64,000 nucleotides of DNA from Candidatus Aegiribacteria sp. MLS_C (GTDB lineage: Bacteria; Fermentibacterota; Fermentibacteria; Fermentibacterales; JCC-6). A program made the translations under genes and the position numbers. Positions 1 through 64,000 of this stretch are shown piece after piece; positions within the stretch are counted from its first letter, which is position 1; the number at the start of each line of letters is the position of its first letter. The stretch covers positions 207,538 to 271,537 of the forward strand of contig LQBI01000001.1 in the NCBI GenBank assembly GCA_002030045.1, written 5' to 3'. Below the pieces are notes generated by a model that ran no database searches, was not told the DNA's origin, and worked only from the letters and a program-made list of their open reading frames with translations.

Positions 1-1804
<1,804 letters not shown>

Positions 1805-1814
1805 CACCTTTTCG

Positions 1815-1844
1815 TTGACTTTCACGGGGAAAATCGGATATTAT
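1815..1844 (+). promoter_or_regulatory. Sigma70-type promoter for the CarD-like gene
   Basis: TTGACT (1815-1820), an 18-bp spacer and TATTAT (1839-1844), predicting transcription from about 1851 and a leader of about 22 nt. The upstream in-frame ATG at 1843 lies inside the -10 box, which supports the start at 1873. Confidence 0.6.
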
Positions 1845-1872
1845 GCTGAATATTGTTATACCGGGAGGACGG

Positions 1873-2484
1873 ATGAAGTATACCATCAACGGCAAGGTCG
1901 TCGATCCGATTCATGGAGCTGGTGTAATTACGGAGATCTCCAAGCAGAAAATATCCGGAGAGATGTGCGAATGCGTGGTGATCGAGATAGTGGTGGGCAA
2001 GAAAAGGGTGCTCGTTCCCGTGGATAACCTGGACGAGGCGGAGCTTCGGCCGGTCGTCAGCCCGGCTGAACTCGAGGATGCCCTTCAGGAACTCTTTCTC
2101 GAGGCCGATGAACTCCCCAAGGACTGGCGCAGGAGGATCGAAAAGCTTAAGGACAGGGTACATTCCGGAGAACCCCAAAAGGTCGCCAGGGCCATAAGGG
2201 ACATCATAGCCCGATCTGTGATCAACAAGATGAACCCCTCGGAGAAGAGGGTGCTGAACGAAGCGATCAGCGTTCTGGCCGGCGAGGTCGCGCTGGTCAA
2301 GAACATAAGGAGCGATGCTGCCAAGGAGCTGGTCAAGAGGTCCGCACAGAAGGGGGTCCAGCAGAACGTGGAATCCGAGTCCGAAGAAAAAAGGAAAGCC
2401 TCGAAGAAGGAACCCGCTGAAGGAGAGAAGCCTGCCGGAAAGAGTGAGACGGATTCCCTCGACGAGGAGGACTTCGAGGATTGA
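1873..2484 (+). CDS. CarD/CdnL-like transcription regulator
   Basis: 203 aa. The N-terminal 70 residues match the CarD_CdnL_TRCF RNA-polymerase interaction domain: GKVVDPIHGAGVITEI, then VVGKKRVLVPVDNLDEAELRPVVS. The helical middle (about 75-165) fits the DNA-binding half. The last 40 residues are a charged Lys/Glu tail not typical of the family. Members bind the RNAP beta subunit and stabilise open complexes, often at rRNA promoters. GGGAGG at 1863-1868 precedes ATG 1873, and a promoter lies at 1815-1844. The next gene, hflX, starts 56 nt downstream. Confidence 0.8.
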   Translation: MKYTINGKVVDPIHGAGVITEISKQKISGEMCECVVIEIVVGKKRVLVPVDNLDEAELRPVVSPAELEDALQELFLEADELPKDWRRRIEKLKDRVHSGEPQKVARAIRDIIARSVINKMNPSEKRVLNEAISVLAGEVALVKNIRSDAAKELVKRSAQKGVQQNVESESEEKRKASKKEPAEGEKPAGKSETDSLDEEDFED

Positions 2485-2540
2485 GTAGCCCCGGACATTC
2501 CGCCTGCCATAACTGCGAAACGGTCCGGTGACAGTCACCC

Positions 2541-3854
2541 GTGAATGAGACGACATCCATCGAAAAAGGGCTCGAGAGGGTACTCCTGGTCAGGGCTTTC
2601 ATTGGCGACGAGCCGGATGAGGACCACTCCCGGGGAGAGATGAGGGCCCTCGTTGAATCAGCGGGGGGGACGGTGGCGGCCGAGAAGTCCCAGAGGAGAG
2701 CTTCCCCCGACGCGAAACTGTTCATCGGCAGGGGGAAGGCATCGGAACTCAGGGAGACTGCGCTGCGCGAGGGCATTTCCACCATCGTCTTCGATCACAG
2801 CCTATCCTCCGGTCAGGTCTCAAGACTCGAGGAGGCCACCGACTGCAAGGTGATTGACAGAACGGAGCTGATACTGGCCATCTTCGCCGACAGGGCAAGG
2901 ACCAGGGAGGCGAAACTCCAGATTGAGCTGGCACAGCTGAAGTATTCTCTTCCCAGACTGTCGGGGATGTGGCACCATTTCTCCAGGCTGGGGGCCGGAA
3001 TTGGTACAAGAGGTCCCGGTGAGACCCAGCTGGAGATCGACCGGAGAAGGGCCAGGGCAAGGATCGCCCTCCTGGAAGAGCGGATCGGTGAGGTGGAATC
3101 CCGATGGCGAATAGTCTCGGAAGGCCGGAGGGGCATGTTCAATATCACGATAGTTGGGTACACCAATGCCGGGAAGAGCACCCTCCTCAACACCCTCTGC
3201 GGTACGGGGCTCTTCACTGCGGACAAACCCTTCGCCACCCTCGACACCACTTCCAGGAGACTGGAACTCCCCGACGGCTCAAGCGTGCTCATATCGGATA
3301 CCGTGGGCTTCATCGAAAGGCTTCCGGAGACCCTGGTGGCAAGTTTTCACACGACGCTGGACGTGGCCCGCACTGCGGACCTCCTTCTCGTAGCGGTGGA
3401 CAGGTCCAGTCCCTGCAGGGGGATGCACATGAACGCGGTCAGGCGTACTCTGGACAGGATCGGTGTGGACGAATCAACTCCCAGGCTGACGGTCTGGACG
3501 AAGTGCGACCTGGTGAAAGACCCGGTCGACCCTCGAAGCGGCGTGTCCGTCTCCTCCCTCACTGGAGAAGGGATCGAAGGACTCCTCGCCACCGTGATGC
3601 GGTACCGGGACAGCTCGCTGGACTGGTTCGAGCTTGAGATGGAGTACCACGACAGCAGCATGATCAACTGGCTTTACACGAACTGCGTTGTGAGGAATGT
3701 TACCGATAGCGGTGAGGATTCCACAACCAGGATCGTTGCCGGAGCCCTCAGAGGCTACGAATCCGTCGAGGGGAGGCTGGAGGGATCCGGTCTGGTGAGG
3801 AGGATCGCCCGTCTGCCCGGGCCATGGACGGACGATATCGGCGGAGAGAGTTGA
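2541..3854 (+). CDS. hflX: Ribosome-associated GTPase HflX
   Basis: 437 aa, normal for the family. HflX binds the 50S subunit and splits stalled or hibernating ribosomes using GTP. The glycine-rich HflX signature GAGIGTRGPGETQLE is at 151-165. The G domain has the P-loop GYTNAGKST (206-214), G3 as DTVGF (253-257) and G4 as TKCD (320-323, NKxD class). The N-terminal domain contains the family's KLFIGRGKASEL and VIDRTELIL motifs. GTG start at 2541. The stop (3852-3854) is followed two bases later by the next start, so expression is probably coupled. Confidence 0.95.
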   Translation: MNETTSIEKGLERVLLVRAFIGDEPDEDHSRGEMRALVESAGGTVAAEKSQRRASPDAKLFIGRGKASELRETALREGISTIVFDHSLSSGQVSRLEEATDCKVIDRTELILAIFADRARTREAKLQIELAQLKYSLPRLSGMWHHFSRLGAGIGTRGPGETQLEIDRRRARARIALLEERIGEVESRWRIVSEGRRGMFNITIVGYTNAGKSTLLNTLCGTGLFTADKPFATLDTTSRRLELPDGSSVLISDTVGFIERLPETLVASFHTTLDVARTADLLLVAVDRSSPCRGMHMNAVRRTLDRIGVDESTPRLTVWTKCDLVKDPVDPRSGVSVSSLTGEGIEGLLATVMRYRDSSLDWFELEMEYHDSSMINWLYTNCVVRNVTDSGEDSTTRIVAGALRGYESVEGRLEGSGLVRRIARLPGPWTDDIGGES

Positions 3855-3856
3855 GG

Positions 3857-4294
3857 ATGTACGAAGACGCTGAGGTCAGGGACCTGAAGGAGAACCTGGA
3901 GGAGAGGCTCAGGAGCCTGAGCGCACTCTACTCCAGCGACCTCATTTCGCAGAATACCCTTTCTTCCCAGTTGCTGGAACTCCTCTCCACCAGGGAAGCC
4001 AAGACCTTCTGGGACCTCACCATGAAGAAGGACATGACCGCAAGAAGGATGCTGACCATGCTGGAGGATCCTGACCAGTGGGAGCAGGACGCCTCCTCAC
4101 CGGAGGAGGATAGGGAGAAGATACTCCGGAACAGGCTCTCCAGCGTATTCCTGTCCGAGGAGGAACCATCCTCCCTCGTCCTCGAGAAACTCCTCGACAC
4201 GGCGAGCCTCCCTCATTTCGAATCCATTGTGTTCACCAGGAATGTCAAGCAGCAGACCAAGAAGTCCGGCGCAAGGCTCAGCGTTCTTGACTGA
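3857..4294 (+). CDS. Small acidic helical protein of unknown function
   Basis: 145 aa, not recognised. It is rich in Glu, Leu, Ser and Lys, predicted mostly helical, with no signal peptide, membrane segment, Cys pair or catalytic motif. The first 60 residues (LKENLEERLRSLSALY) could form a short coiled coil. ATG 3857 has GGAGAG at 3843-3848 with 8-nt spacing; an upstream in-frame ATG (3824) lies inside hflX without such a site. Its position right after hflX (2-nt gap) suggests a shared transcript. No function is proposed. Confidence 0.7.
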   Translation: MYEDAEVRDLKENLEERLRSLSALYSSDLISQNTLSSQLLELLSTREAKTFWDLTMKKDMTARRMLTMLEDPDQWEQDASSPEEDREKILRNRLSSVFLSEEEPSSLVLEKLLDTASLPHFESIVFTRNVKQQTKKSGARLSVLD

Positions 4295-4356
4295 GCCCGG
4301 TCGGTTTTGAAGACCTGCGGGTCTCCGACCGTTCCGGACCCATCTCTGGAGGCGCA

Positions 4357-5298
4357 TTGAAGAAGACCCTGCTGAACGTTCTGGGGCTGCTGCTTACGCT
4401 GGTGGCCTCGTATTACATCGCGGTCTCGTTCATCGAGGGATCGAGAGAGGCCGGAGGTGTGGCCAAACTACTCAGGTTCGATCCCTGGCTCTTCGTTCTC
4501 TCGTTCATAATCATGCTCCTCCACCTCCTCGCCGCAGCCTGGTCCTGGATGCTGGTATGCGGGGTCGCGGGCGCAGGCATAACCTTCAGACAGGCATTCA
4601 GCGTTCATTTCCTGGCCCAGGTGGGGAAGTACATTCCCGGAAAAGTATGGGGAGCGGTTGGGAAGATAGGTCTCTCCAGAAAGATAGGGATGACCAGGAC
4701 CCAGACCGGTCATGCCCTCGTACTGGAGACCCTTCTGATACTCGCCGGCTGTCTGATCATGTCCCTGCCCGTCATTCCTCTGGCGGCGGAGAGAGTGGGA
4801 TTGGGAAGCACGGCGGGAATACTCCTGGTGGCCGCTTCGGCCGCCGCGGTACTCCTGACGGCGCATCCCGGGGCCTTCGGCAGGTTCCTGAGGCTTGCCG
4901 GGAAACTGTCCGGCCGGAAACTCGACCTCCAGGATCCCGGTTTTTCCAGGGTCCTGGTTCTGCTTCCCGTTTATCTGGTGATGTTCCTGCTCGAAGGGGT
5001 CGCCTTCGTTCTGCTTGCACGGAGTTTCGGCATGGGGCTGCCCTTCTGGCCCGGCGTCTTCATCCTTCCCACTGCGGTGGGCATCGGATTCCTTGCTGTC
5101 TTCTCGCCCGGCGGACTGGGCATCCGCGAGTTATCGATGGTCTGGCTGATAGGAGCGGTGATGACTGCTGTGGAACCCGGTCAGGCGTCACTGATATCGA
5201 TAGCCGCGAGACTGTGGATCACGCTGGGTGAGGTTGCCGCCTTCCTGCTGGCCATAGCCTGGTGGGGTTCCAGGTTCAGCCTGGACCTCAGACGCTGA
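4357..5298 (+). CDS. Lysylphosphatidylglycerol-synthase-TM / UPF0104 (flippase-like) integral membrane protein
   Basis: 313 aa with about eight hydrophobic helices, the pattern of the LPG_synthase_TM / AglD-like UPF0104 family. The family hallmark FLAQVGKYIPGKVWGAVGKIGLSRK is visible around 87-111, and GIGFLAVFSPGGLGIRELSM around 245-264 matches the second conserved block. Members include the flippase part of MprF and proteins next to glycosyltransferases. The substrate here cannot be told. The start is TTG 4357 with GGAGG at 4348-4352. The stop abuts the stop of the convergent DUF4282 gene in a TGATCA palindrome. Confidence 0.82.
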   Translation: MKKTLLNVLGLLLTLVASYYIAVSFIEGSREAGGVAKLLRFDPWLFVLSFIIMLLHLLAAAWSWMLVCGVAGAGITFRQAFSVHFLAQVGKYIPGKVWGAVGKIGLSRKIGMTRTQTGHALVLETLLILAGCLIMSLPVIPLAAERVGLGSTAGILLVAASAAAVLLTAHPGAFGRFLRLAGKLSGRKLDLQDPGFSRVLVLLPVYLVMFLLEGVAFVLLARSFGMGLPFWPGVFILPTAVGIGFLAVFSPGGLGIRELSMVWLIGAVMTAVEPGQASLISIAARLWITLGEVAAFLLAIAWWGSRFSLDLRR

Positions 5299-5589
5299 TC
5301 ACTCGCTCCCGGTTATCCTCTCCGTGTTCTCGTGAATCCTGAACAGCACTATGGCGATCTCCATCCAGGTCCTCACCAGGATGAGGTACAGGAGGACCGC
5401 CACCGGACCAAGGCCCAGGGCCGCAAGGCCGATGGTGGTGTTCGTCATGAATCCGTAGATGACGCCTCCGACATAACCCAGCACCATCAGGACAACCACG
5501 AGGACGTAAAGGAACCTTATTATCTTCGGGAACACGAAACTCTCGAAGGAGAAGTCGAGGAGTGAACCGAAGAACCCTTTCCCTGAAAT
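5299..5589 (-). CDS. DUF4282 membrane protein, probable ATT start
   Basis: The family's conserved N-terminus (F..LFDFSF..FV.PKIIK.LYVL) appears here as GFFGSLLDFSFESFVFPKI followed by IRFLYVL, then two hydrophobic helices and the family's RTWMEIAIVLFRIHENTE end. The only ordinary start in frame is GTG at 5535, which would remove the conserved LDFSFESF block. Upstream in frame are ATC (5592) and ATT (5589), with AAGGGAG just before them. I therefore extend to ATT 5589 (96 aa); GTG 5535 (78 aa) is the fallback. It is an inner-membrane protein of unknown function. Confidence 0.72.
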   Translation of the reverse strand: MSGKGFFGSLLDFSFESFVFPKIIRFLYVLVVVLMVLGYVGGVIYGFMTNTTIGLAALGLGPVAVLLYLILVRTWMEIAIVLFRIHENTERITGSE

Positions 5590-5602
5590 GATGCTCCCTT
5601 CT

Positions 5603-6346
5603 TCAGTAGAGTGTTTCCATGTACTCGCCTGACTCGCCCAGTTCCTCCAGAACCAGGACGGCCGAATCGGCGTATGTCCCGTCCGGTGACAGGAGCAGGT
5701 ACCTCCTCATTGCGTCTTCAGCTCTCATGTAATCCTCCCAATCGAGGTAGACCTTCGCCAGTTCCCAGCAGGCCGGGGAGTAGCCGGCGTCCGCCGCCGG
5801 AACGAGAAGGTCCCTGGCCTCATGGCCCCTTCCCGAGCGCCTGTGCACTGATGCCAGGAGGACCAGGGATTCCAGGGCTGTATCCCCTCCATGGTCCACT
5901 CCCCTGGAGAACCAGTTGCCGGCCTCATCAAGATCTTCCAGCTCCAGTCTTGTCCGGCCGCAGAGCAGCCATACATCGGGATCCCCGGGGGACAGGTCGA
6001 AGGCGCTGTCCGCCATCGACACGGCGCTGTCGGGTCTTCCCGTATCAAGGAACAGTTCCGCCATCCGGCTGTAACCCCTGGGGTCCTCCGGGCATTCCCG
6101 CATGTATCGGCGGTAGTATTCCTCGGCTGCGGTCCATGAGGATCTCCTGGCGCTGACCATGCCAAGACCGAGGAGAGCCTCACTGTACTCAAGCCCTGTC
6201 TCCAGAGCGGACTGGAACTCCTCCTCGGCCTGTTCGAGCAGACCCTGCTGGAGCATCGCCATTCCCGTCTCCAGGTGCAGCCTGGCCGTCAGTTCCTCCA
6301 TGTCCATCGAACCGGACAGGGATAATAACGCAAGCATCAGGGTCAT
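5603..6346 (-). CDS. Secreted TPR-repeat protein
   Basis: 247 aa. The short hydrophobic start MTLMLALLSLSGS looks like a signal peptide. Tetratricopeptide repeats fill residues 20-230: LETGMAMLQQGLLEQAEEEF, EALLGLGMVSARRSSWTAAE, DPRGYSRMAELFLDTGRPDS, DVWLLCGRTRLELEDLDEAG and so on. ATG 6346 was chosen because GGAGG lies just before it and a promoter lies at 6377-6405. The longer reading frame runs backward through lpdA's start and is not credible. It probably scaffolds periplasmic or outer-membrane partners, which are unknown. Confidence 0.78.
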   Translation of the reverse strand: MTLMLALLSLSGSMDMEELTARLHLETGMAMLQQGLLEQAEEEFQSALETGLEYSEALLGLGMVSARRSSWTAAEEYYRRYMRECPEDPRGYSRMAELFLDTGRPDSAVSMADSAFDLSPGDPDVWLLCGRTRLELEDLDEAGNWFSRGVDHGGDTALESLVLLASVHRRSGRGHEARDLLVPAADAGYSPACWELAKVYLDWEDYMRAEDAMRRYLLLSPDGTYADSAVLVLEELGESGEYMETLY

Positions 6347-6376
6347 GTCCTCCGCCCTTCCCGAAGTGTTCGACTT

Positions 6377-6405
6377 ATCATATCTTCCCAGGTCCTGTTC
6401 GTCAC
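6377..6405 (-). promoter_or_regulatory. Promoter for the TPR gene
   Basis: On the minus strand GTGACG (6405-6400), a 17-bp spacer and TATGAT (6382-6377) give a predicted start near 6370 and a leader of about 24 nt. It sits in the divergent gap with lpdA. Confidence 0.45.
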
Positions 6406-6437
6406 ATGTCAAACAATCCTGAGACAGGGGATCCTCC

Positions 6438-7796
6438 ATGGACAGATACGACCTTGTGATAATCGGCGGCGGCCCCGCCGGATATGTGCCCGCAATAAGG
6501 GCGGCCCAGATGGGAAGATCGGTTGCGGTCATCGAGGAGTGGGACATCGGCGGCACCTGTCTGAATCGTGGCTGCATACCGACCAAGACGCTTGTATCCA
6601 GCACCGAGCTTCTTCGGGCCGCCGCTGATGCAAGGAGGTTCGGGCTCGAGGGCGGACTGGCTTTTTCATGGGAAGCCCTTTCCAGGCGCCGGGAACTGGT
6701 GGTGAATAGGCTCAGGAAAGGAGTGGAGGCTCATCTGAAGGAACTCGGCGTCGCCACCTTCCAGGAGCACGGGGAGATCCTCGGATCCGACAGGGTAAGG
6801 GCCGGAGGGAAGACCCTGGAAGCCTCCAGAGTGATCCTGTCACCCGGTTCCGTGTCGATAAGACCCGGCCCCTTCGCATCGGACGGAGTGGATACCAGCA
6901 GGGAGGTCCTGGAATGGTCCACGCTGCCGAAGAGCCTGATCGTGGTCGGGGGAGGCGTCATAGGCTGCGAGTTCGCATCGATCTTCTCCAGTCTCGGCGT
7001 CAAGGTCGACATACTTGAGATGCTGCCGGGCATCCTGCCCGGAGTGGACGCCGACGTGCGGCAGGTAGTGGAGAGGTCTCTGAAGAAGTCCGGTGTGGGA
7101 ATAACCACCGGCAGTGCCGCCAGGGACGTCAGCGGCTCCGGGGGTTCATTGTCAGTGGCCCTGGAGAACGGCAGCGTATTCACGGCTGAGAGGATACTGG
7201 TATCGGTGGGCCGCAGGGCGAGGACCGGCGACCTGGGACTGGATGCTGCCGGTATAAAGTACGATGGATCAGGAATATACACCGATGAATTCCAGATGAC
7301 GAGCCTGCCCGGAGTGTACGCTGCGGGGGATGTCACCGGCCGCTGGCATCTCGCCCATGCCGGAAGCGCTCAGGCTCTTGCCGCCGTTGACCATATGTTC
7401 GGCAGCGGCGGAAGACGGGTGAATCCGGATGCCATACCGGGCTGCATCTTCACCAGCCCGGAGATCGCCATCGTGGGACCCGGCCAGGAGGAGTGGGAGA
7501 GAAGGGGCGTGCAGGTGGACACAGGCGTGTCTAGATACATCGCCAACGGCAAGGCCGTGGGAATGAACGAGACGGATGGTTTCGTCAAGATCATCGCGAG
7601 GCACTCGGACGGAGTGGTGGTGGGTGTCCAGATAGTAGGCGCCCACGCCAGCAGCCTTGTGGGGCAGGCGGTCATGGCAGTCAATCTGGGGGTCAGGGCC
7701 GTCGATATCGGAAGGATGATCCATCCGCATCCCACCCTCTGCGAGATGTTCATGGAAGCGGGAGAGGCCTTCGGGGCCGGTTCGATCCATGGATGA
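6438..7796 (+). CDS. lpdA: Dihydrolipoyl dehydrogenase
   Basis: 452 aa, slightly short for E3 (about 460-475). It reoxidises dihydrolipoamide with NAD+ in 2-oxoacid dehydrogenase or glycine-cleavage complexes. The FAD site is IIGGGPAGYVPAIRAA (about 8-23); the redox disulfide is GGTCLNRGCIPTK (38-50); the NAD site is VVGGGVIGCEFASI (about 170-183); the second FAD motif is GVYAAGDVTGRWHLAH; the C-terminal His-Glu pair is in HPHPTLCEMFMEA. No E1 or E2 subunit is nearby. mazG starts inside its last codons (8-nt overlap), so the two are coupled. Confidence 0.93.
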   Translation: MDRYDLVIIGGGPAGYVPAIRAAQMGRSVAVIEEWDIGGTCLNRGCIPTKTLVSSTELLRAAADARRFGLEGGLAFSWEALSRRRELVVNRLRKGVEAHLKELGVATFQEHGEILGSDRVRAGGKTLEASRVILSPGSVSIRPGPFASDGVDTSREVLEWSTLPKSLIVVGGGVIGCEFASIFSSLGVKVDILEMLPGILPGVDADVRQVVERSLKKSGVGITTGSAARDVSGSGGSLSVALENGSVFTAERILVSVGRRARTGDLGLDAAGIKYDGSGIYTDEFQMTSLPGVYAAGDVTGRWHLAHAGSAQALAAVDHMFGSGGRRVNPDAIPGCIFTSPEIAIVGPGQEEWERRGVQVDTGVSRYIANGKAVGMNETDGFVKIIARHSDGVVVGVQIVGAHASSLVGQAVMAVNLGVRAVDIGRMIHPHPTLCEMFMEAGEAFGAGSIHG

Positions 7797-8574
7797 TAAA
7801 GGAAGGGATGCAGCGGAAGCCTTCTGCAGGCTCGTGGACACGGTCCGCAGGCTCAGGGGACCCTCCGGATGCAGCTGGGACAGGAAACAGACTGTATCCT
7901 CCCTGACTCCGTTCATGCTCGAGGAGGCCTACGAAGCGGCTGACGCAGCGGCCCGGGGGGACATGGGACTCCTTCGGGCGGAACTGGGCGATCTCCTCCT
8001 GCACGTGGTGATGTCGGCGGTCATCTGCCAGGAGGGTGACCACTTCACCCTCGTGGAAGTCATGGATGGCATCACGGAGAAGCTGGTGAGGCGCCATCCC
8101 CATGTTTTCGGCGTCGGGAGCGACCTTTCACCTGAGGAGGTGGAACGGCAGTGGGAGGCGATCAAGTCCTCGGAGAAGGGGGAAGAGGGTTTCTTCGGGT
8201 CGATCCCCCTCAGCATGCCCGCTCTTCAGACCGCATGGAGAGTACAGCAGAGAGCGTCAGAGGTGGGTTTCGACTGGCCGGATGCAGGTGGAGCGAGGGA
8301 GAAGGTGCTCGAGGAACTCGAGGAGTTCGAGCAGGCGCTGTCGAAGCACGGCAGGGAGGAACAGGAGATGGAGCTGGGCGACCTGTTCTTCAGCCTGGTC
8401 AACTACTACAGGCTTCTGGGTTTTCAGCCGGAGACGGTCCTCAGGGCCAGCAACCTGAAGTTCATCCGCAGGTTCACGAGAATGGAAGGAATACTCAGGG
8501 AAAGGGGTCTCGAGCTGACCGAAGCCGACATGGAAGCCATGGATGACGCCTGGCAGAAAGCCAAGCTGGACTGA
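7789..8574 (+). CDS. mazG: Nucleoside triphosphate pyrophosphohydrolase MazG
   Basis: 261 aa with two MazG domains as in E. coli MazG. MazG hydrolyses (d)NTPs to monophosphates and is a house-cleaning enzyme. Motifs: LRGPSGCSWDRKQTVSSL (about 22-39), LEEAYEAADAA (44-54) with the metal-binding EExxE-type helix, and ELGDLLLHVVMSA (64-76). The second domain has GFDWPDAGGAREKVLEELEE and the EMELGDLFFSLVNYYR metal helix. The start ATG 7789 overlaps lpdA by 8 nt. Its stop and that of the convergent GGDEF gene are one base apart (TGAGTCA). Confidence 0.94.
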   Translation: MDDKGRDAAEAFCRLVDTVRRLRGPSGCSWDRKQTVSSLTPFMLEEAYEAADAAARGDMGLLRAELGDLLLHVVMSAVICQEGDHFTLVEVMDGITEKLVRRHPHVFGVGSDLSPEEVERQWEAIKSSEKGEEGFFGSIPLSMPALQTAWRVQQRASEVGFDWPDAGGAREKVLEELEEFEQALSKHGREEQEMELGDLFFSLVNYYRLLGFQPETVLRASNLKFIRRFTRMEGILRERGLELTEADMEAMDDAWQKAKLD

Positions 8575-8575
8575 G

Positions 8576-9907
8576 TCACTTGCTGTTCTTGTGCTGGTAC
8601 ATCCTCCTGTCGGCCTCGGCCAGGGCCTCCCTGATGGAAAAGCCGGTCTTCGGGTCCCAGTGGGAATGCCCGATCGAGAGGGTGACAGGTCTTCCTATGA
8701 GCCTGATGCTCCTCTCGGCCAGCCTCGAACCTCCGAGTATCCTGTCCCTTACTACCGCCGCGGTCTGACCGGTCTCTATGAGTATCATTATGAACTCGTC
8801 CCCGCCGTACCGGATCAGGTAGTCGGTCTCCCTTACCGAGGACGAGAGGTAGTCCGCCACCTCCCTCAGTATCCTGTCGCCGGCGATGTGACCGTAGAGG
8901 TCGTTTATCTCCTTGAAGCTGTCGATGTCCACCATCAGGAAGCCGATGCTGCTCTCGTACCTCTCCGCCCTGAGTTTCTCCCGGTTGAGGGCTATCTGGA
9001 AGAAGTTCCTGTTGAAAACCCCCGTAAGGGGGTCGTGTATGGCAAGGTTCCTGAGCTTCCTCTCGAGGGTTATTCTGTCGAGGGTTTCCGCTAGGTGCCC
9101 TCCCAGCATCTCCATCATGCTGGTGTCGTCGCCCGAGAAGGCGTCCTTGCTAAGGGAAAGACACTGGAACACCGCCCGGGAGCTTATAGGGATGGAGATG
9201 CCTGACAGATAGCCGTCATCCGGAGAATTTATCACCGGCATGTCTTCGCCGCTCCTGAACTGGAATGTGCGGTTCTCGGCGAAGGTCATTCCAGCAAGTC
9301 CGAAATCAAGTCTGGTCCTGTTGCCCACCCGGCTGCTGAGTTCGGGGGATGCGGCCACCACGGTCAGTATGCCATCCTTCTCGCTGAATATCTGGCACAC
9401 GGCTTCCGGGAGGATCATTCGAGCATAGTCTATCGCCAGCTGGTAGGCCTTCTTCTTCATGGTGCAGGTCTCCAGGCTGGAAGCCGCATCGTGAAGGATA
9501 CGGAGCCTCCGCCTTGCCTGGCGGAGTTCCCAGTCCAGGTGCTTCCTTTCGATGGAATGCCTTATGGTCCTGAGCAGCATGTCCGTATCCAGGCTTCCCT
9601 TAACGAGGTAGTCCTGTGCGCCGGCCTTGATGGCGTCGGTCTCTATCGCCTGGTCGTCTATCTCCGTGAGGACTATTATAGGAACCTTCAACGCGCGCCG
9701 GCCTATCTCAAGCACGGTCTCGTTTCCCCTGCTGTCAGGGAGGTCGAGATCGGTCACTATGACGTCGTATTCAGTCCCGGATACCATTTCAAGGGCTCCT
9801 GAGAGGTTTTCGGCCCTGTCTATGCGGAACTCGCCCGTGGTCTTGTCCAGGGTCTCCCTGAAGGCGCGTGCGTCGTCAGGGTCGTTCTCGATAAGGAGTA
9901 TCCTCAT
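8576..9907 (-). CDS. Response-regulator diguanylate cyclase (REC-GAF-GGDEF)
   Basis: 443 aa. The receiver domain (1-120) has acidic pair E8/D9, phospho-acceptor D53 in VTDLDLPDS, T81 and K103. A GAF-like domain spans about 125-285. The C-terminal GGDEF domain has an intact YGGDEF at 367-372, and the product-inhibition I-site RETD at 359-362 sits five residues ahead. It should make cyclic-di-GMP when phosphorylated. No histidine kinase is adjacent. ATG 9907 is preferred over upstream in-frame codons because the promoter at 9959-9988 covers those. Confidence 0.93.
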   Translation of the reverse strand: MRILLIENDPDDARAFRETLDKTTGEFRIDRAENLSGALEMVSGTEYDVIVTDLDLPDSRGNETVLEIGRRALKVPIIVLTEIDDQAIETDAIKAGAQDYLVKGSLDTDMLLRTIRHSIERKHLDWELRQARRRLRILHDAASSLETCTMKKKAYQLAIDYARMILPEAVCQIFSEKDGILTVVAASPELSSRVGNRTRLDFGLAGMTFAENRTFQFRSGEDMPVINSPDDGYLSGISIPISSRAVFQCLSLSKDAFSGDDTSMMEMLGGHLAETLDRITLERKLRNLAIHDPLTGVFNRNFFQIALNREKLRAERYESSIGFLMVDIDSFKEINDLYGHIAGDRILREVADYLSSSVRETDYLIRYGGDEFIMILIETGQTAAVVRDRILGGSRLAERSIRLIGRPVTLSIGHSHWDPKTGFSIREALAEADRRMYQHKNSK

Positions 9908-9958
9908 TGCGCCCGGAGTACCTTCCTTCCTCGGGGCCGGTCCCGTTAGCATCATGGG

Positions 9959-9988
9959 TAAATAGAACAGCTCCGGTCGTTCCGTCAA
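9959..9988 (-). promoter_or_regulatory. Promoter for the REC-GAF-GGDEF gene
   Basis: Minus strand TTGACG (9988-9983), 18-bp spacer, TATTTA (9964-9959). The predicted transcript starts near 9952, about 45 nt ahead of ATG 9907. Confidence 0.45.
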
Positions 9989-10117
9989 TGGTGCCGGCCC
10001 GGATATTGACTTCGGCCGCTCTCACCATGAATCTTATCGGGTGAAGAGAATCCATTAAGCATGTGTTCGTCATTCTGACCGTCCAGGGAGGAGGAGTTCA
10101 CAGTCAGAGCTGTTCTG

Positions 10118-11005
10118 ATGCTGGCGACCGTTCTGTCAACTGATCCCGTACCCGGAGTCTACGGCGCAGGTGTCTCCGATACCCTGGCAAGGATCGACTC
10201 AGGCGGCCGGTTCACGGCCACCTTCCTTTGCGAGGGCATACCGGGCGCCGACGGCATAGCGGTGTCTGAGGACGGTTCGGTCCTCGTGCTCTCGGAGACC
10301 TCCGGGAGCCTTTACCGCATCGGCCGCAGAGGCGGGAGTGAAGAACTGCTGTCGGGTCTGGACCACCCCGAAGGGCTTGCCATTTCGGATGAGGGCGGGA
10401 TCCTGGTCACCGAGGACACGGCCCGCGGCAGGGCCCTGCTGCTTCACCCGACCGGGCGGATCCAGGTACTGGCGGAGAGTCTCCTCTACTCTGAGGGAAT
10501 AGTGCTCACACCGGGAGGAGAGGTGTTGGTAACCGAGTCCTCCGCAGAGACCGGCTCCCTGCCCTTCGAGACAAGAGTGTCCAGCGTGAGTTCCGGGGAT
10601 GTGCTGTTCGAATCCCTCTTCCTGTGGAGCCTTTCGGACATGGTCGTGGATCCCTCAGGGGTGGTGTACGCCTGCAACGAGACTTCCGGCCTTCCTTTCG
10701 TAAGTCAGTCCGTGATCAGGATAGACCCTGCCTCGGGAAGCTGGGAGGTCTTCGTCAGAGGTCTCAGTTCATGCGAGGGGATATGCGCCTCTCCAGGCAC
10801 CTTCTTCCCTCTCCTGGTGGCGGAGGAGGACATCGGCGGAGGGGAAGGCAGGGTCGTGTCCGTAGACTCCTCGGGTGCCGTCTCCGAGGTCGCACGGGGT
10901 TTCCTCAACATAGAGGACGTCGCAGTGGACACCTCGGGAAGGATCTTCGTCAGCGAGGACACCTCGGGAGCGGTGATCATGCTTTCACCTGTTCGGGGGC
11001 GGTGA
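10118..11005 (+). CDS. Secreted beta-propeller (NHL/SMP-30-like) protein
   Basis: About 295 aa of repeating four-strand blades with DGIAVSEDGSVLVLSE, HPEGLAISDEGGILVTED, SDMVVDPSGVVYACNE and EDVAVDTSGRIFVSED, typical of NHL/SMP-30-like six-bladed propellers. It probably binds a ligand outside the cytoplasm; no enzyme motif stands out. ATG 10118 is the only ordinary start, but the strong GGAGGAGG at 10087-10094 is more than 20 nt away. A GTC at 10103 has correct spacing and would give a better signal peptide (MRAVLMLATVLS). Convergent with the aspartyl-protease gene; the two stops form TGATCA (11003-11008). Confidence 0.72.
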   Translation: MLATVLSTDPVPGVYGAGVSDTLARIDSGGRFTATFLCEGIPGADGIAVSEDGSVLVLSETSGSLYRIGRRGGSEELLSGLDHPEGLAISDEGGILVTEDTARGRALLLHPTGRIQVLAESLLYSEGIVLTPGGEVLVTESSAETGSLPFETRVSSVSSGDVLFESLFLWSLSDMVVDPSGVVYACNETSGLPFVSQSVIRIDPASGSWEVFVRGLSSCEGICASPGTFFPLLVAEEDIGGGEGRVVSVDSSGAVSEVARGFLNIEDVAVDTSGRIFVSEDTSGAVIMLSPVRGR

Positions 11006-12829
11006 TCAGGGCACGAGTCTGCCGGTCACCAGCTCCAGCCCGGTCTCGTCGCCTCCGCGCCGAATGCCCAGGACCACCGGCACGTCCTCTCTGTCCGGCA
11101 GCAGCCCGGTTATTCCATGCAGGTCCTCCCCTGATACGGGAGCGCCGTCGACTGATACCAGCATGTCACCCTCCCTTAGACCCGCGCGTTCCGCCGGTGA
11201 TCCGGTCACCACAGACCTTACACGGAGCATCCCCTCACGGATCTCCAGACCCATTCCCGTCAGCGTCTCGGGCATCCCCGTCTCGAAGAGAGACGAGGGC
11301 TGGAGGATAAGCAGTCCCGAGTCGTAGTCCATGGTCACAGCGAAGCGGCTGAGAACGCCGCTGCCCAGGATGCCGTCGAATCCGCTGAGGATCTCGCCGC
11401 CGTCGAAACTGCTGCAGAGGCCTCCCGGGACCTTGTAATCCCCCAGCGTCACCGTGGAGACCCTGAAACCGGCTATCGAATCCGTTCCACCGATCCCCTC
11501 CATCTCGGTATCGAAGGTGGGTCTGCCCGCCAGGAAGCCGGGATGTGCATCGAAGAAGGAGGGCGTAAGGTGGATGTTGCCGCCAGCGCCGGTATCGACG
11601 ATGAGCCTGACGGGCACCGAGTCCTCCAGAACTGCATTCACAGAGAGCAGCCCCATGCTCCTCTCCGCGTGCAGCACCGATGCGCCTTCCTCCGGAATGC
11701 CGGAGGTGCCGGGTTCCCGGAGGGTTATGGTCTCCCTGCCGTAGTCTATACGGGTCGCGAACCGGCTGAGGAAGTCGTATCCGAGGATGAGGTCGATCCT
11801 CTGGCCCGTGGCTGAATAGAACTGGTCGGCCAGTGGCATCACCGCCAGTGTCTGGTCCCTCACAACCGCCCCTGCGGCCGAGTACTCATCCACCCGGGCG
11901 AAGGAGAACTCCCTGGTCCCGCCTATTCCGCTGGCCGGAAGCCTGCCGGTACCCTCGAGGCCCAGACGGCTGGCCAGGGCGCTGTCCAAGACGGTGGCTC
12001 CCGCGCCGCTGTCCAGAAGAATGTTCACCCGCTGTCCCTGAACCGTTCCGTCCAGGTAGAGGTGTTCGCCCATGATGCGGACCGGGTACTCCTCTCCCTG
12101 TCCCTCCAGCGACCAGTCCGCGGTCCCCGAGGTCAGGACGAAGATGGACTCGGGTACCGGGACATTGTACTCGGTGAGCAGATTGTGGGTCTCCATGGTC
12201 TGTCCCAGGGCAGGAATGATGCTGACGCTGTACGAGGGCGTCATGATACCGTCGATATCCGTGTACCCTCCGGGATAGCTCCTGACCTCGATCCCCATCG
12301 TGGCTGCCCTCATCATCACCGGGAGCCAGTCCTCCCTCGAATGGTAGAACACCACGTTGGGATGGTCCTTCAGGGTTACCGAAACCGCTGTCACGCCGTC
12401 CAGAAGGGTGTCGGCCCCCGGCGAGGCCAGTGCCGTATTCAGAAGGTAGTCGTAGAACACGGTCATCCTGGACAGTTCCATCTGGTCCCTCTCCTCGATG
12501 CCTCCGGGGGAAAGGTGGCCGTTCCGGTCCACCGTCCATACACTGTCTTCCCTGATGAGCACCTCCTGCCGTACAGGACCCAGCTCCGTGACGTTTAGAC
12601 CGGTGAAGGGTTCCCTTACCCACCATGATTCCGATATTCCGGACATGCCTGCCATCGAGAGGCTGTCTACCGTGTGTATCACATGGAGTCCGCTCAGCGC
12701 CTCCCTGCCGCCGGCGGCCTCAAGGCATCTTTCCAGGATGTCTTCACCAGATGTGCGGGGCGCCTCACCGCATCCCTGCAGAACGAGAAGCAGGGACATC
12801 AGCGAGCTTTTCAGGAGCGAGAGCTTCAT
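11006..12829 (-). CDS. Lipoprotein with tandem retropepsin-like aspartyl protease domains and a PDZ domain
   Basis: 607 aa. The signal peptide ends in the lipobox LVLQGC (lipidated Cys20). Two retroviral-type aspartyl protease repeats follow: LLDSGAGATVLDS at about 271-283 (catalytic D273) and IVDTGAGGNIHLT at about 410-422 (D412), each followed by a hydrophobic-Gly pair (LILGYDFL, GILGSGVL). Tandem repeats could pair into one active site inside a single chain. A PDZ domain occupies 525-600 (PAERAGLREGDMLVSVDG). Residues 25-230 are an N-terminal region like that of TPM/lipoprotein-carrier-type secreted proteins. ATG 12829 was chosen because it gives the lipoprotein signal. It is the last gene of a three-gene minus operon. 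Confidence 0.86.
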   Translation of the reverse strand: MKLSLLKSSLMSLLLVLQGCGEAPRTSGEDILERCLEAAGGREALSGLHVIHTVDSLSMAGMSGISESWWVREPFTGLNVTELGPVRQEVLIREDSVWTVDRNGHLSPGGIEERDQMELSRMTVFYDYLLNTALASPGADTLLDGVTAVSVTLKDHPNVVFYHSREDWLPVMMRAATMGIEVRSYPGGYTDIDGIMTPSYSVSIIPALGQTMETHNLLTEYNVPVPESIFVLTSGTADWSLEGQGEEYPVRIMGEHLYLDGTVQGQRVNILLDSGAGATVLDSALASRLGLEGTGRLPASGIGGTREFSFARVDEYSAAGAVVRDQTLAVMPLADQFYSATGQRIDLILGYDFLSRFATRIDYGRETITLREPGTSGIPEEGASVLHAERSMGLLSVNAVLEDSVPVRLIVDTGAGGNIHLTPSFFDAHPGFLAGRPTFDTEMEGIGGTDSIAGFRVSTVTLGDYKVPGGLCSSFDGGEILSGFDGILGSGVLSRFAVTMDYDSGLLILQPSSLFETGMPETLTGMGLEIREGMLRVRSVVTGSPAERAGLREGDMLVSVDGAPVSGEDLHGITGLLPDREDVPVVLGIRRGGDETGLELVTGRLVP

Positions 12830-12843
12830 CGGTACCTCCCTCT

Positions 12844-13842
12844 TTATCTCCGGTAACGGGTGAGCGAGAGCGGGAAGACCTCGAACAGAGATTCGACGGA
12901 GCGGTGAAGGAACGAGGCTTCCATCGAGACCGACAGGTTGCCGTCGGGCTCCGAGAAGTAGGCGGAGACCTCGTGGCCTTCCGTGCTCTCGAGGTCCCAC
13001 AGTGGAATGACGTCGGTGGGGCAGTGGGCGATCCCCCTCATGGAATCAACGTGGAATAGGGACACGTCCAGCGGCAGCATGTCAGGGAGAAGCAGGTTCC
13101 ACGCGTGGAATACCAGAGTGTCCCCGGGTTCCCTCAGCAGACCTCCGGTGACCGACAGGGCAACGCCTCCGGCCGCCGCCGAATCGCGGAGCGCCATGGC
13201 GAGACCCAGGCAGGGTCCGGGACCCTCCGGTTCCTCCGGCACCTGTATGGACCTCATCATTCCCGCGATACCGTCCAGTCCGTCTTCGCCCATGCGTGAT
13301 TCCAGATCGGAGCCGATCGGTCTGTACGTGAAAGGGACCTGAACTATTCTGAGAACCAGGGGGAGCACGGCGGTGGATCCGGGTTCCAGTCGGTACACCG
13401 GCGCCTCCATTACGGACCCGTCAGCGCGGAAGGCGCCGGTGACGATCTCGAGGGACTGGTAGGGCGGGTGGGCCGTCGGCAGAGGTATCCTGACCGATAC
13501 CTCCTCTATACGCTCCCCGCCGGTATTCGAGATCCGGGTGACTATCACCAGGACGTTATCAAGTAGTTCCGAACCCTTTATTCTCCGGTGGAGCCACTCC
13601 CTGATCGATTCGTCGTCCGATGACCCGTAGGCCACCCTGAATACGGATGCGGCCCTGGAAAAGTTGCCGGAGACCTCGAGAAGGCTTCCGAAGTCTATCA
13701 CGGTACGTCCTCCCTCCCTGGCCGCCAGCTCGGCGAAGAGAACCGCCTCCTCGGGTACCTCGGCGAGCGTGACGAGGTTCCAGCTGGAATCCGAGGGCGA
13801 GTAGCCGAAAGCCAGCAGCACGGAGAAGATGAGGGGTATCAA
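12844..13842 (-). CDS. Secreted transglutaminase-like superfamily protein
   Basis: 332 aa. A signal peptide (MIPLIFSVLLAFGYS) is followed by a TPR-like stretch and a beta-rich domain. At about 205-265 it has the transglutaminase-like order Cys-His-Asp: GPCLGLAMALRDSAAAGG, VFHAWNLLLP and PLDVSLFHVD, as in bacterial cysteine-protease-like transglutaminase folds. It may hydrolyse or cross-link peptide bonds in the periplasm. TTG 13842 overlaps the stop of the permease gene upstream (TTGA), and 14 nt separate it from the aspartyl-protease gene, so the three are probably co-expressed. Confidence 0.68.
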   Translation of the reverse strand: MIPLIFSVLLAFGYSPSDSSWNLVTLAEVPEEAVLFAELAAREGGRTVIDFGSLLEVSGNFSRAASVFRVAYGSSDDESIREWLHRRIKGSELLDNVLVIVTRISNTGGERIEEVSVRIPLPTAHPPYQSLEIVTGAFRADGSVMEAPVYRLEPGSTAVLPLVLRIVQVPFTYRPIGSDLESRMGEDGLDGIAGMMRSIQVPEEPEGPGPCLGLAMALRDSAAAGGVALSVTGGLLREPGDTLVFHAWNLLLPDMLPLDVSLFHVDSMRGIAHCPTDVIPLWDLESTEGHEVSAYFSEPDGNLSVSMEASFLHRSVESLFEVFPLSLTRYRR

Positions 13843-15062
13843 CTCTCGAGCCCTCTCACAGGGTCCAGTCCGGCGGCCTTCATGGCCGGAACGATCCCGG
13901 ACCCCAGGCTCAGCAGGAAAGCCAGTGAGGCCACCGTCAGCACCTGCATGGGGGATACGTGAACCGGGATGTTCTGGTGAAAGGAGTACACATCGGGAAG
14001 GGAGATCAGGCCGGTGCTCCCTATCACCCAGCAGCCGGCCAGGCCCAGCATGGTCCCCGCCAGTACACCCGCTATGCCCACTACGATCCCCTCCCAGAGG
14101 AATATCCTGAAGACGAGCCTGCTTCCGGCACCCATGGCCTTCAGTACTGCGATGTCCTTGCGCCTCTCGATCACCGATCTCGAGATGGTCCCTATGATGT
14201 TGAAGGTGGCTACGAGGGTTATCAGGAGCAGGGCCAGGAAGGCCCCCATCCTCTCCAGCTCCATCGAAGCGGTCAGGTCGGGGTTCAGCTCCCTCCAGCT
14301 CCTGACGGAGGTGCCGGCGGGAAGCAGCGGCGTGAGTGTTTCCGAGGCGCTTTCCGGGGATACGCCTTCTGCCGGGTATATCTTGATTCCGCTGTAGCCG
14401 CCCTCAGGAAGGTACATGCTGCGGGCCAGGTCGATATGCACCCATGCCAGGGTCTCGTCGTTGACGGGGAGTCCCGTTTCCAGAGCGCCGGTGAGCACTG
14501 CCCTCCCGATGGCGTGGCCCCTTCCGGAGAAGAAGGCCCTGGGAGGGAATATGAATACCGTGTCGTCCACCGAGTGGAAGAACTCCTCCGCCAGGTAGAG
14601 TCCCATGATGATGGCGTCTCCCCCCCCGGGAGCAGTGAGACGGAGTTCCCCGTAGGAAAGGGCGTCGGACATCCTGTCTCCCGCGAACTCCCTTTCCGGG
14701 TCGACGCCGCGGACCCTGCAGCCGGTATCCACTCCCCTGGCAGGCATCCTCAGTATCGCCTCGCCCTGGACGAAGGGAGAGGCCAGATCTATCTCCTCCA
14801 GTGTTTCCATGGTGACAAGCAGGTCTTCGGACATCATGAAGGATGAGCCGCTGTCCGGCAGGATGGTCAGGGGCGCGTCAACGTTGATCACGGAATCCTC
14901 GATGAACCCTTCCAGACCGGACATCACGCTCATGACGACTATGAGGGCTCCCACTCCCAGGGCCACGCCGGCTATGCTGACCACCGTGGAGAAGGCCAGG
15001 TGTTTCCTCCTTGGATGCCTTCGGAGGTATCTCCATGCCAGGTGAAGGGAAAGCCAGTTCAT
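13839..15062 (-). CDS. LolC/LolE-type lipoprotein-releasing ABC permease
   Basis: 407 aa. The order is that of MacB-PCD/FtsX permeases: a first membrane helix (TVVSIAGVALGVGALIVVMSVMSGLEGF, about 27-54), a periplasmic domain of about 210 residues, and three C-terminal helices starting near 265 with ERRKDIAVLKAMGAGSRLVFRIFLWEG. The opening LAWRYLRRHPRRK is the LolC/E N-terminal motif. It would extract lipoproteins from the inner membrane together with a LolD ATPase, which is not in this window. ATG 15062 is preferred to GTG 15068. First gene of the minus operon with a transglutaminase-like protein and a lipoprotein protease. Confidence 0.88.
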   Translation of the reverse strand: MNWLSLHLAWRYLRRHPRRKHLAFSTVVSIAGVALGVGALIVVMSVMSGLEGFIEDSVINVDAPLTILPDSGSSFMMSEDLLVTMETLEEIDLASPFVQGEAILRMPARGVDTGCRVRGVDPEREFAGDRMSDALSYGELRLTAPGGGDAIIMGLYLAEEFFHSVDDTVFIFPPRAFFSGRGHAIGRAVLTGALETGLPVNDETLAWVHIDLARSMYLPEGGYSGIKIYPAEGVSPESASETLTPLLPAGTSVRSWRELNPDLTASMELERMGAFLALLLITLVATFNIIGTISRSVIERRKDIAVLKAMGAGSRLVFRIFLWEGIVVGIAGVLAGTMLGLAGCWVIGSTGLISLPDVYSFHQNIPVHVSPMQVLTVASLAFLLSLGSGIVPAMKAAGLDPVRGLES

Positions 15063-15268
15063 AAGCACCCCCGGAAGAGGTTGTTGACAGACAGGGGCTG
15101 CGCTGTCCCGGACCGCTCGAAGCCCAGCCTGTTGGTGACCATCGACCGGTAATATAGTTAACCCTGTCCTTCGGAACGGAGCGCCTCCATGGAATCAGCG
15201 GCGCAGATGTCCGGAAGACTCGGCCTGGTGCGCCGAAAACAGGAACATATATACTCAGCAGGAGTTAT

Positions 15269-15343
15269 ATGACTGTAAAAAGCTGGTCTTGCCGGACCCG
15301 CTGCATTGCTGGAAGCCCCCACCGGACAAGGAGACGGATTTGA
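15269..15343 (+). CDS. Possible 24-residue leader peptide ahead of the C25 peptidase gene
   Basis: ATG 15269 follows GGAG (15261-15264) and opens a 24-codon basic frame (MTVKSWSCRTRCIAG...) that stops at TGA 15341-15343. The stop overlaps the TTG start of the large peptidase gene (TTGA at 15340-15343). This arrangement fits translational coupling. The peptide is not recognised and could be chance. Confidence 0.35.
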   Translation: MTVKSWSCRTRCIAGSPHRTRRRI

Positions 15344-18300
15344 TCGCCGCCCTAATGAGCTTGATTATGCTGGCCGCAGCCACGGACCGTGAAGCTGTGG
15401 ATTTCACAGAATCCGGACCCGACGGCTGCACGATGACCATCCGGGTGGAACCTCCATCCTACAGGGTCTACCGGGACAGGTGGTATCCCGTTGTGCACGG
15501 CATGACCGGAACCTGCCTGCCGGGACTTCCCGTGCTTCCCGCGGTCACCGTCTACGTGCCGGTCCCTCCGGACTGCGATCCGGAAATGGAATACGACCAC
15601 TCCGGCAGGATCCAGCTGGATATACCGGGTCCTCTGCTGGTCACTCCCGTGGCGGTCGGGAGCGGCCTCGAGACGGAATGGGAGATCCCTGAAGCCGAGA
15701 GGGGGGCGGCCCTTCCGGAGATGGTGGAGGTGAGGACTTTCCAACTGGCGGGTACCAGGGTGGCGGCGGTCACCGTTCACCCGTTCTCCGGAATGGACGA
15801 TGGCTGGATCCCTTCCAGCATCCAGGTCCGGCTGCACTGGCCCAGGACGGGTGGAAGCAGGAGCCCTGACACGCCCCTCCTCAGGGTTCTCTGCGCCGGT
15901 GGTCTCGAGTACTGGCCCGCAGGGAGGACCTCCGACGGTCCCGGACCCTTCTGGGGCAGACCCTGGGCAAGGATGGCCATCTCCGCCTCCGGCATCTACA
16001 TCGTTACCGGCTCGCAGCTGGAGGACGCAGGCGTGGGAATAGCCGGTGCGCCTTCCAGGAGCCTCAGGGTCCTGACCGGTCCCGGCCTTATGTTCGACCT
16101 GGACGATCCTGCGGCGGAGCATCAGCCCGTTGAGGTCCCAGTGGAGGTAATGGACGGCGGGGACGGCATATTCGACGAGTCGGACTCCCTGAAGTTCTTC
16201 GGTCGCGGTCTGTCCAGGCTCGATCTGGAGGGTGAGGGTGCAACGCCGCGCAGGACGATGCACCGCTATGCGGACCACAACGTCTACTGGCTCACGTGGG
16301 GGGCCGAGGACGGTCTCAGGGTGGATACGGTGGAAGCGCTTCCCGACGGTTCCCCCCAGTGGGGGGACAGTCTAAGGTACGATATATGGCAGGAACAGGA
16401 CTACCTCTGGGTCGGAGGCCAGGATTCCCTTACGGGATGGGTATGGACGCAGCTCTTCGAGGGTATCCCCAGCTATTTCTACTTCAGCACCCCCTCCGCC
16501 GACGGAAGCGGCAGTGTGCGTTTCCTGATGGTGCCGGAGACAGGGAACAACGGACCCCACGAGATGACTGCGGAACTCAACGGTGACGTGATAGGAGATA
16601 CGGTCTGGACCACTGACGATCCCAGGGAATTCCTCTTCGATGGACTCGACCTCGATCCCTCAATGAACCTGCTCAAGGTAACTGTGGACGAATCCCCGGG
16701 GAAGTTGTACCTGGACTACATGATGGCCGATTATTCCCGAAGGCTCGACTATGCCGCCAGCCGCATGCTGAGTTTCGCCGGCGCGGTGCCCGGGAGGTAC
16801 ACCCTCTCACTCGGTGGAGCGCTCTCGTCCTCGTCGCTCCTTGACCTTTCCGATCCCGGGAATCCGGTGAGGATCAGGGGGCAGCTCTCCGGCGCCCTTC
16901 TCGAGACCAGCATGGACATCGACCGGAGCAGGTGTCTCTGGCTCGAAGGGGAGGAAGGCTACCGTGTGCCGGATTCCATTACCTCAGCTGAACCCGGCAG
17001 GATAATGGGCAGCGTCGTCGAGGGGGAGGTCGCCATTGTGGTGGCCGACCAGCTCATGGAGGCGGCCCAGCCCCTGGAGACGATCTACGCTGGCAGGGGG
17101 CGCACAGCGGCGGTGGTGGCCGCAGGTGAGGTCTACGACGAGTTCGGGCAGGGCATCAGGGACCCGGGCGCCATAAGGTCCTTCTTCCGCTATACGCAGG
17201 ACTCCTGGAGCCAGCCTGCGGAAGCCCTGCTCCTGGTTGGGGACGGCTCCTACGATCCAATGATGCATGTCACCTCAAATCCCACGCTCATACCGATATG
17301 CCTCGATCTGGTCTCTTCTGCCGGGACCAATATCGACGACCGGTACGTCATCGCCCACGAGAACGGGGAGCTGCCCGAGGTCCCGGTATCCCGCATTCCC
17401 GTCTCCTCGGCCGCCGAACTCTCCGGATACCTGGCCAAGCTGATGTCCTACGACGGCCGCCAGGCCTCCGGGCAGTGGGAGAACAGGGTGATACTGGCTG
17501 CGGACGATGAATGGGGCAACTACAGTGTCAACGAGTACGATCACACTGAGAGCTGCGAACTCCTTGCGGACACCATACTGCCGTCAAGGCTTGACAGGGA
17601 GAAGTTCTACCTCATCGAGTTCCCGTGGCCTCCGGGGACCACTCCCTCAGGGGTCCACCCGGAGAAACCGGAGGCCCGCCAGGCGTTCATTCAGGAACTG
17701 TCGGAAGGCTGCGCCGGAATGATCTTCTTCGGCCACGGTTCCTACGGACAGCTGGCCCACGAGAAGATACTGGTCTCCAGCGACGTGCAGGTCATCGACA
17801 ACGGGGGACGCCTGCCGGTGATGATATTCGCCAGCTGCGACCTGGCCCATTTCGACATGTCATCGGCAAAGTGCCTTGCCGAGGACTTCCTCCTCATTCC
17901 CGGATCGGGCTCGGTGGTGTCCATAGGTTCCACGCGGGAGTCCTACTCCGGCCAGAACGAGGACCTGTTCGCCGGCTACTATTATTACCAGTACGGAGAT
18001 GACGACCTCACCGTCGGAGAGTCCATGTGGGCGGCGAAGGTGGTCTACGCGCCGATCCAGTACTACAACAGCAGGCTCTACGTGACCCTTGGGGACGGAG
18101 GGATCCTCCCTGTCGGCTCATCCTCCGAGGGATGCAGTTTCGACGTCGAGGGTGATTCCCTCTACCGCGGCCGTATGAACACCGTCTACGGAGAGTTTAC
18201 CTCGGGCTCCTCCGGCTTCGTCCGGGTGACCGAGAGCGGCATGCAGTCCAGCTACAGCGGCCTGGGTTCAGGTTCGGTGGACTATCTACATTACGGGTCC

Positions 18301-19122
18301 GATGTATACCAGGGACTCGTAAGTAGTGACGGGACCGGCTTCACCGTACCTTTCTTCATGCCCGTCCAGGCCGACACCGGATCGTACTCCAGGGGTTCGG
18401 CGGTGGGGCTGTGTTCCGGCGGCAGCCAGGTGGCCCACAGGGAATGGATACGCGTTCTGGACGACGGTGTCCATGATCAGGATTCCCTTCCTCCGGAGAT
18501 AGAGATGTGGCTGGAGGGCCACAGAGGGGAGGACCATCCCTCGGTGAGCGGCCAGACGACCATCTGGGGTATAATCTCCGATCCCAGCGGTGTATGTGCC
18601 ATGGGGGCCGGAGCCGGAAGGTCGGTACTGCTGAGCCTTGACTCCCAGGGCTTCGACGTGAGCAGGTATTTCCAGTACAGACCAGACAGCTATACAACCG
18701 GAGAACTGGAGTACGCACTCCCCGAGATGACGGAGGGGGAACACCGGCTCATACTGGCCGCCTGGGACGGAATGGGCAACGCAGGGAGGGACACGCTCGA
18801 CTTCAGCGTGGTCCAGGCCCCGGACGAACTCCTCTCTTCCGTATTCGCATATCCGAACCCCGGTGCCGGACAGAGATGTTTCAGTTTCGAGGCCGCCGTC
18901 TCCGGTACGGCCGGAATAAAGGTATACACGGTCTCGGGCAGATGCATCTGGAATGAGACTGTCATCTGCCGTGAAGGATACAACCAGGTCGTCTGGAACG
19001 GCCTCGACATGGACGGCGACCCTCCGGCCTCGGGTCCCTATGTCTACAGGGTGGATCTCTCCACCCTGAACGGATCCTCCGCCTCATTCACCGGGATCCT
19101 CGCCGTGATGAACGAGGAATGA
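15340..19122 (+). CDS. Secreted gingipain-family (C25) cysteine peptidase, copy 1
   Basis: 1260 aa. TTG 15340 has AAGGAG six bases ahead and gives a signal peptide (MIAALMSLIMLAAA). A propeptide-like beta-rich region (about 30-560) precedes the peptidase C25 domain (about 570-930). The catalytic His is in FFGHGSYGQLAHE (His799) and the catalytic Cys in MIFASCDLAHFD (Cys833). The end carries YPNPGAGQRCFSFEA and a FlgD/Ig-like domain (VVWNGLDMDGDPPASGPYVY), the kind used for type-IX-like secretion or surface sorting. It is head of a six-gene unit whose second gene overlaps by ATGA. It is a close paralogue of the gene at 19880. Confidence 0.9.
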   Translation: MIAALMSLIMLAAATDREAVDFTESGPDGCTMTIRVEPPSYRVYRDRWYPVVHGMTGTCLPGLPVLPAVTVYVPVPPDCDPEMEYDHSGRIQLDIPGPLLVTPVAVGSGLETEWEIPEAERGAALPEMVEVRTFQLAGTRVAAVTVHPFSGMDDGWIPSSIQVRLHWPRTGGSRSPDTPLLRVLCAGGLEYWPAGRTSDGPGPFWGRPWARMAISASGIYIVTGSQLEDAGVGIAGAPSRSLRVLTGPGLMFDLDDPAAEHQPVEVPVEVMDGGDGIFDESDSLKFFGRGLSRLDLEGEGATPRRTMHRYADHNVYWLTWGAEDGLRVDTVEALPDGSPQWGDSLRYDIWQEQDYLWVGGQDSLTGWVWTQLFEGIPSYFYFSTPSADGSGSVRFLMVPETGNNGPHEMTAELNGDVIGDTVWTTDDPREFLFDGLDLDPSMNLLKVTVDESPGKLYLDYMMADYSRRLDYAASRMLSFAGAVPGRYTLSLGGALSSSSLLDLSDPGNPVRIRGQLSGALLETSMDIDRSRCLWLEGEEGYRVPDSITSAEPGRIMGSVVEGEVAIVVADQLMEAAQPLETIYAGRGRTAAVVAAGEVYDEFGQGIRDPGAIRSFFRYTQDSWSQPAEALLLVGDGSYDPMMHVTSNPTLIPICLDLVSSAGTNIDDRYVIAHENGELPEVPVSRIPVSSAAELSGYLAKLMSYDGRQASGQWENRVILAADDEWGNYSVNEYDHTESCELLADTILPSRLDREKFYLIEFPWPPGTTPSGVHPEKPEARQAFIQELSEGCAGMIFFGHGSYGQLAHEKILVSSDVQVIDNGGRLPVMIFASCDLAHFDMSSAKCLAEDFLLIPGSGSVVSIGSTRESYSGQNEDLFAGYYYYQYGDDDLTVGESMWAAKVVYAPIQYYNSRLYVTLGDGGILPVGSSSEGCSFDVEGDSLYRGRMNTVYGEFTSGSSGFVRVTESGMQSSYSGLGSGSVDYLHYGSDVYQGLVSSDGTGFTVPFFMPVQADTGSYSRGSAVGLCSGGSQVAHREWIRVLDDGVHDQDSLPPEIEMWLEGHRGEDHPSVSGQTTIWGIISDPSGVCAMGAGAGRSVLLSLDSQGFDVSRYFQYRPDSYTTGELEYALPEMTEGEHRLILAAWDGMGNAGRDTLDFSVVQAPDELLSSVFAYPNPGAGQRCFSFEAAVSGTAGIKVYTVSGRCIWNETVICREGYNQVVWNGLDMDGDPPASGPYVYRVDLSTLNGSSASFTGILAVMNEE

Positions 19123-19886
19123 ACTCCGGAAAGGCCGCCCCGGAAGGTCTGGAGCTGGCGGTCGAGCTTCTTCGTTCCAGTTACCTCCCGGTGGTCTCCA
19201 CCGGCGCCGGGATGTCCAGGGAGAGCGGTGTGCGTACCTTCAGGGGCGAAGAAGGCTACTGGAGGGAGCACAGGGCCGAGGACCTGGCTTCACTTGAGGG
19301 AATAAGGAAGGACCCGGTCCTGGTCTGGGAGTGGTACCGGGAAAGGCTCGGGGCCTGTGAGGAGTTGATCCCGCATAAGGGTTACGAAGCCCTCTACCGT
19401 CTACAGGAGCACAGTGGAAGGCTCCCCGTGGTGACGCAGAACGTGGACGGGCTCCATCAGAAGGCCGGGATCAGGGACGTCATAGAACTCCACGGCAGCC
19501 TGAGGACGGCCTCCTGCCTGGCAGGATGCGGCGCTCCGCCGGTCCGCATGGAACAGGGTCTCTTCGAGAACATGCCCCCGAGGTGCGTCTGCGGCAGCAT
19601 TCTCAGACCGGATGTCGTTCTCTTCGGGGAGGACCTTCCCGAACAGGCCCTGAAGCGGGCATTAAGGCTTGCCGGGAGATGTGACCTGATGATAGTTGTG
19701 GGTACGTCCATGGTGGTGTATCCCGCCGCTGCGCTTCCCATGATAGCCCTGAGGAGCGGGGCACGGGTGATAGAGATAAATACAGTGGAAACACCTCTTT
19801 CCTCGCTGGAGGGGACCCTGTTCCTGAGAGGGACCGCGGGAAGTGTTCTTCCCGAGCTGGCAAAGGCGGTTATTCGATCATGCTGA
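19119..19886 (+). CDS. Sirtuin NAD-dependent protein deacylase
   Basis: 255 aa, full length for a small class III/U sirtuin. Motifs: NAD site STGAGMSRESGVRTFRG (about 27-43), TQNVDGLHQKAG (107-118), catalytic His in ELHGSLRTASC (about 124-134), and a four-Cys zinc site (SCLAGCG and RCVCG). It should remove acyl groups from lysines using NAD+ in the cytosol. The Arg/Tyr pair that marks desuccinylases (Y..R) is not evident after the GAG motif, so the acyl preference is open. It is translationally linked on both sides (ATGA with the first peptidase, 7-nt overlap with the second), an unusual setting between two exported proteases. Confidence 0.93.
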   Translation: MNSGKAAPEGLELAVELLRSSYLPVVSTGAGMSRESGVRTFRGEEGYWREHRAEDLASLEGIRKDPVLVWEWYRERLGACEELIPHKGYEALYRLQEHSGRLPVVTQNVDGLHQKAGIRDVIELHGSLRTASCLAGCGAPPVRMEQGLFENMPPRCVCGSILRPDVVLFGEDLPEQALKRALRLAGRCDLMIVVGTSMVVYPAAALPMIALRSGARVIEINTVETPLSSLEGTLFLRGTAGSVLPELAKAVIRSC

Positions 19887-22800
19887 TCTCGCTGTTGTTC
19901 CTGGTGTCCGTTTCCCAGTCAGTCGAGCCCCTGCCTGCGGATCCCTCGTCGGGATTCGCCGCGGTTGTCCAGTTCCCGGAACCGGGGATCGCGGAACTGG
20001 AGAGCGGTGTATACCCGGTGTTCAGCGGTATCCCCACAAGGTTCCAGCCGGGGGAGCCTCCCCGTCCCGTCTTGACCCTCTTCGTTCCGGTCCCTCCGGG
20101 CGCCAGACCGGAGCTCAGTTTCTCCGCCGGGGGCTACAGGCCGACCGGTGCGGCATCCTCCACGGTCCTCACACCGGCTCTGCAGGGAGGCGGCCTATCC
20201 GTCCGGGAAGTGCCTGTGGAAAGGGTGGCACCGCCATCCAGTCACGCCGTGCTGGAGGGCGTCATACCCGTCGCCGGGACCTCCGTTGCCATGATCGACG
20301 TCTATCCGGTGGTGGACCCGTCCGGTGCCGAGTACGCTTCAAGCGTGTCCCTGGAACTGAGCTGGGAAGCGGAAAGCGGAGGCATTCCCGTTGAACGAAG
20401 CACGCTGCTGCGTCTCCTGGCCCCTTCCGGAACCCTCTACTGGAGGGGGTATCCGCGGCGATCCTGCAGAAGTGAGTTCTGGGGCATGCCCTGGGCCAGG
20501 ATATCGATCCCTGAAAGCGGCGGCTACTCAGTAACCGGAAGTCGGCTTGAGCAGAGCGGCTGCCAGGTGACAGGCACCCCGTGCGCCACGCTTCGAATGC
20601 TCTCCGGGCCCGGGGTGATGTTCACCAGTGCTCCCGAGGACAGCCACGCGCTGCAGGAGGTTGCGATAGCGGTGATCGATGCCGACGGGGACGGGGTATT
20701 CGATGAAGAGGACCAGGTGAGGTTCTTCGGAAGGGGTCTCTCCCGCTGGGAGCAGGAGGGCCAGGAACTGGTCAGGCTGGAACACAGGTATGCAACCCAC
20801 AACGTCTACTGGCTGACATGGGGAGGGGAGAACGGGAGGCGGATTGGTACGGTCCAGGGCGCTCCCGATACATCTCCGGGCTGGGGCGGCACCATTCGCA
20901 CGGACCTGTGGCTGAGGGAGGAGAACGAGTGGCTTCCCCGCTATGAGACCGCCACGGGCTGGGTATGGCAGACCATAGTCGAGGGGGAGAGCATCTCCGT
21001 GCCCTTCCAGGTCGGTGACCAGGGCAGCTGCGACGTATCCGTGAAAGTCATCATGGACGGTTCCCAGCAGCACACTGTCAGCCTCAGGATCAACGGGACC
21101 GAGGTCCTGAACGAATCCTGGTACGGTTCCGGTACAAGGCTCCTTCAGGCGGAGGACGTACAGCTCTCCGGCTCATGCGATCTCCAGGTGGTGTTCGAGG
21201 ATGACCTGGGGGACAGCGAACTCTCCCTGGTGTCGATCAGGGTGGAGTACTCGGAACGGCCCGGCGATCTGACGGGCCGATTCCTGTTCCCGTCCAGGGA
21301 GAAGACCGGCAGGTTCAACTTCGCCGTTTCCGGAGCCTCCTCCACATGCCTCGCCTACGATGTCACTCATCACAACGACCCCCTGGCGGTTGAGGGGGGG
21401 GAATACTCCGGAGGTTCCTACAGCTTCTCCTTCCAGGTGGATCCCGGTTCGGGGCTCATCATCATGGACAGCCAGGACTGGATGACGCCGGATTCCGTCG
21501 TGTCAGCAAATCCCGGCAGGCTTGCGGGGACCGTGACACAGGGGGACAGGCTCCTTGTGGTTCATCCGTCCATGTACGACGGTACCTGGGGCATGCTCCA
21601 GGTCCTCGAGCAGCAGGGTCATATGCCGGTGGTGGCCACGACCACGGAGATCTACGACGAGTTCGGACAGGGGGTGGCGGATCCCGGAGCCATAAGAGCG
21701 GCAGTGAGGTGGGCGATGGACACCTGGACACCGGGATTGTCGGGACTGATCCTCGCAGGAGACGGACACTACGATTTCCTCGGCCACGCCACCTCGCAGC
21801 CGGTAATGGTTCCTCCCTGGGTCCGCCTGGGCACCGGTCAGACCGATTGTGTCGACGATCTCTTCGTCATGGTCCACCCGGAAGCGGTACTTCCGGAGAT
21901 TCCTGTATCAAGGATCCCGGCTGACAATCTGTCTCAGCTGGGTACCTGCACCGCCAAGCTCATCTCGTATTACCAGGAGAATAATTCCGGCGACTGGACA
22001 GGCAGGGCGCTCATCGTGGCAGACGATGAATGGGGCCAGTCCGGGTCCTGGAACGAGACCGAGCATACAGTGAACTGCGAACGGATAGCCGAGGAAGTGC
22101 TCCCCAGATGGTTATCCAGGGAAAAGTTCTACATGATCGAATACCCGTGGCCTCCGGGACCGTGGACACCGGAAGGACCACATCCCGAGAAACCTGAAGC
22201 GAGAGACAGCTTTCTGGAGACCTTCGACAGGGGGTTCCTCTTCATGTTCTACGAGGGACACGGTGCCGGCAACCAGATAGCTCACGAGGTCCTCATGACC
22301 GACGAGGACGTCAGCGGGATGAGCAACGGCCACCGTCTGCCGGTTTCGTTCTGGGCCACCTGCGACGTGGGGCATTTCGACGATCCGGGCTCCGACGCCA
22401 TCGGAGAGAGGCTGGTGCTCCATCCGGCCGGCGGCTGCATATCCAGCGTGGCGGCCACCCGCGGGACCTACGGCGCCTCCAACTACCAGTACTTCAGGAG
22501 CGTCATAGATTCCCTCTGCAGCGATCCTCAGCTTTCGGCGGGGGAGGCGGTCTGGCAGTCAAAACTTGCGCTGTCAGCTTCCTACAGCAACAACAGGTTC
22601 TACGTGATGTTCGGTTATCCCGACCTGCCGCTGGCATTTCCAGGGACCGGGGGAACCGTTTCCGTCGAGGGGGACACCCTGCGCAGCGGCGAGCTGAACA
22701 CGATCGTGGGGCGGGATTTCCAGCAGGAAGGTCTCGCTTTCGTCCAGGTCCTGGAGTCGTCATGGAACACCGTCTACACCTGCCTGGGGGGAGCCCAGAT

Positions 22801-23653
22801 CCCCTACCTCAGGTACGGCGGAACCGCCTACAGCGGTACTCAGACCGTCGAGGACGGGGAATTCTCCATTCAGTGCTTCATACCCCTTCAGTCGAATACG
22901 GGTGACATGTCCAGGGCGGCCGGACTGGCCATCTCCAGTGAGCTTTCCGATGCGGGTGCGCTGGACCCGGCGGTTCTGGTGGAGGGGAACCCCTCCGGCG
23001 GCGACCTGCTTGGTCCGGAGGTTCAGATGTGGATAGACGGGTACGAGGGTGTGTCCTTTCCGGAACTCACGGGAGACGTGACCCTCGAGGCGGCCATAAG
23101 CGATTCAAGCGGCATCTGCCTCCTGGGCGGCGCCGGAAGGGAACTCAGCCTGTTCATCGACGGTCTCTGCGTTGACGTGAGCCGCCACTTCTCCTACGAC
23201 AGGGGCAGCTCCGTTTCTGGAAGACTGGAGTACGGCATCGAATCCCTGGCCGAGGGTGAGCACACGCTGATACTCTGGAGTTTCGACGGACTGGGCAACA
23301 GCTCCCGGGACACTCTGGAACTGAGGATACTCCAGGAGAGCGACCTCTCGCTGACCGAGACCCTGGTCTACCCCAACCCCGGAAGCGGTTCCAGGTGTTT
23401 CAGTTTCAGGGTTTCCGAGGACGCTCAGGTGACCGTATCCATCTACACCGTGGCGGGTACCAGGATCGAGGAACTGACCGCGATCTGTTCCCAGGGCTAC
23501 AACCAGCTCTTCTGGAACGGCCTCGACCACGACGGTGATCCCGTTGCGGGGGGACCCTACATTTACAAGATTAGGGCGGATGCCCTCGGTTCCTCCGTAT
23601 TCAGCAGAACCACGGAGGAATACGGAGTGCTGGCGGTCATTTCGGAGGAATAA
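19880..23653 (+). CDS. Secreted gingipain-family (C25) cysteine peptidase, copy 2
   Basis: 1257 aa, the same architecture as the gene at 15340: signal peptide MLISLLFLVSVSQS, a long beta-rich propeptide region with YWRGYPRRSCRSEFWGMPWARI (paralogue: YWPAGRTSDGPGPFWGRPWARM), and a C25 domain with His794 in FYEGHGAGNQIAHE and Cys828 in SFWATCDVGHFD. The His-Cys spacing of 34 residues is identical in both copies. The C-terminus is VYPNPGSGSRCFSFRV plus a FlgD/Ig-like sorting domain. The two copies may act as a heteromeric or complementary pair like RgpA/Kgp in Porphyromonas, but substrate specificity cannot be read from sequence. Confidence 0.9.
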   Translation: MLISLLFLVSVSQSVEPLPADPSSGFAAVVQFPEPGIAELESGVYPVFSGIPTRFQPGEPPRPVLTLFVPVPPGARPELSFSAGGYRPTGAASSTVLTPALQGGGLSVREVPVERVAPPSSHAVLEGVIPVAGTSVAMIDVYPVVDPSGAEYASSVSLELSWEAESGGIPVERSTLLRLLAPSGTLYWRGYPRRSCRSEFWGMPWARISIPESGGYSVTGSRLEQSGCQVTGTPCATLRMLSGPGVMFTSAPEDSHALQEVAIAVIDADGDGVFDEEDQVRFFGRGLSRWEQEGQELVRLEHRYATHNVYWLTWGGENGRRIGTVQGAPDTSPGWGGTIRTDLWLREENEWLPRYETATGWVWQTIVEGESISVPFQVGDQGSCDVSVKVIMDGSQQHTVSLRINGTEVLNESWYGSGTRLLQAEDVQLSGSCDLQVVFEDDLGDSELSLVSIRVEYSERPGDLTGRFLFPSREKTGRFNFAVSGASSTCLAYDVTHHNDPLAVEGGEYSGGSYSFSFQVDPGSGLIIMDSQDWMTPDSVVSANPGRLAGTVTQGDRLLVVHPSMYDGTWGMLQVLEQQGHMPVVATTTEIYDEFGQGVADPGAIRAAVRWAMDTWTPGLSGLILAGDGHYDFLGHATSQPVMVPPWVRLGTGQTDCVDDLFVMVHPEAVLPEIPVSRIPADNLSQLGTCTAKLISYYQENNSGDWTGRALIVADDEWGQSGSWNETEHTVNCERIAEEVLPRWLSREKFYMIEYPWPPGPWTPEGPHPEKPEARDSFLETFDRGFLFMFYEGHGAGNQIAHEVLMTDEDVSGMSNGHRLPVSFWATCDVGHFDDPGSDAIGERLVLHPAGGCISSVAATRGTYGASNYQYFRSVIDSLCSDPQLSAGEAVWQSKLALSASYSNNRFYVMFGYPDLPLAFPGTGGTVSVEGDTLRSGELNTIVGRDFQQEGLAFVQVLESSWNTVYTCLGGAQIPYLRYGGTAYSGTQTVEDGEFSIQCFIPLQSNTGDMSRAAGLAISSELSDAGALDPAVLVEGNPSGGDLLGPEVQMWIDGYEGVSFPELTGDVTLEAAISDSSGICLLGGAGRELSLFIDGLCVDVSRHFSYDRGSSVSGRLEYGIESLAEGEHTLILWSFDGLGNSSRDTLELRILQESDLSLTETLVYPNPGSGSRCFSFRVSEDAQVTVSIYTVAGTRIEELTAICSQGYNQLFWNGLDHDGDPVAGGPYIYKIRADALGSSVFSRTTEEYGVLAVISEE

Positions 23654-23674
23654 CCTCTAGGAGGTAGGTACCAC

Positions 23675-24835
23675 TTGTCAGGACCACCCGGCGGCAAGAT
23701 AGACTGGTTGTGGAAGCAGGTGGAGAGCGCCAGGGCGGATGACAACCGGGAGGCGGTCCGGGAGTGTCTGGAGAGACTCCTGGCCGATCCCTCCGTTCGG
23801 GACACCTCCGACGAGGACCTGGCCCTGATCAACCTCAGCCAGCTGGACCTGGAGGAGGGACGGAGCAGGGAAGCTGCGCTCAGGCTCTCGGATTTCAGGT
23901 GGCACGGCGTACCGGGACCGGCGGGGCTGCTCCTCCTGGCGGACGTGTATCTGAAGCTTGAATGGTTCGGGCAGGCAAGGGACGAACTCGAGGAATACCT
24001 GGAGCTGATACCGGAGGACCTGGACGCCAGGAGGAAGCTGGGTCTCGTGCAGCTGATGCTGAACGAGGACGATGCAGCACAGCGCATCCTGCTCGCCACC
24101 GCCCGCAGGGAGAAGAACAGGGTGCCGGAAACCCTGACCTATCTGGCCATGCTGGAGGCCAAGGCCGGCCGTCTCGAGGAGAGCCTGCATCTGCTCCTGC
24201 AGGCCAGGGAACTGGCTCCCTTGGACGAGAAGATCGAACACACACTGCTTCGCATCGAGTCCCTGAGGGTAAGTCTGAAGAGGAGGGCCCTCCATCAGGA
24301 GGACCTGCCCCTGGAGGACCTGGTCCCGGGAATGACCGGGGGCATGCTGGAACTGCACGGCTACTCCCGGGAGAAGGCAAGGCAGGCCATGGAGGCGTGG
24401 AACAGGTTCTGCAGCGTCCAGAGACCCGCCGGCCGGAAACCCGCTATCTGGGCTGCAGCCCTTGAATACTCGGTAACGAGGTTCGGACCCCATTTCACTC
24501 AGAAACAGCTGGCCGACGAGTACGGAGTGTCAACCACCCAGCTGGGCGAGCATTACCACACGATCGCCCAGGCAGTGGACCTCGATTCCATAGTGAAGGA
24601 AGACCTCCTGGGTGAGACTGAAAGAGCGGGCCACGGCCTTCGGGACCTGGTTCGGAGGGAGGAGATGGCGGAGGTCATCGCCTCTGCCACAGGCAGGCTC
24701 GAGGAGTTCCGGGGTCCCGGCGAGATGTGCGCCTGGGTGTTCGGGAGGATAGATCCCCTGAACGAGGCCGAACGCAGGGAGATAGAGGACTTCGTGGGCT
24801 ATCTCTGGAAGCGCAAGTCCAATCCGGCGAAATAG
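23675..24835 (+). CDS. TPR protein with C-terminal helix-turn-helix-like segment
   Basis: 386 aa, no signal peptide, so cytosolic. TPR-like helical repeats fill about 10-205 (LLLADVYLKLEWFGQARDEL, ARRKLGLVQLMLNEDDAAQR, ETLTYLAMLEAKAGRLEESL). The C-terminal part (about 235-290) reads KPAIWAAALEYSVTRFGP followed by HFTQKQLADEYGVSTTQLGE, a helix-turn-helix of the kind found in TFIIB-cyclin-like or SEC-C/TPR proteins. TTG 23675 has AGGAGGT at 23659-23665. It may be a regulator or adaptor for the surrounding exported proteins; that is inference from position. Confidence 0.72.
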   Translation: MSGPPGGKIDWLWKQVESARADDNREAVRECLERLLADPSVRDTSDEDLALINLSQLDLEEGRSREAALRLSDFRWHGVPGPAGLLLLADVYLKLEWFGQARDELEEYLELIPEDLDARRKLGLVQLMLNEDDAAQRILLATARREKNRVPETLTYLAMLEAKAGRLEESLHLLLQARELAPLDEKIEHTLLRIESLRVSLKRRALHQEDLPLEDLVPGMTGGMLELHGYSREKARQAMEAWNRFCSVQRPAGRKPAIWAAALEYSVTRFGPHFTQKQLADEYGVSTTQLGEHYHTIAQAVDLDSIVKEDLLGETERAGHGLRDLVRREEMAEVIASATGRLEEFRGPGEMCAWVFGRIDPLNEAERREIEDFVGYLWKRKSNPAK

Positions 24836-27800
24836 ATGAGGATACCCTTGACGATCATTCCGCTCTTCCTGGTACCGGCGGTGCTGGTGTCCCAGGTCCC
24901 TTCCGTGGAGGTATACTGCGATCCGGGCCAGTTCCAGCAGATGGTGGAACTCTACGAGGAGGAGATCGAGATAGACTGCACGGTGATCGTCGGCGACACC
25001 GTGTACGCAGGGTCCCGTATTCGGCTGAGAGGGGACACCTCGAGAGGGTATCCGAAGAAATCGTTCCGCATAGACCTCGCCGACAGCAGCTCCTGGGATG
25101 GAAGGGTGGAGTGGGACTTCAACTCCGAGTACACGGATTCCACCTACATACATCCATGGCTCTTTTCCTGGATCCTCACGAACCTCGACTATCCCTGCTT
25201 CCGTACCGACCATTACAGGTTCTACGTAAACGACGAATACAAAGGGCTCTACCTCAGGAGCGAACCTGTCGACGAGCAGTTCCTCTCCAGCAGGGGAATG
25301 GATCCGGACGGGAACCTCTACAAGGCTTCCGTCGACGGTTCCTGCCTCAGCAGGTACGATGACGTGCCTCTTGTATGGGAGAAGAAGGCCAACGAGAGCG
25401 AGGGATGGAACGACCTCTACCAGCTCATAGAGTACATGGACCAGGTGGACCCTGCGGCGTTCCACGAGACGGCCTGGGAGGTCTTCGACCTGAACGACCT
25501 CATCACGATACTGGCGGTCAACACCCTGACCATGAACTTCAGCACCTACTACCACAACTACTTCGTATACAGGGACATTCGAGGCACCGGGCTCTGGACG
25601 GTCCTCCCCTGGGACGTGGACAAGCTGTGGGGGGACTGGACCTGGAGGACCTACACCGCCGGAGTGAACAACTTCTGGTACGACAACCCGCTTATCGAGA
25701 AGGTCATCCTGGACCCTGTGCTCTTCGAACTCTACTACGACCGGATGGACTCCATCGCCGCACAGCTCCTGACCCCGGAGTTGGTGGGTCCGGTGATAGA
25801 CTCTCTGGAGGCGGTCCTGGCAGGTGCCGTTGCCGATGACGACTACGACGCCATAACAGCTGACGATTTCCACACCGCCATCGCCAGGCTGCGGGACGAG
25901 AGGATACCGGGCAGGATCGTTGGACTGAACTACATGTACGGAAACGATGTGAGGTCTTTCAGTGCCTTCTGTGGCGACACGGTCTCGCTGGGCGACAAGT
26001 TCGTGAACTGGGAGGCCGCCGTGGATCCCCAGGGGGATTCCGTCGACTACAGGCTGTATCTCTACACCGAAGAGGGCTGGCCGCTGGACCCCATCGAGAC
26101 CCTGGCCCTGGCCGATACATTCCACACCTTCACATCGCTTCCCCCCGGCGGCTACGTGTGGAGGGTGGAGGCAGGCACCGGGGGCGACAGGTACACGGAG
26201 GCCTACGACCGCTACAATCCCTTCACGGTCATCGATTCATGGACGGTGCTCTCCGGCACCCTCTCGGGCAGCACGGTCCTGACCCCGGAGGATTCCCCCT
26301 ACCTGGCGGTCTCCGACCTGCTCATACCCGAAGGCTCATCCCTCACCGTCCAGGGCGGGGTGGACATCCGCCTTGAGGAGGACGTCAGCATCGACTGCAG
26401 CGGAGAGATCATCTGCATGGGGAATTCGGCGGACTCGGTGAGGTTCCTGCCCGACGACGGGTCAAGGCCCTGGGGCGGAATAAGGCTGCAGGGAGCGGAA
26501 GCCTGGATGACCTGCGTCTCTTTCTTCGGTTCCGTGGGGTTCGGCGGCTCGGGCCAGGACAACGCCCTTATCCTCGGACAGCACTCGGACCTGGTCCTGA
26601 AGGGATGCTCCTTCACCGGGAACACCCGGTGTATCAACCTGACAGGAGGCAGCGTTGTTATGGACAGCTGCCGCCTCACCGGATGGAACAGCGGGGAACT
26701 TTTCTTCATGGAGGATGGAGACTCGGCCCTCATCGAGAACAGCAGCTTCGGCAACATGGTGGACCCACCTAGTCCGTGGCATGACGGGGTGGAGTTCCAG
26801 GACTGCCGCAGCGGCAGCTATATCGTCAGGAACTGCGAGGTGTTCAACATCCAGGGAGACGCCATCGACAGCAACAGCAGCAACATGACAGTCGAGCACT
26901 GCAGTGTCCGGGACGCGGCGGACAAGGGCTTCTCCATAGGCATAAACGCACCCGGAAGCCACATATCCACCGTCGAGCTGATGAACAACACGGTTTCCGG
27001 ATGCTACACGGGCATCGCGGTGAAGGACGATTCATACGCGGATATCTTCAGCTGCACCGTGACACAGTGCGACATCGGCGTCAGGGCCTACAACAAGACC
27101 GCAGGCTCCGGAGGCGGTTACGCCACAGTGCTCAACGGGATCGTCCACGCCTGCAGCGAGACCTTCAGCTTCGAGGACGGGTCCGTGGTTGAAGTCGCCT
27201 ACAGCCTCACCGGATCAGAGTATTCCTGGCCGGGAGAGGGCAACATCGCCGGAGACCCGCTCTTCGCACCCTGGGTAGGAACGGACTACCATCTGTCCTA
27301 CGAATCCCCGTGCATAGACTCGGGTGATCCCTCGATGGAGGACCCCGACGGCACCAGGTCGGACATGGGGGCGGTCTTCTTCCCGCAGTTCCTCGACGAC
27401 CTCTACATCAACGAGTTCCAGTCGGTGAACGACACCACGATAGCAGACTCCTACGGCGACTACGACGACTGGTTCGAACTCTACAACGGCTCAGACTGGG
27501 ACTGCGACCTCAGCTGGGTCTTCGTCTCCGACGACCCTTCCCGGCTGGAAACGTACCAGTTCCCTCCCGGCACGGTCATTCCCGCCGGAGGCTACCTTAT
27601 CGTATGGGCCGACGGACATCCATGGCAGGACGGTCTTCACCTGCCCTTCGCTCTGTCCTCGGAAGGCGACAGCATCTACGTTTCACGCCAGCCGGCGGAA
27701 CCCTCTTCCGGAGATGCGGAAGGCAGCCGGACAAGGGCCCTCAAGCTGGTCGACTCGGTCAGCTTCGGTCCCGTGCCGCCGGACATGTCCTACGGGAGGT

Positions 27801-28165
27801 ACAGCGACGGCGGTCCCGAGTGGGGACTGCTGGAGTTCTGCACACCCGGCTGGTCCAACTCGCTTCCCTGGAGCGATACCGGTTTCCTGCAGGTTTCGGC
27901 CGCCTTCCCCAATCCTCTCATGGGCGGTTCCGTTGCGCTGGACATCACCGTGGACGCCGGTCTTACCAGGGTTAGCGTGTACGACATGGCGGGGAGGCTA
28001 ATAGCGGTCCCCTACGACGGCTACCTGGAATCCGGAGAGTACAGGTTCCACTGGGACGCGGCGTTCGAGAGCGGTGCCCGTGTCCCCGTGGGCGTGTACC
28101 TGATACATGTGATGCACTCGGCCGGGCTTTCCGAGAGCAGGAAAGTGGTGGTCCTGGGAAGATGA
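24836..28165 (+). CDS. Secreted CotH-kinase-family protein with beta-helix, lamin-tail and FlgD-like sorting domains
   Basis: 1109 aa. Signal peptide (about 1-19), CotH domain (about 25-370) with RGDTSRGYPKKSFRIDL, HNYFVYRDIRGTGLWTVLPW and DVDKLWG (the conserved Asp block), a short beta domain (370-460), a right-handed parallel beta-helix (about 465-810), a lamin-tail domain (about 855-965, INEFQSVNDTT...DDWFELYNGS) and a C-terminal FlgD-like domain with AAFPNPLMGGSVALDI. CotH proteins are atypical protein kinases; outside Bacillus spores their targets are mostly unknown. ATG directly follows the TAG of the preceding gene without a clear ribosome site, so coupling is likely. Confidence 0.87.
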   Translation: MRIPLTIIPLFLVPAVLVSQVPSVEVYCDPGQFQQMVELYEEEIEIDCTVIVGDTVYAGSRIRLRGDTSRGYPKKSFRIDLADSSSWDGRVEWDFNSEYTDSTYIHPWLFSWILTNLDYPCFRTDHYRFYVNDEYKGLYLRSEPVDEQFLSSRGMDPDGNLYKASVDGSCLSRYDDVPLVWEKKANESEGWNDLYQLIEYMDQVDPAAFHETAWEVFDLNDLITILAVNTLTMNFSTYYHNYFVYRDIRGTGLWTVLPWDVDKLWGDWTWRTYTAGVNNFWYDNPLIEKVILDPVLFELYYDRMDSIAAQLLTPELVGPVIDSLEAVLAGAVADDDYDAITADDFHTAIARLRDERIPGRIVGLNYMYGNDVRSFSAFCGDTVSLGDKFVNWEAAVDPQGDSVDYRLYLYTEEGWPLDPIETLALADTFHTFTSLPPGGYVWRVEAGTGGDRYTEAYDRYNPFTVIDSWTVLSGTLSGSTVLTPEDSPYLAVSDLLIPEGSSLTVQGGVDIRLEEDVSIDCSGEIICMGNSADSVRFLPDDGSRPWGGIRLQGAEAWMTCVSFFGSVGFGGSGQDNALILGQHSDLVLKGCSFTGNTRCINLTGGSVVMDSCRLTGWNSGELFFMEDGDSALIENSSFGNMVDPPSPWHDGVEFQDCRSGSYIVRNCEVFNIQGDAIDSNSSNMTVEHCSVRDAADKGFSIGINAPGSHISTVELMNNTVSGCYTGIAVKDDSYADIFSCTVTQCDIGVRAYNKTAGSGGGYATVLNGIVHACSETFSFEDGSVVEVAYSLTGSEYSWPGEGNIAGDPLFAPWVGTDYHLSYESPCIDSGDPSMEDPDGTRSDMGAVFFPQFLDDLYINEFQSVNDTTIADSYGDYDDWFELYNGSDWDCDLSWVFVSDDPSRLETYQFPPGTVIPAGGYLIVWADGHPWQDGLHLPFALSSEGDSIYVSRQPAEPSSGDAEGSRTRALKLVDSVSFGPVPPDMSYGRYSDGGPEWGLLEFCTPGWSNSLPWSDTGFLQVSAAFPNPLMGGSVALDITVDAGLTRVSVYDMAGRLIAVPYDGYLESGEYRFHWDAAFESGARVPVGVYLIHVMHSAGLSESRKVVVLGR

Positions 28166-28184
28166 ACGGAAACTGGAGGTTACA

Positions 28185-28784
28185 GTGTTCTTCATAACTT
28201 CGATACTGTCGCTGGTGCTGGTGGCACCCGGCGACCTGGTGATAAGCGAGATAATGTACAACCCTGACGGCCCCACTCTGGGCGACGACGACTGCTTCGA
28301 ATGGGTGGAACTCTGCAACGCGGGCCCGTCGACGCTGGAACTCGAGGGCATGATGCTGAGCGACGGCAACAACCAGCTCTTCATCGGACCATTCAACCTG
28401 GAAACCGGTTCCAGGGTGGTCCTTGCCGCGGATTCGGAGGACTTCGCGCTGGCCTACGGTGACGACGTCCCCGTGGCGGAATGGGAGGGGGACTGGACGA
28501 AGCTGTCAAACGACGGTGACCAGGTCATCCTCTATTCATCGAGCGGCGAGGTCCTCGATGCCGTGACCTATTCAGACACCTGGGGCGCCGACCCGGAGAG
28601 CGGTTCACGAAGCGACGCCGACGGGAGGGGTTCCTCGCTGGAGAAGGTAGCCCTGACGGGTCCCAATGACGAGACCAACTGGAGACCCTCGGAGGACTAC
28701 GGGTGTCCCAGAAACGATCCCGAAGACGGGCGACCCGTATGCTGGGGCACTCCGGGAGTCAGGAACAGCGTGGAGGCCGACTGA
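28185..28784 (+). CDS. Secreted lamin-tail-domain protein
   Basis: 199 aa. Signal peptide (MFFITSILSLVLVAPG) then one lamin-tail domain: GDLVISEIMYNPDGP, ECFEWVELCNAGPSTLELEG-like strand pairs, and DGDQVILYSSSGEVLDAVTYSD. The protein stops after TPGVRNSVEAD and lacks the FlgD-like sorting end that its neighbours have, so it may be periplasmic or depend on a partner. GTG 28185 has GGAGG at 28175-28179. It is the last gene of the unit starting at 15340, and faces the DUF4956 gene across a hairpin (28791-28816). Confidence 0.8.
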   Translation: MFFITSILSLVLVAPGDLVISEIMYNPDGPTLGDDDCFEWVELCNAGPSTLELEGMMLSDGNNQLFIGPFNLETGSRVVLAADSEDFALAYGDDVPVAEWEGDWTKLSNDGDQVILYSSSGEVLDAVTYSDTWGADPESGSRSDADGRGSSLEKVALTGPNDETNWRPSEDYGCPRNDPEDGRPVCWGTPGVRNSVEAD

Positions 28785-28790
28785 CAGTAT

Positions 28791-28816
28791 CCTCAGACCG
28801 GAACTCCCATCTGAGG
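28791..28816. terminator. Hairpin between convergent genes
   Basis: CCTCAGA (28791-28797) and TCTGAGG (28810-28816) form a 7-bp perfect stem around a 12-nt loop, exactly in the gap between the convergent lamin-tail and DUF4956 genes. There is no T-run, so its role as a terminator is tentative. Confidence 0.4.
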
Positions 28817-28829
28817 GCAGCTGTACCCG

Positions 28830-29522
28830 TCAGAAGTCTATATCGTTGCTGGCGGTCACCATGTTCACGTTGTCAATGCCCTGTACGGCGTTGAGACCGG
28901 TGACGATGTCGCTGGAGCTGAACCCGGGTTTCAGCGAGAGGTCGTAGGTAAGGGTCAGGAAGACACCGTCGCTGGAAGGTTCGATGTGTATTATGGTGCT
29001 CTTGCTGGCCCTCTCGTTGATGAAGCTTATGTATTCCTGCTCGTCGCCGGTCTCCCGGTTGAACCTGAACCTGAGCATGAACTCGCTCCTGTGCATGGAA
29101 CCGAAGTTGGTCCTGAAGAGCAGCAGGGCCACGGTCCCTATGAACAGCGTGGAAAAGAATGTCAGCACGTAGTTGCCGGTTCCGGAGGCTATTCCCTCGG
29201 TCAGCGCGAAGAAGATGAAAGCCGTATCCCTCGTATCCTTCACCACCGTCCTGAAGCGGACGATTGTCAGAGCGCCCACGAGCGCGAAGGCCCGGGCCAG
29301 GTTGCTTCCGATGACCATCATGACCGCGCTCACCGTGATGCACATCAGCACCAGCGTGACCACGAAGGACTGGGAGTAGGAGAGACCCTTGTGGGTCCTC
29401 CGGTATATCACGGCTATAAGGAGGCCCGCAAGGAGGGCCAGCACCATGTTGACGAGTACGGACATGGGGCTGTAGCCCAGGTCCTCGGAGGCAGTGGTGA
29501 ACCATTCCGTCAGCTGAGACAA
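28830..29522 (-). CDS. DUF4956 membrane protein
   Basis: 230 aa. Three or four hydrophobic helices in the first half (SVLVNMVLALLAGLLIAVIY, FVVTLVLMCITVSAVMMVIG, NYVLTFFSTLFIGTVALLLF) and the family block VRFRTVVKDTRDTAFIFFAL. The soluble end is a small alpha/beta domain. DUF4956 genes are repeatedly found next to VTC-type polyphosphate polymerases and CotH genes, as here, and may act as their membrane partner. TTG 29522 has AAAGGAG upstream and overlaps the VTC stop by 13 nt. The longer reading frame upstream is the antisense shadow of the VTC gene and is not real. Confidence 0.87.
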   Translation of the reverse strand: MSQLTEWFTTASEDLGYSPMSVLVNMVLALLAGLLIAVIYRRTHKGLSYSQSFVVTLVLMCITVSAVMMVIGSNLARAFALVGALTIVRFRTVVKDTRDTAFIFFALTEGIASGTGNYVLTFFSTLFIGTVALLLFRTNFGSMHRSEFMLRFRFNRETGDEQEYISFINERASKSTIIHIEPSSDGVFLTLTYDLSLKPGFSSSDIVTGLNAVQGIDNVNMVTASNDIDF

Positions 29523-30301
29523 GCCGGTCTCCTTTCGAACAGCCTGTCCAGGCTGGATGGGAGTGAATCCATGTACACCGCGCCGGTGGCGTATGCGAAC
29601 TTCGAGAAGGAGACCAGGTCGAGCTGGAACTCCTGTATGAGTCTCAGGAACCAGGCGGGCATCCTGTACCTGAACTTGATCTCCAGGACCTGGAACCCGT
29701 CGGATATCCCGTAGCACTCTGTGTGCGGATGTCCGGTGGGGAAGGATCTGTAGGCCATGGTACCCCTGTCCAGCGTGACCCTGAAGTCCGGATTGGCCCT
29801 GTTCTCGAAGGCAGTCCTGCGGTAGTCCACAACCACGCTTGGTGATATCCGCTTCCTGAATACGTCGTACACGAACCTCCTGCCGGTGTTGCACAGGTCC
29901 TGCCTCTGCATGAGAAGACCTGCCAGGTCAGTAGTCCCCCTGCCCAGTGCCTCCTCGGTATCAGAGGGATCCAGAAGCATCCTGTGCTTGTAGACAAGGT
30001 TGCCGTTTCTGCCCTTCAGTTCGAGGAAAAGAGGCTGGACGTAGCTGCTCGAAGCGCTGTAGCTGCGAAGTCGGAACTTGTACCTCTTCCTGAGCCCGGC
30101 CAGCTTCTCGTGGTAGAGTTCGAAGGAGTCCGTGTCGAAGTAGTGGCTCCGCACGAAGTAATCGCCTTCGGCACCTGAATTGACATCCCTCTGGAGTCTC
30201 AGGTCGAGTTCCCTGATAACGCCTGGCAGTGTATCGGGATCCAGGAGGTACTTGAACTCGTACCTGTGGAAATGCAGCCTGGGCAGTCCGCTTTCGGGCA
30301 T
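29510..30301 (-). CDS. VTC-domain polyphosphate polymerase
   Basis: 263 aa, a single VTC/CYTH-like triphosphate tunnel domain. Tunnel motifs are visible in order: HRYEFKYLLD (13-22, ExK type), RYKFRLRSY (about 73-81), PLFLELKGRNGNLVYKHR (about 91-108), VVVDYRRTAFE (about 157-167) and LEIKFRYRMP (about 206-215). Homologues polymerise ATP gamma-phosphate into polyphosphate. The start ATG shares one base with the porin stop (TGATG at 30303-30299), and DUF4956 overlaps its end, so the three form a tight operon: porin, polymerase, membrane partner. Confidence 0.9.
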   Translation of the reverse strand: MPESGLPRLHFHRYEFKYLLDPDTLPGVIRELDLRLQRDVNSGAEGDYFVRSHYFDTDSFELYHEKLAGLRKRYKFRLRSYSASSSYVQPLFLELKGRNGNLVYKHRMLLDPSDTEEALGRGTTDLAGLLMQRQDLCNTGRRFVYDVFRKRISPSVVVDYRRTAFENRANPDFRVTLDRGTMAYRSFPTGHPHTECYGISDGFQVLEIKFRYRMPAWFLRLIQEFQLDLVSFSKFAYATGAVYMDSLPSSLDRLFERRPACLS

Positions 30302-31359
30302 CAGAGGTCCACCGCCGCCTCCAGCAGGTAGTCCATCCTCTCCTCCTCGAAGAGCATTTCACTTGGCCTGTGGCTCACCGCGGCTGCGCTCACGGTGAAA
30401 GGGCTGCCGGTGTCCAGTTCGAGTGTCACCGTCAGTTCATCCTCCCTGGACGCTTCGTTCCTGTCGGGCTTCCAGGAGCCGTAGGAGACGGATGCGGTTA
30501 TGCTCCTGATGGAAGGCCGCCAGGTGAGCCACGTGATGCCGGCGGTACACCACCATGTCTGGAAGTCCGGCGCCGGGTCGCCGGCCATTACGTTTGCAAG
30601 GTCCCAGTTGTCTCCCCGGATATACTCACCTCTCATCATCATTGAGAAATCCCCGGACAGGTCCCGGCTGAACTGAAGATCGGCCCCGTAGGCCATCTGC
30701 CTGGAGGAGACCACGTAACCCTCCACGGAGCTGAGGTCGGTCTCGCCGAACCTGAGGGAAGTCAGCCCTGCGCCAAGCTCGATGTCCATGGGAAGCCGGA
30801 AGAGTGCTCGCACAGCGTACTGCACCTCGTTGTCCTGGTTCTCGAAGTCGGGTGAACCGTTGAACACTCCCAGTGAAATCTCCGGCAGGGGATCGATACC
30901 GGGGGATACTACAATCATGGCTCCTATGTCCCTGCCCGAATAGAGAAGGTCCTCCAGCTCGCCGTCGCCTGCGAAGTGGTCGATGGACTGGAGGTCCCAG
31001 CGGCTGAGCATGGTATTGAGGCAGAAGGGCTTCTTGAACCTTCCCAACGTGAGTCCCAGCTCATTCAGGGGCTGCCATTCAATGAAACAGTCCTTGACGT
31101 AGATGTCCTCCGGCCTGGTCTCCAGCTGAAGCTGTCCCTCGGTGTTGCCGGTCACTCGAAAGTCCGCAGATAGACCGGCGGATTCCACCATGAAACTCCT
31201 GTCGGGGACCTCGAGAGATCCGCCGAACTGGCCGAACCTGACCTTCAAGTAGGCGGACAGTGTGAAGCTCTCGGCGTTCCCGTTCTCCACGTCGACATCG
31301 GCTACGCACACCGATGCCGCCAGCAGTGCCAGAATGAAAGGTATCCGTCTGATGGTCAT
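30301..31359 (-). CDS. OprP/OprO-like outer-membrane porin
   Basis: 352 aa with a signal peptide (MTIRRIPFILALLAASVCVA) and alternating beta strands to the end. Features of the phosphate-selective porin O/P family: the early LKVRFGQFGGSLEV strand, LQLETRPEDIYVKDCFIEWQPL, the LTLGRFKKPFCLNTMLSRWD block and the late ELGAGLTSLRFGETDLSSVEG strands. It is on the short side for a 16-18-strand porin. It is the first gene of the porin-VTC-DUF4956 operon, so phosphate or polyphosphate traffic across the outer membrane is a reasonable inference. RBS GAGGAG lies upstream of ATG 31359. Confidence 0.78.
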   Translation of the reverse strand: MTIRRIPFILALLAASVCVADVDVENGNAESFTLSAYLKVRFGQFGGSLEVPDRSFMVESAGLSADFRVTGNTEGQLQLETRPEDIYVKDCFIEWQPLNELGLTLGRFKKPFCLNTMLSRWDLQSIDHFAGDGELEDLLYSGRDIGAMIVVSPGIDPLPEISLGVFNGSPDFENQDNEVQYAVRALFRLPMDIELGAGLTSLRFGETDLSSVEGYVVSSRQMAYGADLQFSRDLSGDFSMMMRGEYIRGDNWDLANVMAGDPAPDFQTWWCTAGITWLTWRPSIRSITASVSYGSWKPDRNEASREDELTVTLELDTGSPFTVSAAAVSHRPSEMLFEEERMDYLLEAAVDL

Positions 31360-31378
31360 TGTTCAAGCTCCTCGATCA

Positions 31379-31426
31379 TTCATGTACATGAAGAGTAACG
31401 ATAACATACCGTGCACCCGGGACCAA
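31379..31426 (-). promoter_or_regulatory. Promoter with palindromic operator candidate ahead of the porin/VTC operon
   Basis: Minus-strand TTGGTC (31426-31421), 17-bp spacer, TATCGT (31403-31398), predicted start near 31391. A perfect 14-bp palindrome, TTCATGTACATGAA (31379-31392), covers that start point. It is not a recognisable Pho box. Confidence 0.4.
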
Positions 31427-31448
31427 TACCCACACCCGCCGCACACCG

Positions 31449-33968
31449 TCACCGACCGGTCGTTCCGTTCCTCAGGACAACGATCTTCGATGAGGCCGTC
31501 GCGCCCATTGACCTGACCACAACGAAGTAGACCCCGGTGGAGAGCCCTTCCAGCTCCAGCTGTACCGTCCCCTCCATGCTGCCGAGAAGCCTCGGTTCGA
31601 TCACCATCCTGCCCGAAAGGTCGTACACGGATACCTCCCCCGGCGAGGCTGTGAAGTATTCGATCACGATGGAGCAGCATGCCGGATTGGGCCAGGTCCG
31701 CTGGATCACCGGAGGGAAAGAGAATGCCGAGGGCCACCCCGGATTGGGTGCCCCGGGAGTTCCCGGCATCTCCGCCGCCTGCCAGCTGCAGGGCTCCTCC
31801 ATGGGCATGTCCGGGCGCCGGAGGTACATCAGGTCGCCTGAAAGGGGCCATGAGGAGGAGTCGAATAGAACGGACAGCACGGACCTCTCCCCGTCCATGA
31901 GGAGAATGCCGTCCCTCTCCCCGTTGAGGCCGAACTCCAGCCCCTCCACCGCCGCTATGTCGCCGGAGTAGAACGACCGGAATCCGTCGATGTCCTGGCA
32001 CACCACCAGGAACCTTCCCGGATCTATGGTCGTGCCGTCGGGAATGACGCCGGTATGGAGTCCTCCGTCCAGGACGACCCAGCCCGAGAGGTCCACTGTC
32101 CTGTAGCCGATGTTGAAGAACTCTATCCAGTCTCCCGCATCTCCCCGGTGACATATTTCGGAGAGGACGAGAACCGCGCCGGACTCCCCGCTCTGCACCT
32201 CGTTCCCCACCGTGACCGTCAGCGCCTCCTGCCAGGAAGGATCCAGAACAAGCAGATCGGTCCCGGAGGGCGAGTCAATGACCAGGTCTCCGAACACCAT
32301 GCTCCCCGGCGGCAGGATGAGTTTCAGCAGCCCGGACCTGTTGGTCAGGAAGAGAGTGTCCCCGGGTTCCATCAGCGCTCTGTCGGGAGCGAAGATCCTT
32401 GCGGGGGGATCCCCTGCCTGGAAACCGTAGAAAGATAGGTCCAGCGGCTCATTCGAACCGTTGACCAGTGGCAGTGACCACAGGAAAGTGTTGTACCTCA
32501 CGGGATCCAGCACCTCCAGGTCCCCGTGGTGTGCGGGGTAAGGGCTTCGCCGTGCCGTGGGGGCGCACACCCTGCGCTTCTCCGATGTGGAGTGGCCGTA
32601 GGCCGGGTAGTAGTAGGTGCAGGGCCCCTGCTGGGAGACGATGGAGTAGTCAAGGGCCACCCTGACGTGGGTCTGCCATTCCGGAAACGGGAACCGGCCA
32701 CTCCAGACCAGCCCTGAAGCACCGACCCTCTCGAGGCTGTAGTGGACCGACATGTTGCCGTCGGACCAGACGGTGATCCCCGCCCAGCCGGGCGGCGACT
32801 CAAGCTCCACAGTGACGGTCACGCTGTCATCCGCCCCCCAGGGAGGGAAATCCCACCTCGAGAACTCCATGGAGACCAACTCGATGGGCGACGGCACCGA
32901 GGCCATGACAGGCAGGTAGTCCGCTCTCTCCTGAAGGTCTTCCGCCAGGATGTCCACAGCGTCCTCGAAGTTCTGGTTCGATCCGTTCTTCATGGTGTCG
33001 GCGTAGACGCTCTCCCTTATCTCCCAGTAGATTGAGTCCATGACCCCGGGCAGTTCCTCCGCCATCAGCTGCGCAGCCTGGAGCATCCTCTGCGAGTACA
33101 GCTGGCGGAAGGTACCGTCCCTGAGCATTAGGTTCACCAGCGGGGATATGTCGAAGCAGAAAAGGGAATGCTCCTCGACCCAGTCGGGATTGTACTCGCC
33201 GTTCCACCTGTTCCCGAAGGTTGCGTCCCTGTCCCAGGGGTAGTACCTCCATTCTCCTTCCTGGGTCAGGTGGAGGTAGTAGTTCTTGCTTATGGCATCC
33301 TCGTCGTGTATGGCCATCGCTATCGCGGTGTTTGTGATCACGTCGTCGCTGCTGATGCCGTGCGGGAGACCCAGGTTCACCAGGTCTATCAGGTGACGGA
33401 GAAGGGGGAGTTCCTCGTCCCAGCCTCTCTCCGCCTCGAACCCGGCGGTCCCGGAGGTGTCGCAGGGTTGCCACACCATCCTTCCCAGGTGGTCGACGGA
33501 CTTGAAAAGGGGACCGTCCTCCAGACCGTTCCTGCGGTAGAAGAAGCCGTCGATCCTCTCCACCTGTACGTAGACTCCGTAGTAATCACCGTTCACGTAG
33601 AACTCCACGTGCCGGGTAAGAGGGGCCGGGAGCCCCATCTCCCTGGACATGAGCATGCCCAGTGCGTTCCTCATGAATGTCCTGTCCCTGTACTGGGCGT
33701 CCAGCAGAAGGTGTGAGCAGTCCGTCAGGGAGGTGTCGAAGAGTTCCAGCTTCCAGCTCTTCTTGGGGTAGAAGAGGGACGAACCTCCCCTGAAACCGGC
33801 CAGACAGCTGCAGGCGCCGGCCGGGGTCTCGACCCACGCCGGGAACTGCAGGTCCTCAAGCGGATTCTGGTAGAGCATGTTCAGGTAGGCGGGATCGATC
33901 TGGAGATGGTAGCTCTCCAGGTCCCCCTGACCGGCGGAAATGCAAAGAATCCCGAGAAGAAGCTGCAT
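31449..33968 (-). CDS. Secreted CotH-kinase-family protein with lamin-tail and FlgD-like sorting domains
   Basis: 839 aa. A short signal peptide (MQLLLGILCISAGQG) precedes the CotH domain (about 18-340): GGSSLFYPKKSWKLELFD, HVEFYVNGDYYGVYVQVERI, and the Asp-bearing EWRYYPWDRDATFGNRW. A lamin-tail domain lies at about 590-700 (LVLSEICHRGDAGDWIEFFN) and the C-terminus is TWPNPACCSIVIEYF with SVYDLSGRMVIEP, the FlgD-like sorting end. It lacks the beta-helix of the CotH protein at 24836. GGAGG precedes ATG 33968. It lies upstream of the porin/VTC operon in the same direction, separated by 89 nt. Confidence 0.86.
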   Translation of the reverse strand: MQLLLGILCISAGQGDLESYHLQIDPAYLNMLYQNPLEDLQFPAWVETPAGACSCLAGFRGGSSLFYPKKSWKLELFDTSLTDCSHLLLDAQYRDRTFMRNALGMLMSREMGLPAPLTRHVEFYVNGDYYGVYVQVERIDGFFYRRNGLEDGPLFKSVDHLGRMVWQPCDTSGTAGFEAERGWDEELPLLRHLIDLVNLGLPHGISSDDVITNTAIAMAIHDEDAISKNYYLHLTQEGEWRYYPWDRDATFGNRWNGEYNPDWVEEHSLFCFDISPLVNLMLRDGTFRQLYSQRMLQAAQLMAEELPGVMDSIYWEIRESVYADTMKNGSNQNFEDAVDILAEDLQERADYLPVMASVPSPIELVSMEFSRWDFPPWGADDSVTVTVELESPPGWAGITVWSDGNMSVHYSLERVGASGLVWSGRFPFPEWQTHVRVALDYSIVSQQGPCTYYYPAYGHSTSEKRRVCAPTARRSPYPAHHGDLEVLDPVRYNTFLWSLPLVNGSNEPLDLSFYGFQAGDPPARIFAPDRALMEPGDTLFLTNRSGLLKLILPPGSMVFGDLVIDSPSGTDLLVLDPSWQEALTVTVGNEVQSGESGAVLVLSEICHRGDAGDWIEFFNIGYRTVDLSGWVVLDGGLHTGVIPDGTTIDPGRFLVVCQDIDGFRSFYSGDIAAVEGLEFGLNGERDGILLMDGERSVLSVLFDSSSWPLSGDLMYLRRPDMPMEEPCSWQAAEMPGTPGAPNPGWPSAFSFPPVIQRTWPNPACCSIVIEYFTASPGEVSVYDLSGRMVIEPRLLGSMEGTVQLELEGLSTGVYFVVVRSMGATASSKIVVLRNGTTGR

Positions 33969-34120
33969 GGACCTCCAACGAGAGTATACGTCAGGCGGGC
34001 TGTAGGAAACGTCCTTGATCTACTCCAGGAGCACGCCGTTCTAGTATAGGTCCCGTAAGGTGTTACCGCAACGACCTGAGAAGGTTCCGGACTCTCCCTG
34101 CCGTCCTCGGGCAGGAGGGG

Positions 34121-35290
34121 TCACTGCCTGTCCGTGGACCCGGTGAGCAGTGTCACGTTGCTCCTGGTGAAGAAACCGTCGAAACCTCCGTAGCGGTGTA
34201 TGTATTCGTTTACGATCATGGTGTGTTCCGAGGGTTCCGTGAAGGTCTGCCTGAGACCCTCCTCCTCAGAGCCCACCAGCTCTATCAGGAACCCCTGTCC
34301 GCTGTCGACCAGCGTACTGTAGACCTCGCGGATGTCCCCGGTATCGAAGGCCATGTGGTGGACCCTGGGACCGTAGTTCTCTATGAACTTCTCAGTAGGC
34401 CCGGAATGCTCCGTGCCGGCGAAGGGCCTTATGCCGGAAGTGAAGACCATGGCGTAGTCCTCCGGCGAGAGACGGGCCACGTTGGTGATGGAGTTGAAGA
34501 TCTCGACGTAGACGGAGAAGTCGAAGGTGTAGTTCGTGAGTTCCATGAACTCTACGATGGCCCTGTCCCTGTCCTCGGCACGAACCCGGGTGGCCATATG
34601 GTCGAGGAAGCCCACCTTTTCCCCAAGGTTTCCCGGAGGCGGCGGGGCGTCCCATGACAGTTCCTCCCTCTCTGCGGAACCGAAATTCCCCGGCTCGCCC
34701 CTCCACTGCACGAAGCCCAGCGCGTTGCCGGTGTACTCCGAGGGATGCGTCTCCAGGTAGAGGTAGCCGTCGAAGGACCTGATCCCGTCATCCGCGAAGC
34801 TCCGTCCCGCCTCCCTCTGTATCTCGTGGTAGGCCGCAATGTCGGTCACGGAGAAAACCAGCGTTTCCAGCCTGGTGATCGGGAAACGGGAGGACTTCGG
34901 TCCACTGTTGAACCTGGTGAAGGGGTTGCGGCCGCCCGTCCTGTGCCTGACCATGATCCCGGCGGAACCCTCTCTGGTGAGGAGCAGAGCCTTCTCACCC
35001 GGTCCGGTGAAACCGCCGCCGGGCCTGTGGCCGGTCCGGACCGCAAGCTCCTCGGCAGCGGGGAAGAGCCTGTCCTCCTCCGTGTTGATGATCACGAACT
35101 CAAGTCCTCCCACCAGACCCTCCAGCCCCGAGCTGCGTCTCTCCTCCAGTACCCTTGGGATCTGCTCCTCGAGGTATCGGTCGCTGTTGCTGAAATCGTA
35201 TGACCGGTCGGAATTGACGCCGCATACGGGACAGTGACCCTCATCCGTATGGTGCACCTTCCGGCATCTTCCGCATACGATCTTTCCCAT
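34121..35290 (-). CDS. Zinc-ribbon VOC dioxygenase-like protein (HPPD family)
   Basis: 389 aa. An N-terminal ribbon CGRCRKVHHTDEGHCPVC holds two CxxC pairs (Cys6, 9, 20, 23). Two vicinal-oxygen-chelate modules follow. The second keeps the 2-His-1-Glu iron triad in the order of 4-hydroxyphenylpyruvate dioxygenase: GFLDHMATRV (H231), RVHHMAFDTGDI (H312) and IVNEYIHRYGGFDGFF (E362). HPPD converts 4-hydroxyphenylpyruvate to homogentisate; no other tyrosine-degradation gene is nearby, so another substrate is possible. The zinc ribbon is unusual for HPPD. It is the last gene of a minus operon after DOMON and flavocytochrome genes (21-nt gap). Confidence 0.75.
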   Translation of the reverse strand: MGKIVCGRCRKVHHTDEGHCPVCGVNSDRSYDFSNSDRYLEEQIPRVLEERRSSGLEGLVGGLEFVIINTEEDRLFPAAEELAVRTGHRPGGGFTGPGEKALLLTREGSAGIMVRHRTGGRNPFTRFNSGPKSSRFPITRLETLVFSVTDIAAYHEIQREAGRSFADDGIRSFDGYLYLETHPSEYTGNALGFVQWRGEPGNFGSAEREELSWDAPPPPGNLGEKVGFLDHMATRVRAEDRDRAIVEFMELTNYTFDFSVYVEIFNSITNVARLSPEDYAMVFTSGIRPFAGTEHSGPTEKFIENYGPRVHHMAFDTGDIREVYSTLVDSGQGFLIELVGSEEEGLRQTFTEPSEHTMIVNEYIHRYGGFDGFFTRSNVTLLTGSTDRQ

Positions 35291-35311
35291 GGGGCTCGTT
35301 ACCTTCCGGTA

Positions 35312-36673
35312 CTAGAGAGAGAACCTCTCCATGTGGATGCTCCTCTCGTCGACATTCCTTTCCCTCAGGATCCCGTGGACCATGGCCATCATCGGCGGAG
35401 GACCGCAGATGTAGAAGGAGGACCCTGCCGGATCCCCCACCAGTCTGTCGATCTTCTCCCCGTCCACGTAACCGGTCTCGCCCGTCCAGTCATCGCCTGG
35501 ACTGCTGAGGACCGGCACCATCTCCAGCTCCGGCGCTCCTTCGGGCCCGGACATTCTCTCCAGTTCATCCCTGAAGACGAGGTCCTGCTCCGTCCTGCAG
35601 CCGTACAGCAGCAGAACCTTCCTTCGGTCGCCGGTATCCCTCATGTAGCGCAGCATGCTCATGAAGGGAGTTATTCCGATCCCTCCCGCCATGAACACGA
35701 TCCTGGACGGCTCGTTCCCGAGCAGGTAGGTGAACCTGCCGTATGGGGCCATGACCACCGCGCCGTCGCCCGCCTCGGTCTTCCCGACCGTGGCGGTGAA
35801 GTCTCCCGACTCCTTGGGAGATATGCTCACGTATCCCTTCTGCGCAGGACTCGAGGAAATGGTGAAGGGATGCTCCTCGGTGGGTAGACCCCTTGCCCTC
35901 AGAAGGGTGACGAACAGGAACTGGCCGGGCAGGTAGTCGAAACCCCTCCGTCCCCGTGGCGGTTCCATGCTGATGTCCCATACGTCCCGACCGATGCGGG
36001 ACACGCCGGTGACCTTCCATGGACGGAGCCTCCCCCCGAACCTCCTGTAGACCGTCAGATGCAGGTAAGAGAAGGCGCCTGCTCCCAGAAGGATGAACCA
36101 GAGCACTCTGAACGCTGCGGGCTGGTAACGGACCGAGGCTGCATAGCTGTGCATGAAGATACCGGCGAGAATGACCGGCGTAAGAAGACTGTGCCCGCGG
36201 AACCACCACTGGAAGGGCAGGCGGAGCCTGGAGTGGAACAGGGCGGCGATGCCGAAGAACACCAGTACGGCTAGTGTAAGCTTTGCAGCCATCAGGTGCC
36301 AGGGGAGGTCGAGTGAGAGGAGCAGCTCCCTGTTGTTCCTGCCCAGTGCAAGGAGAACCGGATGCGCTGTCACGAACAGCGCGCCTATGACCCCCGTTAC
36401 CCTGTGGACCCTCAGGAGCCGGTCCAGTCCGAAGGGTCTCTCCACCCACCTGAACCTCGAGGAGAAAAGGGGCTGCAGCGCCAGTACGGCGAACCCCGTC
36501 ATGCCGAGGACGAGGCCCGCACCGGCAACACAGTCACTCCCGTAACCTCCTCCGGTTATCTCACGGACAATGATCGGCGAGAGGACCAGCAGGGCGTAGA
36601 GCAGTGTCCTCCAGAGGACCGCCAGCCTGTGGCGGGCGGTGCCGGTCACCCGGTATCCTGCGGCGGCGGGCAC
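35312..36673 (-). CDS. Ferric-reductase-like transmembrane flavocytochrome (FRD/NOX type)
   Basis: 453 aa. About six membrane helices (20-215) with His residues in LLRVHRVTGVIGALFVTAHPV and FRGHSLLTPVILAGIFMHSY that fit two b-type haems. The cytosolic half has the FAD motif EEHPFTISSSP (HPFT(I/M)SS), the NAD(P) site MAGGIGITPFMSMLRYM and the C-terminal YICGPPPMM. It would pass electrons from cytosolic NAD(P)H across the membrane. GTG 36673 lies 3 nt after the DOMON stop. The adjacent exported DOMON protein is a likely electron partner; that link is inferred. Confidence 0.88.
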   Translation of the reverse strand: MPAAAGYRVTGTARHRLAVLWRTLLYALLVLSPIIVREITGGGYGSDCVAGAGLVLGMTGFAVLALQPLFSSRFRWVERPFGLDRLLRVHRVTGVIGALFVTAHPVLLALGRNNRELLLSLDLPWHLMAAKLTLAVLVFFGIAALFHSRLRLPFQWWFRGHSLLTPVILAGIFMHSYAASVRYQPAAFRVLWFILLGAGAFSYLHLTVYRRFGGRLRPWKVTGVSRIGRDVWDISMEPPRGRRGFDYLPGQFLFVTLLRARGLPTEEHPFTISSSPAQKGYVSISPKESGDFTATVGKTEAGDGAVVMAPYGRFTYLLGNEPSRIVFMAGGIGITPFMSMLRYMRDTGDRRKVLLLYGCRTEQDLVFRDELERMSGPEGAPELEMVPVLSSPGDDWTGETGYVDGEKIDRLVGDPAGSSFYICGPPPMMAMVHGILRERNVDERSIHMERFSL

Positions 36674-36676
36674 GGG

Positions 36677-37213
36677 TCAGAGTTCCAGTTCTGCGGTATG
36701 GGCTTCTGTGTGCATTCCAGAGAAACCGTCGCTGTCGCTCCATGCCACCAGTATCCTGATGGTCTCCCCGGCTTGAAGCGCCGGGTCCAGTTCGTCGGAG
36801 GGCTCCTTCGGCAGCGAGAACGACATGACCGTGTACCCGTCGGTCTCGGTAACGTTCCCGTCGATCAGGTCGTCGCTGCCGCCGTTATCCGTATCCGGGG
36901 AATGAGATATGGGAGAGGTGCCGTGGTCGTCCCTCAGATGGGCTCCCTCATCATCGGCGTAGCCGATGACGAGGTTGGCGTCCCTCATGGCGGGACCGCC
37001 GCCGAAGCCTATGGAGACCCAGCCACCTGCCGGAGCCTCCAGACTGAAGCTGAAGCGGTCGTCGGACTCCGACCAGGACAGCGAGGCTCCCTCGATATCC
37101 ACCGTCTTCCAGCCGTCCCCCGCGTCATGCGGGATCAGTTCGCCCAGTTCGTGGGCGTGAAGAGGCGCCTGGAATACCAGGGCCAGCAGGACCGTTGTCA
37201 TGGCGTATTTCAT
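36677..37213 (-). CDS. Exported DOMON-domain protein
   Basis: 178 aa. Signal peptide MKYAMTTVLLALVFQAPLHA, then a single DOMON beta-sandwich: FSFSLEAPAGGWVSIGFGGG, AMRDANLVIGYADDEGAHLRD, GGSDDLIDGNVTETDGYTVMSF and FSGMHTEAHTAELEL. DOMON domains bind haem b or sugars; the Met and His in the last block (GMHTEAH) could be haem ligands. It is the first gene of the three-gene minus operon with a flavocytochrome and a dioxygenase-like protein. RBS GAAAAGAGGAAGGG precedes ATG 37213. Confidence 0.82.
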   Translation of the reverse strand: MKYAMTTVLLALVFQAPLHAHELGELIPHDAGDGWKTVDIEGASLSWSESDDRFSFSLEAPAGGWVSIGFGGGPAMRDANLVIGYADDEGAHLRDDHGTSPISHSPDTDNGGSDDLIDGNVTETDGYTVMSFSLPKEPSDELDPALQAGETIRILVAWSDSDGFSGMHTEAHTAELEL

Positions 37214-37309
37214 TATTCCCTTCCTCTTTTCGGGATCGCTTCGAATCCGATGTTTTCGTTATTCCAATATAGAGCATGCTCCGTTCCCGAGGTAGGCGCC
37301 GTCGTAATG

Positions 37310-37338
37310 TTGACAAGGGATGTCCGTCGACATACTGT
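37310..37338 (+). promoter_or_regulatory. Promoter-like element ahead of the broken oxidoreductase gene
   Basis: Consensus TTGACA at 37310-37315, 17-bp spacer, weak TACTGT at 37333-37338. It shows the ancestral gene probably had its own promoter. Confidence 0.35.
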
Positions 37339-37369
37339 GAGAAGTAAAGGTGTTCTCGGAAGATAGAGC

Positions 37370-38011
37370 ATGATCGGACTGGAAGGGTTGAGGTCGGAGT
37401 GGAACGGAAATACGATGTGGTCATACTTGGGGCGGGTACTGCGGGGCTCTCGGCCCCCCTTCGATCCCTCCACCCTTCAGGTCGGAGATCTGCCGATGTT
37501 CCTGGCCGGGGACGTGAACCGCAGGCACCCTGTGCTTCACGAGGCCTCCGACGACGGAAGGATAGCTGGTTACAACGCGATCGCTGAGAAACCCTCCGCC
37601 TTCCTGCGCAAGGCGAGGATGGGAGTGGTGTTCACCCATCCCTCGATCGCTTCCGTGGGAGTGGGTCCCGGCATGCGGGGGACCGTGACGGGCGAATACG
37701 ACTACGACGACCAGGGCAGGGCTGTGATGACCTCCAGGAACGGAGGACTGGTGAGGGTCTACGCCGCTTCCAACGACAGCAGGATACTGGGTGCCTCCCT
37801 GGTGTCACCGGGAGGGGAGCACACGGCACACCTTGCAGCCTGGGCGGTCCAGTGCGGCATGACCGTATTTGAAATGCTTCAGATGCCCTACTACCATCCC
37901 ACCCTGGAAGAGGGGCTGAGAAGCGCGGTGAGGGATGCCGCGCGAAAGCTTCTGGTAAGGGAGGAGGGACAGGCCCTGCCGGAGCTTCCCCTGGGCCGTT
38001 CGGGACCTTAG
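37370..38011 (+). pseudogene. Lipoamide-dehydrogenase-like flavoprotein with large internal deletion
   Basis: GTG 37399 (GAGGTCGGA ahead) opens the FAD-binding start VERKYDVVILGAGTAGLSA. After the run of six C at about 37454-37459 the protein similarity jumps to another frame and to the far C-terminal part: PFDPSTLQVGDLPMFLAGDVN, HEASDDGRIAGYNAI and the dimerisation domain ending in YYHPTLEEGLRSAVRDA. About 250 residues (rest of FAD domain, redox Cys pair, NAD domain) are missing and the frame is not restored. Frame two stays open from ATG 37370, so a 213-residue remnant could still be made, but it cannot be an active dehydrogenase. An assembly collapse is the alternative. Confidence 0.8.
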
Positions 38012-38026
38012 GTCGTTCCGCGGGTA

Positions 38027-38056
38027 TTGACATGGATGGCCGGGGGTAAATAATAA
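38027..38056 (+). promoter_or_regulatory. Promoter for the ferritin-like gene
   Basis: TTGACA (38027-38032) with an 18-bp spacer to TAATAA (38051-38056), in an AT-rich -10 region. Predicted leader of about 78 nt. Confidence 0.5.
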
Positions 38057-38139
38057 ACGAACTGTACCCATGACATCCCCATCGCAGGATGTGGATGGAA
38101 CACGGGCTGTCGTGCCCGGACAATGAGGAAAGGAAAGAG

Positions 38140-38679
38140 ATGGCGGAGAATAGCAGGGAAGAGCGCAGACAGGCGGTCATCGAAGTACTGAACGAGGCAA
38201 GGAAGATGGAGCTTCATGCCATAGTGCAGTACATGAACCAGCATTACGGGCTGGATGACATGGATTACGGAGAACTGGCGGGAAAGATAAAGCTTATAGC
38301 CATCGACGAGATGAAGCACGCCGAGGACTTCGCCGAAAGGATCAAGGAGCTGGGCGGGGAACCGACCACGGACAGGGCGGCCGAAGTTGTGCCCGGCCAG
38401 GCGGTGGAGAAGATATTCAAGTTCGACAGCGGCCTGGAGGACGATACCATTGACAGGTACAGCAAGTTCGAGGCGGTCTGCAGGGAGAACGGTGATACCA
38501 TCACAGCCAAGCTGTTCGAGCGTATCATCGACGAGGAGCAGATCCACCTCAACTACTTCGACGACATCGACGACCACATCGAGAAACTCGGCAAGAACTT
38601 CCTCGCCCGCAAAGCGGGGACACCCTCGGACACGGGGCTTACCATTCTCGGTTTCGTGGCGCAGCAGGGCGGCGAGTAG
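38140..38679 (+). CDS. Ferritin-like protein (bacterioferritin type)
   Basis: 179 aa, four-helix ferritin-like diiron protein. Metal ligands in ferritin order: Glu in NEARKMELHAIVQYMNQHYG, ExxH in DEMKHAEDFAERIKELGGEP, Glu in SKFEAVCRENGD and ExxH in IDEEQIHLNYFDDIDDHIEK. The length and ELGGEPTTD loop favour bacterioferritin/Dps-like over rubrerythrin, and there is no rubredoxin tail. It stores or detoxifies iron in the cytosol. ATG 38140 has AGGAAAGAG upstream; the earlier ATG (38089) is too close to the promoter to be preferred. Confidence 0.86.
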   Translation: MAENSREERRQAVIEVLNEARKMELHAIVQYMNQHYGLDDMDYGELAGKIKLIAIDEMKHAEDFAERIKELGGEPTTDRAAEVVPGQAVEKIFKFDSGLEDDTIDRYSKFEAVCRENGDTITAKLFERIIDEEQIHLNYFDDIDDHIEKLGKNFLARKAGTPSDTGLTILGFVAQQGGE

Positions 38680-38888
38680 AGGCTGCGGGACCGCTGGGGG
38701 CCTTCAGGTCAGGAGTCCCCCTCCGCTTCTCCGGTGATCCTTCTTCGGAACCTCTGCAGTACCCTTATCATTCCGGTTCTTCACTTGAACAAGCGGGGCA
38801 TTTTGAATCCGGCGGTCGGATAACGATCTTCCGGGCATGGTTTTAGGTGTTTCCCGCATCGGTCCGTGCAGTAGACTTCGCACGGTTC

Positions 38889-38916
38889 TTGTCCTTATAT
38901 TACCTGTTCGCATAAT
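38889..38916 (+). promoter_or_regulatory. Promoter for ppdK
   Basis: TTGTCC (38889-38894), 16-bp spacer, CATAAT (38911-38916; five of six -10 bases). Predicted leader of about 20 nt with AGAGAGG before ATG 38944. The rest of 38680-38888 shows no gene or clear hairpin. Confidence 0.55.
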
Positions 38917-38943
38917 CCGTGCCACACCTGAAGAGAGGTTCTC

Positions 38944-41721
38944 ATGAACAAGACCAAGTATGTCTTTTTTTTCGGAGGAGACAGGACCGAAGGCGATCGC
39001 AGCCAGAAGGAGCTTCTTGGTGGCAAGGGGGCCAACCTGGCCGAGATGACGAGGCTTGGACTGCCGGTGCCACCAGGGTTCACCATTTCCACACAGGCCT
39101 GCGCTGCCTACTACAGCGAGGGTATTAGAGGAGCCTGGCCCGAAGGTCTCGAGGAGGAGGTCAGGGAGAAGCTGGCACTCCTTGAAGAGATCACCGGCAA
39201 GGAATTCGGCAAGGGTGAAGATCCGCTGCTTGTCTCGGTGAGGAGCGGGGCGGCAGTATCCATGCCCGGAATGATGGACACGGTCCTGAACCTCGGCATG
39301 AACCGGAAGTCCATAGAGTCGCTCATCAGCAGGACGGGCAATCCCCGATTCGTATGGGACGCCTACAGAAGGTTCATACAGATGTTCGGTGATGTCGTGA
39401 TGGGAATACCCCACCACAGCTTCGAGGAGGCCCTGGAGGTCATCAAGTCCCGCCGAGGATTGGAACTGGACACCGAGCTGACGACAGAGGACCTGAAGGC
39501 TGTGGTGGAGAGCTTCAGGGAGATATACGACCGGGAGATAGGGGAACACTTCCCAGAGGAACCCTGGGAACAGCTCAAGCTGTCCATCGATGCGGTCTTC
39601 GGTTCCTGGAACAACAACAGGGCTATCCGTTACCGCGAGATCAACGGAATAACGGGTCTCTTCGGCACCGCCGTCAACGTGCAGACCATGGTCTTCGGCA
39701 ACATGGGAGACAGCTCGGGCACCGGTGTATGCTTCACCCGAGACCCGGCCAGCGGTGAGAACGAGTTCTATGGCGAGTACCTGATGAACGCACAGGGCGA
39801 GGACGTGGTGGCCGGCATAAGGACCCCGAAGCCGATATCCACACTCAGGGATGTCAACGAGAAGGCCTACAGTGAACTCCTGGCCATCAGGAGCAGGCTT
39901 GAGGAGCACTACCTGGACATGCAGGACGTGGAGTTCACCATTCAGGACGGCAAGCTCTACATACTTCAGACCAGGGCCGGCAAGAGGACCGTCTTCGCTG
40001 CGCTGAACATAGCCGTTGATATGGTCCGGGAGGGTCTGATAGATGAGAAGACGGCCCTGATGAGGGTTCCCACGGGCAGTTTCAACCAGCTGTTCGCGCC
40101 GGTGCTCGGCAGGGAGAGCAAAAAGCAGGCACAGTACCTCACGACCGGTCTCAGCGCATCTCCCGGAGGCGCCTGCGGCAGGGCCGTTTTCAGCGCCGAT
40201 GATGCGGAGGAATGGGCAGCGAGGAATGAGAATGTCATCCTCTGCCGCAAGGAGACCAGCCCCGAGGACATCGGTGGCATGTCGGTGGCGAAGGGCATCA
40301 TCACCTCAAGGGGCGGTATGACCTCCCATGCAGCCGTGGTGGCGAGGGGTATGGGCACTCCCTGCGTCGCCGGGGCCAGCGACCTCAGCGTCGACTCGAC
40401 AGCAAAAAGGATAAAATGCGGCGATGTTTTGATCAGGGAAGGTGACGTCATAGCGCTTGACGGATTCACGGGAGAGGTCTTCGCCGGAGAGGTGAAGGTC
40501 AAACCTTCCGAGATACTGACCATATCCTCCGGGGAGGGAGAACCGGCGGATTCCAGGCTCTACATGAACTATTCGCAGCTCATGGAATGGGCCGACAAGT
40601 ACAGGAGGCTGGGAGTCAGGACCAATGCGGAGACCGTGAGGGACACCACCGTGGCCGTCAATTTCGGTGCCCAGGGAATAGGGCTCTGCAGGACCGAGCA
40701 CATGTTCTTCGGAGAGGACAGGATCGTATCCTTCAGGAAGCTGATACTCGTCGCCGACGAGGTGAAGAAGCTCAGGGAGCAGATAGACGCCCGGGATGGG
40801 GATACCTCCGACCTCGAGGAGCAGCTGGCCGATCCGCTGGAGGATTACAACGAAGCCCTGAACGAACTTCTTCCCCTTCAGAAGGGCGATTTTGCCGGGA
40901 TCTTCAGGGTCCTGGACGGCCGTCCGTGCACCATAAGGCTGCTGGATCCTCCCCTGCACGAGTTCCTGCCCCACGACGACGCGGGACAGAGGGAGATGGC
41001 GGAGAACATGGGCGTGCCAGTTGAGAAGATAAGGCGCACCGTGGAGAAGCTGCACGAGTTCAACCCCATGCTGGGGCACAGGGGATGCAGGCTCGGGCTT
41101 ACCTATCCCGAGGTGTCGGACATGCAGGTACTGGCCATCATGGAGGCCGCGATCGAGGTCAAGGCCGGAGGAAAGGAAGTCCGCCCCGAGATAATGATTC
41201 CCCTGGTGGGCCATCCCGAAGAACTCAGGATCGCCAGGGAAAGGGCTCAGAAGGTCATCGACGACCTCCTGAAGAAGGAGGGGCTGCCCGCCGACCACAT
41301 CGACTACAGGATAGGTACGATGATCGAGATACCAAGGGCGGTGATGGACGCGGCAAGGATAGCCGAATACGCCGACTTCTTCAGCTTCGGGACCAACGAC
41401 CTCACACAGATGGCATGCGGTTTCTCCAGGGACGACGCGGGAGCTTTCCTGGACGACTACGTCCGAATGGGCATATATGATGTGGATCCTTTCACCACCA
41501 TCGACGTCAGCGGTGTGGGCCGCTTCGTGGAGATGGGGGTGAGGGAGGGAAGGAAGACCAGGCCCGACCTGAAGATAGGGGTCTGCGGCGAGCATGGCGG
41601 AGACCCCGGGTCCATCAGGTTCTTCAACGGCGCCGGTCTCGACTACGTGTCCTGTTCGCCCTTCAGGGTCCCCGTGGCCAGACTGGCAGCCGCCCAGGCG
41701 ATCATTGAGGGCGAGAGCTGA
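38944..41721 (+). CDS. ppdK: Pyruvate, phosphate dikinase
   Basis: 925 aa, typical. It interconverts pyruvate + ATP + Pi and PEP + AMP + PPi. The ATP-grasp N-terminus has LLGGKGANLAEMTRLGLPVPPGFTI; the phospho-His swivelling domain has GGMTSHAAVVARGMGTPCVAG (His462); the TIM-barrel C-domain has RTEHMFFG, the DLTQMACGFSRDDAG active-site loop and the GVCGEHGGDPGSIRFF catalytic-Cys motif. It probably serves glycolysis/gluconeogenesis with PPi economy. It has its own promoter and is followed after 42 nt by a diguanylate cyclase gene. Confidence 0.97.
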   Translation: MNKTKYVFFFGGDRTEGDRSQKELLGGKGANLAEMTRLGLPVPPGFTISTQACAAYYSEGIRGAWPEGLEEEVREKLALLEEITGKEFGKGEDPLLVSVRSGAAVSMPGMMDTVLNLGMNRKSIESLISRTGNPRFVWDAYRRFIQMFGDVVMGIPHHSFEEALEVIKSRRGLELDTELTTEDLKAVVESFREIYDREIGEHFPEEPWEQLKLSIDAVFGSWNNNRAIRYREINGITGLFGTAVNVQTMVFGNMGDSSGTGVCFTRDPASGENEFYGEYLMNAQGEDVVAGIRTPKPISTLRDVNEKAYSELLAIRSRLEEHYLDMQDVEFTIQDGKLYILQTRAGKRTVFAALNIAVDMVREGLIDEKTALMRVPTGSFNQLFAPVLGRESKKQAQYLTTGLSASPGGACGRAVFSADDAEEWAARNENVILCRKETSPEDIGGMSVAKGIITSRGGMTSHAAVVARGMGTPCVAGASDLSVDSTAKRIKCGDVLIREGDVIALDGFTGEVFAGEVKVKPSEILTISSGEGEPADSRLYMNYSQLMEWADKYRRLGVRTNAETVRDTTVAVNFGAQGIGLCRTEHMFFGEDRIVSFRKLILVADEVKKLREQIDARDGDTSDLEEQLADPLEDYNEALNELLPLQKGDFAGIFRVLDGRPCTIRLLDPPLHEFLPHDDAGQREMAENMGVPVEKIRRTVEKLHEFNPMLGHRGCRLGLTYPEVSDMQVLAIMEAAIEVKAGGKEVRPEIMIPLVGHPEELRIARERAQKVIDDLLKKEGLPADHIDYRIGTMIEIPRAVMDAARIAEYADFFSFGTNDLTQMACGFSRDDAGAFLDDYVRMGIYDVDPFTTIDVSGVGRFVEMGVREGRKTRPDLKIGVCGEHGGDPGSIRFFNGAGLDYVSCSPFRVPVARLAAAQAIIEGES

Positions 41722-41763
41722 CGACATCCGGACCGAGGCGACGTCGGAAAGTATCAGGCAGCC

Positions 41764-44184
41764 ATGAACGGCAGTGGAACGGTAGTACTGGCAGACAGTG
41801 ACGCGGGGCTTGTCCAGGTGCTGGGAAAGGTCCTCAGACTGGACGGGTTCGAAGTCGTGGAGTGTTCCACAGGCATGGAAGTGATAGACAGGGCGGTGGC
41901 CTCACCGCCCTGTCTGATAGTCTGCGGCTACTTCCTTCCTCTTCTGGACGGCCTGAAGGTCTGCCGCTACCTGAAGAGGGAACCTTCCGTATCAGGAGTG
42001 CCTTTCGTGCTCCTCACCCCAGGCATAGATCCCTATCTGAGACAGAGGTCCGAATGGGCCGGAGTGGAAGCGGTGCGGGAGCTTCCGGTTCGCTCAGAGG
42101 ATTTTCTCTCGCTCTGCCGCAGTCTGGCCATGGAGAGCCCCGTGCATCGAAGCGCCGGGATCACCAGGACCTCCCTTACCGACAGGGAGTCCGTCCTGGA
42201 GAAGCTCTGCGCATACCTGGAGACCAGGGTCAACCGGCTGGAGGCCATCTGGCACCTGACAGAGGAGCTTGGCAGGACTATGAGCGTACGGGAGATATTC
42301 CGAAGGATGGCCAACGGAATACTCACCGGTCTCAGCTTCGACAGGGTGTGGCTTTCCAGGTACCTTGAGCAGACCGATGAACTGGTAACCGAGGTTGCCA
42401 GGGGAAGGAACCTTGGCGACGTGTCCGGGTCCATTCATGTGAGGGATCATACGGAACTGCCGCTGGGAATAGCCGTGAGAGAGATGGTGCAGGTGGTGTC
42501 GGGAGACCTTGACCTGCCCGACGAGAGACTGTGGTGGACAGGCACCTCCGATTACGTGGACACACCCCTGATAGCGGCGGGGAAACCGATAGGTCTCATA
42601 AGGTGCGATCGTTCGCTTACCGGCAGGAAGATCGAGAAGTCGGACCTGGAGGCGCTCAGGCAGTACTCCGCGCATGCCGCTGAAGCCATACTGAACGCGA
42701 TGATACTCGAGGACGTCACGGACGAGCGGGAGCAGATGTCCGCCATCATGAACAGCCTTGATTCCGGCATACTCGTGGTTGACAACTCCGGTGTGATACT
42801 CCAGGCCACCTCCAGACTGGGAGAGCTCTTCGGCAAGAGCACGGCAGACCTCAGGGGACGTCCCGTCCGGGAGGCCCTGCCGATACTGGCCTCGGGCGGT
42901 GAGAACCCCTTTCAGACTGCCCTCCAGGGGGAGAAACCCGTACTGAACCAGTCGGTCCACCTGGGAAGAGCCGGCACTCCGGACCGGGTGATGGACGTCA
43001 GCTATCTTCCGTTCCAGAGGGCGGGGCACTTCGCCGGAATAGTCATAATGGCCAACGACGTCACGGAGAGCTACACGCTCCGTGAGAGTCTCAGAAAGAA
43101 GAACGAGCAGCTGGAGACCATCTCGGTGATAGGAAGCGAACTGAACTCCACACAGGACCTGGACAGGATCTGCACGGAGGTGGTCAAGGCCCTCAGGAGG
43201 TTCTTCCCCTCCGAAGCCGTAGCCGTCTTCCTGGCCGAAGGCAGCCGCGAGAACATGATACCGAACTCCGTCAAAGTAGCTGCCACGACCGGCTATGACA
43301 GGGAGACCGATCCCCAGGGTCTCATCATCAAGATAAGCGAGACCGCCGGTCTGCGGAGTTCGGAGCCCGACGACACCTATTCACAGGGTGTGGTGGCCAG
43401 CGCCATCAATACGAGAAAGGCCGTCAACGTAAGGCAGGTCCGCGAGGACAGACGTTACGTCGAGAACCTGCCGGGAACCAGGAGCGAACTGGCCGTGCCG
43501 ATGATCGTCCAGGACAGGGTGGTGGGGGTCATCGATATCCAGAGCCCTGCACCCGCCAAGTTCAATTCCGAGTCGGAGAGGACCGTGGTCGCCCTGGCAA
43601 ACCACGCCGCAACTGCGGTGGAGAACGCCATGCTGCATTCCAGGATACTCAGCCTCGCCAGAAAGGACAAGCTCACGGGCCTGGGCAACCTTCGATACCT
43701 AGAGGAGAAGCTGGAGGAGGAGTTCAGGAGGACCGACAGGTCCAACTTCCCCTTCTCCCTGATCATGATGGACATCGACGACTTCAAGCACTACAACGAC
43801 TCATGGGGACACCTGATGGGCAACACCCTGCTCAGGACGGTCGTCAAGTCGATGGCCAACGCCATCAGGGAAGTGGACGTCCTCATCCGATACGGAGGCG
43901 AGGAGTTCGTCTGCATCCTGCCCTTCACCAGCGAGCAGGAGGCGGCGGAGATAGCCGAGCGGATAAGGAAGAAGGTGGTGGAATCCTCATACGTCATCCC
44001 GCATTCTGAACAGCAGCCCCTCGGAATGGTAAGCATCAGTCTTGGTGTCTCTACCTACCTCACCGACGTCGGCGACAGGAACATGCTGCTCAAGTATGCC
44101 GACCAGCGCATGTACATGGCCAAGCGTGCCGGCAAGAACAAGGTGGTCGCTCCCGCCCTGGGCAACTGCCAGTTCGCCGGCTGA
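41764..44184 (+). CDS. Multidomain diguanylate cyclase (degenerate REC-GAF-PAS-GAF-GGDEF)
   Basis: 806 aa. Receiver-like domain (1-125) in which the expected phospho-Asp block reads LIVCGYFLPLLDG, with Gly at the Asp position, so phosphorylation is unlikely. GAF-like domain (about 155-315), PAS domain (about 325-445, MNSLDSGILVVDNSGVILQA), second GAF (about 460-630, FFPSEAVAVFLAEG, GVIDIQSPAPAKFN) and GGDEF domain (about 640-800). The active site is GGEEF at 711-715 with an I-site REVD at 702-705, so it should make cyclic-di-GMP with feedback inhibition. It is cytosolic and probably responds to small ligands. Transcription likely ends at the terminator at 44248-44277. Confidence 0.92.
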   Translation: MNGSGTVVLADSDAGLVQVLGKVLRLDGFEVVECSTGMEVIDRAVASPPCLIVCGYFLPLLDGLKVCRYLKREPSVSGVPFVLLTPGIDPYLRQRSEWAGVEAVRELPVRSEDFLSLCRSLAMESPVHRSAGITRTSLTDRESVLEKLCAYLETRVNRLEAIWHLTEELGRTMSVREIFRRMANGILTGLSFDRVWLSRYLEQTDELVTEVARGRNLGDVSGSIHVRDHTELPLGIAVREMVQVVSGDLDLPDERLWWTGTSDYVDTPLIAAGKPIGLIRCDRSLTGRKIEKSDLEALRQYSAHAAEAILNAMILEDVTDEREQMSAIMNSLDSGILVVDNSGVILQATSRLGELFGKSTADLRGRPVREALPILASGGENPFQTALQGEKPVLNQSVHLGRAGTPDRVMDVSYLPFQRAGHFAGIVIMANDVTESYTLRESLRKKNEQLETISVIGSELNSTQDLDRICTEVVKALRRFFPSEAVAVFLAEGSRENMIPNSVKVAATTGYDRETDPQGLIIKISETAGLRSSEPDDTYSQGVVASAINTRKAVNVRQVREDRRYVENLPGTRSELAVPMIVQDRVVGVIDIQSPAPAKFNSESERTVVALANHAATAVENAMLHSRILSLARKDKLTGLGNLRYLEEKLEEEFRRTDRSNFPFSLIMMDIDDFKHYNDSWGHLMGNTLLRTVVKSMANAIREVDVLIRYGGEEFVCILPFTSEQEAAEIAERIRKKVVESSYVIPHSEQQPLGMVSISLGVSTYLTDVGDRNMLLKYADQRMYMAKRAGKNKVVAPALGNCQFAG

Positions 44185-44223
44185 ATTCTCGGGGTCGAAT
44201 TCTCGGGGTCGATTCTCGGGGTC
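44183..44223 (+). repeat. Short tandem repeat, three units
   Basis: Two perfect 14-bp units GAATTCTCGGGGTC (44183-44196, 44197-44210) and a third missing one A (44211-44223). The first unit begins inside the TGA stop of the upstream gene, and the last runs into the long palindrome. Confidence 0.85.
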
Positions 44224-44310
44224 GTACGTTACTTAGGGTCACTTAGGGGGACGGAGGAATCGCCTCCGTCCCTTTTTCAGTGTAAGTGACCCTAAGTAAC
44301 GTACGACCCC
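44218..44310. repeat. 93-bp nested palindrome with 28-bp perfect arms (MITE/REP-like)
   Basis: Bases 44218-44245 (GGGGTCGTACGTTACTTAGG...) are the perfect reverse complement of 44283-44310. The core holds a terminator hairpin. No flanking target duplication or transposase was seen. Non-autonomous miniature elements and REP units mobilised by RAYT transposases look like this; a bidirectional terminator is the simpler reading. Confidence 0.85.
44248..44277 (+). terminator. Rho-independent terminator after the diguanylate cyclase gene
   Basis: A perfect 10-bp stem GGGACGGAGG (44248-44257) / CCTCCGTCCC (44263-44272), 5-nt loop AATCG and TTTTT at 44273-44277. It sits in the centre of the 93-bp palindrome. 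Confidence 0.88.
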
Positions 44311-44418
44311 CCGATACACGAGCCGGTCAGGCTAGCAGCGAGGGCATGTCTTTGGTAGATTCACTATTCATGAGTGTTTTGGCACCTGACACCTCCCATC
44401 TCTTTTCTGGAAGGCACA

Positions 44419-45525
44419 ATGGCATACGATGTTGTCCTGAGGTCGGGGTTCGAAGGTTACCACAGGGCTGCCATAAGGTCCGCGCTTCAGGACATGCTGG
44501 ATCTTTCCGGGGGCTGGCCCGATGAGGTGGTTCCGGGAGCCGTCGTGCTTCTCAAGGTCAACATGCTCTCCGCCAAGGAACCTCACAGGGCGATAACAAC
44601 GCATCCGGAGGTGGTGGCGGCCATGGCCGAGCTTCTTCTCGAAAGGGGCTGCAGGGTACAGGTCGGTGACAGTCCCGGCGGCGCAGTCAAGGGTATAGAG
44701 CGATACTGGAAGCGATGCGGCTATTCGGACCTGGCCGGTGAGCTGGACATCGAGCTGGTGAACTTCGAGAGGTCCGGTTCTTCCGAGGTGGAGGTGCGCG
44801 GCAGGGTGTACAACATAGCGAAGCCCCTGCTGGAGGCCGACGCGGTGATCAACATGTGCAAGTTCAAGACACACGGTATATGCCGGCTGACCAACGCAGT
44901 GAAAAACATGTTCGGAGCGGTGCCGGGACTTGGGAAGGCGATACTGCACAGCCGGGCCGTGAGACCCAGTGATTTCGCCGAGGTTGTTGTGGACGTCTAC
45001 TCCGCTGTGCCCTGTGTCCTTCATGTTATGGACGCCGTACTGGCCATGGACGGAAAGGGTCCGAGCACCGACGGCCATCCCAGGGAGGACGGCATCCTCG
45101 GCCTGGCGGGGGACGGTGTATGTCTCGATATGGTAATGTCGGATCTGGCGGGCCTCCCTTCCATGAAGCTCAGGACCAACAAAGCCGCTCTTGACAGGGG
45201 TCTCGGAAAGGAACCATGTGATATCGCGGTCCATGGCAGGGAAGACTGCCTACTGGAGGACTTCAGGATACCCAGGGAGAGCTTCTACAACCTGCTTCCG
45301 CCATTCCTGGGAGGGGTGGCCAGGTATCTGTTCAAGAAGGCGCCCAGGGCCAACGAACGCTGCATAGGGTGCGGCGTTTGCGCGGAAGCGTGCCCCGTCG
45401 GGGCCATCAGGATAGTGAACGGGAAGGCCGTGATGAACAGGAGGAAGTGCATCATGTGCCTCTGTTGCCACGAACTCTGCCCCGAACGGGCGGTGGACAT
45501 CAGGATACCCTTCGGGAGGGGATGA
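44419..45525 (+). CDS. DUF362 protein with C-terminal 2x[4Fe-4S] ferredoxin domain
   Basis: 368 aa. The DUF362 region (1-290) has VVLLKVNMLSAKEPHRAITTHPEVVAAMAE, INMCKFKTHGICRLTNAVKNMFGAVPG and the DAVLAMDGKGPS block. Residues about 310-360 carry two cluster motifs, CIGCGVCAEACPVGAI and CIMCLCCHELCPERAV. DUF362 proteins are thought to be iron-sulfur redox proteins but their reaction is unknown. ATG 44419 has GGAAGG upstream; earlier in-frame codons lack a site. One base separates its stop from the acyltransferase ATG. It heads the long directon 44419-56697. Confidence 0.88.
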   Translation: MAYDVVLRSGFEGYHRAAIRSALQDMLDLSGGWPDEVVPGAVVLLKVNMLSAKEPHRAITTHPEVVAAMAELLLERGCRVQVGDSPGGAVKGIERYWKRCGYSDLAGELDIELVNFERSGSSEVEVRGRVYNIAKPLLEADAVINMCKFKTHGICRLTNAVKNMFGAVPGLGKAILHSRAVRPSDFAEVVVDVYSAVPCVLHVMDAVLAMDGKGPSTDGHPREDGILGLAGDGVCLDMVMSDLAGLPSMKLRTNKAALDRGLGKEPCDIAVHGREDCLLEDFRIPRESFYNLLPPFLGGVARYLFKKAPRANERCIGCGVCAEACPVGAIRIVNGKAVMNRRKCIMCLCCHELCPERAVDIRIPFGRG

Positions 45526-45526
45526 A

Positions 45527-46468
45527 ATGGCGGGCACAGGAAACCCTGGACTGAGCCACAGGTTCGAGTACGGCATTCTGAGAGCCGTGGCGTTCCTTGC
45601 CGGCCTGCTGCCCCTCCGCCTGGCGATTGCCGCCGGGGCGGCCCTGGGCTGGATCGCCTGGAGCGTCCTGGGCGTCAGGCGCCGAGTGGTGATGACCAAC
45701 CTCCGGCTTGCTTTCCATGAGGTTCCCGACAGGGATCTGAGAAGAATAGGGCGCAGGTCCTACATGAACTCGGGCAGGTTCATGATGGAATTCGCCAGGC
45801 AGCAGAGGCTGGGACGGGACCATATCGACAGGCACGTAAAGGTGGGAGACCCGGTAAGGCTGGAGGAACTCAGGAAAACACACGGTGCCCTCGTCATAAC
45901 CGGGCACTTCGGCAACTGGGAACTGTTCGGTATAGTATGCAGCTATATGCTGGGTGACGTGGCATTCCTGGTGGGCAGACAGAGCAACCGTCTGGTGGAC
46001 GGATACATCAACAGGATGAGGTCATGCCACGGGATCGAGCTGTACAACAGGCGTTCGGCTGTGAAGGGCGTGCTCACATCGATGAAGCGCGGCGGGTACG
46101 TGTGCTGGCTTTCGGACCAGGATGCCGGGGACAGCGGGGTGCCGGTGGACTTCTTCGGTCATCCCGCCTCGACCCCCCGTGGTGCAGCTGCGTTCTCGGT
46201 GAAGCTGGGAGTCCCCGTAGTGCCGGCGGTCCTGGAGAGACATGGAAACGGAGCTGACCACATACTGCTGATCGGTGAACCGGTGTACCCCCCCGAGGGC
46301 GTTCCTGTCGAGGAGGCGGAGACCCGGGTCACAGCGGAATACACTAAACAACTGGAGGAGTTCATCAGGAGGAGGCCGGACCTCTACTGGTGGGCCCACA
46401 GGAGATGGAAGAGCACGGGACTCTACTCCCGGGGCTCGAAAACGAACGGCAAGAGGCGGGAAACATGA
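45527..46468 (+). CDS. LpxL/HtrB-like lysophospholipid or lipid A acyltransferase
   Basis: 313 aa. An N-terminal membrane anchor (LAIAAGAALGWIAWSVLGVRRR) is followed by the family's VVMTNLRLAF motif. The catalytic HX4E motif is GHFGNWELFG (about 125-134). YVCWLSDQDAGDSGVPVDFFGHPASTPRGAA matches the acyl-acceptor block of lipid A late acyltransferases. It works on the cytoplasmic face of the inner membrane to add acyl chains to lipid A or a related lipid. Its last codons overlap the next DUF362 gene (ATGA). Confidence 0.87.
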   Translation: MAGTGNPGLSHRFEYGILRAVAFLAGLLPLRLAIAAGAALGWIAWSVLGVRRRVVMTNLRLAFHEVPDRDLRRIGRRSYMNSGRFMMEFARQQRLGRDHIDRHVKVGDPVRLEELRKTHGALVITGHFGNWELFGIVCSYMLGDVAFLVGRQSNRLVDGYINRMRSCHGIELYNRRSAVKGVLTSMKRGGYVCWLSDQDAGDSGVPVDFFGHPASTPRGAAAFSVKLGVPVVPAVLERHGNGADHILLIGEPVYPPEGVPVEEAETRVTAEYTKQLEEFIRRRPDLYWWAHRRWKSTGLYSRGSKTNGKRRET

Positions 46469-47592
46469 AGAGCAGAGTAGCAGTACTCAAGACAACGCCG
46501 GAAACGGTCCTGGAGGACTACGCCCGGCTCCTTAGAAGCATTGACTACATTGACGAGCTGGACAGGAGCAGGGACGTCCTCCTGAAGATAAACGTCTCCT
46601 GGCATCACTGGTACCCGGCCTGTTCCACCACGCCCTGGCAGCTGGACGGGGTCATACGAACACTCCTTGAGGACGGCTTCAGTAAGGACCAGCTCGTTTC
46701 GACCCACAACCGGACGGTTGTGGTAAGCGACAAGAGGGGAGAGAAGGGCAACCACCTGAAAATGGTCGACGAGGACCTCCACGGCATACGGAAGGTGAGG
46801 CTCTACGAGAAACCGGTGAAATGGGTGGAGTTCACTCCGAAGAAGCCGTTCAGGGTCCTGGGCGACATCTTCCCTGACGGGGTGAAGATCCCGGACGTTC
46901 TCATAGGCAACAACATAATACAGCTGCCGACGGTAAAGACCCACGTGTTCACGACGATAACCGGAGCAATGAAGAACGCTTTCGGCGGCCTGCTCAGCGA
47001 GAGGCGCCACTGGACCCATGGCGTTATTCACGAGACCCTCGTGGACCTTCTTCGAATACAGAAGGAGATCCATCCCGGGCTTCTGGCAGTGATGGACGGG
47101 ACATTCGCCGGAGAGGGGCCCGGTCCCAGGGCCATGATACCCCATGTAAAGAACTACATACTCGCCTCGGCGGACCAGGTTGCCATAGATGCCATCAGCG
47201 CCAGGATGCAGGGTTTCGACCCCATGAAGCTGGACTTCATAAGACTGGCCCACGAGGAGGGTCTGGGCACCGGCGACCCGGCAGAGATTGAGATCGTGGG
47301 CGAGGACATATCGGACGTGAACTTCCATTTCGTGCAGACGGACACCTTCGCCAGCAGGGGACAGAAGATGATCTACCATGGCTGGCTCAAACCAATGGAG
47401 AAGTTCCTTCTCAGAACACCGCTCGTTCCATGGTCCTATTTCGCCAGCAGGCTCTATCACGACGTCCTCTGGCTCAACCTGGTCGGGAAGAAGAGGATAA
47501 GGGCCGCGAAGCAAACTGAGTGGGGCAGGCTCTTCGATGCCTACGGTTCTCTGGAAACCGTTCCGGGACATACGGAGAGGAACGGCGGCTGA
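46465..47592 (+). CDS. DUF362 protein (no ferredoxin domain)
   Basis: 375 aa. DUF362 blocks: VLLKINVSWHHWYPACSTTPWQLDGVIRTL, IQLPTVKTHVFTTITGAMKNAFGGLL and GLLAVMDGTFAGEGPGPRAM. Compared with the protein at 44419 it lacks the C-terminal cluster-binding Cys motifs and has a different tail (about 300-375) with basic and aromatic residues that may lie at the membrane. ATG 46465 overlaps the acyltransferase stop (ATGA); RBS AAGAGGCGGG. Its role is unknown; the association with acyltransferase and gpsA suggests lipid metabolism but does not prove it. Confidence 0.83.
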   Translation: MKSRVAVLKTTPETVLEDYARLLRSIDYIDELDRSRDVLLKINVSWHHWYPACSTTPWQLDGVIRTLLEDGFSKDQLVSTHNRTVVVSDKRGEKGNHLKMVDEDLHGIRKVRLYEKPVKWVEFTPKKPFRVLGDIFPDGVKIPDVLIGNNIIQLPTVKTHVFTTITGAMKNAFGGLLSERRHWTHGVIHETLVDLLRIQKEIHPGLLAVMDGTFAGEGPGPRAMIPHVKNYILASADQVAIDAISARMQGFDPMKLDFIRLAHEEGLGTGDPAEIEIVGEDISDVNFHFVQTDTFASRGQKMIYHGWLKPMEKFLLRTPLVPWSYFASRLYHDVLWLNLVGKKRIRAAKQTEWGRLFDAYGSLETVPGHTERNGG

Positions 47593-47599
47593 CGCCGGA

Positions 47600-48583
47600 A
47601 TGAGTATCAGGGAGGCGGTCCTCGGATGCGGAAGGTGGGGCAGTTTCCACCTCTGGTACGGACACCGCTCGGGCAACAGCGTGATCGGATGGGAGCCCGA
47701 GGGCAACCCCCATTACGAGCGTCTGCGCCTCACCGGGAGGAACAGCTATCTCCAGCTCCCTGCGGAGGTGGAACTCACGGAGGACCTGGACGACGTTGCC
47801 GGCAGTGATGTGGTGGTGGTGACGGTACCGGCCCAGAGTTTCCGCTCACTGTGCAGGACGCTGTCCGGTCTTGACCTCTCATCCTCCGATCTGGTTCTCT
47901 GCATGAAGGGGATCGAGAGGGGCACGGGAATGCGGCTCTCGGAAATATCACTGCAGGAGGGTGTATCCCCCAGGAGCCTCTCGGTCTGGGTGGGCCCCGG
48001 CCACCCGCAGCAGTTCGTGGCCGGTGTCCCCAGCTGCATGATAGTTGCATCCGGGAAGGAGGAGGACGCACTGCGGGTCTCCTCCATCTTCAGCACGGAC
48101 CTCATAAGGTTCTACAGGTCAAGGGACCTGACAGGCTGCGAAGTGGGGGCCGCCACGAAGAACATCGTGGGAATAGCCGCGGGACTTCTTGACGGACTGA
48201 ACCTGTCAGGTCTGAAGGGAGCACTGATGGCAAGGGCGCCGCAGGAGGTAGCCCGGCTGGTGAGGGCAATGGGTGGCGACTGGAGGAGCGTTTACGGCCT
48301 GTCGCATCTCGGAGACTACGAGGCGACTCTCTTCTCCCCGTACAGCCACAACAGGATGTACGGAGAAGCTCTGGCCAGGGGTGGAAATACGGAGGACATT
48401 CCCCTTGCCGAGGGGGTGGACACCGCTACGGCCACCATCGAACTGGCGGCCGGCCACGGTGTGGACATGCCCATCACTTCGACCGTCACGAAGATCATAG
48501 AGGGTGAGATGCCCGTGAGGGAGGCTCTGGCAGAGCTGTTCGCAAGGCCCGAGAAGGAGGAATTCTCAAGCGAACTCTGCTGA
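47600..48583 (+). CDS. gpsA: NAD(P)-dependent glycerol-3-phosphate dehydrogenase
   Basis: 327 aa. It reduces dihydroxyacetone phosphate to sn-glycerol-3-phosphate for phospholipid synthesis. Rossmann motif AVLGCGRWGSF (GxGxWG), SDVVVVTVPAQSFRSL, LCMKGIERGTGMRLSEI, catalytic Lys in GAATKNIVGIAAGLLDGL, and GLSHLGDYEATLFSPYSHNRMYGE matching the GLaGlGDL..T....RN..G block. ATG 47600 starts right before the Rossmann strand, as in the family, although its ribosome site is weak (GCCGGA). Confidence 0.9.
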   Translation: MSIREAVLGCGRWGSFHLWYGHRSGNSVIGWEPEGNPHYERLRLTGRNSYLQLPAEVELTEDLDDVAGSDVVVVTVPAQSFRSLCRTLSGLDLSSSDLVLCMKGIERGTGMRLSEISLQEGVSPRSLSVWVGPGHPQQFVAGVPSCMIVASGKEEDALRVSSIFSTDLIRFYRSRDLTGCEVGAATKNIVGIAAGLLDGLNLSGLKGALMARAPQEVARLVRAMGGDWRSVYGLSHLGDYEATLFSPYSHNRMYGEALARGGNTEDIPLAEGVDTATATIELAAGHGVDMPITSTVTKIIEGEMPVREALAELFARPEKEEFSSELC

Positions 48584-48601
48584 TACGGGGAAGGATAGGA
48601 A

Positions 48602-49693
48602 CTGAAAGGTACGACGTATCTGGACAGCCTGACCATCAGACCTCTGCTGGCAGAGGCCAGGCAGGCCATGGAGGAGGCTCTGGACCTGGGGCTGGGGGAC
48701 CCCAGGTGCACCAACGCGCCGGGTCGGGAAGCGCAGGCCGCCATGGAGGACCTGGGTTCCCGAGTATCCAAGCTGGTCAACGGAAGAGCAACGGTATTCT
48801 CAGTAGACGGGTGCCTTGCGTCGGCAATGGCCGTACTAGCTGCGGGAAGGGCTGCACGGGCAAGGGGGGCCGGGCACGTGGTGGCATCGCCGGTGGAGAG
48901 TGCTGCGGTGGTGGGCGCACTCAGGCTGCTTCAGGAAGAGGGGTCACGAGTCAGCGTCATGGATTCTGACCGCCGTGGATTCGTGGGGCCTGATTCCCTC
49001 GGAGAGCTTCTTGCGGAGGATACCGGTCTGCTGGTCTGCTGCCTGGCTGACGGGGTATGCGGCACTGTTCAGCCGTTGAAGGAACTCAGCGGCTTACTCG
49101 ATCCGGAAAGGACCTGGGTGCACTGCGAATGCAGCTGGGCAGCCGGGAGGGTGCCTGTGGACATGGAGGAACTGGGAGTTGATTCAGCCTCGTTCTCGTC
49201 GGTACAGCTGGGAGGTCCTCCGGGAAGCGGAGCCGTGACAGTACGAAGGGGGAGGATGCTTTCCCTGGACAGGGTGCCAGAGTTCGCCCTCTCTACGAAC
49301 CTGCCGGCGTCATTCGGCATGGTAGCCGCGATGGAATCGAGGTTCGGCTGTGTAGGGACGTCATCGGGATATGTGGAGGAACTCAGGGAGGAGACCATGA
49401 GGGGTCTTGACTCCTGCGGTCTCAGTTACTCTATCATTGGTGGAGAAGGTTCCTTGCCCGGGACCGGACTGCTGAGGCTGAAGGGCAGGTTCGACAGGGT
49501 GCATGCCAGGCTGGAGCGGGAGGGTGTGATCCTTCCCTCCCACAACTCCACGAGAAGGCTCTCCTTCCTCAGGCGTACCGGCTGGGACGTGTCGATGCCG
49601 GACAGGTATCTGGGCTTTTCGCTGGATACCTTCAACACCGGACTGGACGTCGAGTATTTCCTGCGGGCCCTGGCCTCGGTGCTGGGCTCATGA
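48602..49693 (+). CDS. Cysteine-desulfurase-like (aminotransferase class V) protein lacking the PLP lysine; probable CTG start
   Basis: 363 aa from CTG 48602. The N-terminus KGTTYLDSLTIRPLLAEA matches YLDNAATTPL..EV of NifS/IscS; the first ordinary start (ATG 48668) would cut it off. An in-frame TAG lies at 48596-48598 and AAGGA (48591-48595) sits six bases before the CTG. The active site is degraded: the SxHK(F/I)xGPxG block reads SSVQLGGPPGSGAV, so the Schiff-base Lys is Gln, and the PLP-binding DxAQ block reads CECSWAAG. It therefore probably does not work as a desulfurase. A regulatory or structural role is possible. Confidence 0.78.
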   Translation: MKGTTYLDSLTIRPLLAEARQAMEEALDLGLGDPRCTNAPGREAQAAMEDLGSRVSKLVNGRATVFSVDGCLASAMAVLAAGRAARARGAGHVVASPVESAAVVGALRLLQEEGSRVSVMDSDRRGFVGPDSLGELLAEDTGLLVCCLADGVCGTVQPLKELSGLLDPERTWVHCECSWAAGRVPVDMEELGVDSASFSSVQLGGPPGSGAVTVRRGRMLSLDRVPEFALSTNLPASFGMVAAMESRFGCVGTSSGYVEELREETMRGLDSCGLSYSIIGGEGSLPGTGLLRLKGRFDRVHARLEREGVILPSHNSTRRLSFLRRTGWDVSMPDRYLGFSLDTFNTGLDVEYFLRALASVLGS

Positions 49694-49706
49694 AAGGTAC
49701 CCGGTA

Positions 49707-50888
49707 TTGATAAGATACATACTCGTCCTCTGCCTGATGGCGGCAATGCTGAACGGACCCCTGCAGGCGCAGGAGGTTTGCGGATGCAGGTACTTCTGGG
49801 TGGTAAGGGACGGTCTTTCCAGTCCCCAGTCAATTGATTCACTGGTGGAAAGATCTGCTGAGGCAGGGGCCAACGGTCTCCTGGTCCAGGTGGTGGGAAG
49901 GGGGGAAGCCTACTACTCGTCAGCCATCCTTCCCCCGGCATCGCACATTCAGGGTTTCGATCCTCTGGCGTACACCATAGCCAGGGCGCGTCCCATGGGA
50001 ATGGAGGTCCATGCCTGGGTCAACGCATTCCTGGTATGGTCCGACGATGACCCTCCGGCGGACTCCTCCCATGTCTGGCACATGCACCCCGCTTGGTTCA
50101 TGTCCGACCGTTACGGGCGTTCCACCCGTGAGTACACCGGTTATGAATGCGAGGCAGCCGGAATAGTTGGCGCCACTCTCTCGCCGGCGGTCCCGGAGGT
50201 CCGGGGCTTCCTGGCTGAAGTGACATCCGAGATCGCCACCGGTTACGATGTGGACGGGATACACCTGGACTACATCCGATATCCGAACCAGGCTTTCGGC
50301 TACGAGTCCCCGGCGGTGGGAAGGTTCTACCTGGAGACCGGGCTGGATCCCCTTGACATATTCAGACGGGCCTCCGGCACCGGCGAGGTCGAGGCCGCCT
50401 GGTACAGCTGGAGACGGGACATGGTCACCTCAACCGTGGAGACCGTGAGATCTGTTCTGAGGGCGGACGCTCCGGGAGTGCTCCTGTCCGCCGCGGTCAT
50501 GGCCGATCCATCGGAGGCCGCATCTCTCTACTCTTGCGACTGGCAGCACTGGCTGGAGAGGGGCCTGGTCGACTTCGTCTGCCCGATGGCCTACACCACC
50601 AGCCGCTCCAGGGCCCTGGAGCTGGCCGCACTGGTGACGTCCGGTTATCCGGAGAAGGTGGTCTACGGCATAGGTACCTACAACCAGACCGTAAGAAGCG
50701 CGATCACGGGAGCAGGGGAAGCCCTTGCCAGGGATGCCGCGGGCGTATGCGTCTTCAGCCTCAACTCATTCTCCTCGGACAGCACCTGGAAGATAAGGAA
50801 TTTCTGGGGTGAGATCGGCAGTCCCGTGCATGCGGTCGATCCCTCCGTTTACCAGAGGGTCTCCTCCGGCTTCGGGGCATCCAGGTGA
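49707..50888 (+). CDS. Exported GHL10-type glycoside hydrolase-like protein
   Basis: 393 aa. Signal peptide MIRYILVLCLMAAMLNGPLQA, then a TIM-barrel of the GHL10 (YngK/DUF187) family: WVVRDGLSSPQSIDSLVERS, GMEVHAWVNAFLVW, ATGYDVDGIHLDYIRYPN (family core), LLSAAVMADPSEA and DFVCPMAYTTSRSR. Members are predicted to cleave glycans, possibly peptidoglycan-linked. TTG 49707 has AAAGG upstream; it begins 13 nt after the preceding stop and its end overlaps the next gene (GTGA). Confidence 0.87.
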   Translation: MIRYILVLCLMAAMLNGPLQAQEVCGCRYFWVVRDGLSSPQSIDSLVERSAEAGANGLLVQVVGRGEAYYSSAILPPASHIQGFDPLAYTIARARPMGMEVHAWVNAFLVWSDDDPPADSSHVWHMHPAWFMSDRYGRSTREYTGYECEAAGIVGATLSPAVPEVRGFLAEVTSEIATGYDVDGIHLDYIRYPNQAFGYESPAVGRFYLETGLDPLDIFRRASGTGEVEAAWYSWRRDMVTSTVETVRSVLRADAPGVLLSAAVMADPSEAASLYSCDWQHWLERGLVDFVCPMAYTTSRSRALELAALVTSGYPEKVVYGIGTYNQTVRSAITGAGEALARDAAGVCVFSLNSFSSDSTWKIRNFWGEIGSPVHAVDPSVYQRVSSGFGASR

Positions 50889-51646
50889 GGCTCGGTATAC
50901 TTGCCAGCGGCAGCAGGGGGAACGCCATCGTTCTGGAGCACGCGGGCATCTCGGTCTTCATCGATGCCGGCCTCAGCGGAAGGCGTCACTTCGAGAGGCT
51001 CACAGCGTCGGGATTTGCCGGTTTGAAGCCGGCGGCCCTCCTGCTCAGCCACGAACACTCGGATCACGTGAGCTGCGCCGGTGTCCTGGCAAGGAAATGG
51101 GGCATACCTGTCTGCGGAACCACCGGGACTCTCGGCGCCTGCAGGAGGTCCCTCGGAAGGGTTCCCGGCATTGAGGTCCTCGAGAACGGGTCCGTAATGG
51201 ACCTTGGTGAGTTCAGTATCTCGGCATTCAGTATCGCCCACGATGCCGTGGACCCCTCCGGCTATCTGGTAGAATGGGATTCGGGAAGACTCGGCATAGT
51301 CACTGACCTGGGAGTATCCAGCCCGCTGGTGGAGGAGAGCCTCTCGGGATGCACGGCTCTGGTCCTGGAGTTCAACCACGACGAGGATATGCTCTGGAAC
51401 GGAAGCTATCCATGGAACCTCAAGCAGAGGATAGCGTCCAACATCGGACATCTCTCGAACCATGCGGCATCGGAACTGCTGGCCGCTGTGATGCATAGAG
51501 AACTGAGGACCTGTGTACTGGCGCATTTGAGCCAGGAGAACAACCTTCCGCGACTTGCGGAGGAAGCATCGAGGGAAGTAACGGGAGGAGGGGTCGAGAT
51601 CCTGACCGGAATGCAGGACGAACCCCTTCCCGCGCTGGAGATATGA
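50885..51646 (+). CDS. Metallo-beta-lactamase-fold hydrolase (YycJ/WalJ-like)
   Basis: 253 aa. The YycJ family start LGILASGSRGNAIVLEHAG is followed by the metal motif LLSHEHSDHVSCAGVLARKWG (HxHxDH), SIAHDAVDPSGYLVE and VLEFNHDEDML, and CVLAHLSQENNLPRLA near the end. Relatives act on nucleic acids (WalJ is a putative 5'-3' exonuclease) in the cytosol. The GTG start overlaps the stop of the glycosidase gene. Confidence 0.9.
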   Translation: MRLGILASGSRGNAIVLEHAGISVFIDAGLSGRRHFERLTASGFAGLKPAALLLSHEHSDHVSCAGVLARKWGIPVCGTTGTLGACRRSLGRVPGIEVLENGSVMDLGEFSISAFSIAHDAVDPSGYLVEWDSGRLGIVTDLGVSSPLVEESLSGCTALVLEFNHDEDMLWNGSYPWNLKQRIASNIGHLSNHAASELLAAVMHRELRTCVLAHLSQENNLPRLAEEASREVTGGGVEILTGMQDEPLPALEI

Positions 51647-51660
51647 GGAGGTAGTCCAAA

Positions 51661-52188
51661 TTGAAAACGACCTTGATACTGGTGTTCACGGTCGCAATGA
51701 CCGCGGCTGCCCTGGACCTGGACATTGCGGCGAACACAGGGCTCTCCTACCCCACGGGCAAGTGGGGTAACAGCCTGAACACCGGTCTCGACGGGGGGGT
51801 GTACGCTTCCTGGATAGCAACCCCTTCGCTCAGGGCCGGTCTCGGAGTATCGTTCGGAGTGTTCGGCAGCGGTGACCAGGGAGCGGCCAGCCTGACGATG
51901 GTCAGGCCCCAGGTCAGGGCGGGGTATTACTTCAGGCCATGGGGACGGGTGTTCAACCCCGGCCTGCTGTGTTCCTTCGGCATGTGCCGCAGCGCCCTCA
52001 GCAACAGCGGCGGCACTGACCCTGTGACCTGGGACCCCTTCTGGTCTGTGGGCTTCAGATGGAACTTCAGCATCGGCGGGGGCTTCAGGGGAGAGGTCGG
52101 CACCGACTATTCCAGTATAATGGCCGAGCTTCAGACCGGAGACGCATTCCTCCTGCAGCTGGGCCTGTCCAGGGAGGTGGCGATATGA
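51661..52188 (+). CDS. Small outer-membrane beta-barrel-like protein
   Basis: 175 aa. Signal peptide MKTTLILVFTVAMTAAA, then alternating strands with aromatic ends (GGVYASWIATPSLRAGLGVSFG, RPQVRAGYYFRPWGRVFNPG, FWSVGFRWNFSIGGGFRGEVG) ending in FLLQLGLSREVAI, as expected of an eight-strand barrel. TTG 51661 with GGAGG upstream. The next gene, a lipoprotein, overlaps by ATGA, so the pair may assemble together. Confidence 0.75.
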   Translation: MKTTLILVFTVAMTAAALDLDIAANTGLSYPTGKWGNSLNTGLDGGVYASWIATPSLRAGLGVSFGVFGSGDQGAASLTMVRPQVRAGYYFRPWGRVFNPGLLCSFGMCRSALSNSGGTDPVTWDPFWSVGFRWNFSIGGGFRGEVGTDYSSIMAELQTGDAFLLQLGLSREVAI

Positions 52189-52835
52189 GACGGCTCGCGT
52201 CGGCGGTCCTGGCAGTGGTGGTCATGGCTTCCCTGGGCTGCGACAGGAATCCCCTGTTCTTCAGGATGGGGGCCGACTACTATCCCGTCGACGAGTTAGG
52301 AAGCGAATGGGAGTACTCCATCGAAGGAGGGGGGACCCTCATAGTCCAGGTGGTGGATCAGACCGAGAAAGGCGAGAGGGCGTGCTACAGGGTCCTCTCC
52401 GGTGCCGACTACACCTACTGGATAGCGAACGACTGTTTCCTCGAGTTCTATGAGGACCACAGGGTCATGTTCAATGGTATCGAGGTCCCGCTTTACCAGT
52501 CCTGGGTCACCTGGCTCGACTGGCCCCTGACGGTGGGCTACACCCGGACCGATTCGGCTTCCACCTTCGAGGTGAGCCAGGGGGTGACCATCAGTCACGA
52601 CTGGGAACGGACCACCACGGTAGCGGGAATAGGGACCAGCCCCGACGGCCGGTGGGAACAGTGTTACCACCTGGTACAGGATGAGACCACAGTGAACTGG
52701 ATCAGGACCACGGGTTTCGATCCGGAGACCACCGTGGTGACAAGGGACATCTGGCTCGCCCCCGACGTGGGGATGGTGGCCAGCCAGACGGCGGACAGCA
52801 CACTTACTCTTGTGAGCTATACTCCGGGCAGCTGA
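52185..52835 (+). CDS. Lipoprotein of unknown function
   Basis: 216 aa. The signal peptide ends with a lipobox VMASLGC, Cys19 or so being lipidated. The mature part is beta-rich (WEYSIEGGGTLIVQVVDQTEKG, WIANDCFLEFYEDHRVMFNG, TRDIWLAPDVGMVASQTAD) and resembles the LolA/secreted carrier-like proteins that end with a LAPDVGMV block, but the family is not certain. ATG 52185 was chosen because it gives the lipoprotein signal; the ATGA overlap with the barrel gene and GGGAGG upstream support it. Confidence 0.75.
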   Translation: MRRLASAVLAVVVMASLGCDRNPLFFRMGADYYPVDELGSEWEYSIEGGGTLIVQVVDQTEKGERACYRVLSGADYTYWIANDCFLEFYEDHRVMFNGIEVPLYQSWVTWLDWPLTVGYTRTDSASTFEVSQGVTISHDWERTTTVAGIGTSPDGRWEQCYHLVQDETTVNWIRTTGFDPETTVVTRDIWLAPDVGMVASQTADSTLTLVSYTPGS

Positions 52836-52837
52836 AA

Positions 52838-54184
52838 TTGACCTCGGGCCTCGTCTTCTCGTTCTTCTTCCTGCTGGCCTACGCCTACATAGCCGTGGCA
52901 CACAGGAAGAGGGGCATGGCGATCTGGCTGTCGGCTGTAATGGCTCTGCTGAGCAGCGTTGTCTTCGGCTGTTTCGCCGGATGGGGTGATATTGCGACCA
53001 TAGCCGGGAACATCAACTTCAGCGTCCTTCTGGTATTCTCCGGCATCCTGCTGATAGCCGAGGTCCTCATCGAGGCCGGCATTCCAGGCCATCTGGCCGG
53101 GCACATCGTAATGCATTCGAAGGACTACGGTCACGCCGCCGTCTACCTTTGCATACTCTCAAGCATCATCTCGGTCTTCGTGGAGAACGTGGCCACCGTT
53201 ATGATAGTGGCTCCCATAGCACTCGAGGTGGCGAGGAAACTGAAGGCGAACCCTGTGGTGCTGCTGATAGGCATCGCCGTGGCCAGCAACCTCCAGGGTA
53301 CGGCCACGCTGGTGGGAGATCCACCCAGTATGATACTGGCTGCCTCTGAGAACATGGACTTCAATGATTTCTTCTTTATGAACGGCAGACCCGGAATATT
53401 CTTCGCGGTACAGGTGGGAGCGGTGTTTTCCTTCTTCGTCCTCAAAAGGCTTCTGAAGAAGGATTCCCGTTCGCTGCCCAGGGTGGAGATACCCAATGTG
53501 AGCAGCTGGTTCCCCGCATGGGTCCTGGGAGCGGTCATATTCGGTCTGGCGGTCCTCAGCTTCTTCTTCCCCGGAGTGGGTATTCAGGCGGGGCTCCTGT
53601 GCATCGCCGGAGGGGCGGTCTCCGTGGTGTGGCACGCATTCTACAGGAGGGGACATCTCGGAGCCCGGTCCAGCAGGGGAAGGCACGGGGACAGGACCTC
53701 GAGGAGAATACTCAGGGAGTTCGACTGGGATACGCTGTTCCTGCTGGCCGGAATATTCTTCATGGTGGGAGCGCTGGAGACCATGGGAGTGATGGAGAGC
53801 GTCGGCACTTTCCTGGCCGGTGTCTCAGGTCACGATCCCCTGATGGCGTTCATTCTGGTGGTTGCGAGTGCGGTCGTCCTCAGTGCCTTCGTGGACAACG
53901 TGCCCTACGTGACGGCGATGATCCCCGTGGCCCACGCCATCGCCGGGAGTCTCGACCATTCCGGAGGGACTCACCATTACCTCACCTTCGGCCTCCTGAT
54001 AGGAGCCTGCCTCGGAGGCAACATATCCCCCGTCGGAGCGGCTGCGAACATAGTTTCGGTATCCGTACTGAGGAAGAACGGTTATCCGGTGACGTTCTAC
54101 CAGTTCGTCCGGGTGGGTCTTCCCTTCACACTTGCGGCTACCGTTTCGGGGGCTGCTTTCATATGGTTCGTCTGGGGGCCATGA
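52838..54184 (+). CDS. ArsB/NhaD/SLC13-superfamily ion transporter
   Basis: 448 aa, about 11-12 membrane helices. The IT-superfamily marks are present in both halves: ENVATVMIVAPIALEVARK and SNLQGTATLVGDPPSMIL in the first, and VDNVPYVTAMIPVAHAIA and GACLGGNISPVGAAANIVSV in the second. NhaD-type Na+/H+ antiporters and ArsB-type pumps share these; the ion is unclear. TTG 52838 has no good ribosome site, so translation is probably coupled to the lipoprotein stop 3 nt upstream. The stop overlaps aroB. Confidence 0.85.
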   Translation: MTSGLVFSFFFLLAYAYIAVAHRKRGMAIWLSAVMALLSSVVFGCFAGWGDIATIAGNINFSVLLVFSGILLIAEVLIEAGIPGHLAGHIVMHSKDYGHAAVYLCILSSIISVFVENVATVMIVAPIALEVARKLKANPVVLLIGIAVASNLQGTATLVGDPPSMILAASENMDFNDFFFMNGRPGIFFAVQVGAVFSFFVLKRLLKKDSRSLPRVEIPNVSSWFPAWVLGAVIFGLAVLSFFFPGVGIQAGLLCIAGGAVSVVWHAFYRRGHLGARSSRGRHGDRTSRRILREFDWDTLFLLAGIFFMVGALETMGVMESVGTFLAGVSGHDPLMAFILVVASAVVLSAFVDNVPYVTAMIPVAHAIAGSLDHSGGTHHYLTFGLLIGACLGGNISPVGAAANIVSVSVLRKNGYPVTFYQFVRVGLPFTLAATVSGAAFIWFVWGP

Positions 54185-55254
54185 TGGAATTCGAATGGGG
54201 AACCTCGACCCTCAAGACCGAGGTCGAGCTTTATCCGCAAAGCCGGGAACCGGACCTCGCCGGGCTCTTCGTCGGGGAGTGGAGGGATCCGTTCCTGGTG
54301 GTCGATGCTTCCGTGAGGATGCTGTGGGACGGACTGCTCCAGCCGGCTATCCTCTCCTCCTCCGGTATTTACGCCATGGAGGCGGAAGAGATCCTGAAGA
54401 ACACATTCTCGCTCTCGCAGATATGGGACAGTATGTCCTCCGCAGGCATAAACCGGGATACGCCCGTCGTGGTGGTGGGCGGGGGGCTGGTCTGCGACAT
54501 GGGTGCCCTGGCAGCGTCCACCTACCTCAGGGGACTGCCTCTGATGCTGGTCCCCACAACCCTGCTCTGCATGGTGGATGCTTGCCTGGGAGGCAAGACA
54601 GGGGTCAACCTGTCCGGAAACAAGAACCAGGTGGGCACTTTCTATCCCGCCGGGCGCATAGTGATCTCCACCCGTTTCCTGGAGACCCTTCCCGGGAGGG
54701 AGTACCGGAGCGGCATGGCGGAGGTCATCAAGACGGCGCTGATCGGGGACAGGGGAATAGAGAACCTGCTTCGTGAGGCGTCTGTATACGGTGGTTCGAA
54801 CGAAGCGGTCCCCGAGGTGGTCAGGCGGAGCCTCGCGGTTAAGGGGGCGGTGGTCGAGGCCGACCTCACGGAGAGGGGTAGCAGGATGGTGCTCAACCTC
54901 GGACACACGGTGGGCCATGCCCTCGAGAGCGCCAGCGGTTTCAGGCTCTCCCACGGCGAGGCGGTGGGTCTCGGCATGCTGGCGGAGGCGGCCATGGCGG
55001 TGGCGCTGGGAGGCGACAGGAATCTCCCGGGCGAGATCCATCGGATGCTGGACGTTGTAGGGCTACCCGGAAGGATGGATGTCGACCCTCTGATGGAGGA
55101 GATCAGGAAGCGGCTGGAAAGGGACAAGAAAACCAGGAGGGACGCCCGTACCTGGGCGCTGCCCTTCGACTGGTGCGACTGCAGGCTGGTCCCCCTCACT
55201 CCCGACCAGGAGGCGGAACTGCTTCCCGGGGCCCTGGAAGTGCTGAAAGTATGA
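54181..55254 (+). CDS. aroB: 3-dehydroquinate synthase
   Basis: 357 aa. It converts DAHP to 3-dehydroquinate, step two of the shikimate pathway. NAD/zinc domain motifs: VVVGGGLVCDMGALAASTYLRGLPLMLVPTTLL, VDACLGGKTGVNLSGNKNQVGTFYPAG, YRSGMAEVIKTALI, and the zinc ligands in LNLGHTVGHALESASG and LSHGEAVGLGM. Two adjacent ATGs (54181, 54184) are possible; the first overlaps the transporter stop. The rest of the pathway is not in the window. Confidence 0.94.
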   Translation: MMEFEWGTSTLKTEVELYPQSREPDLAGLFVGEWRDPFLVVDASVRMLWDGLLQPAILSSSGIYAMEAEEILKNTFSLSQIWDSMSSAGINRDTPVVVVGGGLVCDMGALAASTYLRGLPLMLVPTTLLCMVDACLGGKTGVNLSGNKNQVGTFYPAGRIVISTRFLETLPGREYRSGMAEVIKTALIGDRGIENLLREASVYGGSNEAVPEVVRRSLAVKGAVVEADLTERGSRMVLNLGHTVGHALESASGFRLSHGEAVGLGMLAEAAMAVALGGDRNLPGEIHRMLDVVGLPGRMDVDPLMEEIRKRLERDKKTRRDARTWALPFDWCDCRLVPLTPDQEAELLPGALEVLKV

Positions 55255-55261
55255 AGACCGT

Positions 55262-55975
55262 TTGAAGACCGTCACAGAGGGAAGTTTCTGGGAACACCTG
55301 GAGGAATTCCGGCGAAGGCTCTTCCTCGTCCTTGGGACGCTCACCGGGTTCGTGATTGCGGCCTTCGTCTTCAGCCGCAGGCTGATGGACCTGGTGCTGT
55401 CCAGGAGCCCGATCCCGCTTCGAACACTTGCCCCTTCGGAGGCCTTCTCCGCGCATCTCAACCTGTCCCTGGCCGCGGGTATGCTGGCGGCTTCCCCGGT
55501 AGTCTTCTACCAGTTCTGGAGGTTCGTCTCTCCCGGTCTCTACCGCAACGAACGCAGGAAGGCGGCGAAGGCTGCCGGGGCATGCGTCGCACTCTTCCTT
55601 GCGGGAGCCGCATTCGCCTGGTTCATGATGCTGGACCCCGCCATCACTGTATTCAGGAGCTTCGAGACCGGGAACGTGCAGGGGGCATGGAGCCTTGCAA
55701 ATTTCATCACCTTCCTCGGAAGGTTCATAATGATCTTCGCCGCCGCCTTTCAGCTCCCGGTGCTGGTGATGCTCCTGGTCAGCATGGGTATCGTGACTCC
55801 GGACACACTTGCCGCGTACAGGAGGCACATCATAGTGGGCCTGCTGGTGGTTGCCGCCATACTCACCCCTCCCGACCCGCTCACCCAGGTCATGCTGGCA
55901 CTCCCCCTCTACCTGCTGTTCGAGCTAAGCGTCCTCGCCGCAAGACTGGGCGGCCGCAGGAGGCATGGACAATGA
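55262..55975 (+). CDS. tatC: Sec-independent protein translocase TatC
   Basis: 237 aa, six membrane helices. Family marks: HLEEFRRRLFLVLG at the N-terminus (conserved Glu), PSEAFSAHLNLSLAAGMLAASPVVFYQFWRFVSPGLYRNERR (the TatC signature region) and FQLPVLVMLLVSMGIV. It recognises twin-arginine signals for folded-protein export. TatA/B genes are not here. The start is TTG 55262; an ATG 11 nt upstream opens only MKTV and a stop. The end overlaps the glycosyltransferase gene (ATGA). Confidence 0.94.
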   Translation: MKTVTEGSFWEHLEEFRRRLFLVLGTLTGFVIAAFVFSRRLMDLVLSRSPIPLRTLAPSEAFSAHLNLSLAAGMLAASPVVFYQFWRFVSPGLYRNERRKAAKAAGACVALFLAGAAFAWFMMLDPAITVFRSFETGNVQGAWSLANFITFLGRFIMIFAAAFQLPVLVMLLVSMGIVTPDTLAAYRRHIIVGLLVVAAILTPPDPLTQVMLALPLYLLFELSVLAARLGGRRRHGQ

Positions 55976-56697
55976 TCCCGGACGATCTCCGCAGAGCAGT
56001 GCCCCCCGGTACGGGAAGCGTGGAGGTCATCGTGCCGGTCTACAACGAGGAGGCAATCCTCAGGGGCCAGCTGGAGCCGGTACTGTGCGGGCTGCCGGAA
56101 GTCTTCCGCGTTCTGGCGGTGGAGAACGGCTCCACAGACTCGACACCGGAGATCCTCGAAGCACTCTCCGGCCGGTACGGGAACCTGGCCTTCATGTCCC
56201 TGCCGGAACCGAACTACGGTCTCGCCATGAAGCGGGGGCTGATGGCGGCCGATGCGGAGATAATCGTTGTGGACGATCTGGACGTCCTGGACCTGGACTT
56301 CTGGCGCAGGGGCCTGGATCTGCTGGCCGGCGGGAATGTGGACCTGGTACAGGGGTCCAAGGTACTTGCGGGAAAGGACGACAGGAGGCCCTTCGTCAGA
56401 AGGGCCGCCACACTGACCCTCACCTTCCTCCTAAGGAGGCTGCTTGGTTACGATGGTACTGACACCCACGGTCCCAAGGTGCTATGGAGAAGGTCGATAG
56501 AGGGTATTCCTGAAGAATGCCGCCTGGAGCTGGACATTTTTCCCACCGAGCTGGTGATAAGGGCTCAGAGAAGGGGGGTCAGGATAAGGGAGATCCCGAT
56601 ACACCTGAAGGAGATAAGGGAGACCCCGCTGCCGCTCCGCAGGAGGGTCCCCAGGGCGTTGCGCGATATCTGGAGGCTTCACAGGACGCTGGGCTGA
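55972..56697 (+). CDS. Family 2 glycosyltransferase (DPM1-like)
   Basis: 241 aa, no clear membrane helix. GT2 motifs: VEVIVPVYNEEAILRGQLEPVL (about 15-36), ENGSTDSTPEIL, GLAMKRGLMAADAEIIVVDDLDVLD (metal-binding Asp region) and RIREIPIHLKEI near the end. It resembles dolichol/undecaprenyl-phosphate sugar transferases. ATG 55972 overlaps the tatC stop. It is the last gene of the directon and faces the interrupted propeller gene. The stop and the opposite stop are 23 nt apart. Confidence 0.87.
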   Translation: MIPDDLRRAVPPGTGSVEVIVPVYNEEAILRGQLEPVLCGLPEVFRVLAVENGSTDSTPEILEALSGRYGNLAFMSLPEPNYGLAMKRGLMAADAEIIVVDDLDVLDLDFWRRGLDLLAGGNVDLVQGSKVLAGKDDRRPFVRRAATLTLTFLLRRLLGYDGTDTHGPKVLWRRSIEGIPEECRLELDIFPTELVIRAQRRGVRIREIPIHLKEIRETPLPLRRRVPRALRDIWRLHRTLG

Positions 56698-56720
56698 GCC
56701 CCGTGGCCCGTGACTGCTGA

Positions 56721-57701
56721 TCAGAGGCCTGTGAGTTTCAGGACCGAGACCGAGCCGCCTCCCGTGACCCTCGCGAAATACACCCCTGTCCGGGACCCTT
56801 CCGGATCACCGAACACGAAGCTTCCGTCGAACTCCCCGCCGCCGACCAGGGTCCCACTCAGATCGTAGATGCCTATGGAGGCGCCGTCGCCCCAGCCTTC
56901 ACCGGTTATGGTCACATGTCCCGAGAAGGGGTTGGCGGAGGCGTTCATGCATGGAGAAGGAACCGGTCCGGGGCCCTCGATGCCCTCGGTCAGGTCCACC
57001 CTGTATATCTTGTCATTCTCGATGTCGCTGACCCACAGGAAGCCCTCGTCGTCAATGGTCACGCCCCTCGCGCCGGGGAGCACGCTGCTGTCCAAGAAGT
57101 CTATCATCTGATCGTTCTGGTCGTAGAGGCGCATTGGCATGCTGGACCAGTCGGTGGCAACCCAGACGTTGCCTTCCGGCGTCATGGCGATGTCCCTTGT
57201 CTGGCTTCCGCCGGAGTAGTAGACCCAGGCGTACCTGGAGTATATCCCCGGAGCCACGTAGCGGTAGGTGGTGTTCTGGGCCCTTGAGCTTACGAACAGA
57301 TAACCACTGCAGTTGGCGCCTAGTCCCGTCACCGACGAGACGGGATTGCCTCAACCGCCGCACATGCCGACGGCGCCGAGGTATCCTCCGGAAGTGTCGT
57401 ACTTGTACACGTAACCGTTGGTGGCGTTGTTCCACGCCCCCACGTATACGTACCCGTTCTCCACGGCGAGACCGGTGCCGTAGTAACCGGTGGCTATGGC
57501 GGCGGTGAATGAACCGGTGACCTGGCCCGACGAGGGGTCCATGGCGTACACCATCTTGTTCACCGCGTCCAGCGCCCAGAGTGTTCCGCTCTCCCAGCCC
57601 AGGCCGGAAATGTCCCCGGCAGGGGAGTCGAAGGTCTCTACAATGCTCCTGGCCGGTGCCAGGGCGGCCAGCAGCAGTACGGCGAACAGGCTTCTCCTCA
57701 T
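56721..57701 (-). pseudogene. Secreted beta-propeller protein interrupted by an in-frame TGA
   Basis: One reading frame of 326 codons carries a signal peptide (MRRSLFAVLLLAALAPARS), propeller-like blades (GLGWESGTLWALDAVNKMVYA, GLAVENGYVYVGAWNN, ARGVTIDDEGFLWVSDIEND) and a C-terminal FlgD-like sorting domain (NASANPFSGHVTITGEG, GIYDLSGTLV). A single TGA at 57353-57351 follows MCGG. The frame is the same on both sides and similarity continues, so this is a nonsense mutation, a read error, or recoding. TGA is the normal stop in many neighbours. Selenocysteine seems unlikely in this setting. As read, two pieces of 116 and about 209 residues would result. Confidence 0.8.
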
Positions 57702-57754
57702 CGACTTTCCTCTTTCATGCTCGGGTCCCGCGGTACACCTGTCATGCAGGCGGT

Positions 57755-57783
57755 ATCATACCTGAACGGTAGGTAATGGAAAA
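57755..57783 (-). promoter_or_regulatory. Promoter for the interrupted propeller gene
   Basis: Minus-strand TTTTCC (57783-57778), 17-bp spacer, TATGAT (57760-57755), predicted leader of about 47 nt with AGAGGAAAG before ATG 57701. Confidence 0.4.
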
Positions 57784-57814
57784 CCCCGGCGCATGCAGGA
57801 GTTTCCCCCGCTTC

Positions 57815-57843
57815 TTGACCAGTGAACATATGTTCACTATTCT
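57815..57843 (+). promoter_or_regulatory. SOS-type promoter with LexA/DinR box in the spacer
   Basis: TTGACC (57815-57820), a 17-bp spacer and TATTCT (57838-57843). The spacer plus one base is a perfect 18-bp palindrome AGTGAACATATGTTCACT (57821-57838) whose core GAAC-N4-GTTC is the Gram-positive-type LexA (DinR/Cheo) box. A bound repressor would cover both promoter boxes. It drives the DUF6504-like gene and dinB. Confidence 0.75.
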
Positions 57844-57882
57844 ATGTGCCGCGGAGGGGAGAGGGGTGAAGGAGTCGGTACT

Positions 57883-58137
57883 TTGGTCACGAGGTACAAC
57901 GAGCCGGTGGAGATGATAGGCCATTTCTGCAGGGGCAGGGTCCGTCCATGCAGGTTCAGGTGGAACGGCAGGGTGTATCGCATATCCTCCGTATCCTCGC
58001 ACTGGGAGACCAGGGAGGGCGCCTACCCGCTTTACCATTACGTCGTCCGCACCAGGGGCGAGGACGTGTACGAAATCCACTTCGACACCTCCGATCTCTC
58101 CTGGACCCTGGACTTCCACTACTCCGAGAACGGCTGA
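57883..58137 (+). CDS. Small DUF6504-like protein upstream of dinB
   Basis: 84 aa from TTG 57883 (AAGGAG at 57869-57874). The ATG at 57844 abuts the -10 box and would be untranslated, so it is rejected. The sequence VTRYNEPVEMIGHFCRGRVRPCRFRWNGRVYRI... and VYEIHFDTSDLSWTLDFHY resembles DUF6504, a small domain found beside DNA polymerase IV/ImuB genes in Actinobacteria. Its position 10 nt before dinB and behind a LexA box supports a role with translesion polymerase. The exact function is unknown. Confidence 0.68.
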   Translation: MVTRYNEPVEMIGHFCRGRVRPCRFRWNGRVYRISSVSSHWETREGAYPLYHYVVRTRGEDVYEIHFDTSDLSWTLDFHYSENG

Positions 58138-58147
58138 GGAGGCTCCG

Positions 58148-59299
58148 GTGAGGGTCATATTCCACATAGACATGGACACCTACTTCGTATCGGTGGAACG
58201 TCTCTCCTTCCCGTGGCTCCGCGGCAGGCCGGTGATAGTGGGCGGCAGGACCCTCCGCTCGGTGGTGGCTTCCTGCAGCTACGAGGCCAGGGAGCTGGGG
58301 GTGAGGTCCGGCATGCCAATTGTGGACGCCATGCGGCTGGCTCCGGGTGCCGCGGTGATATCCGGCAGCCACGGCAGTTACTCCTCCTACACCAGGAGGA
58401 TACTCGAGGTTCTCCTCTCCCATTCACCGATAGTTGACCCGGCAAGCATAGACGAGGCTTTCATTGACGTCAGTGGGGTCATAGGCGGCGGGGAACCCCG
58501 GGAACTCGCCGGAAGGATACAGAGGGACATACTTGATACCACAGGGCTCTGGGCCAGCATCGGTATGGCGGAGAACAGGTTCCTGGCGAAGATGGCCTCG
58601 CGCAGGGCCAAGCCCCGGGGAATAACGGGGCTGGGTCCCGATGACATAGCCGATTTCCCGGTGGGAAGCATATGGGGGGTGGGACCTGCCACCCGGAGGC
58701 GTTTCCTGAGCCTGGGAATAGAGAGGATATCCCAGCTCAGGGGGTTCACCAGGCAGCAGCTGAAGGCCCTGCTGGGAAAGCACGGTGAAAGCCTGTACCT
58801 TCTCTGCAGGGGCATCGACGATTCTCCGGTGGTACCGGGGGACCTGTCACCTGACCCGCTTTCCATAAGCAACGAGCACACCTTCGGGACCGACGTCCTG
58901 GAACCCGAGGAATACCTGCCGGTGCTGGCAATGATGAGCCAGAAGGTGGCCAGGAGGGCGAGGGACGGAGGGCTGGCCGGAAGCACCGTCACCCTCAGGT
59001 ACAGGCTGAGCAACCTGCAGAGGCGCAGCAGGTCCAGGACCCTCCCCTGTCAAACCGACAGCGCCAGGGTGATCTACACCGCAGCCCGTGACCTGGCCCG
59101 CGAGGCGGTCACCTCGCGGATCAGACTGATAGGTGTCTGCCTCAGCGCCCTCACCGACGGGGCCGACAGACAAATGGACATTTTCGGCCGGCGCAACGGC
59201 CTGGTCGACTGTGTGGTGGACCTCATCCGCCGTCGCTACGGAGAGGGGTCGGTGACCTGCGGAAGGACACTTGCACATACTCCACGGGCCGCCGTATGA
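58148..59299 (+). CDS. dinB: DNA polymerase IV (Y-family)
   Basis: 383 aa. Translesion polymerase. Catalytic carboxylates: HIDMDTYFVSVE (D8) and ASIDEAFIDVSG (D102, E103); SIGMAENRFLAKMASRRAKPRG and GVGPATRRRFLSLGIERISQLRG are the palm and helix-hairpin-helix blocks; little-finger residues follow. The C-terminal beta-clamp motif is less clear (QMDIFGRRN is close to QLxLF). GTG 58148 has GAGGAGG upstream, 10 nt after the DUF6504-like gene. Likely SOS-induced through the box at 57821-57838. Confidence 0.94.
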   Translation: MRVIFHIDMDTYFVSVERLSFPWLRGRPVIVGGRTLRSVVASCSYEARELGVRSGMPIVDAMRLAPGAAVISGSHGSYSSYTRRILEVLLSHSPIVDPASIDEAFIDVSGVIGGGEPRELAGRIQRDILDTTGLWASIGMAENRFLAKMASRRAKPRGITGLGPDDIADFPVGSIWGVGPATRRRFLSLGIERISQLRGFTRQQLKALLGKHGESLYLLCRGIDDSPVVPGDLSPDPLSISNEHTFGTDVLEPEEYLPVLAMMSQKVARRARDGGLAGSTVTLRYRLSNLQRRSRSRTLPCQTDSARVIYTAARDLAREAVTSRIRLIGVCLSALTDGADRQMDIFGRRNGLVDCVVDLIRRRYGEGSVTCGRTLAHTPRAAV

Positions 59300-59340
59300 T
59301 GCTGCATGAAACGGCTGGTGCCTGCCGAGAGGAGCGAAGC

Positions 59341-60138
59341 ATGCCGGATGAGACCCGGGGGTACGAGGTCCGCGTCGGGACCTCGGGCTACAGTTTCCCC
59401 GACTGGGTGGGCCCATTCTACCCGAAGGGCATTGATAAGGGAAGGATGCTGAATTACTACTGCGGCTTCTTTCGGACCGTGGAGATAAACAGCACCTACT
59501 ACCGGACAATGCACCCGAAGGTTTCCCGTAACATGGTCGAAAAGACTCCGGAGGATTTCAGGTTCCTGGTGAAGCTCCATTCCAGCATGACCCACTCGCG
59601 TGACGCCGATGGCGGCCAGTGGAACGAGTACCACAGGATGCTGGGACCCTTCATCGAGAGCGGCAAGCTCTCGGGGCTGCTGGCGCAGTTCCCATATTCA
59701 TTCAAGCCTTCCGAGAAGGCGGTGCGCTATGTCGAGGAACTCAACGCCAGGACGGGTGACGTCCCTCTCGCAGCGGAGTTCCGTTACGACGGCTGGTACG
59801 ACGGGGACATACTGCGAAGGCTGAGCGACGGAGGGATGGCGCTTGTTTCGGTGGACCTGCCCAGACTTCCGCACCTTCCTCCCCCGGTTCCCATCTCAGG
59901 GAAACCCTTCGGCTACCTGAGGCTTCACGGCAGGAACGGTTCCCAGTGGTGGGAAGGCGGGCCTCTCAGGTATGATTACTCGTACAGCGACGGGGAACTG
60001 GAGGCGTGGTTCCCCGCTATAGACAGGCTGGGCGGTGAATCAGGGACCGTCTACGTAATGTTCAACAACTGCCATTTCGGACAGGCAGCGAGGAACGCCA
60101 TGAGGCTGAAGGAACTGTTCAGGGGAGAGGTAACATGA
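59341..60138 (+). CDS. DUF72 (YecE-like) protein
   Basis: 265 aa, TIM-barrel DUF72. Family blocks: VRVGTSGYSFPDWVGPFYPKG, YYCGFFRTVEINSTYYRT, FLVKLHSSMTH, GLLAQFPYSFKPSE, LAAEFRYDGWYDG, GYLRLHGRNG, and YVMFNNCHFGQAARNA. Function is unknown; structures suggest metal-dependent nuclease- or hydrolase-like barrels. DUF72 genes often sit near DNA-repair genes, and here it lies behind dinB. ATG 59341 has GAGAGGAG upstream; the earlier ATGs lack it. Confidence 0.9.
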   Translation: MPDETRGYEVRVGTSGYSFPDWVGPFYPKGIDKGRMLNYYCGFFRTVEINSTYYRTMHPKVSRNMVEKTPEDFRFLVKLHSSMTHSRDADGGQWNEYHRMLGPFIESGKLSGLLAQFPYSFKPSEKAVRYVEELNARTGDVPLAAEFRYDGWYDGDILRRLSDGGMALVSVDLPRLPHLPPPVPISGKPFGYLRLHGRNGSQWWEGGPLRYDYSYSDGELEAWFPAIDRLGGESGTVYVMFNNCHFGQAARNAMRLKELFRGEVT

Positions 60139-61106
60139 AAAGAATCACCGTGCTGAAAGCTCTGACGCTGTCCTCCGTAATGATCCTTCCGCTGGGCTGC
60201 GGTGTGACCGGCCCCGACATGTCCGTGGATTTCCCCTTCTACTTCCTTCAGGACGTGTCCACCGCGACCCTTCCCATGCACTGCTGCTACCTCGGCTCCG
60301 GCGATGACGGCGTGGCAGCCTCCGACAGCGTCTATTTCATCGACTACCAGCAGGGTTACTGCCTTGCGAAGGTGGGGGTCCAGGGTTATTCTGTGGAGGA
60401 CGTGGCGGCAACCGCAGAGGGAGGATACGCCATGGCCCTCTGCGGCAACCTGCTGTTCTACATAAGCGACGGGACCTATGTGGTCCATGACCCGGTCCCC
60501 CTGGGTTCCTACGGCAGGTTCCTGCTCACCGACCCCGTAGGCGGGAGCTGGCACGTCTACTCGGTGGGGGCCGACGGGACCATCACCACGATCAATACTC
60601 AATCATGGGACGTGGTGGCCGTTGATGACCCACCGGACCTGGAGGATCCTGTGGCAGCCGCAATATCCGCTGGCGGTACTGCGATCTTCGTAGCCGACGG
60701 CAGCGACGACACGATCAGGAAGATCTCCACCGGTGACCTGGGGACCGTAGTTGCGGAATGTCATGTGCCCGGTGGTGTTGCGGACATGTACGCGGGAGCC
60801 GGCAACCTCGTGTACGCAGCTGCCGATTCTCTGAGCGAGATCTGGGCGGTGGATACAGGCTCATGCCAGCCCTACGAAACCTATGACATCTCGAGCCCTG
60901 CACTGGCCGTGGCGGTGACCCCCGACGGAGGCTACATCTACATTGCCCACCAGAGCGGCGGTCTGACCGTCATAAGTGCTGAGAACGGGGAGGTGGAGGC
61001 ATCCTCCTCCAGCTACGGAACGGTCTACGACATGGCTGTGAACGGAAGCGGGAGCAGGACTCTGATCTGCTCCAATCTCGGCAAGATCATAACCCTCGAG
61101 AAGTAG
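60135..61106 (+). CDS. Lipoprotein with beta-propeller-like repeats
   Basis: 323 aa. The signal peptide ends in MILPLGC (lipobox, Cys22 or so). The mature protein has repeating WD40/YVTN-like blades (VEDVAATAEGGYAMALCGNL, AAAISAGGTAIFVADGSDDT, ALAVAVTPDGGYIYIAHQSG, VYDMAVNGSGSRTLICSNLG). ATG 60135 overlaps the DUF72 stop (ATGA). The seven or so blades may form one propeller bound at the membrane. Its place behind repair genes appears to be operon chance. Confidence 0.8.
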   Translation: MKRITVLKALTLSSVMILPLGCGVTGPDMSVDFPFYFLQDVSTATLPMHCCYLGSGDDGVAASDSVYFIDYQQGYCLAKVGVQGYSVEDVAATAEGGYAMALCGNLLFYISDGTYVVHDPVPLGSYGRFLLTDPVGGSWHVYSVGADGTITTINTQSWDVVAVDDPPDLEDPVAAAISAGGTAIFVADGSDDTIRKISTGDLGTVVAECHVPGGVADMYAGAGNLVYAAADSLSEIWAVDTGSCQPYETYDISSPALAVAVTPDGGYIYIAHQSGGLTVISAENGEVEASSSSYGTVYDMAVNGSGSRTLICSNLGKIITLEK

Positions 61107-61129
61107 GTCCGGCAGCGATGCTCGCCTTC

Positions 61130-61254
61130 CGGTCCTCCGTCCCCGGACCGCCGTCATGGAAGTTTCGCGGGAAACTTCCGGGAGGGGGCCGCCGTTGTGT
61201 TCCGGCCCCTTTCCGGGAGCAGCCGGAAGGCTGGGTCCCATGGGCAGGTGGACC
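61130..61254. ncRNA. Structured intergenic segment, possible RNA element
   Basis: Four or five hairpins follow one another in the gap 61107-61328: a 6-bp stem 61130-61135/61145-61150; a perfect 9-bp stem 61158-61166/61171-61179 with loop GCGG; a 14-bp stem with two G-U pairs 61178-61191/61203-61216; a 5-bp stem with a GGAA tetraloop 61220-61224/61229-61233; and GGTCC/GGACC at 61234-61238/61250-61254. No known RNA family was recognised. It could be an sRNA, a 5' element of the AlkD-like gene, or a transcript-end structure. Confidence 0.4.
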
Positions 61255-61328
61255 GGGGAGAGACTGGATGGGTGCGGGCACCTGATGGACGGTATTCCGG
61301 AGCAGGGACTGTCGGAGGTGTTCCTGGA

Positions 61329-62051
61329 ATGATCGGAGACGGAGTGCTGGAGGCTATCGGCGAGGAGCTGAGGAAGCACGCCGATCCGGAAAGGGCCGAG
61401 TCTCACATGAGGTTCTTCAGGACCGGACCCGGCCAGTACGGCGAGGGAGACCGGTTCCTCGGAGTGAGGGTTCCGCACATACGTTCCGCCGTGAAGGCCT
61501 TCAGGGGTCTGACACCGGACCACTGCGGCCGTCTTCTCGGATCGCCGTGGCACGAGGAGAGACTGTTCGCCCTGCTTTCGATGGTCGACCTCTTCGAAAG
61601 GGGTGACGAGGATCCCAGGGAGGCTGTCTACAGTCTATACATGGCCAGCACCGACAGGGTGAACAGCTGGGATCTGGTGGACCTCTCCGCGCCGGGTATA
61701 CCCGGAGCCCGGCTCTTCCACAGGGACAGGTCGCCACTGTACGAACTGGCCCGGAACGGGCACCTCTGGGAGAGGAGGATAGCCGTGGTGGCCACCCACT
61801 ACTTCATACGCAGGAACGACTTCGACGATACCCTGGGAATATCGGAGGTCCTTCTGAAGGACGGCCACGACCTGATACACAAGGCGGTGGGCTGGATGCT
61901 GCGTGAAGTGGGCAAGAGGGACCTGGCCGCCGAGGAGAGCTTCCTGAAGATCCACTGCCGCGAAATGCCCAGGACCATGCTCCGTTACGCGATAGAGAGG
62001 TTCCCGCAGGAGAGGAGACTGGCGTACATGGAAGGACGCCATTCGGAGTAG
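61329..62051 (+). CDS. AlkD-like DNA alkylation repair (HEAT-like) protein
   Basis: 240 aa, the normal size for AlkC/AlkD-family glycosylases that excise alkylated bases without base flipping. HEAT-like helices run throughout; GVRVPHIRSAVKAFRGL, HEERLFALLSMVDLFERG, DRVNSWDLVDLSAPG (the Trp/Asp substrate site) and LWERRIAVVATHYFIRRNDFDD match the family. It is the last gene of the possible repair unit behind dinB, although a 222-nt structured gap precedes it. ATG 61329 has GGAGG at 61314-61318; the longer upstream frame crosses the structured gap. Confidence 0.88.
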   Translation: MIGDGVLEAIGEELRKHADPERAESHMRFFRTGPGQYGEGDRFLGVRVPHIRSAVKAFRGLTPDHCGRLLGSPWHEERLFALLSMVDLFERGDEDPREAVYSLYMASTDRVNSWDLVDLSAPGIPGARLFHRDRSPLYELARNGHLWERRIAVVATHYFIRRNDFDDTLGISEVLLKDGHDLIHKAVGWMLREVGKRDLAAEESFLKIHCREMPRTMLRYAIERFPQERRLAYMEGRHSE

Positions 62052-62308
62052 CTGGAGTCATCCATCGTACTTTACGCGGTCCCGGCCCCTGTCCGCAGCC
62101 CGGTCATGGTCCATGACCCCGTCATCGCCGCGGGCAGCGGCAGCAGGAGGCGAGTCCTCGACACGGTACCCGTCATCGTATATACGGATCAATCTATAAA
62201 ATGCTTAACAGTATCATGGTGAACGGTTTATTGGTTTATTCGGACCTAGCATGGCACTTGCCTGCCCGTCCCCTCCGAAACCCTATTAACCGGGGAGGAT
62301 TCATTTAC
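62052..62308. other. 257-nt gap with palindrome and AT-rich promoter-like region
   Basis: GC-rich first half includes the palindrome GGTCATGGTCCATGACC (62102-62118) and a GCCGC/GCGGC stem near 62127-62143. The second half is AT-rich with TATAAAAT at 62193-62200, a possible -10 for the downstream gene, but no good -35 was found. No gene is supported here. Confidence 0.5.
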
Positions 62309-63061
62309 ATGAAGTCAGGAGGTCCTGAGGTGTTCACGAGGACCGGCAGCGCGGACTTACGCGATGGTTCGGGACCTTCCGCCGTGGAAAGACCGAGCCA
62401 CGGCTCCTTCTCCACGCCCTTCGGAGAGCTTTTCATTGTGTGCACCGGGATGCGCGATTCCCCTGAGGACCTCCTGGCGGGGAGGATCACTTTCGAGATC
62501 GTGAGACGGGTGTTCACATCCATTCATGACAGGTTGCCGGAGGAGCTTTTCAGGGATTCGGTAAAGGAAGCCAACGACACGCTCTACGAAAGGACCGGAA
62601 TGGGAATAAGCCCCCATGGACATGGCGTGGACCTTGCCGCGGCACTTTTCGATACCGGCGACAGAAAGACCGGCCTGATGTGCCATGTCGGTAGCAGCCG
62701 CATATACAGGGTGAGGAACGGTGCGGTCTCGAGGCTGACACAGGATCACGTGATACCGGGGGGTCCCTTCTTCAGGGATCCCGAAGAGGCTTACTACGAG
62801 AAGCTCACCGGAGGGCGCAGGCTCGTAACCCGGACTATCGGCTCCAGGAGGGAGGTCGAACCGCAGATCGGTGGCTTTGACCTCCTGCAGGGTGACAGGT
62901 ACGTAATAGCGGCAGGATGTCCTCCGGGAAGCCTGGCAGCCCGCGACCTGCTGGCCTTCAGGTCCCGGGGAACGGAATGCTGTGCCATGATGATCAGTGA
63001 CCTCGTGAGGGCGAGGATAACGGACAGCCTGCCCGTCATCCAGGTGGTGGACCTGGAGTAG
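62309..63061 (+). CDS. PP2C-like protein phosphatase homologue with metal ligands lost
   Basis: 250 aa. The order of PPM/PP2C motifs is clear but key Asp residues are changed: FIVCTGMRDSPEDLLAG stands for VaDGMGGh...aG, MCHVGSSRIYRVRNGAVSRLTQDHV for vGDSRaYl.r.g.l.qLT.DHs, and YVIAAGCPPGS for LL.SDGL. Thus at least three Asp metal ligands are Thr, Ser and Gly, and catalysis is unlikely. ATG 62309 has GGGGAGG ten bases ahead. It could act as a binding or regulatory module; compare the pseudokinase at 185. Confidence 0.72.
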   Translation: MKSGGPEVFTRTGSADLRDGSGPSAVERPSHGSFSTPFGELFIVCTGMRDSPEDLLAGRITFEIVRRVFTSIHDRLPEELFRDSVKEANDTLYERTGMGISPHGHGVDLAAALFDTGDRKTGLMCHVGSSRIYRVRNGAVSRLTQDHVIPGGPFFRDPEEAYYEKLTGGRRLVTRTIGSRREVEPQIGGFDLLQGDRYVIAAGCPPGSLAARDLLAFRSRGTECCAMMISDLVRARITDSLPVIQVVDLE

Positions 63062-63270
63062 GGGTCAGGTTTGTTATCTGGATTGCCATTTACAAAATTA
63101 ATATGAATCATAAACAGAGTATCACGGGATCGGACATGATCCGAAGCGGGCCGCACCTGCCTTTCGAAGACCATTGCATTCGTACTGCTGCTGGTCGTCC
63201 TCGGAATAGGGTTCTGCAGGACGGGACCATGGAGGGAAGACCGAAGGACCTTTGCAGTACCCGACCCCCG
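63062..63270. other. Gap between convergent genes
   Basis: 209 nt. Starts with GGGGTCAGG and an AT-rich stretch (63083-63118), then a stem GGATC/GATCC near 63127-63142. A plus-strand frame at about 63160-63230 reads like a signal peptide (KTIAFVLLLVVLGIGFC) but lacks a start codon; it may be a decayed gene start. No terminator with a T-run was found. Confidence 0.45.
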
Positions 63271-63903
63271 TCACCGGATCCTGAAGAGTCTCAGGGAATC
63301 CCCTCCTGTTGTCATCACCAGCCCGTGGTACTTGAAGTCCAGTTCCCTCTCCCGGCTGGTCGAATGCCTCAGCATCGCCCTGAACTGCATGGTAACGAGC
63401 TGACCGGGAATGCTGAGGCTCCCCGATGCCTCGACCGCTTCGTTCATCTCCCTGCAGTAGTAGTCCCTGCGCCCTGTCATGGATGAATCCAGCATCATGG
63501 CGAGACCCGCGTGGAGCAGCAGGGACAGGGCCGGCAGGTCACCCGGAAGGTCTGCCAGCGCAGCACTCAGCTTCCACGCGTCCTCCGCACCTTCGAGAAG
63601 AAGGCATATCCTGTCCGAGACGGAGAAGGCCGACAGTATCCTTAAGGACCGTTCCGAGCACAGGTCCGAGACGCATGATGACAGCCTGCTGATGTCCGAA
63701 GCGAGCTTCTCCTCCGACGAGCATTCCTCCGCGGGTCGAATGACCACCACCGGCCGTGCCACCGGCTCGTAGATGGAATTGTCCCGGTAGGGGAAGATAC
63801 CCTCGGCGTCCTCCCTCTTCCCTGACGCCGGCGTCCTTCCGGCAAGGTCGGCTATCGACACCTTCACAGGTTCAAGCCCCATACGTTTGAGACCGGCGAC
63901 CAC
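63271..63903 (-). CDS. Degenerate class III nucleotide-cyclase-like protein
   Basis: 210 aa. The C-terminal half resembles the end of class III cyclase (CHD) domains as used in bacterial signalling proteins: LSLLLHAGLAMMLDSSMTGRRDYYCREMNEAVEASGSLSIPGQLVTMQFRAML, in which TGRRDYYCREMNEA corresponds to GRRDYFGREVNRAAR and LSIPGQLV to PGQV.vS. The end HGLVMTTGGDSLRLFRI matches the LkG....yRl tail. Catalytic Asp pairs could not be found, so activity is doubtful. GTG 63903 is the only ordinary start; similar-looking sequence (IRYYVVAGLKRMG) continues upstream up to a TAA without another start. Confidence 0.55.
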   Translation of the reverse strand: MVAGLKRMGLEPVKVSIADLAGRTPASGKREDAEGIFPYRDNSIYEPVARPVVVIRPAEECSSEEKLASDISRLSSCVSDLCSERSLRILSAFSVSDRICLLLEGAEDAWKLSAALADLPGDLPALSLLLHAGLAMMLDSSMTGRRDYYCREMNEAVEASGSLSIPGQLVTMQFRAMLRHSTSRERELDFKYHGLVMTTGGDSLRLFRIR

Positions 63904-63914
63904 GTAGTACCTAA

Positions 63915-63968
63915 TTGCAGAAGTTAATGCTATGTGATATATTTGATGGGTCTGTTATATACCCATCA
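63915..63968 (+). promoter_or_regulatory. Promoter with palindromic operator candidate at the right end
   Basis: TTGCAG (63915-63920), 17-bp spacer, TATATT (63938-63943). An inverted repeat TGATGGGT (63944-63951) / ACCCATCA (63961-63968) lies directly after the -10 box over the predicted start, followed by AGGAGG and ATG 63979. It may be an operator or a 5' hairpin that hides the ribosome site. Confidence 0.5.
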
Positions 63969-63978
63969 AGGAGGAAGC

Positions 63979-64000
63979 ATGGCTTACACTTCTGCTCCAA
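63979..64000 (+). CDS. Start of a gene cut by the window edge
   Basis: ATG 63979 with AAGGAGG at 63969-63975 opens MAYTSAP before the sequence ends. The strong ribosome site and upstream promoter make it a likely gene. Nothing can be said about its product. Confidence 0.5.

Follow-up and report, generated by a model that had tools for sequence, protein, structure and literature searches.

The window analysed here is a stretch of 64,000 nucleotides from a Candidatus Aegiribacteria genome, and six of its genes lie in one direction on the plus strand. C25a (15340..19122) encodes an exported C25 peptidase resembling the sortase PorU and is the first gene of a tandem; C25b (19880..23653), the second, encodes an exported protein of the same type. 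Between them lies Sir2 (19119..19886), the gene of a cytosolic NAD-dependent deacylase of class III type. The series continues with a gene for a protein with TPR and a single TFIIB/cyclin-box-like domain (23675..24835; TPR protein in the following), a gene for a CotH protein that also has a beta-helix, a lamin-tail domain (LTD) and a FlgD/T9SS-type C-terminal domain (CTD; 24836..28165), and a gene for a further lamin-tail domain protein (28185..28784). The domains were confirmed by Pfam, with E-values of 7.4e-68 and 2.5e-60 for C25 in C25a and C25b, 1.2e-44 for SIR2, 2e-48 for CotH (together with LTD) and 1.9e-16 for the LTD of the last protein; TPR_14 was above cut-off in the TPR protein. The CTD of the CotH protein scored 23.2 against a value of 23 for TIGR04183.

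C25a and Sir2 are joined by an ATGA, that is a 4-nt overlap at 19119-19122, and Sir2 overlaps C25b by 7 nt (19880-19886). The TPR gene follows C25b after 21 nt and starts with TTG, with a GGAGGT upstream. No nucleotide separates it from the CotH gene, which is followed by the lamin-tail gene after 19 nt. A sequence-only reading had described the same six genes and the same ATGA, 7-nt and zero-gap junctions, and this description was found to be correct. For C25a a TTG at 15340 was preferred over the longest-ORF start at 15289, because the proteins of relatives start there, at the signal peptide. A scan for promoters and terminators gave no signal above chance. Upstream and divergent lies a gene for an FtsX/MacB-type (LolCE-like) permease (13839..15068, minus strand; Pfam FtsX 1e-19, MacB_PCD). 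This gene is a conserved upstream neighbour outside the proposed operon, and we do not count it as a part. Further upstream of the FtsX gene, a fusion of a retropepsin-like aspartyl protease with a PDZ domain is encoded at 11006-13000 on the minus strand and is conserved in several relatives.

The C25 pair and type IX secretion

The two C25 proteins had been read from the sequence as gingipain-like peptidases. The profile searches pointed to PorU instead, the sortase of the type IX secretion system (T9SS), an enzyme that removes the CTD of its cargo and links the cargo to lipopolysaccharide. With the NCBIfam model of PorU (NF033707), C25a scored 398 bits and C25b 415.6 bits, both below the cut-off of 420. 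The matches spanned positions 7-1090 (C25a) and 7-1078 (C25b) of the 1095 positions of the model and thus cover the full-length PorU layout, with the C25 His and Cys and the C-terminal Ig-like domain. The sole PDB sequence match of C25b was PorU of Porphyromonas gingivalis (6za2, 2e-24), which sets it apart from gingipains of the RgpB/Kgp type. A gingipain identity of the pair was rejected on these grounds. The catalytic His and Cys were kept in all aligned rows of C25a, C25b and the third PorU-like group (PorU3) that cover these sites. Because both proteins score below the curated cut-off, their sortase function is predicted from homology.

In a tree, C25a, C25b and the third PorU-like group were separate, and the clades of C25a and of C25b each spanned two families, f1 and f2, of the phylum. 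The tandem duplication is therefore old. One row from genome G002, apparently a chimera, was the exception and grouped with the third set. It concerns the C25 gene adjacent to the TPR gene in locus L042 (8120-11572), in which a catalytic region of PorU3 type is combined with a tail of C25b type, from either gene conversion or an assembly chimera. The third PorU-like protein scored 292 bits with NF033707 (cut-off 420), and in each of the loci read its gene immediately precedes porV and an M6-like gene. An example is locus L061 (7475-17542, contig 8 of genome G000), where porV and the M6-like gene, T9SS-dependent by type, follow in this order. The porV-adjoining locus is probably the canonical sortase locus.

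The genome of the window also encodes other parts of type IX secretion. SprA (TIGR04189) was above cut-off in this genome (403 bits summed in frame) and in 40 of the 42 genomes compared. The PorV/PorQ family was matched with 234 bits at a cut-off of 90, several PorV-family proteins being present, and 45 matches to the type-A CTD were above cut-off. The models of GldM and PorP gave no match, but the controls were equally silent. Taken together, SprA, PorV and CTD cargo make a T9SS in this genome probable, and the sequence-only proposal that the locus concerns a protein-secretion or processing system is borne out to this extent. Thus C25a and C25b share with P. gingivalis PorU both the domain layout and a genome with SprA, PorV and CTD cargo. 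They differ from PorU in being two tandem copies beside a third, porV-linked homologue, in scoring just under the curated cut-off, and in belonging to an operon that includes a sirtuin gene and a gene for a TPR protein with a TFIIB-like domain. A T9SS-type sortase pair is conserved across Fermentibacterota, a phylum for which our literature search, which paired Fermentibacter with type IX secretion, retrieved no T9SS paper.

Conservation of the cassette in Fermentibacterota

The locus was compared across 42 genomes of Fermentibacterota (Hyd24-12) from three families; the genus of the window is Candidatus Aegiribacteria. A sirtuin gene between C25a and C25b was found in 34/42 genomes. In 31 of these, both C25 neighbours were on one contig, and three slot sirtuins were at a contig end. 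In G002, G006, G024 and G030 the contig ends at the locus, so no call was made on the slot. The C25a, Sir2, C25b and TPR proteins of other genera were about 41-62% identical to those of the window; beyond the genus, identity was mostly 50-64% for the sirtuin and mostly 41-46% for C25b. A 4-nt stop/start overlap was present at 19/27 junctions of C25a with Sir2 and at 21/27 junctions of Sir2 with C25b. Being conserved and coupled in translation, the cassette is no chance insertion; the arrangement is real and old. The order C25a-Sir2-C25b-TPR hence recurs phylum-wide and is not confined to this contig, and the sirtuin does not stand alone in relatives, the two outcomes that would have spoken against the sequence-only reading.

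Absence of the sirtuin is patchy. In G001 (Candidatus Fermentibacter daniensis), G005 and G027, C25a and C25b were intact and adjacent with no sirtuin gene between them, and the gaps of just 53, 46 and -8 nt held no sirtuin remnant. These three lineages keep both C25 genes and the TPR gene. Since an intact C25 pair exists without the sirtuin in three genomes, we regard the sirtuin as an accessory of the pair, and the sortases evidently have no need of it. In G003, close forms of C25a, C25b, TPR and sirtuin were not found, and SprA and the porV-linked homologue were present. The slot is shared by G004 of family f2 and by family f1, which favours one gain with later losses, although the sirtuin tree is too poorly resolved for proof. 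Frameshifts or stops, from decay or sequencing error, interrupt the sirtuin gene and the two C25 genes in the assembly of locus L040 of G026 (Candidatus Sabulitectum silens).

Much of the surrounding region is conserved as well. G039 and G028 share about 30 kb of flanking gene order with the window, from FtsX to beyond LpxL, and G001 shares a large part of it. The syntenic flanks consist of FtsX and a hypothetical gene upstream, and of ppdK, a GGDEF response regulator, DUF362 and an LpxL-type acyltransferase downstream. Because the whole region is syntenic, conserved order by itself is weak evidence for function. The sirtuin could accordingly have been inherited in its place by slow evolution of gene order in this region, with no functional link to the sortases, and that it is dispensable in three contiguous loci fits with this. 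However, simple synteny does not require that overlaps are kept at most junctions on both sides, and every genome having the close form of the sirtuin carries it in the slot between C25a and C25b. The kept overlaps are stronger evidence for function than gene order. We therefore consider inheritance by position unlikely.

The conserved unit ends with the TPR gene. In most of the loci that lack CotH and LTD genes, ppdK comes next after TPR; in the window the two are 14 kb apart, with ppdK at 38944. CotH and LTD genes occur together with DUF4956, VTC and, contig permitting, a porin-like gene in a subset of one genus only. Together with VTC and DUF4956, the CotH and lamin-tail genes form an insertion restricted to one lineage; they lie outside the conserved unit and were rejected as members of it. 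The sequence-only reading, which had taken the lamin-tail gene and the CotH gene, as a kinase-like protein, for parts of the system, does not hold in this respect, and of its gene order C25-Sir2-C25-TPR/HTH-CotH only the first four genes recur across the phylum. In the window, the stretch between TPR and ppdK contains CotH-LTD, DUF4956, VTC and a BBP2-like porin (24836-33968), and within it a second CotH gene with a T9SS tail lies on the opposite strand.

The sirtuin and the TPR protein

Sir2 scored 261 bits with the sirtuin model NF001753 (cut-off 243). It has no signal peptide and is cytosolic. Its best PDB matches were archaeal Sir2 and SIRT5, and the catalytic His and the YxxR motif were conserved in the alignment. 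YxxR is an acyl-specificity motif marking class III sirtuins (SIRT5/CobB). Read from this motif, Sir2 is predicted to have the deacylase specificity of class III, a class characterised by desuccinylase/demalonylase activity. It resembles class III sirtuins such as CobB, SIRT5-like proteins and Sir2 of Archaeoglobus fulgidus in sequence family, catalytic His and YxxR, and it differs from all of these in that its gene lies between two sortase genes and overlaps them at its codons. Sir2 was the sole sirtuin match in its genome. Second sirtuins were rare among the 42 genomes, and the slot sirtuin was usually the only one of a genome. The two off-cassette sirtuins of G027 and G033 (loci L045 and L049) are without YxxR; in G027, where the cassette slot is empty, the off-cassette sirtuin was the only one found. 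The sirtuin is under purifying selection, with dN/dS values of 0.08-0.30 in close pairs, mostly within the range of its neighbours. A full-length homologue of a Pat-type acyltransferase was found in about 10 of the 42 genomes, its occurrence does not track that of the sirtuin, and no such gene lies at the cassette locus. A role of the sirtuin as partner of a Pat-type acyltransferase was therefore rejected.

The N-terminal half of the TPR protein consists of TPR. Its C-terminal part (24299-24832) was modelled alone by AlphaFold with a pLDDT of 87, and Foldseek matched the model to archaeal TFB with a probability of 1.00. The top structural matches were all TFIIB, Brf2 or cyclin, with some 97 residues aligned at Z-scores of 11.9-13.4. 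For helical folds a Z of about 13 may lack specificity, and these scores were therefore taken together with the sequence-profile match. In the latter, archaeal TFB was the best match of the TPR protein in the PDB (E 1.8e-4). The Pfam TFIIB model matched the TPR protein of the window with 14.5 bits, below the gathering threshold of 23.6, and a weak match was seen in 7/13 members of the family. In the alignment, the HTH of the protein falls on that of the second repeat of TFB. On this basis the C-terminus is predicted to have a cyclin-box fold. The name TPR/HTH given to this gene on first reading is to be corrected: the protein has TPR and a TFIIB/cyclin-box-like domain, of which the TFB-like HTH is a part. 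The predicted fold and the weak TFB sequence match link the protein to archaeal and eukaryotic TFIIB and cyclin-box proteins; unlike these it is bacterial, has one cyclin box fused to TPR, and shows no zinc ribbon. A profile search of genome contigs found it in Fermentibacterota only. Its likely role is that of an adaptor in the cytosol or of a regulator that binds DNA, possibly a transcription regulator specific to this lineage. The cyclin-box fold is put to an unusual use in this bacterial protein, which deserves a study of its own.

Possible roles of a deacylase in a proposed sortase operon

We favour the reading that the locus is an auxiliary T9SS sortase operon of Fermentibacterota that also carries the general deacylase of the cell, although for us doubt and confidence are about evenly balanced here. 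As exported enzymes, C25a and C25b would have the most likely task of removing the C-terminal sorting domains from secreted cargo, of attaching cargo to the surface, or both, and the third PorU-like enzyme, encoded beside porV, would work alongside the pair. The sirtuin would stay in the cytosol, most likely as a general lysine deacylase (acetyl, succinyl, malonyl) of metabolic and regulatory proteins, and the overlapping stop and start codons would couple its production to that of the sortases. The TPR protein, encoded by the last core gene, would be cytosolic and most likely a regulator or adaptor. If the sirtuin is merely a general deacylase, it is odd that both sortase overlaps were kept over such divergence. 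The main competing readings are inheritance by position, weighed above, and a regulatory switch through the TPR protein.

A link of this kind is reported in a review for P. gingivalis, where Pat acetylates RprY, a regulator of the T9SS, and CobB removes the acetyl group (PMC8407419). By analogy, the sirtuin could act as an NAD-dependent switch by deacylating a cytosolic regulator of the T9SS, either the TPR protein or a different one; the metabolic state (NAD+, acyl-CoA) would then govern the expression of the sortases or the assembly of the surface. The sirtuin and the TPR protein, both cytosolic, share one conserved operon, and the TPR protein would be a lysine-rich partner (15 K, 3.9%) with a TFB-like HTH. 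Still, several lineages keep the TPR gene without the sirtuin, and the conserved lysines of the TPR protein are kept in these genomes, which makes such a switch rather unlikely in our view. Lysine deacylation would be linked with T9SS regulation in both organisms. As far as that review describes it, the P. gingivalis sirtuin has no connection with a sortase locus; the cassette locus for its part has no acyltransferase, and its candidate regulator, the TPR protein, is unrelated to RprY. More broadly, the sirtuin and a TPR regulator, co-translated with the sortases, could together set the amount of anchored protein by the energy state of the cell. We propose such a metabolic switch on surface assembly only tentatively, as a somewhat improbable case. 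Were the link functional, NAD and acyl-CoA metabolism would be connected to protein export. The cassette locus appeared in none of the papers on sirtuins with type IX secretion, judged by title and abstract, and a phylum-wide, translationally coupled link of a sirtuin with surface-protein processing was described in no paper found.

On the sequence-only reading, a deacylase and an adaptor govern how the paired proteases and a kinase-like protein are exported or matured. In a direct form of this model, the sirtuin would remove acyl groups from the precursors of the two proteases and of CotH. There is precedent for acylated proteases: in two reviews (PMC8407419, PMC8674579), acetylation of pro-RgpB at K247/K248 by VimA/PG1842 is reported to be needed for gingipain maturation, and gingipains are reported to be succinylated. 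Against this, VimA has been assigned to linking-sugar synthesis by other work (PMC7468200), and CotH is outside the conserved unit. In about 1260 residues, C25a has 10 lysines and C25b 7, compared with 3-4% in the cytosolic neighbours. Moreover, among the conserved lysines of C25a, C25b and the TPR protein, no acylation site was lost together with the sirtuin; those of the C25 proteins are unchanged where it is missing. Because they are poor in lysine and their conserved lysines persist without the sirtuin, C25a and C25b are poor candidate substrates, and direct control of their maturation is very unlikely. Better candidates than the proteases are the proteins of the cytosol, among them the TPR protein with its 15 lysines. 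Over the window as a whole, the exported proteins had a lysine content of 0.56-1.4%, and the cytosolic ones mostly 2-4%.
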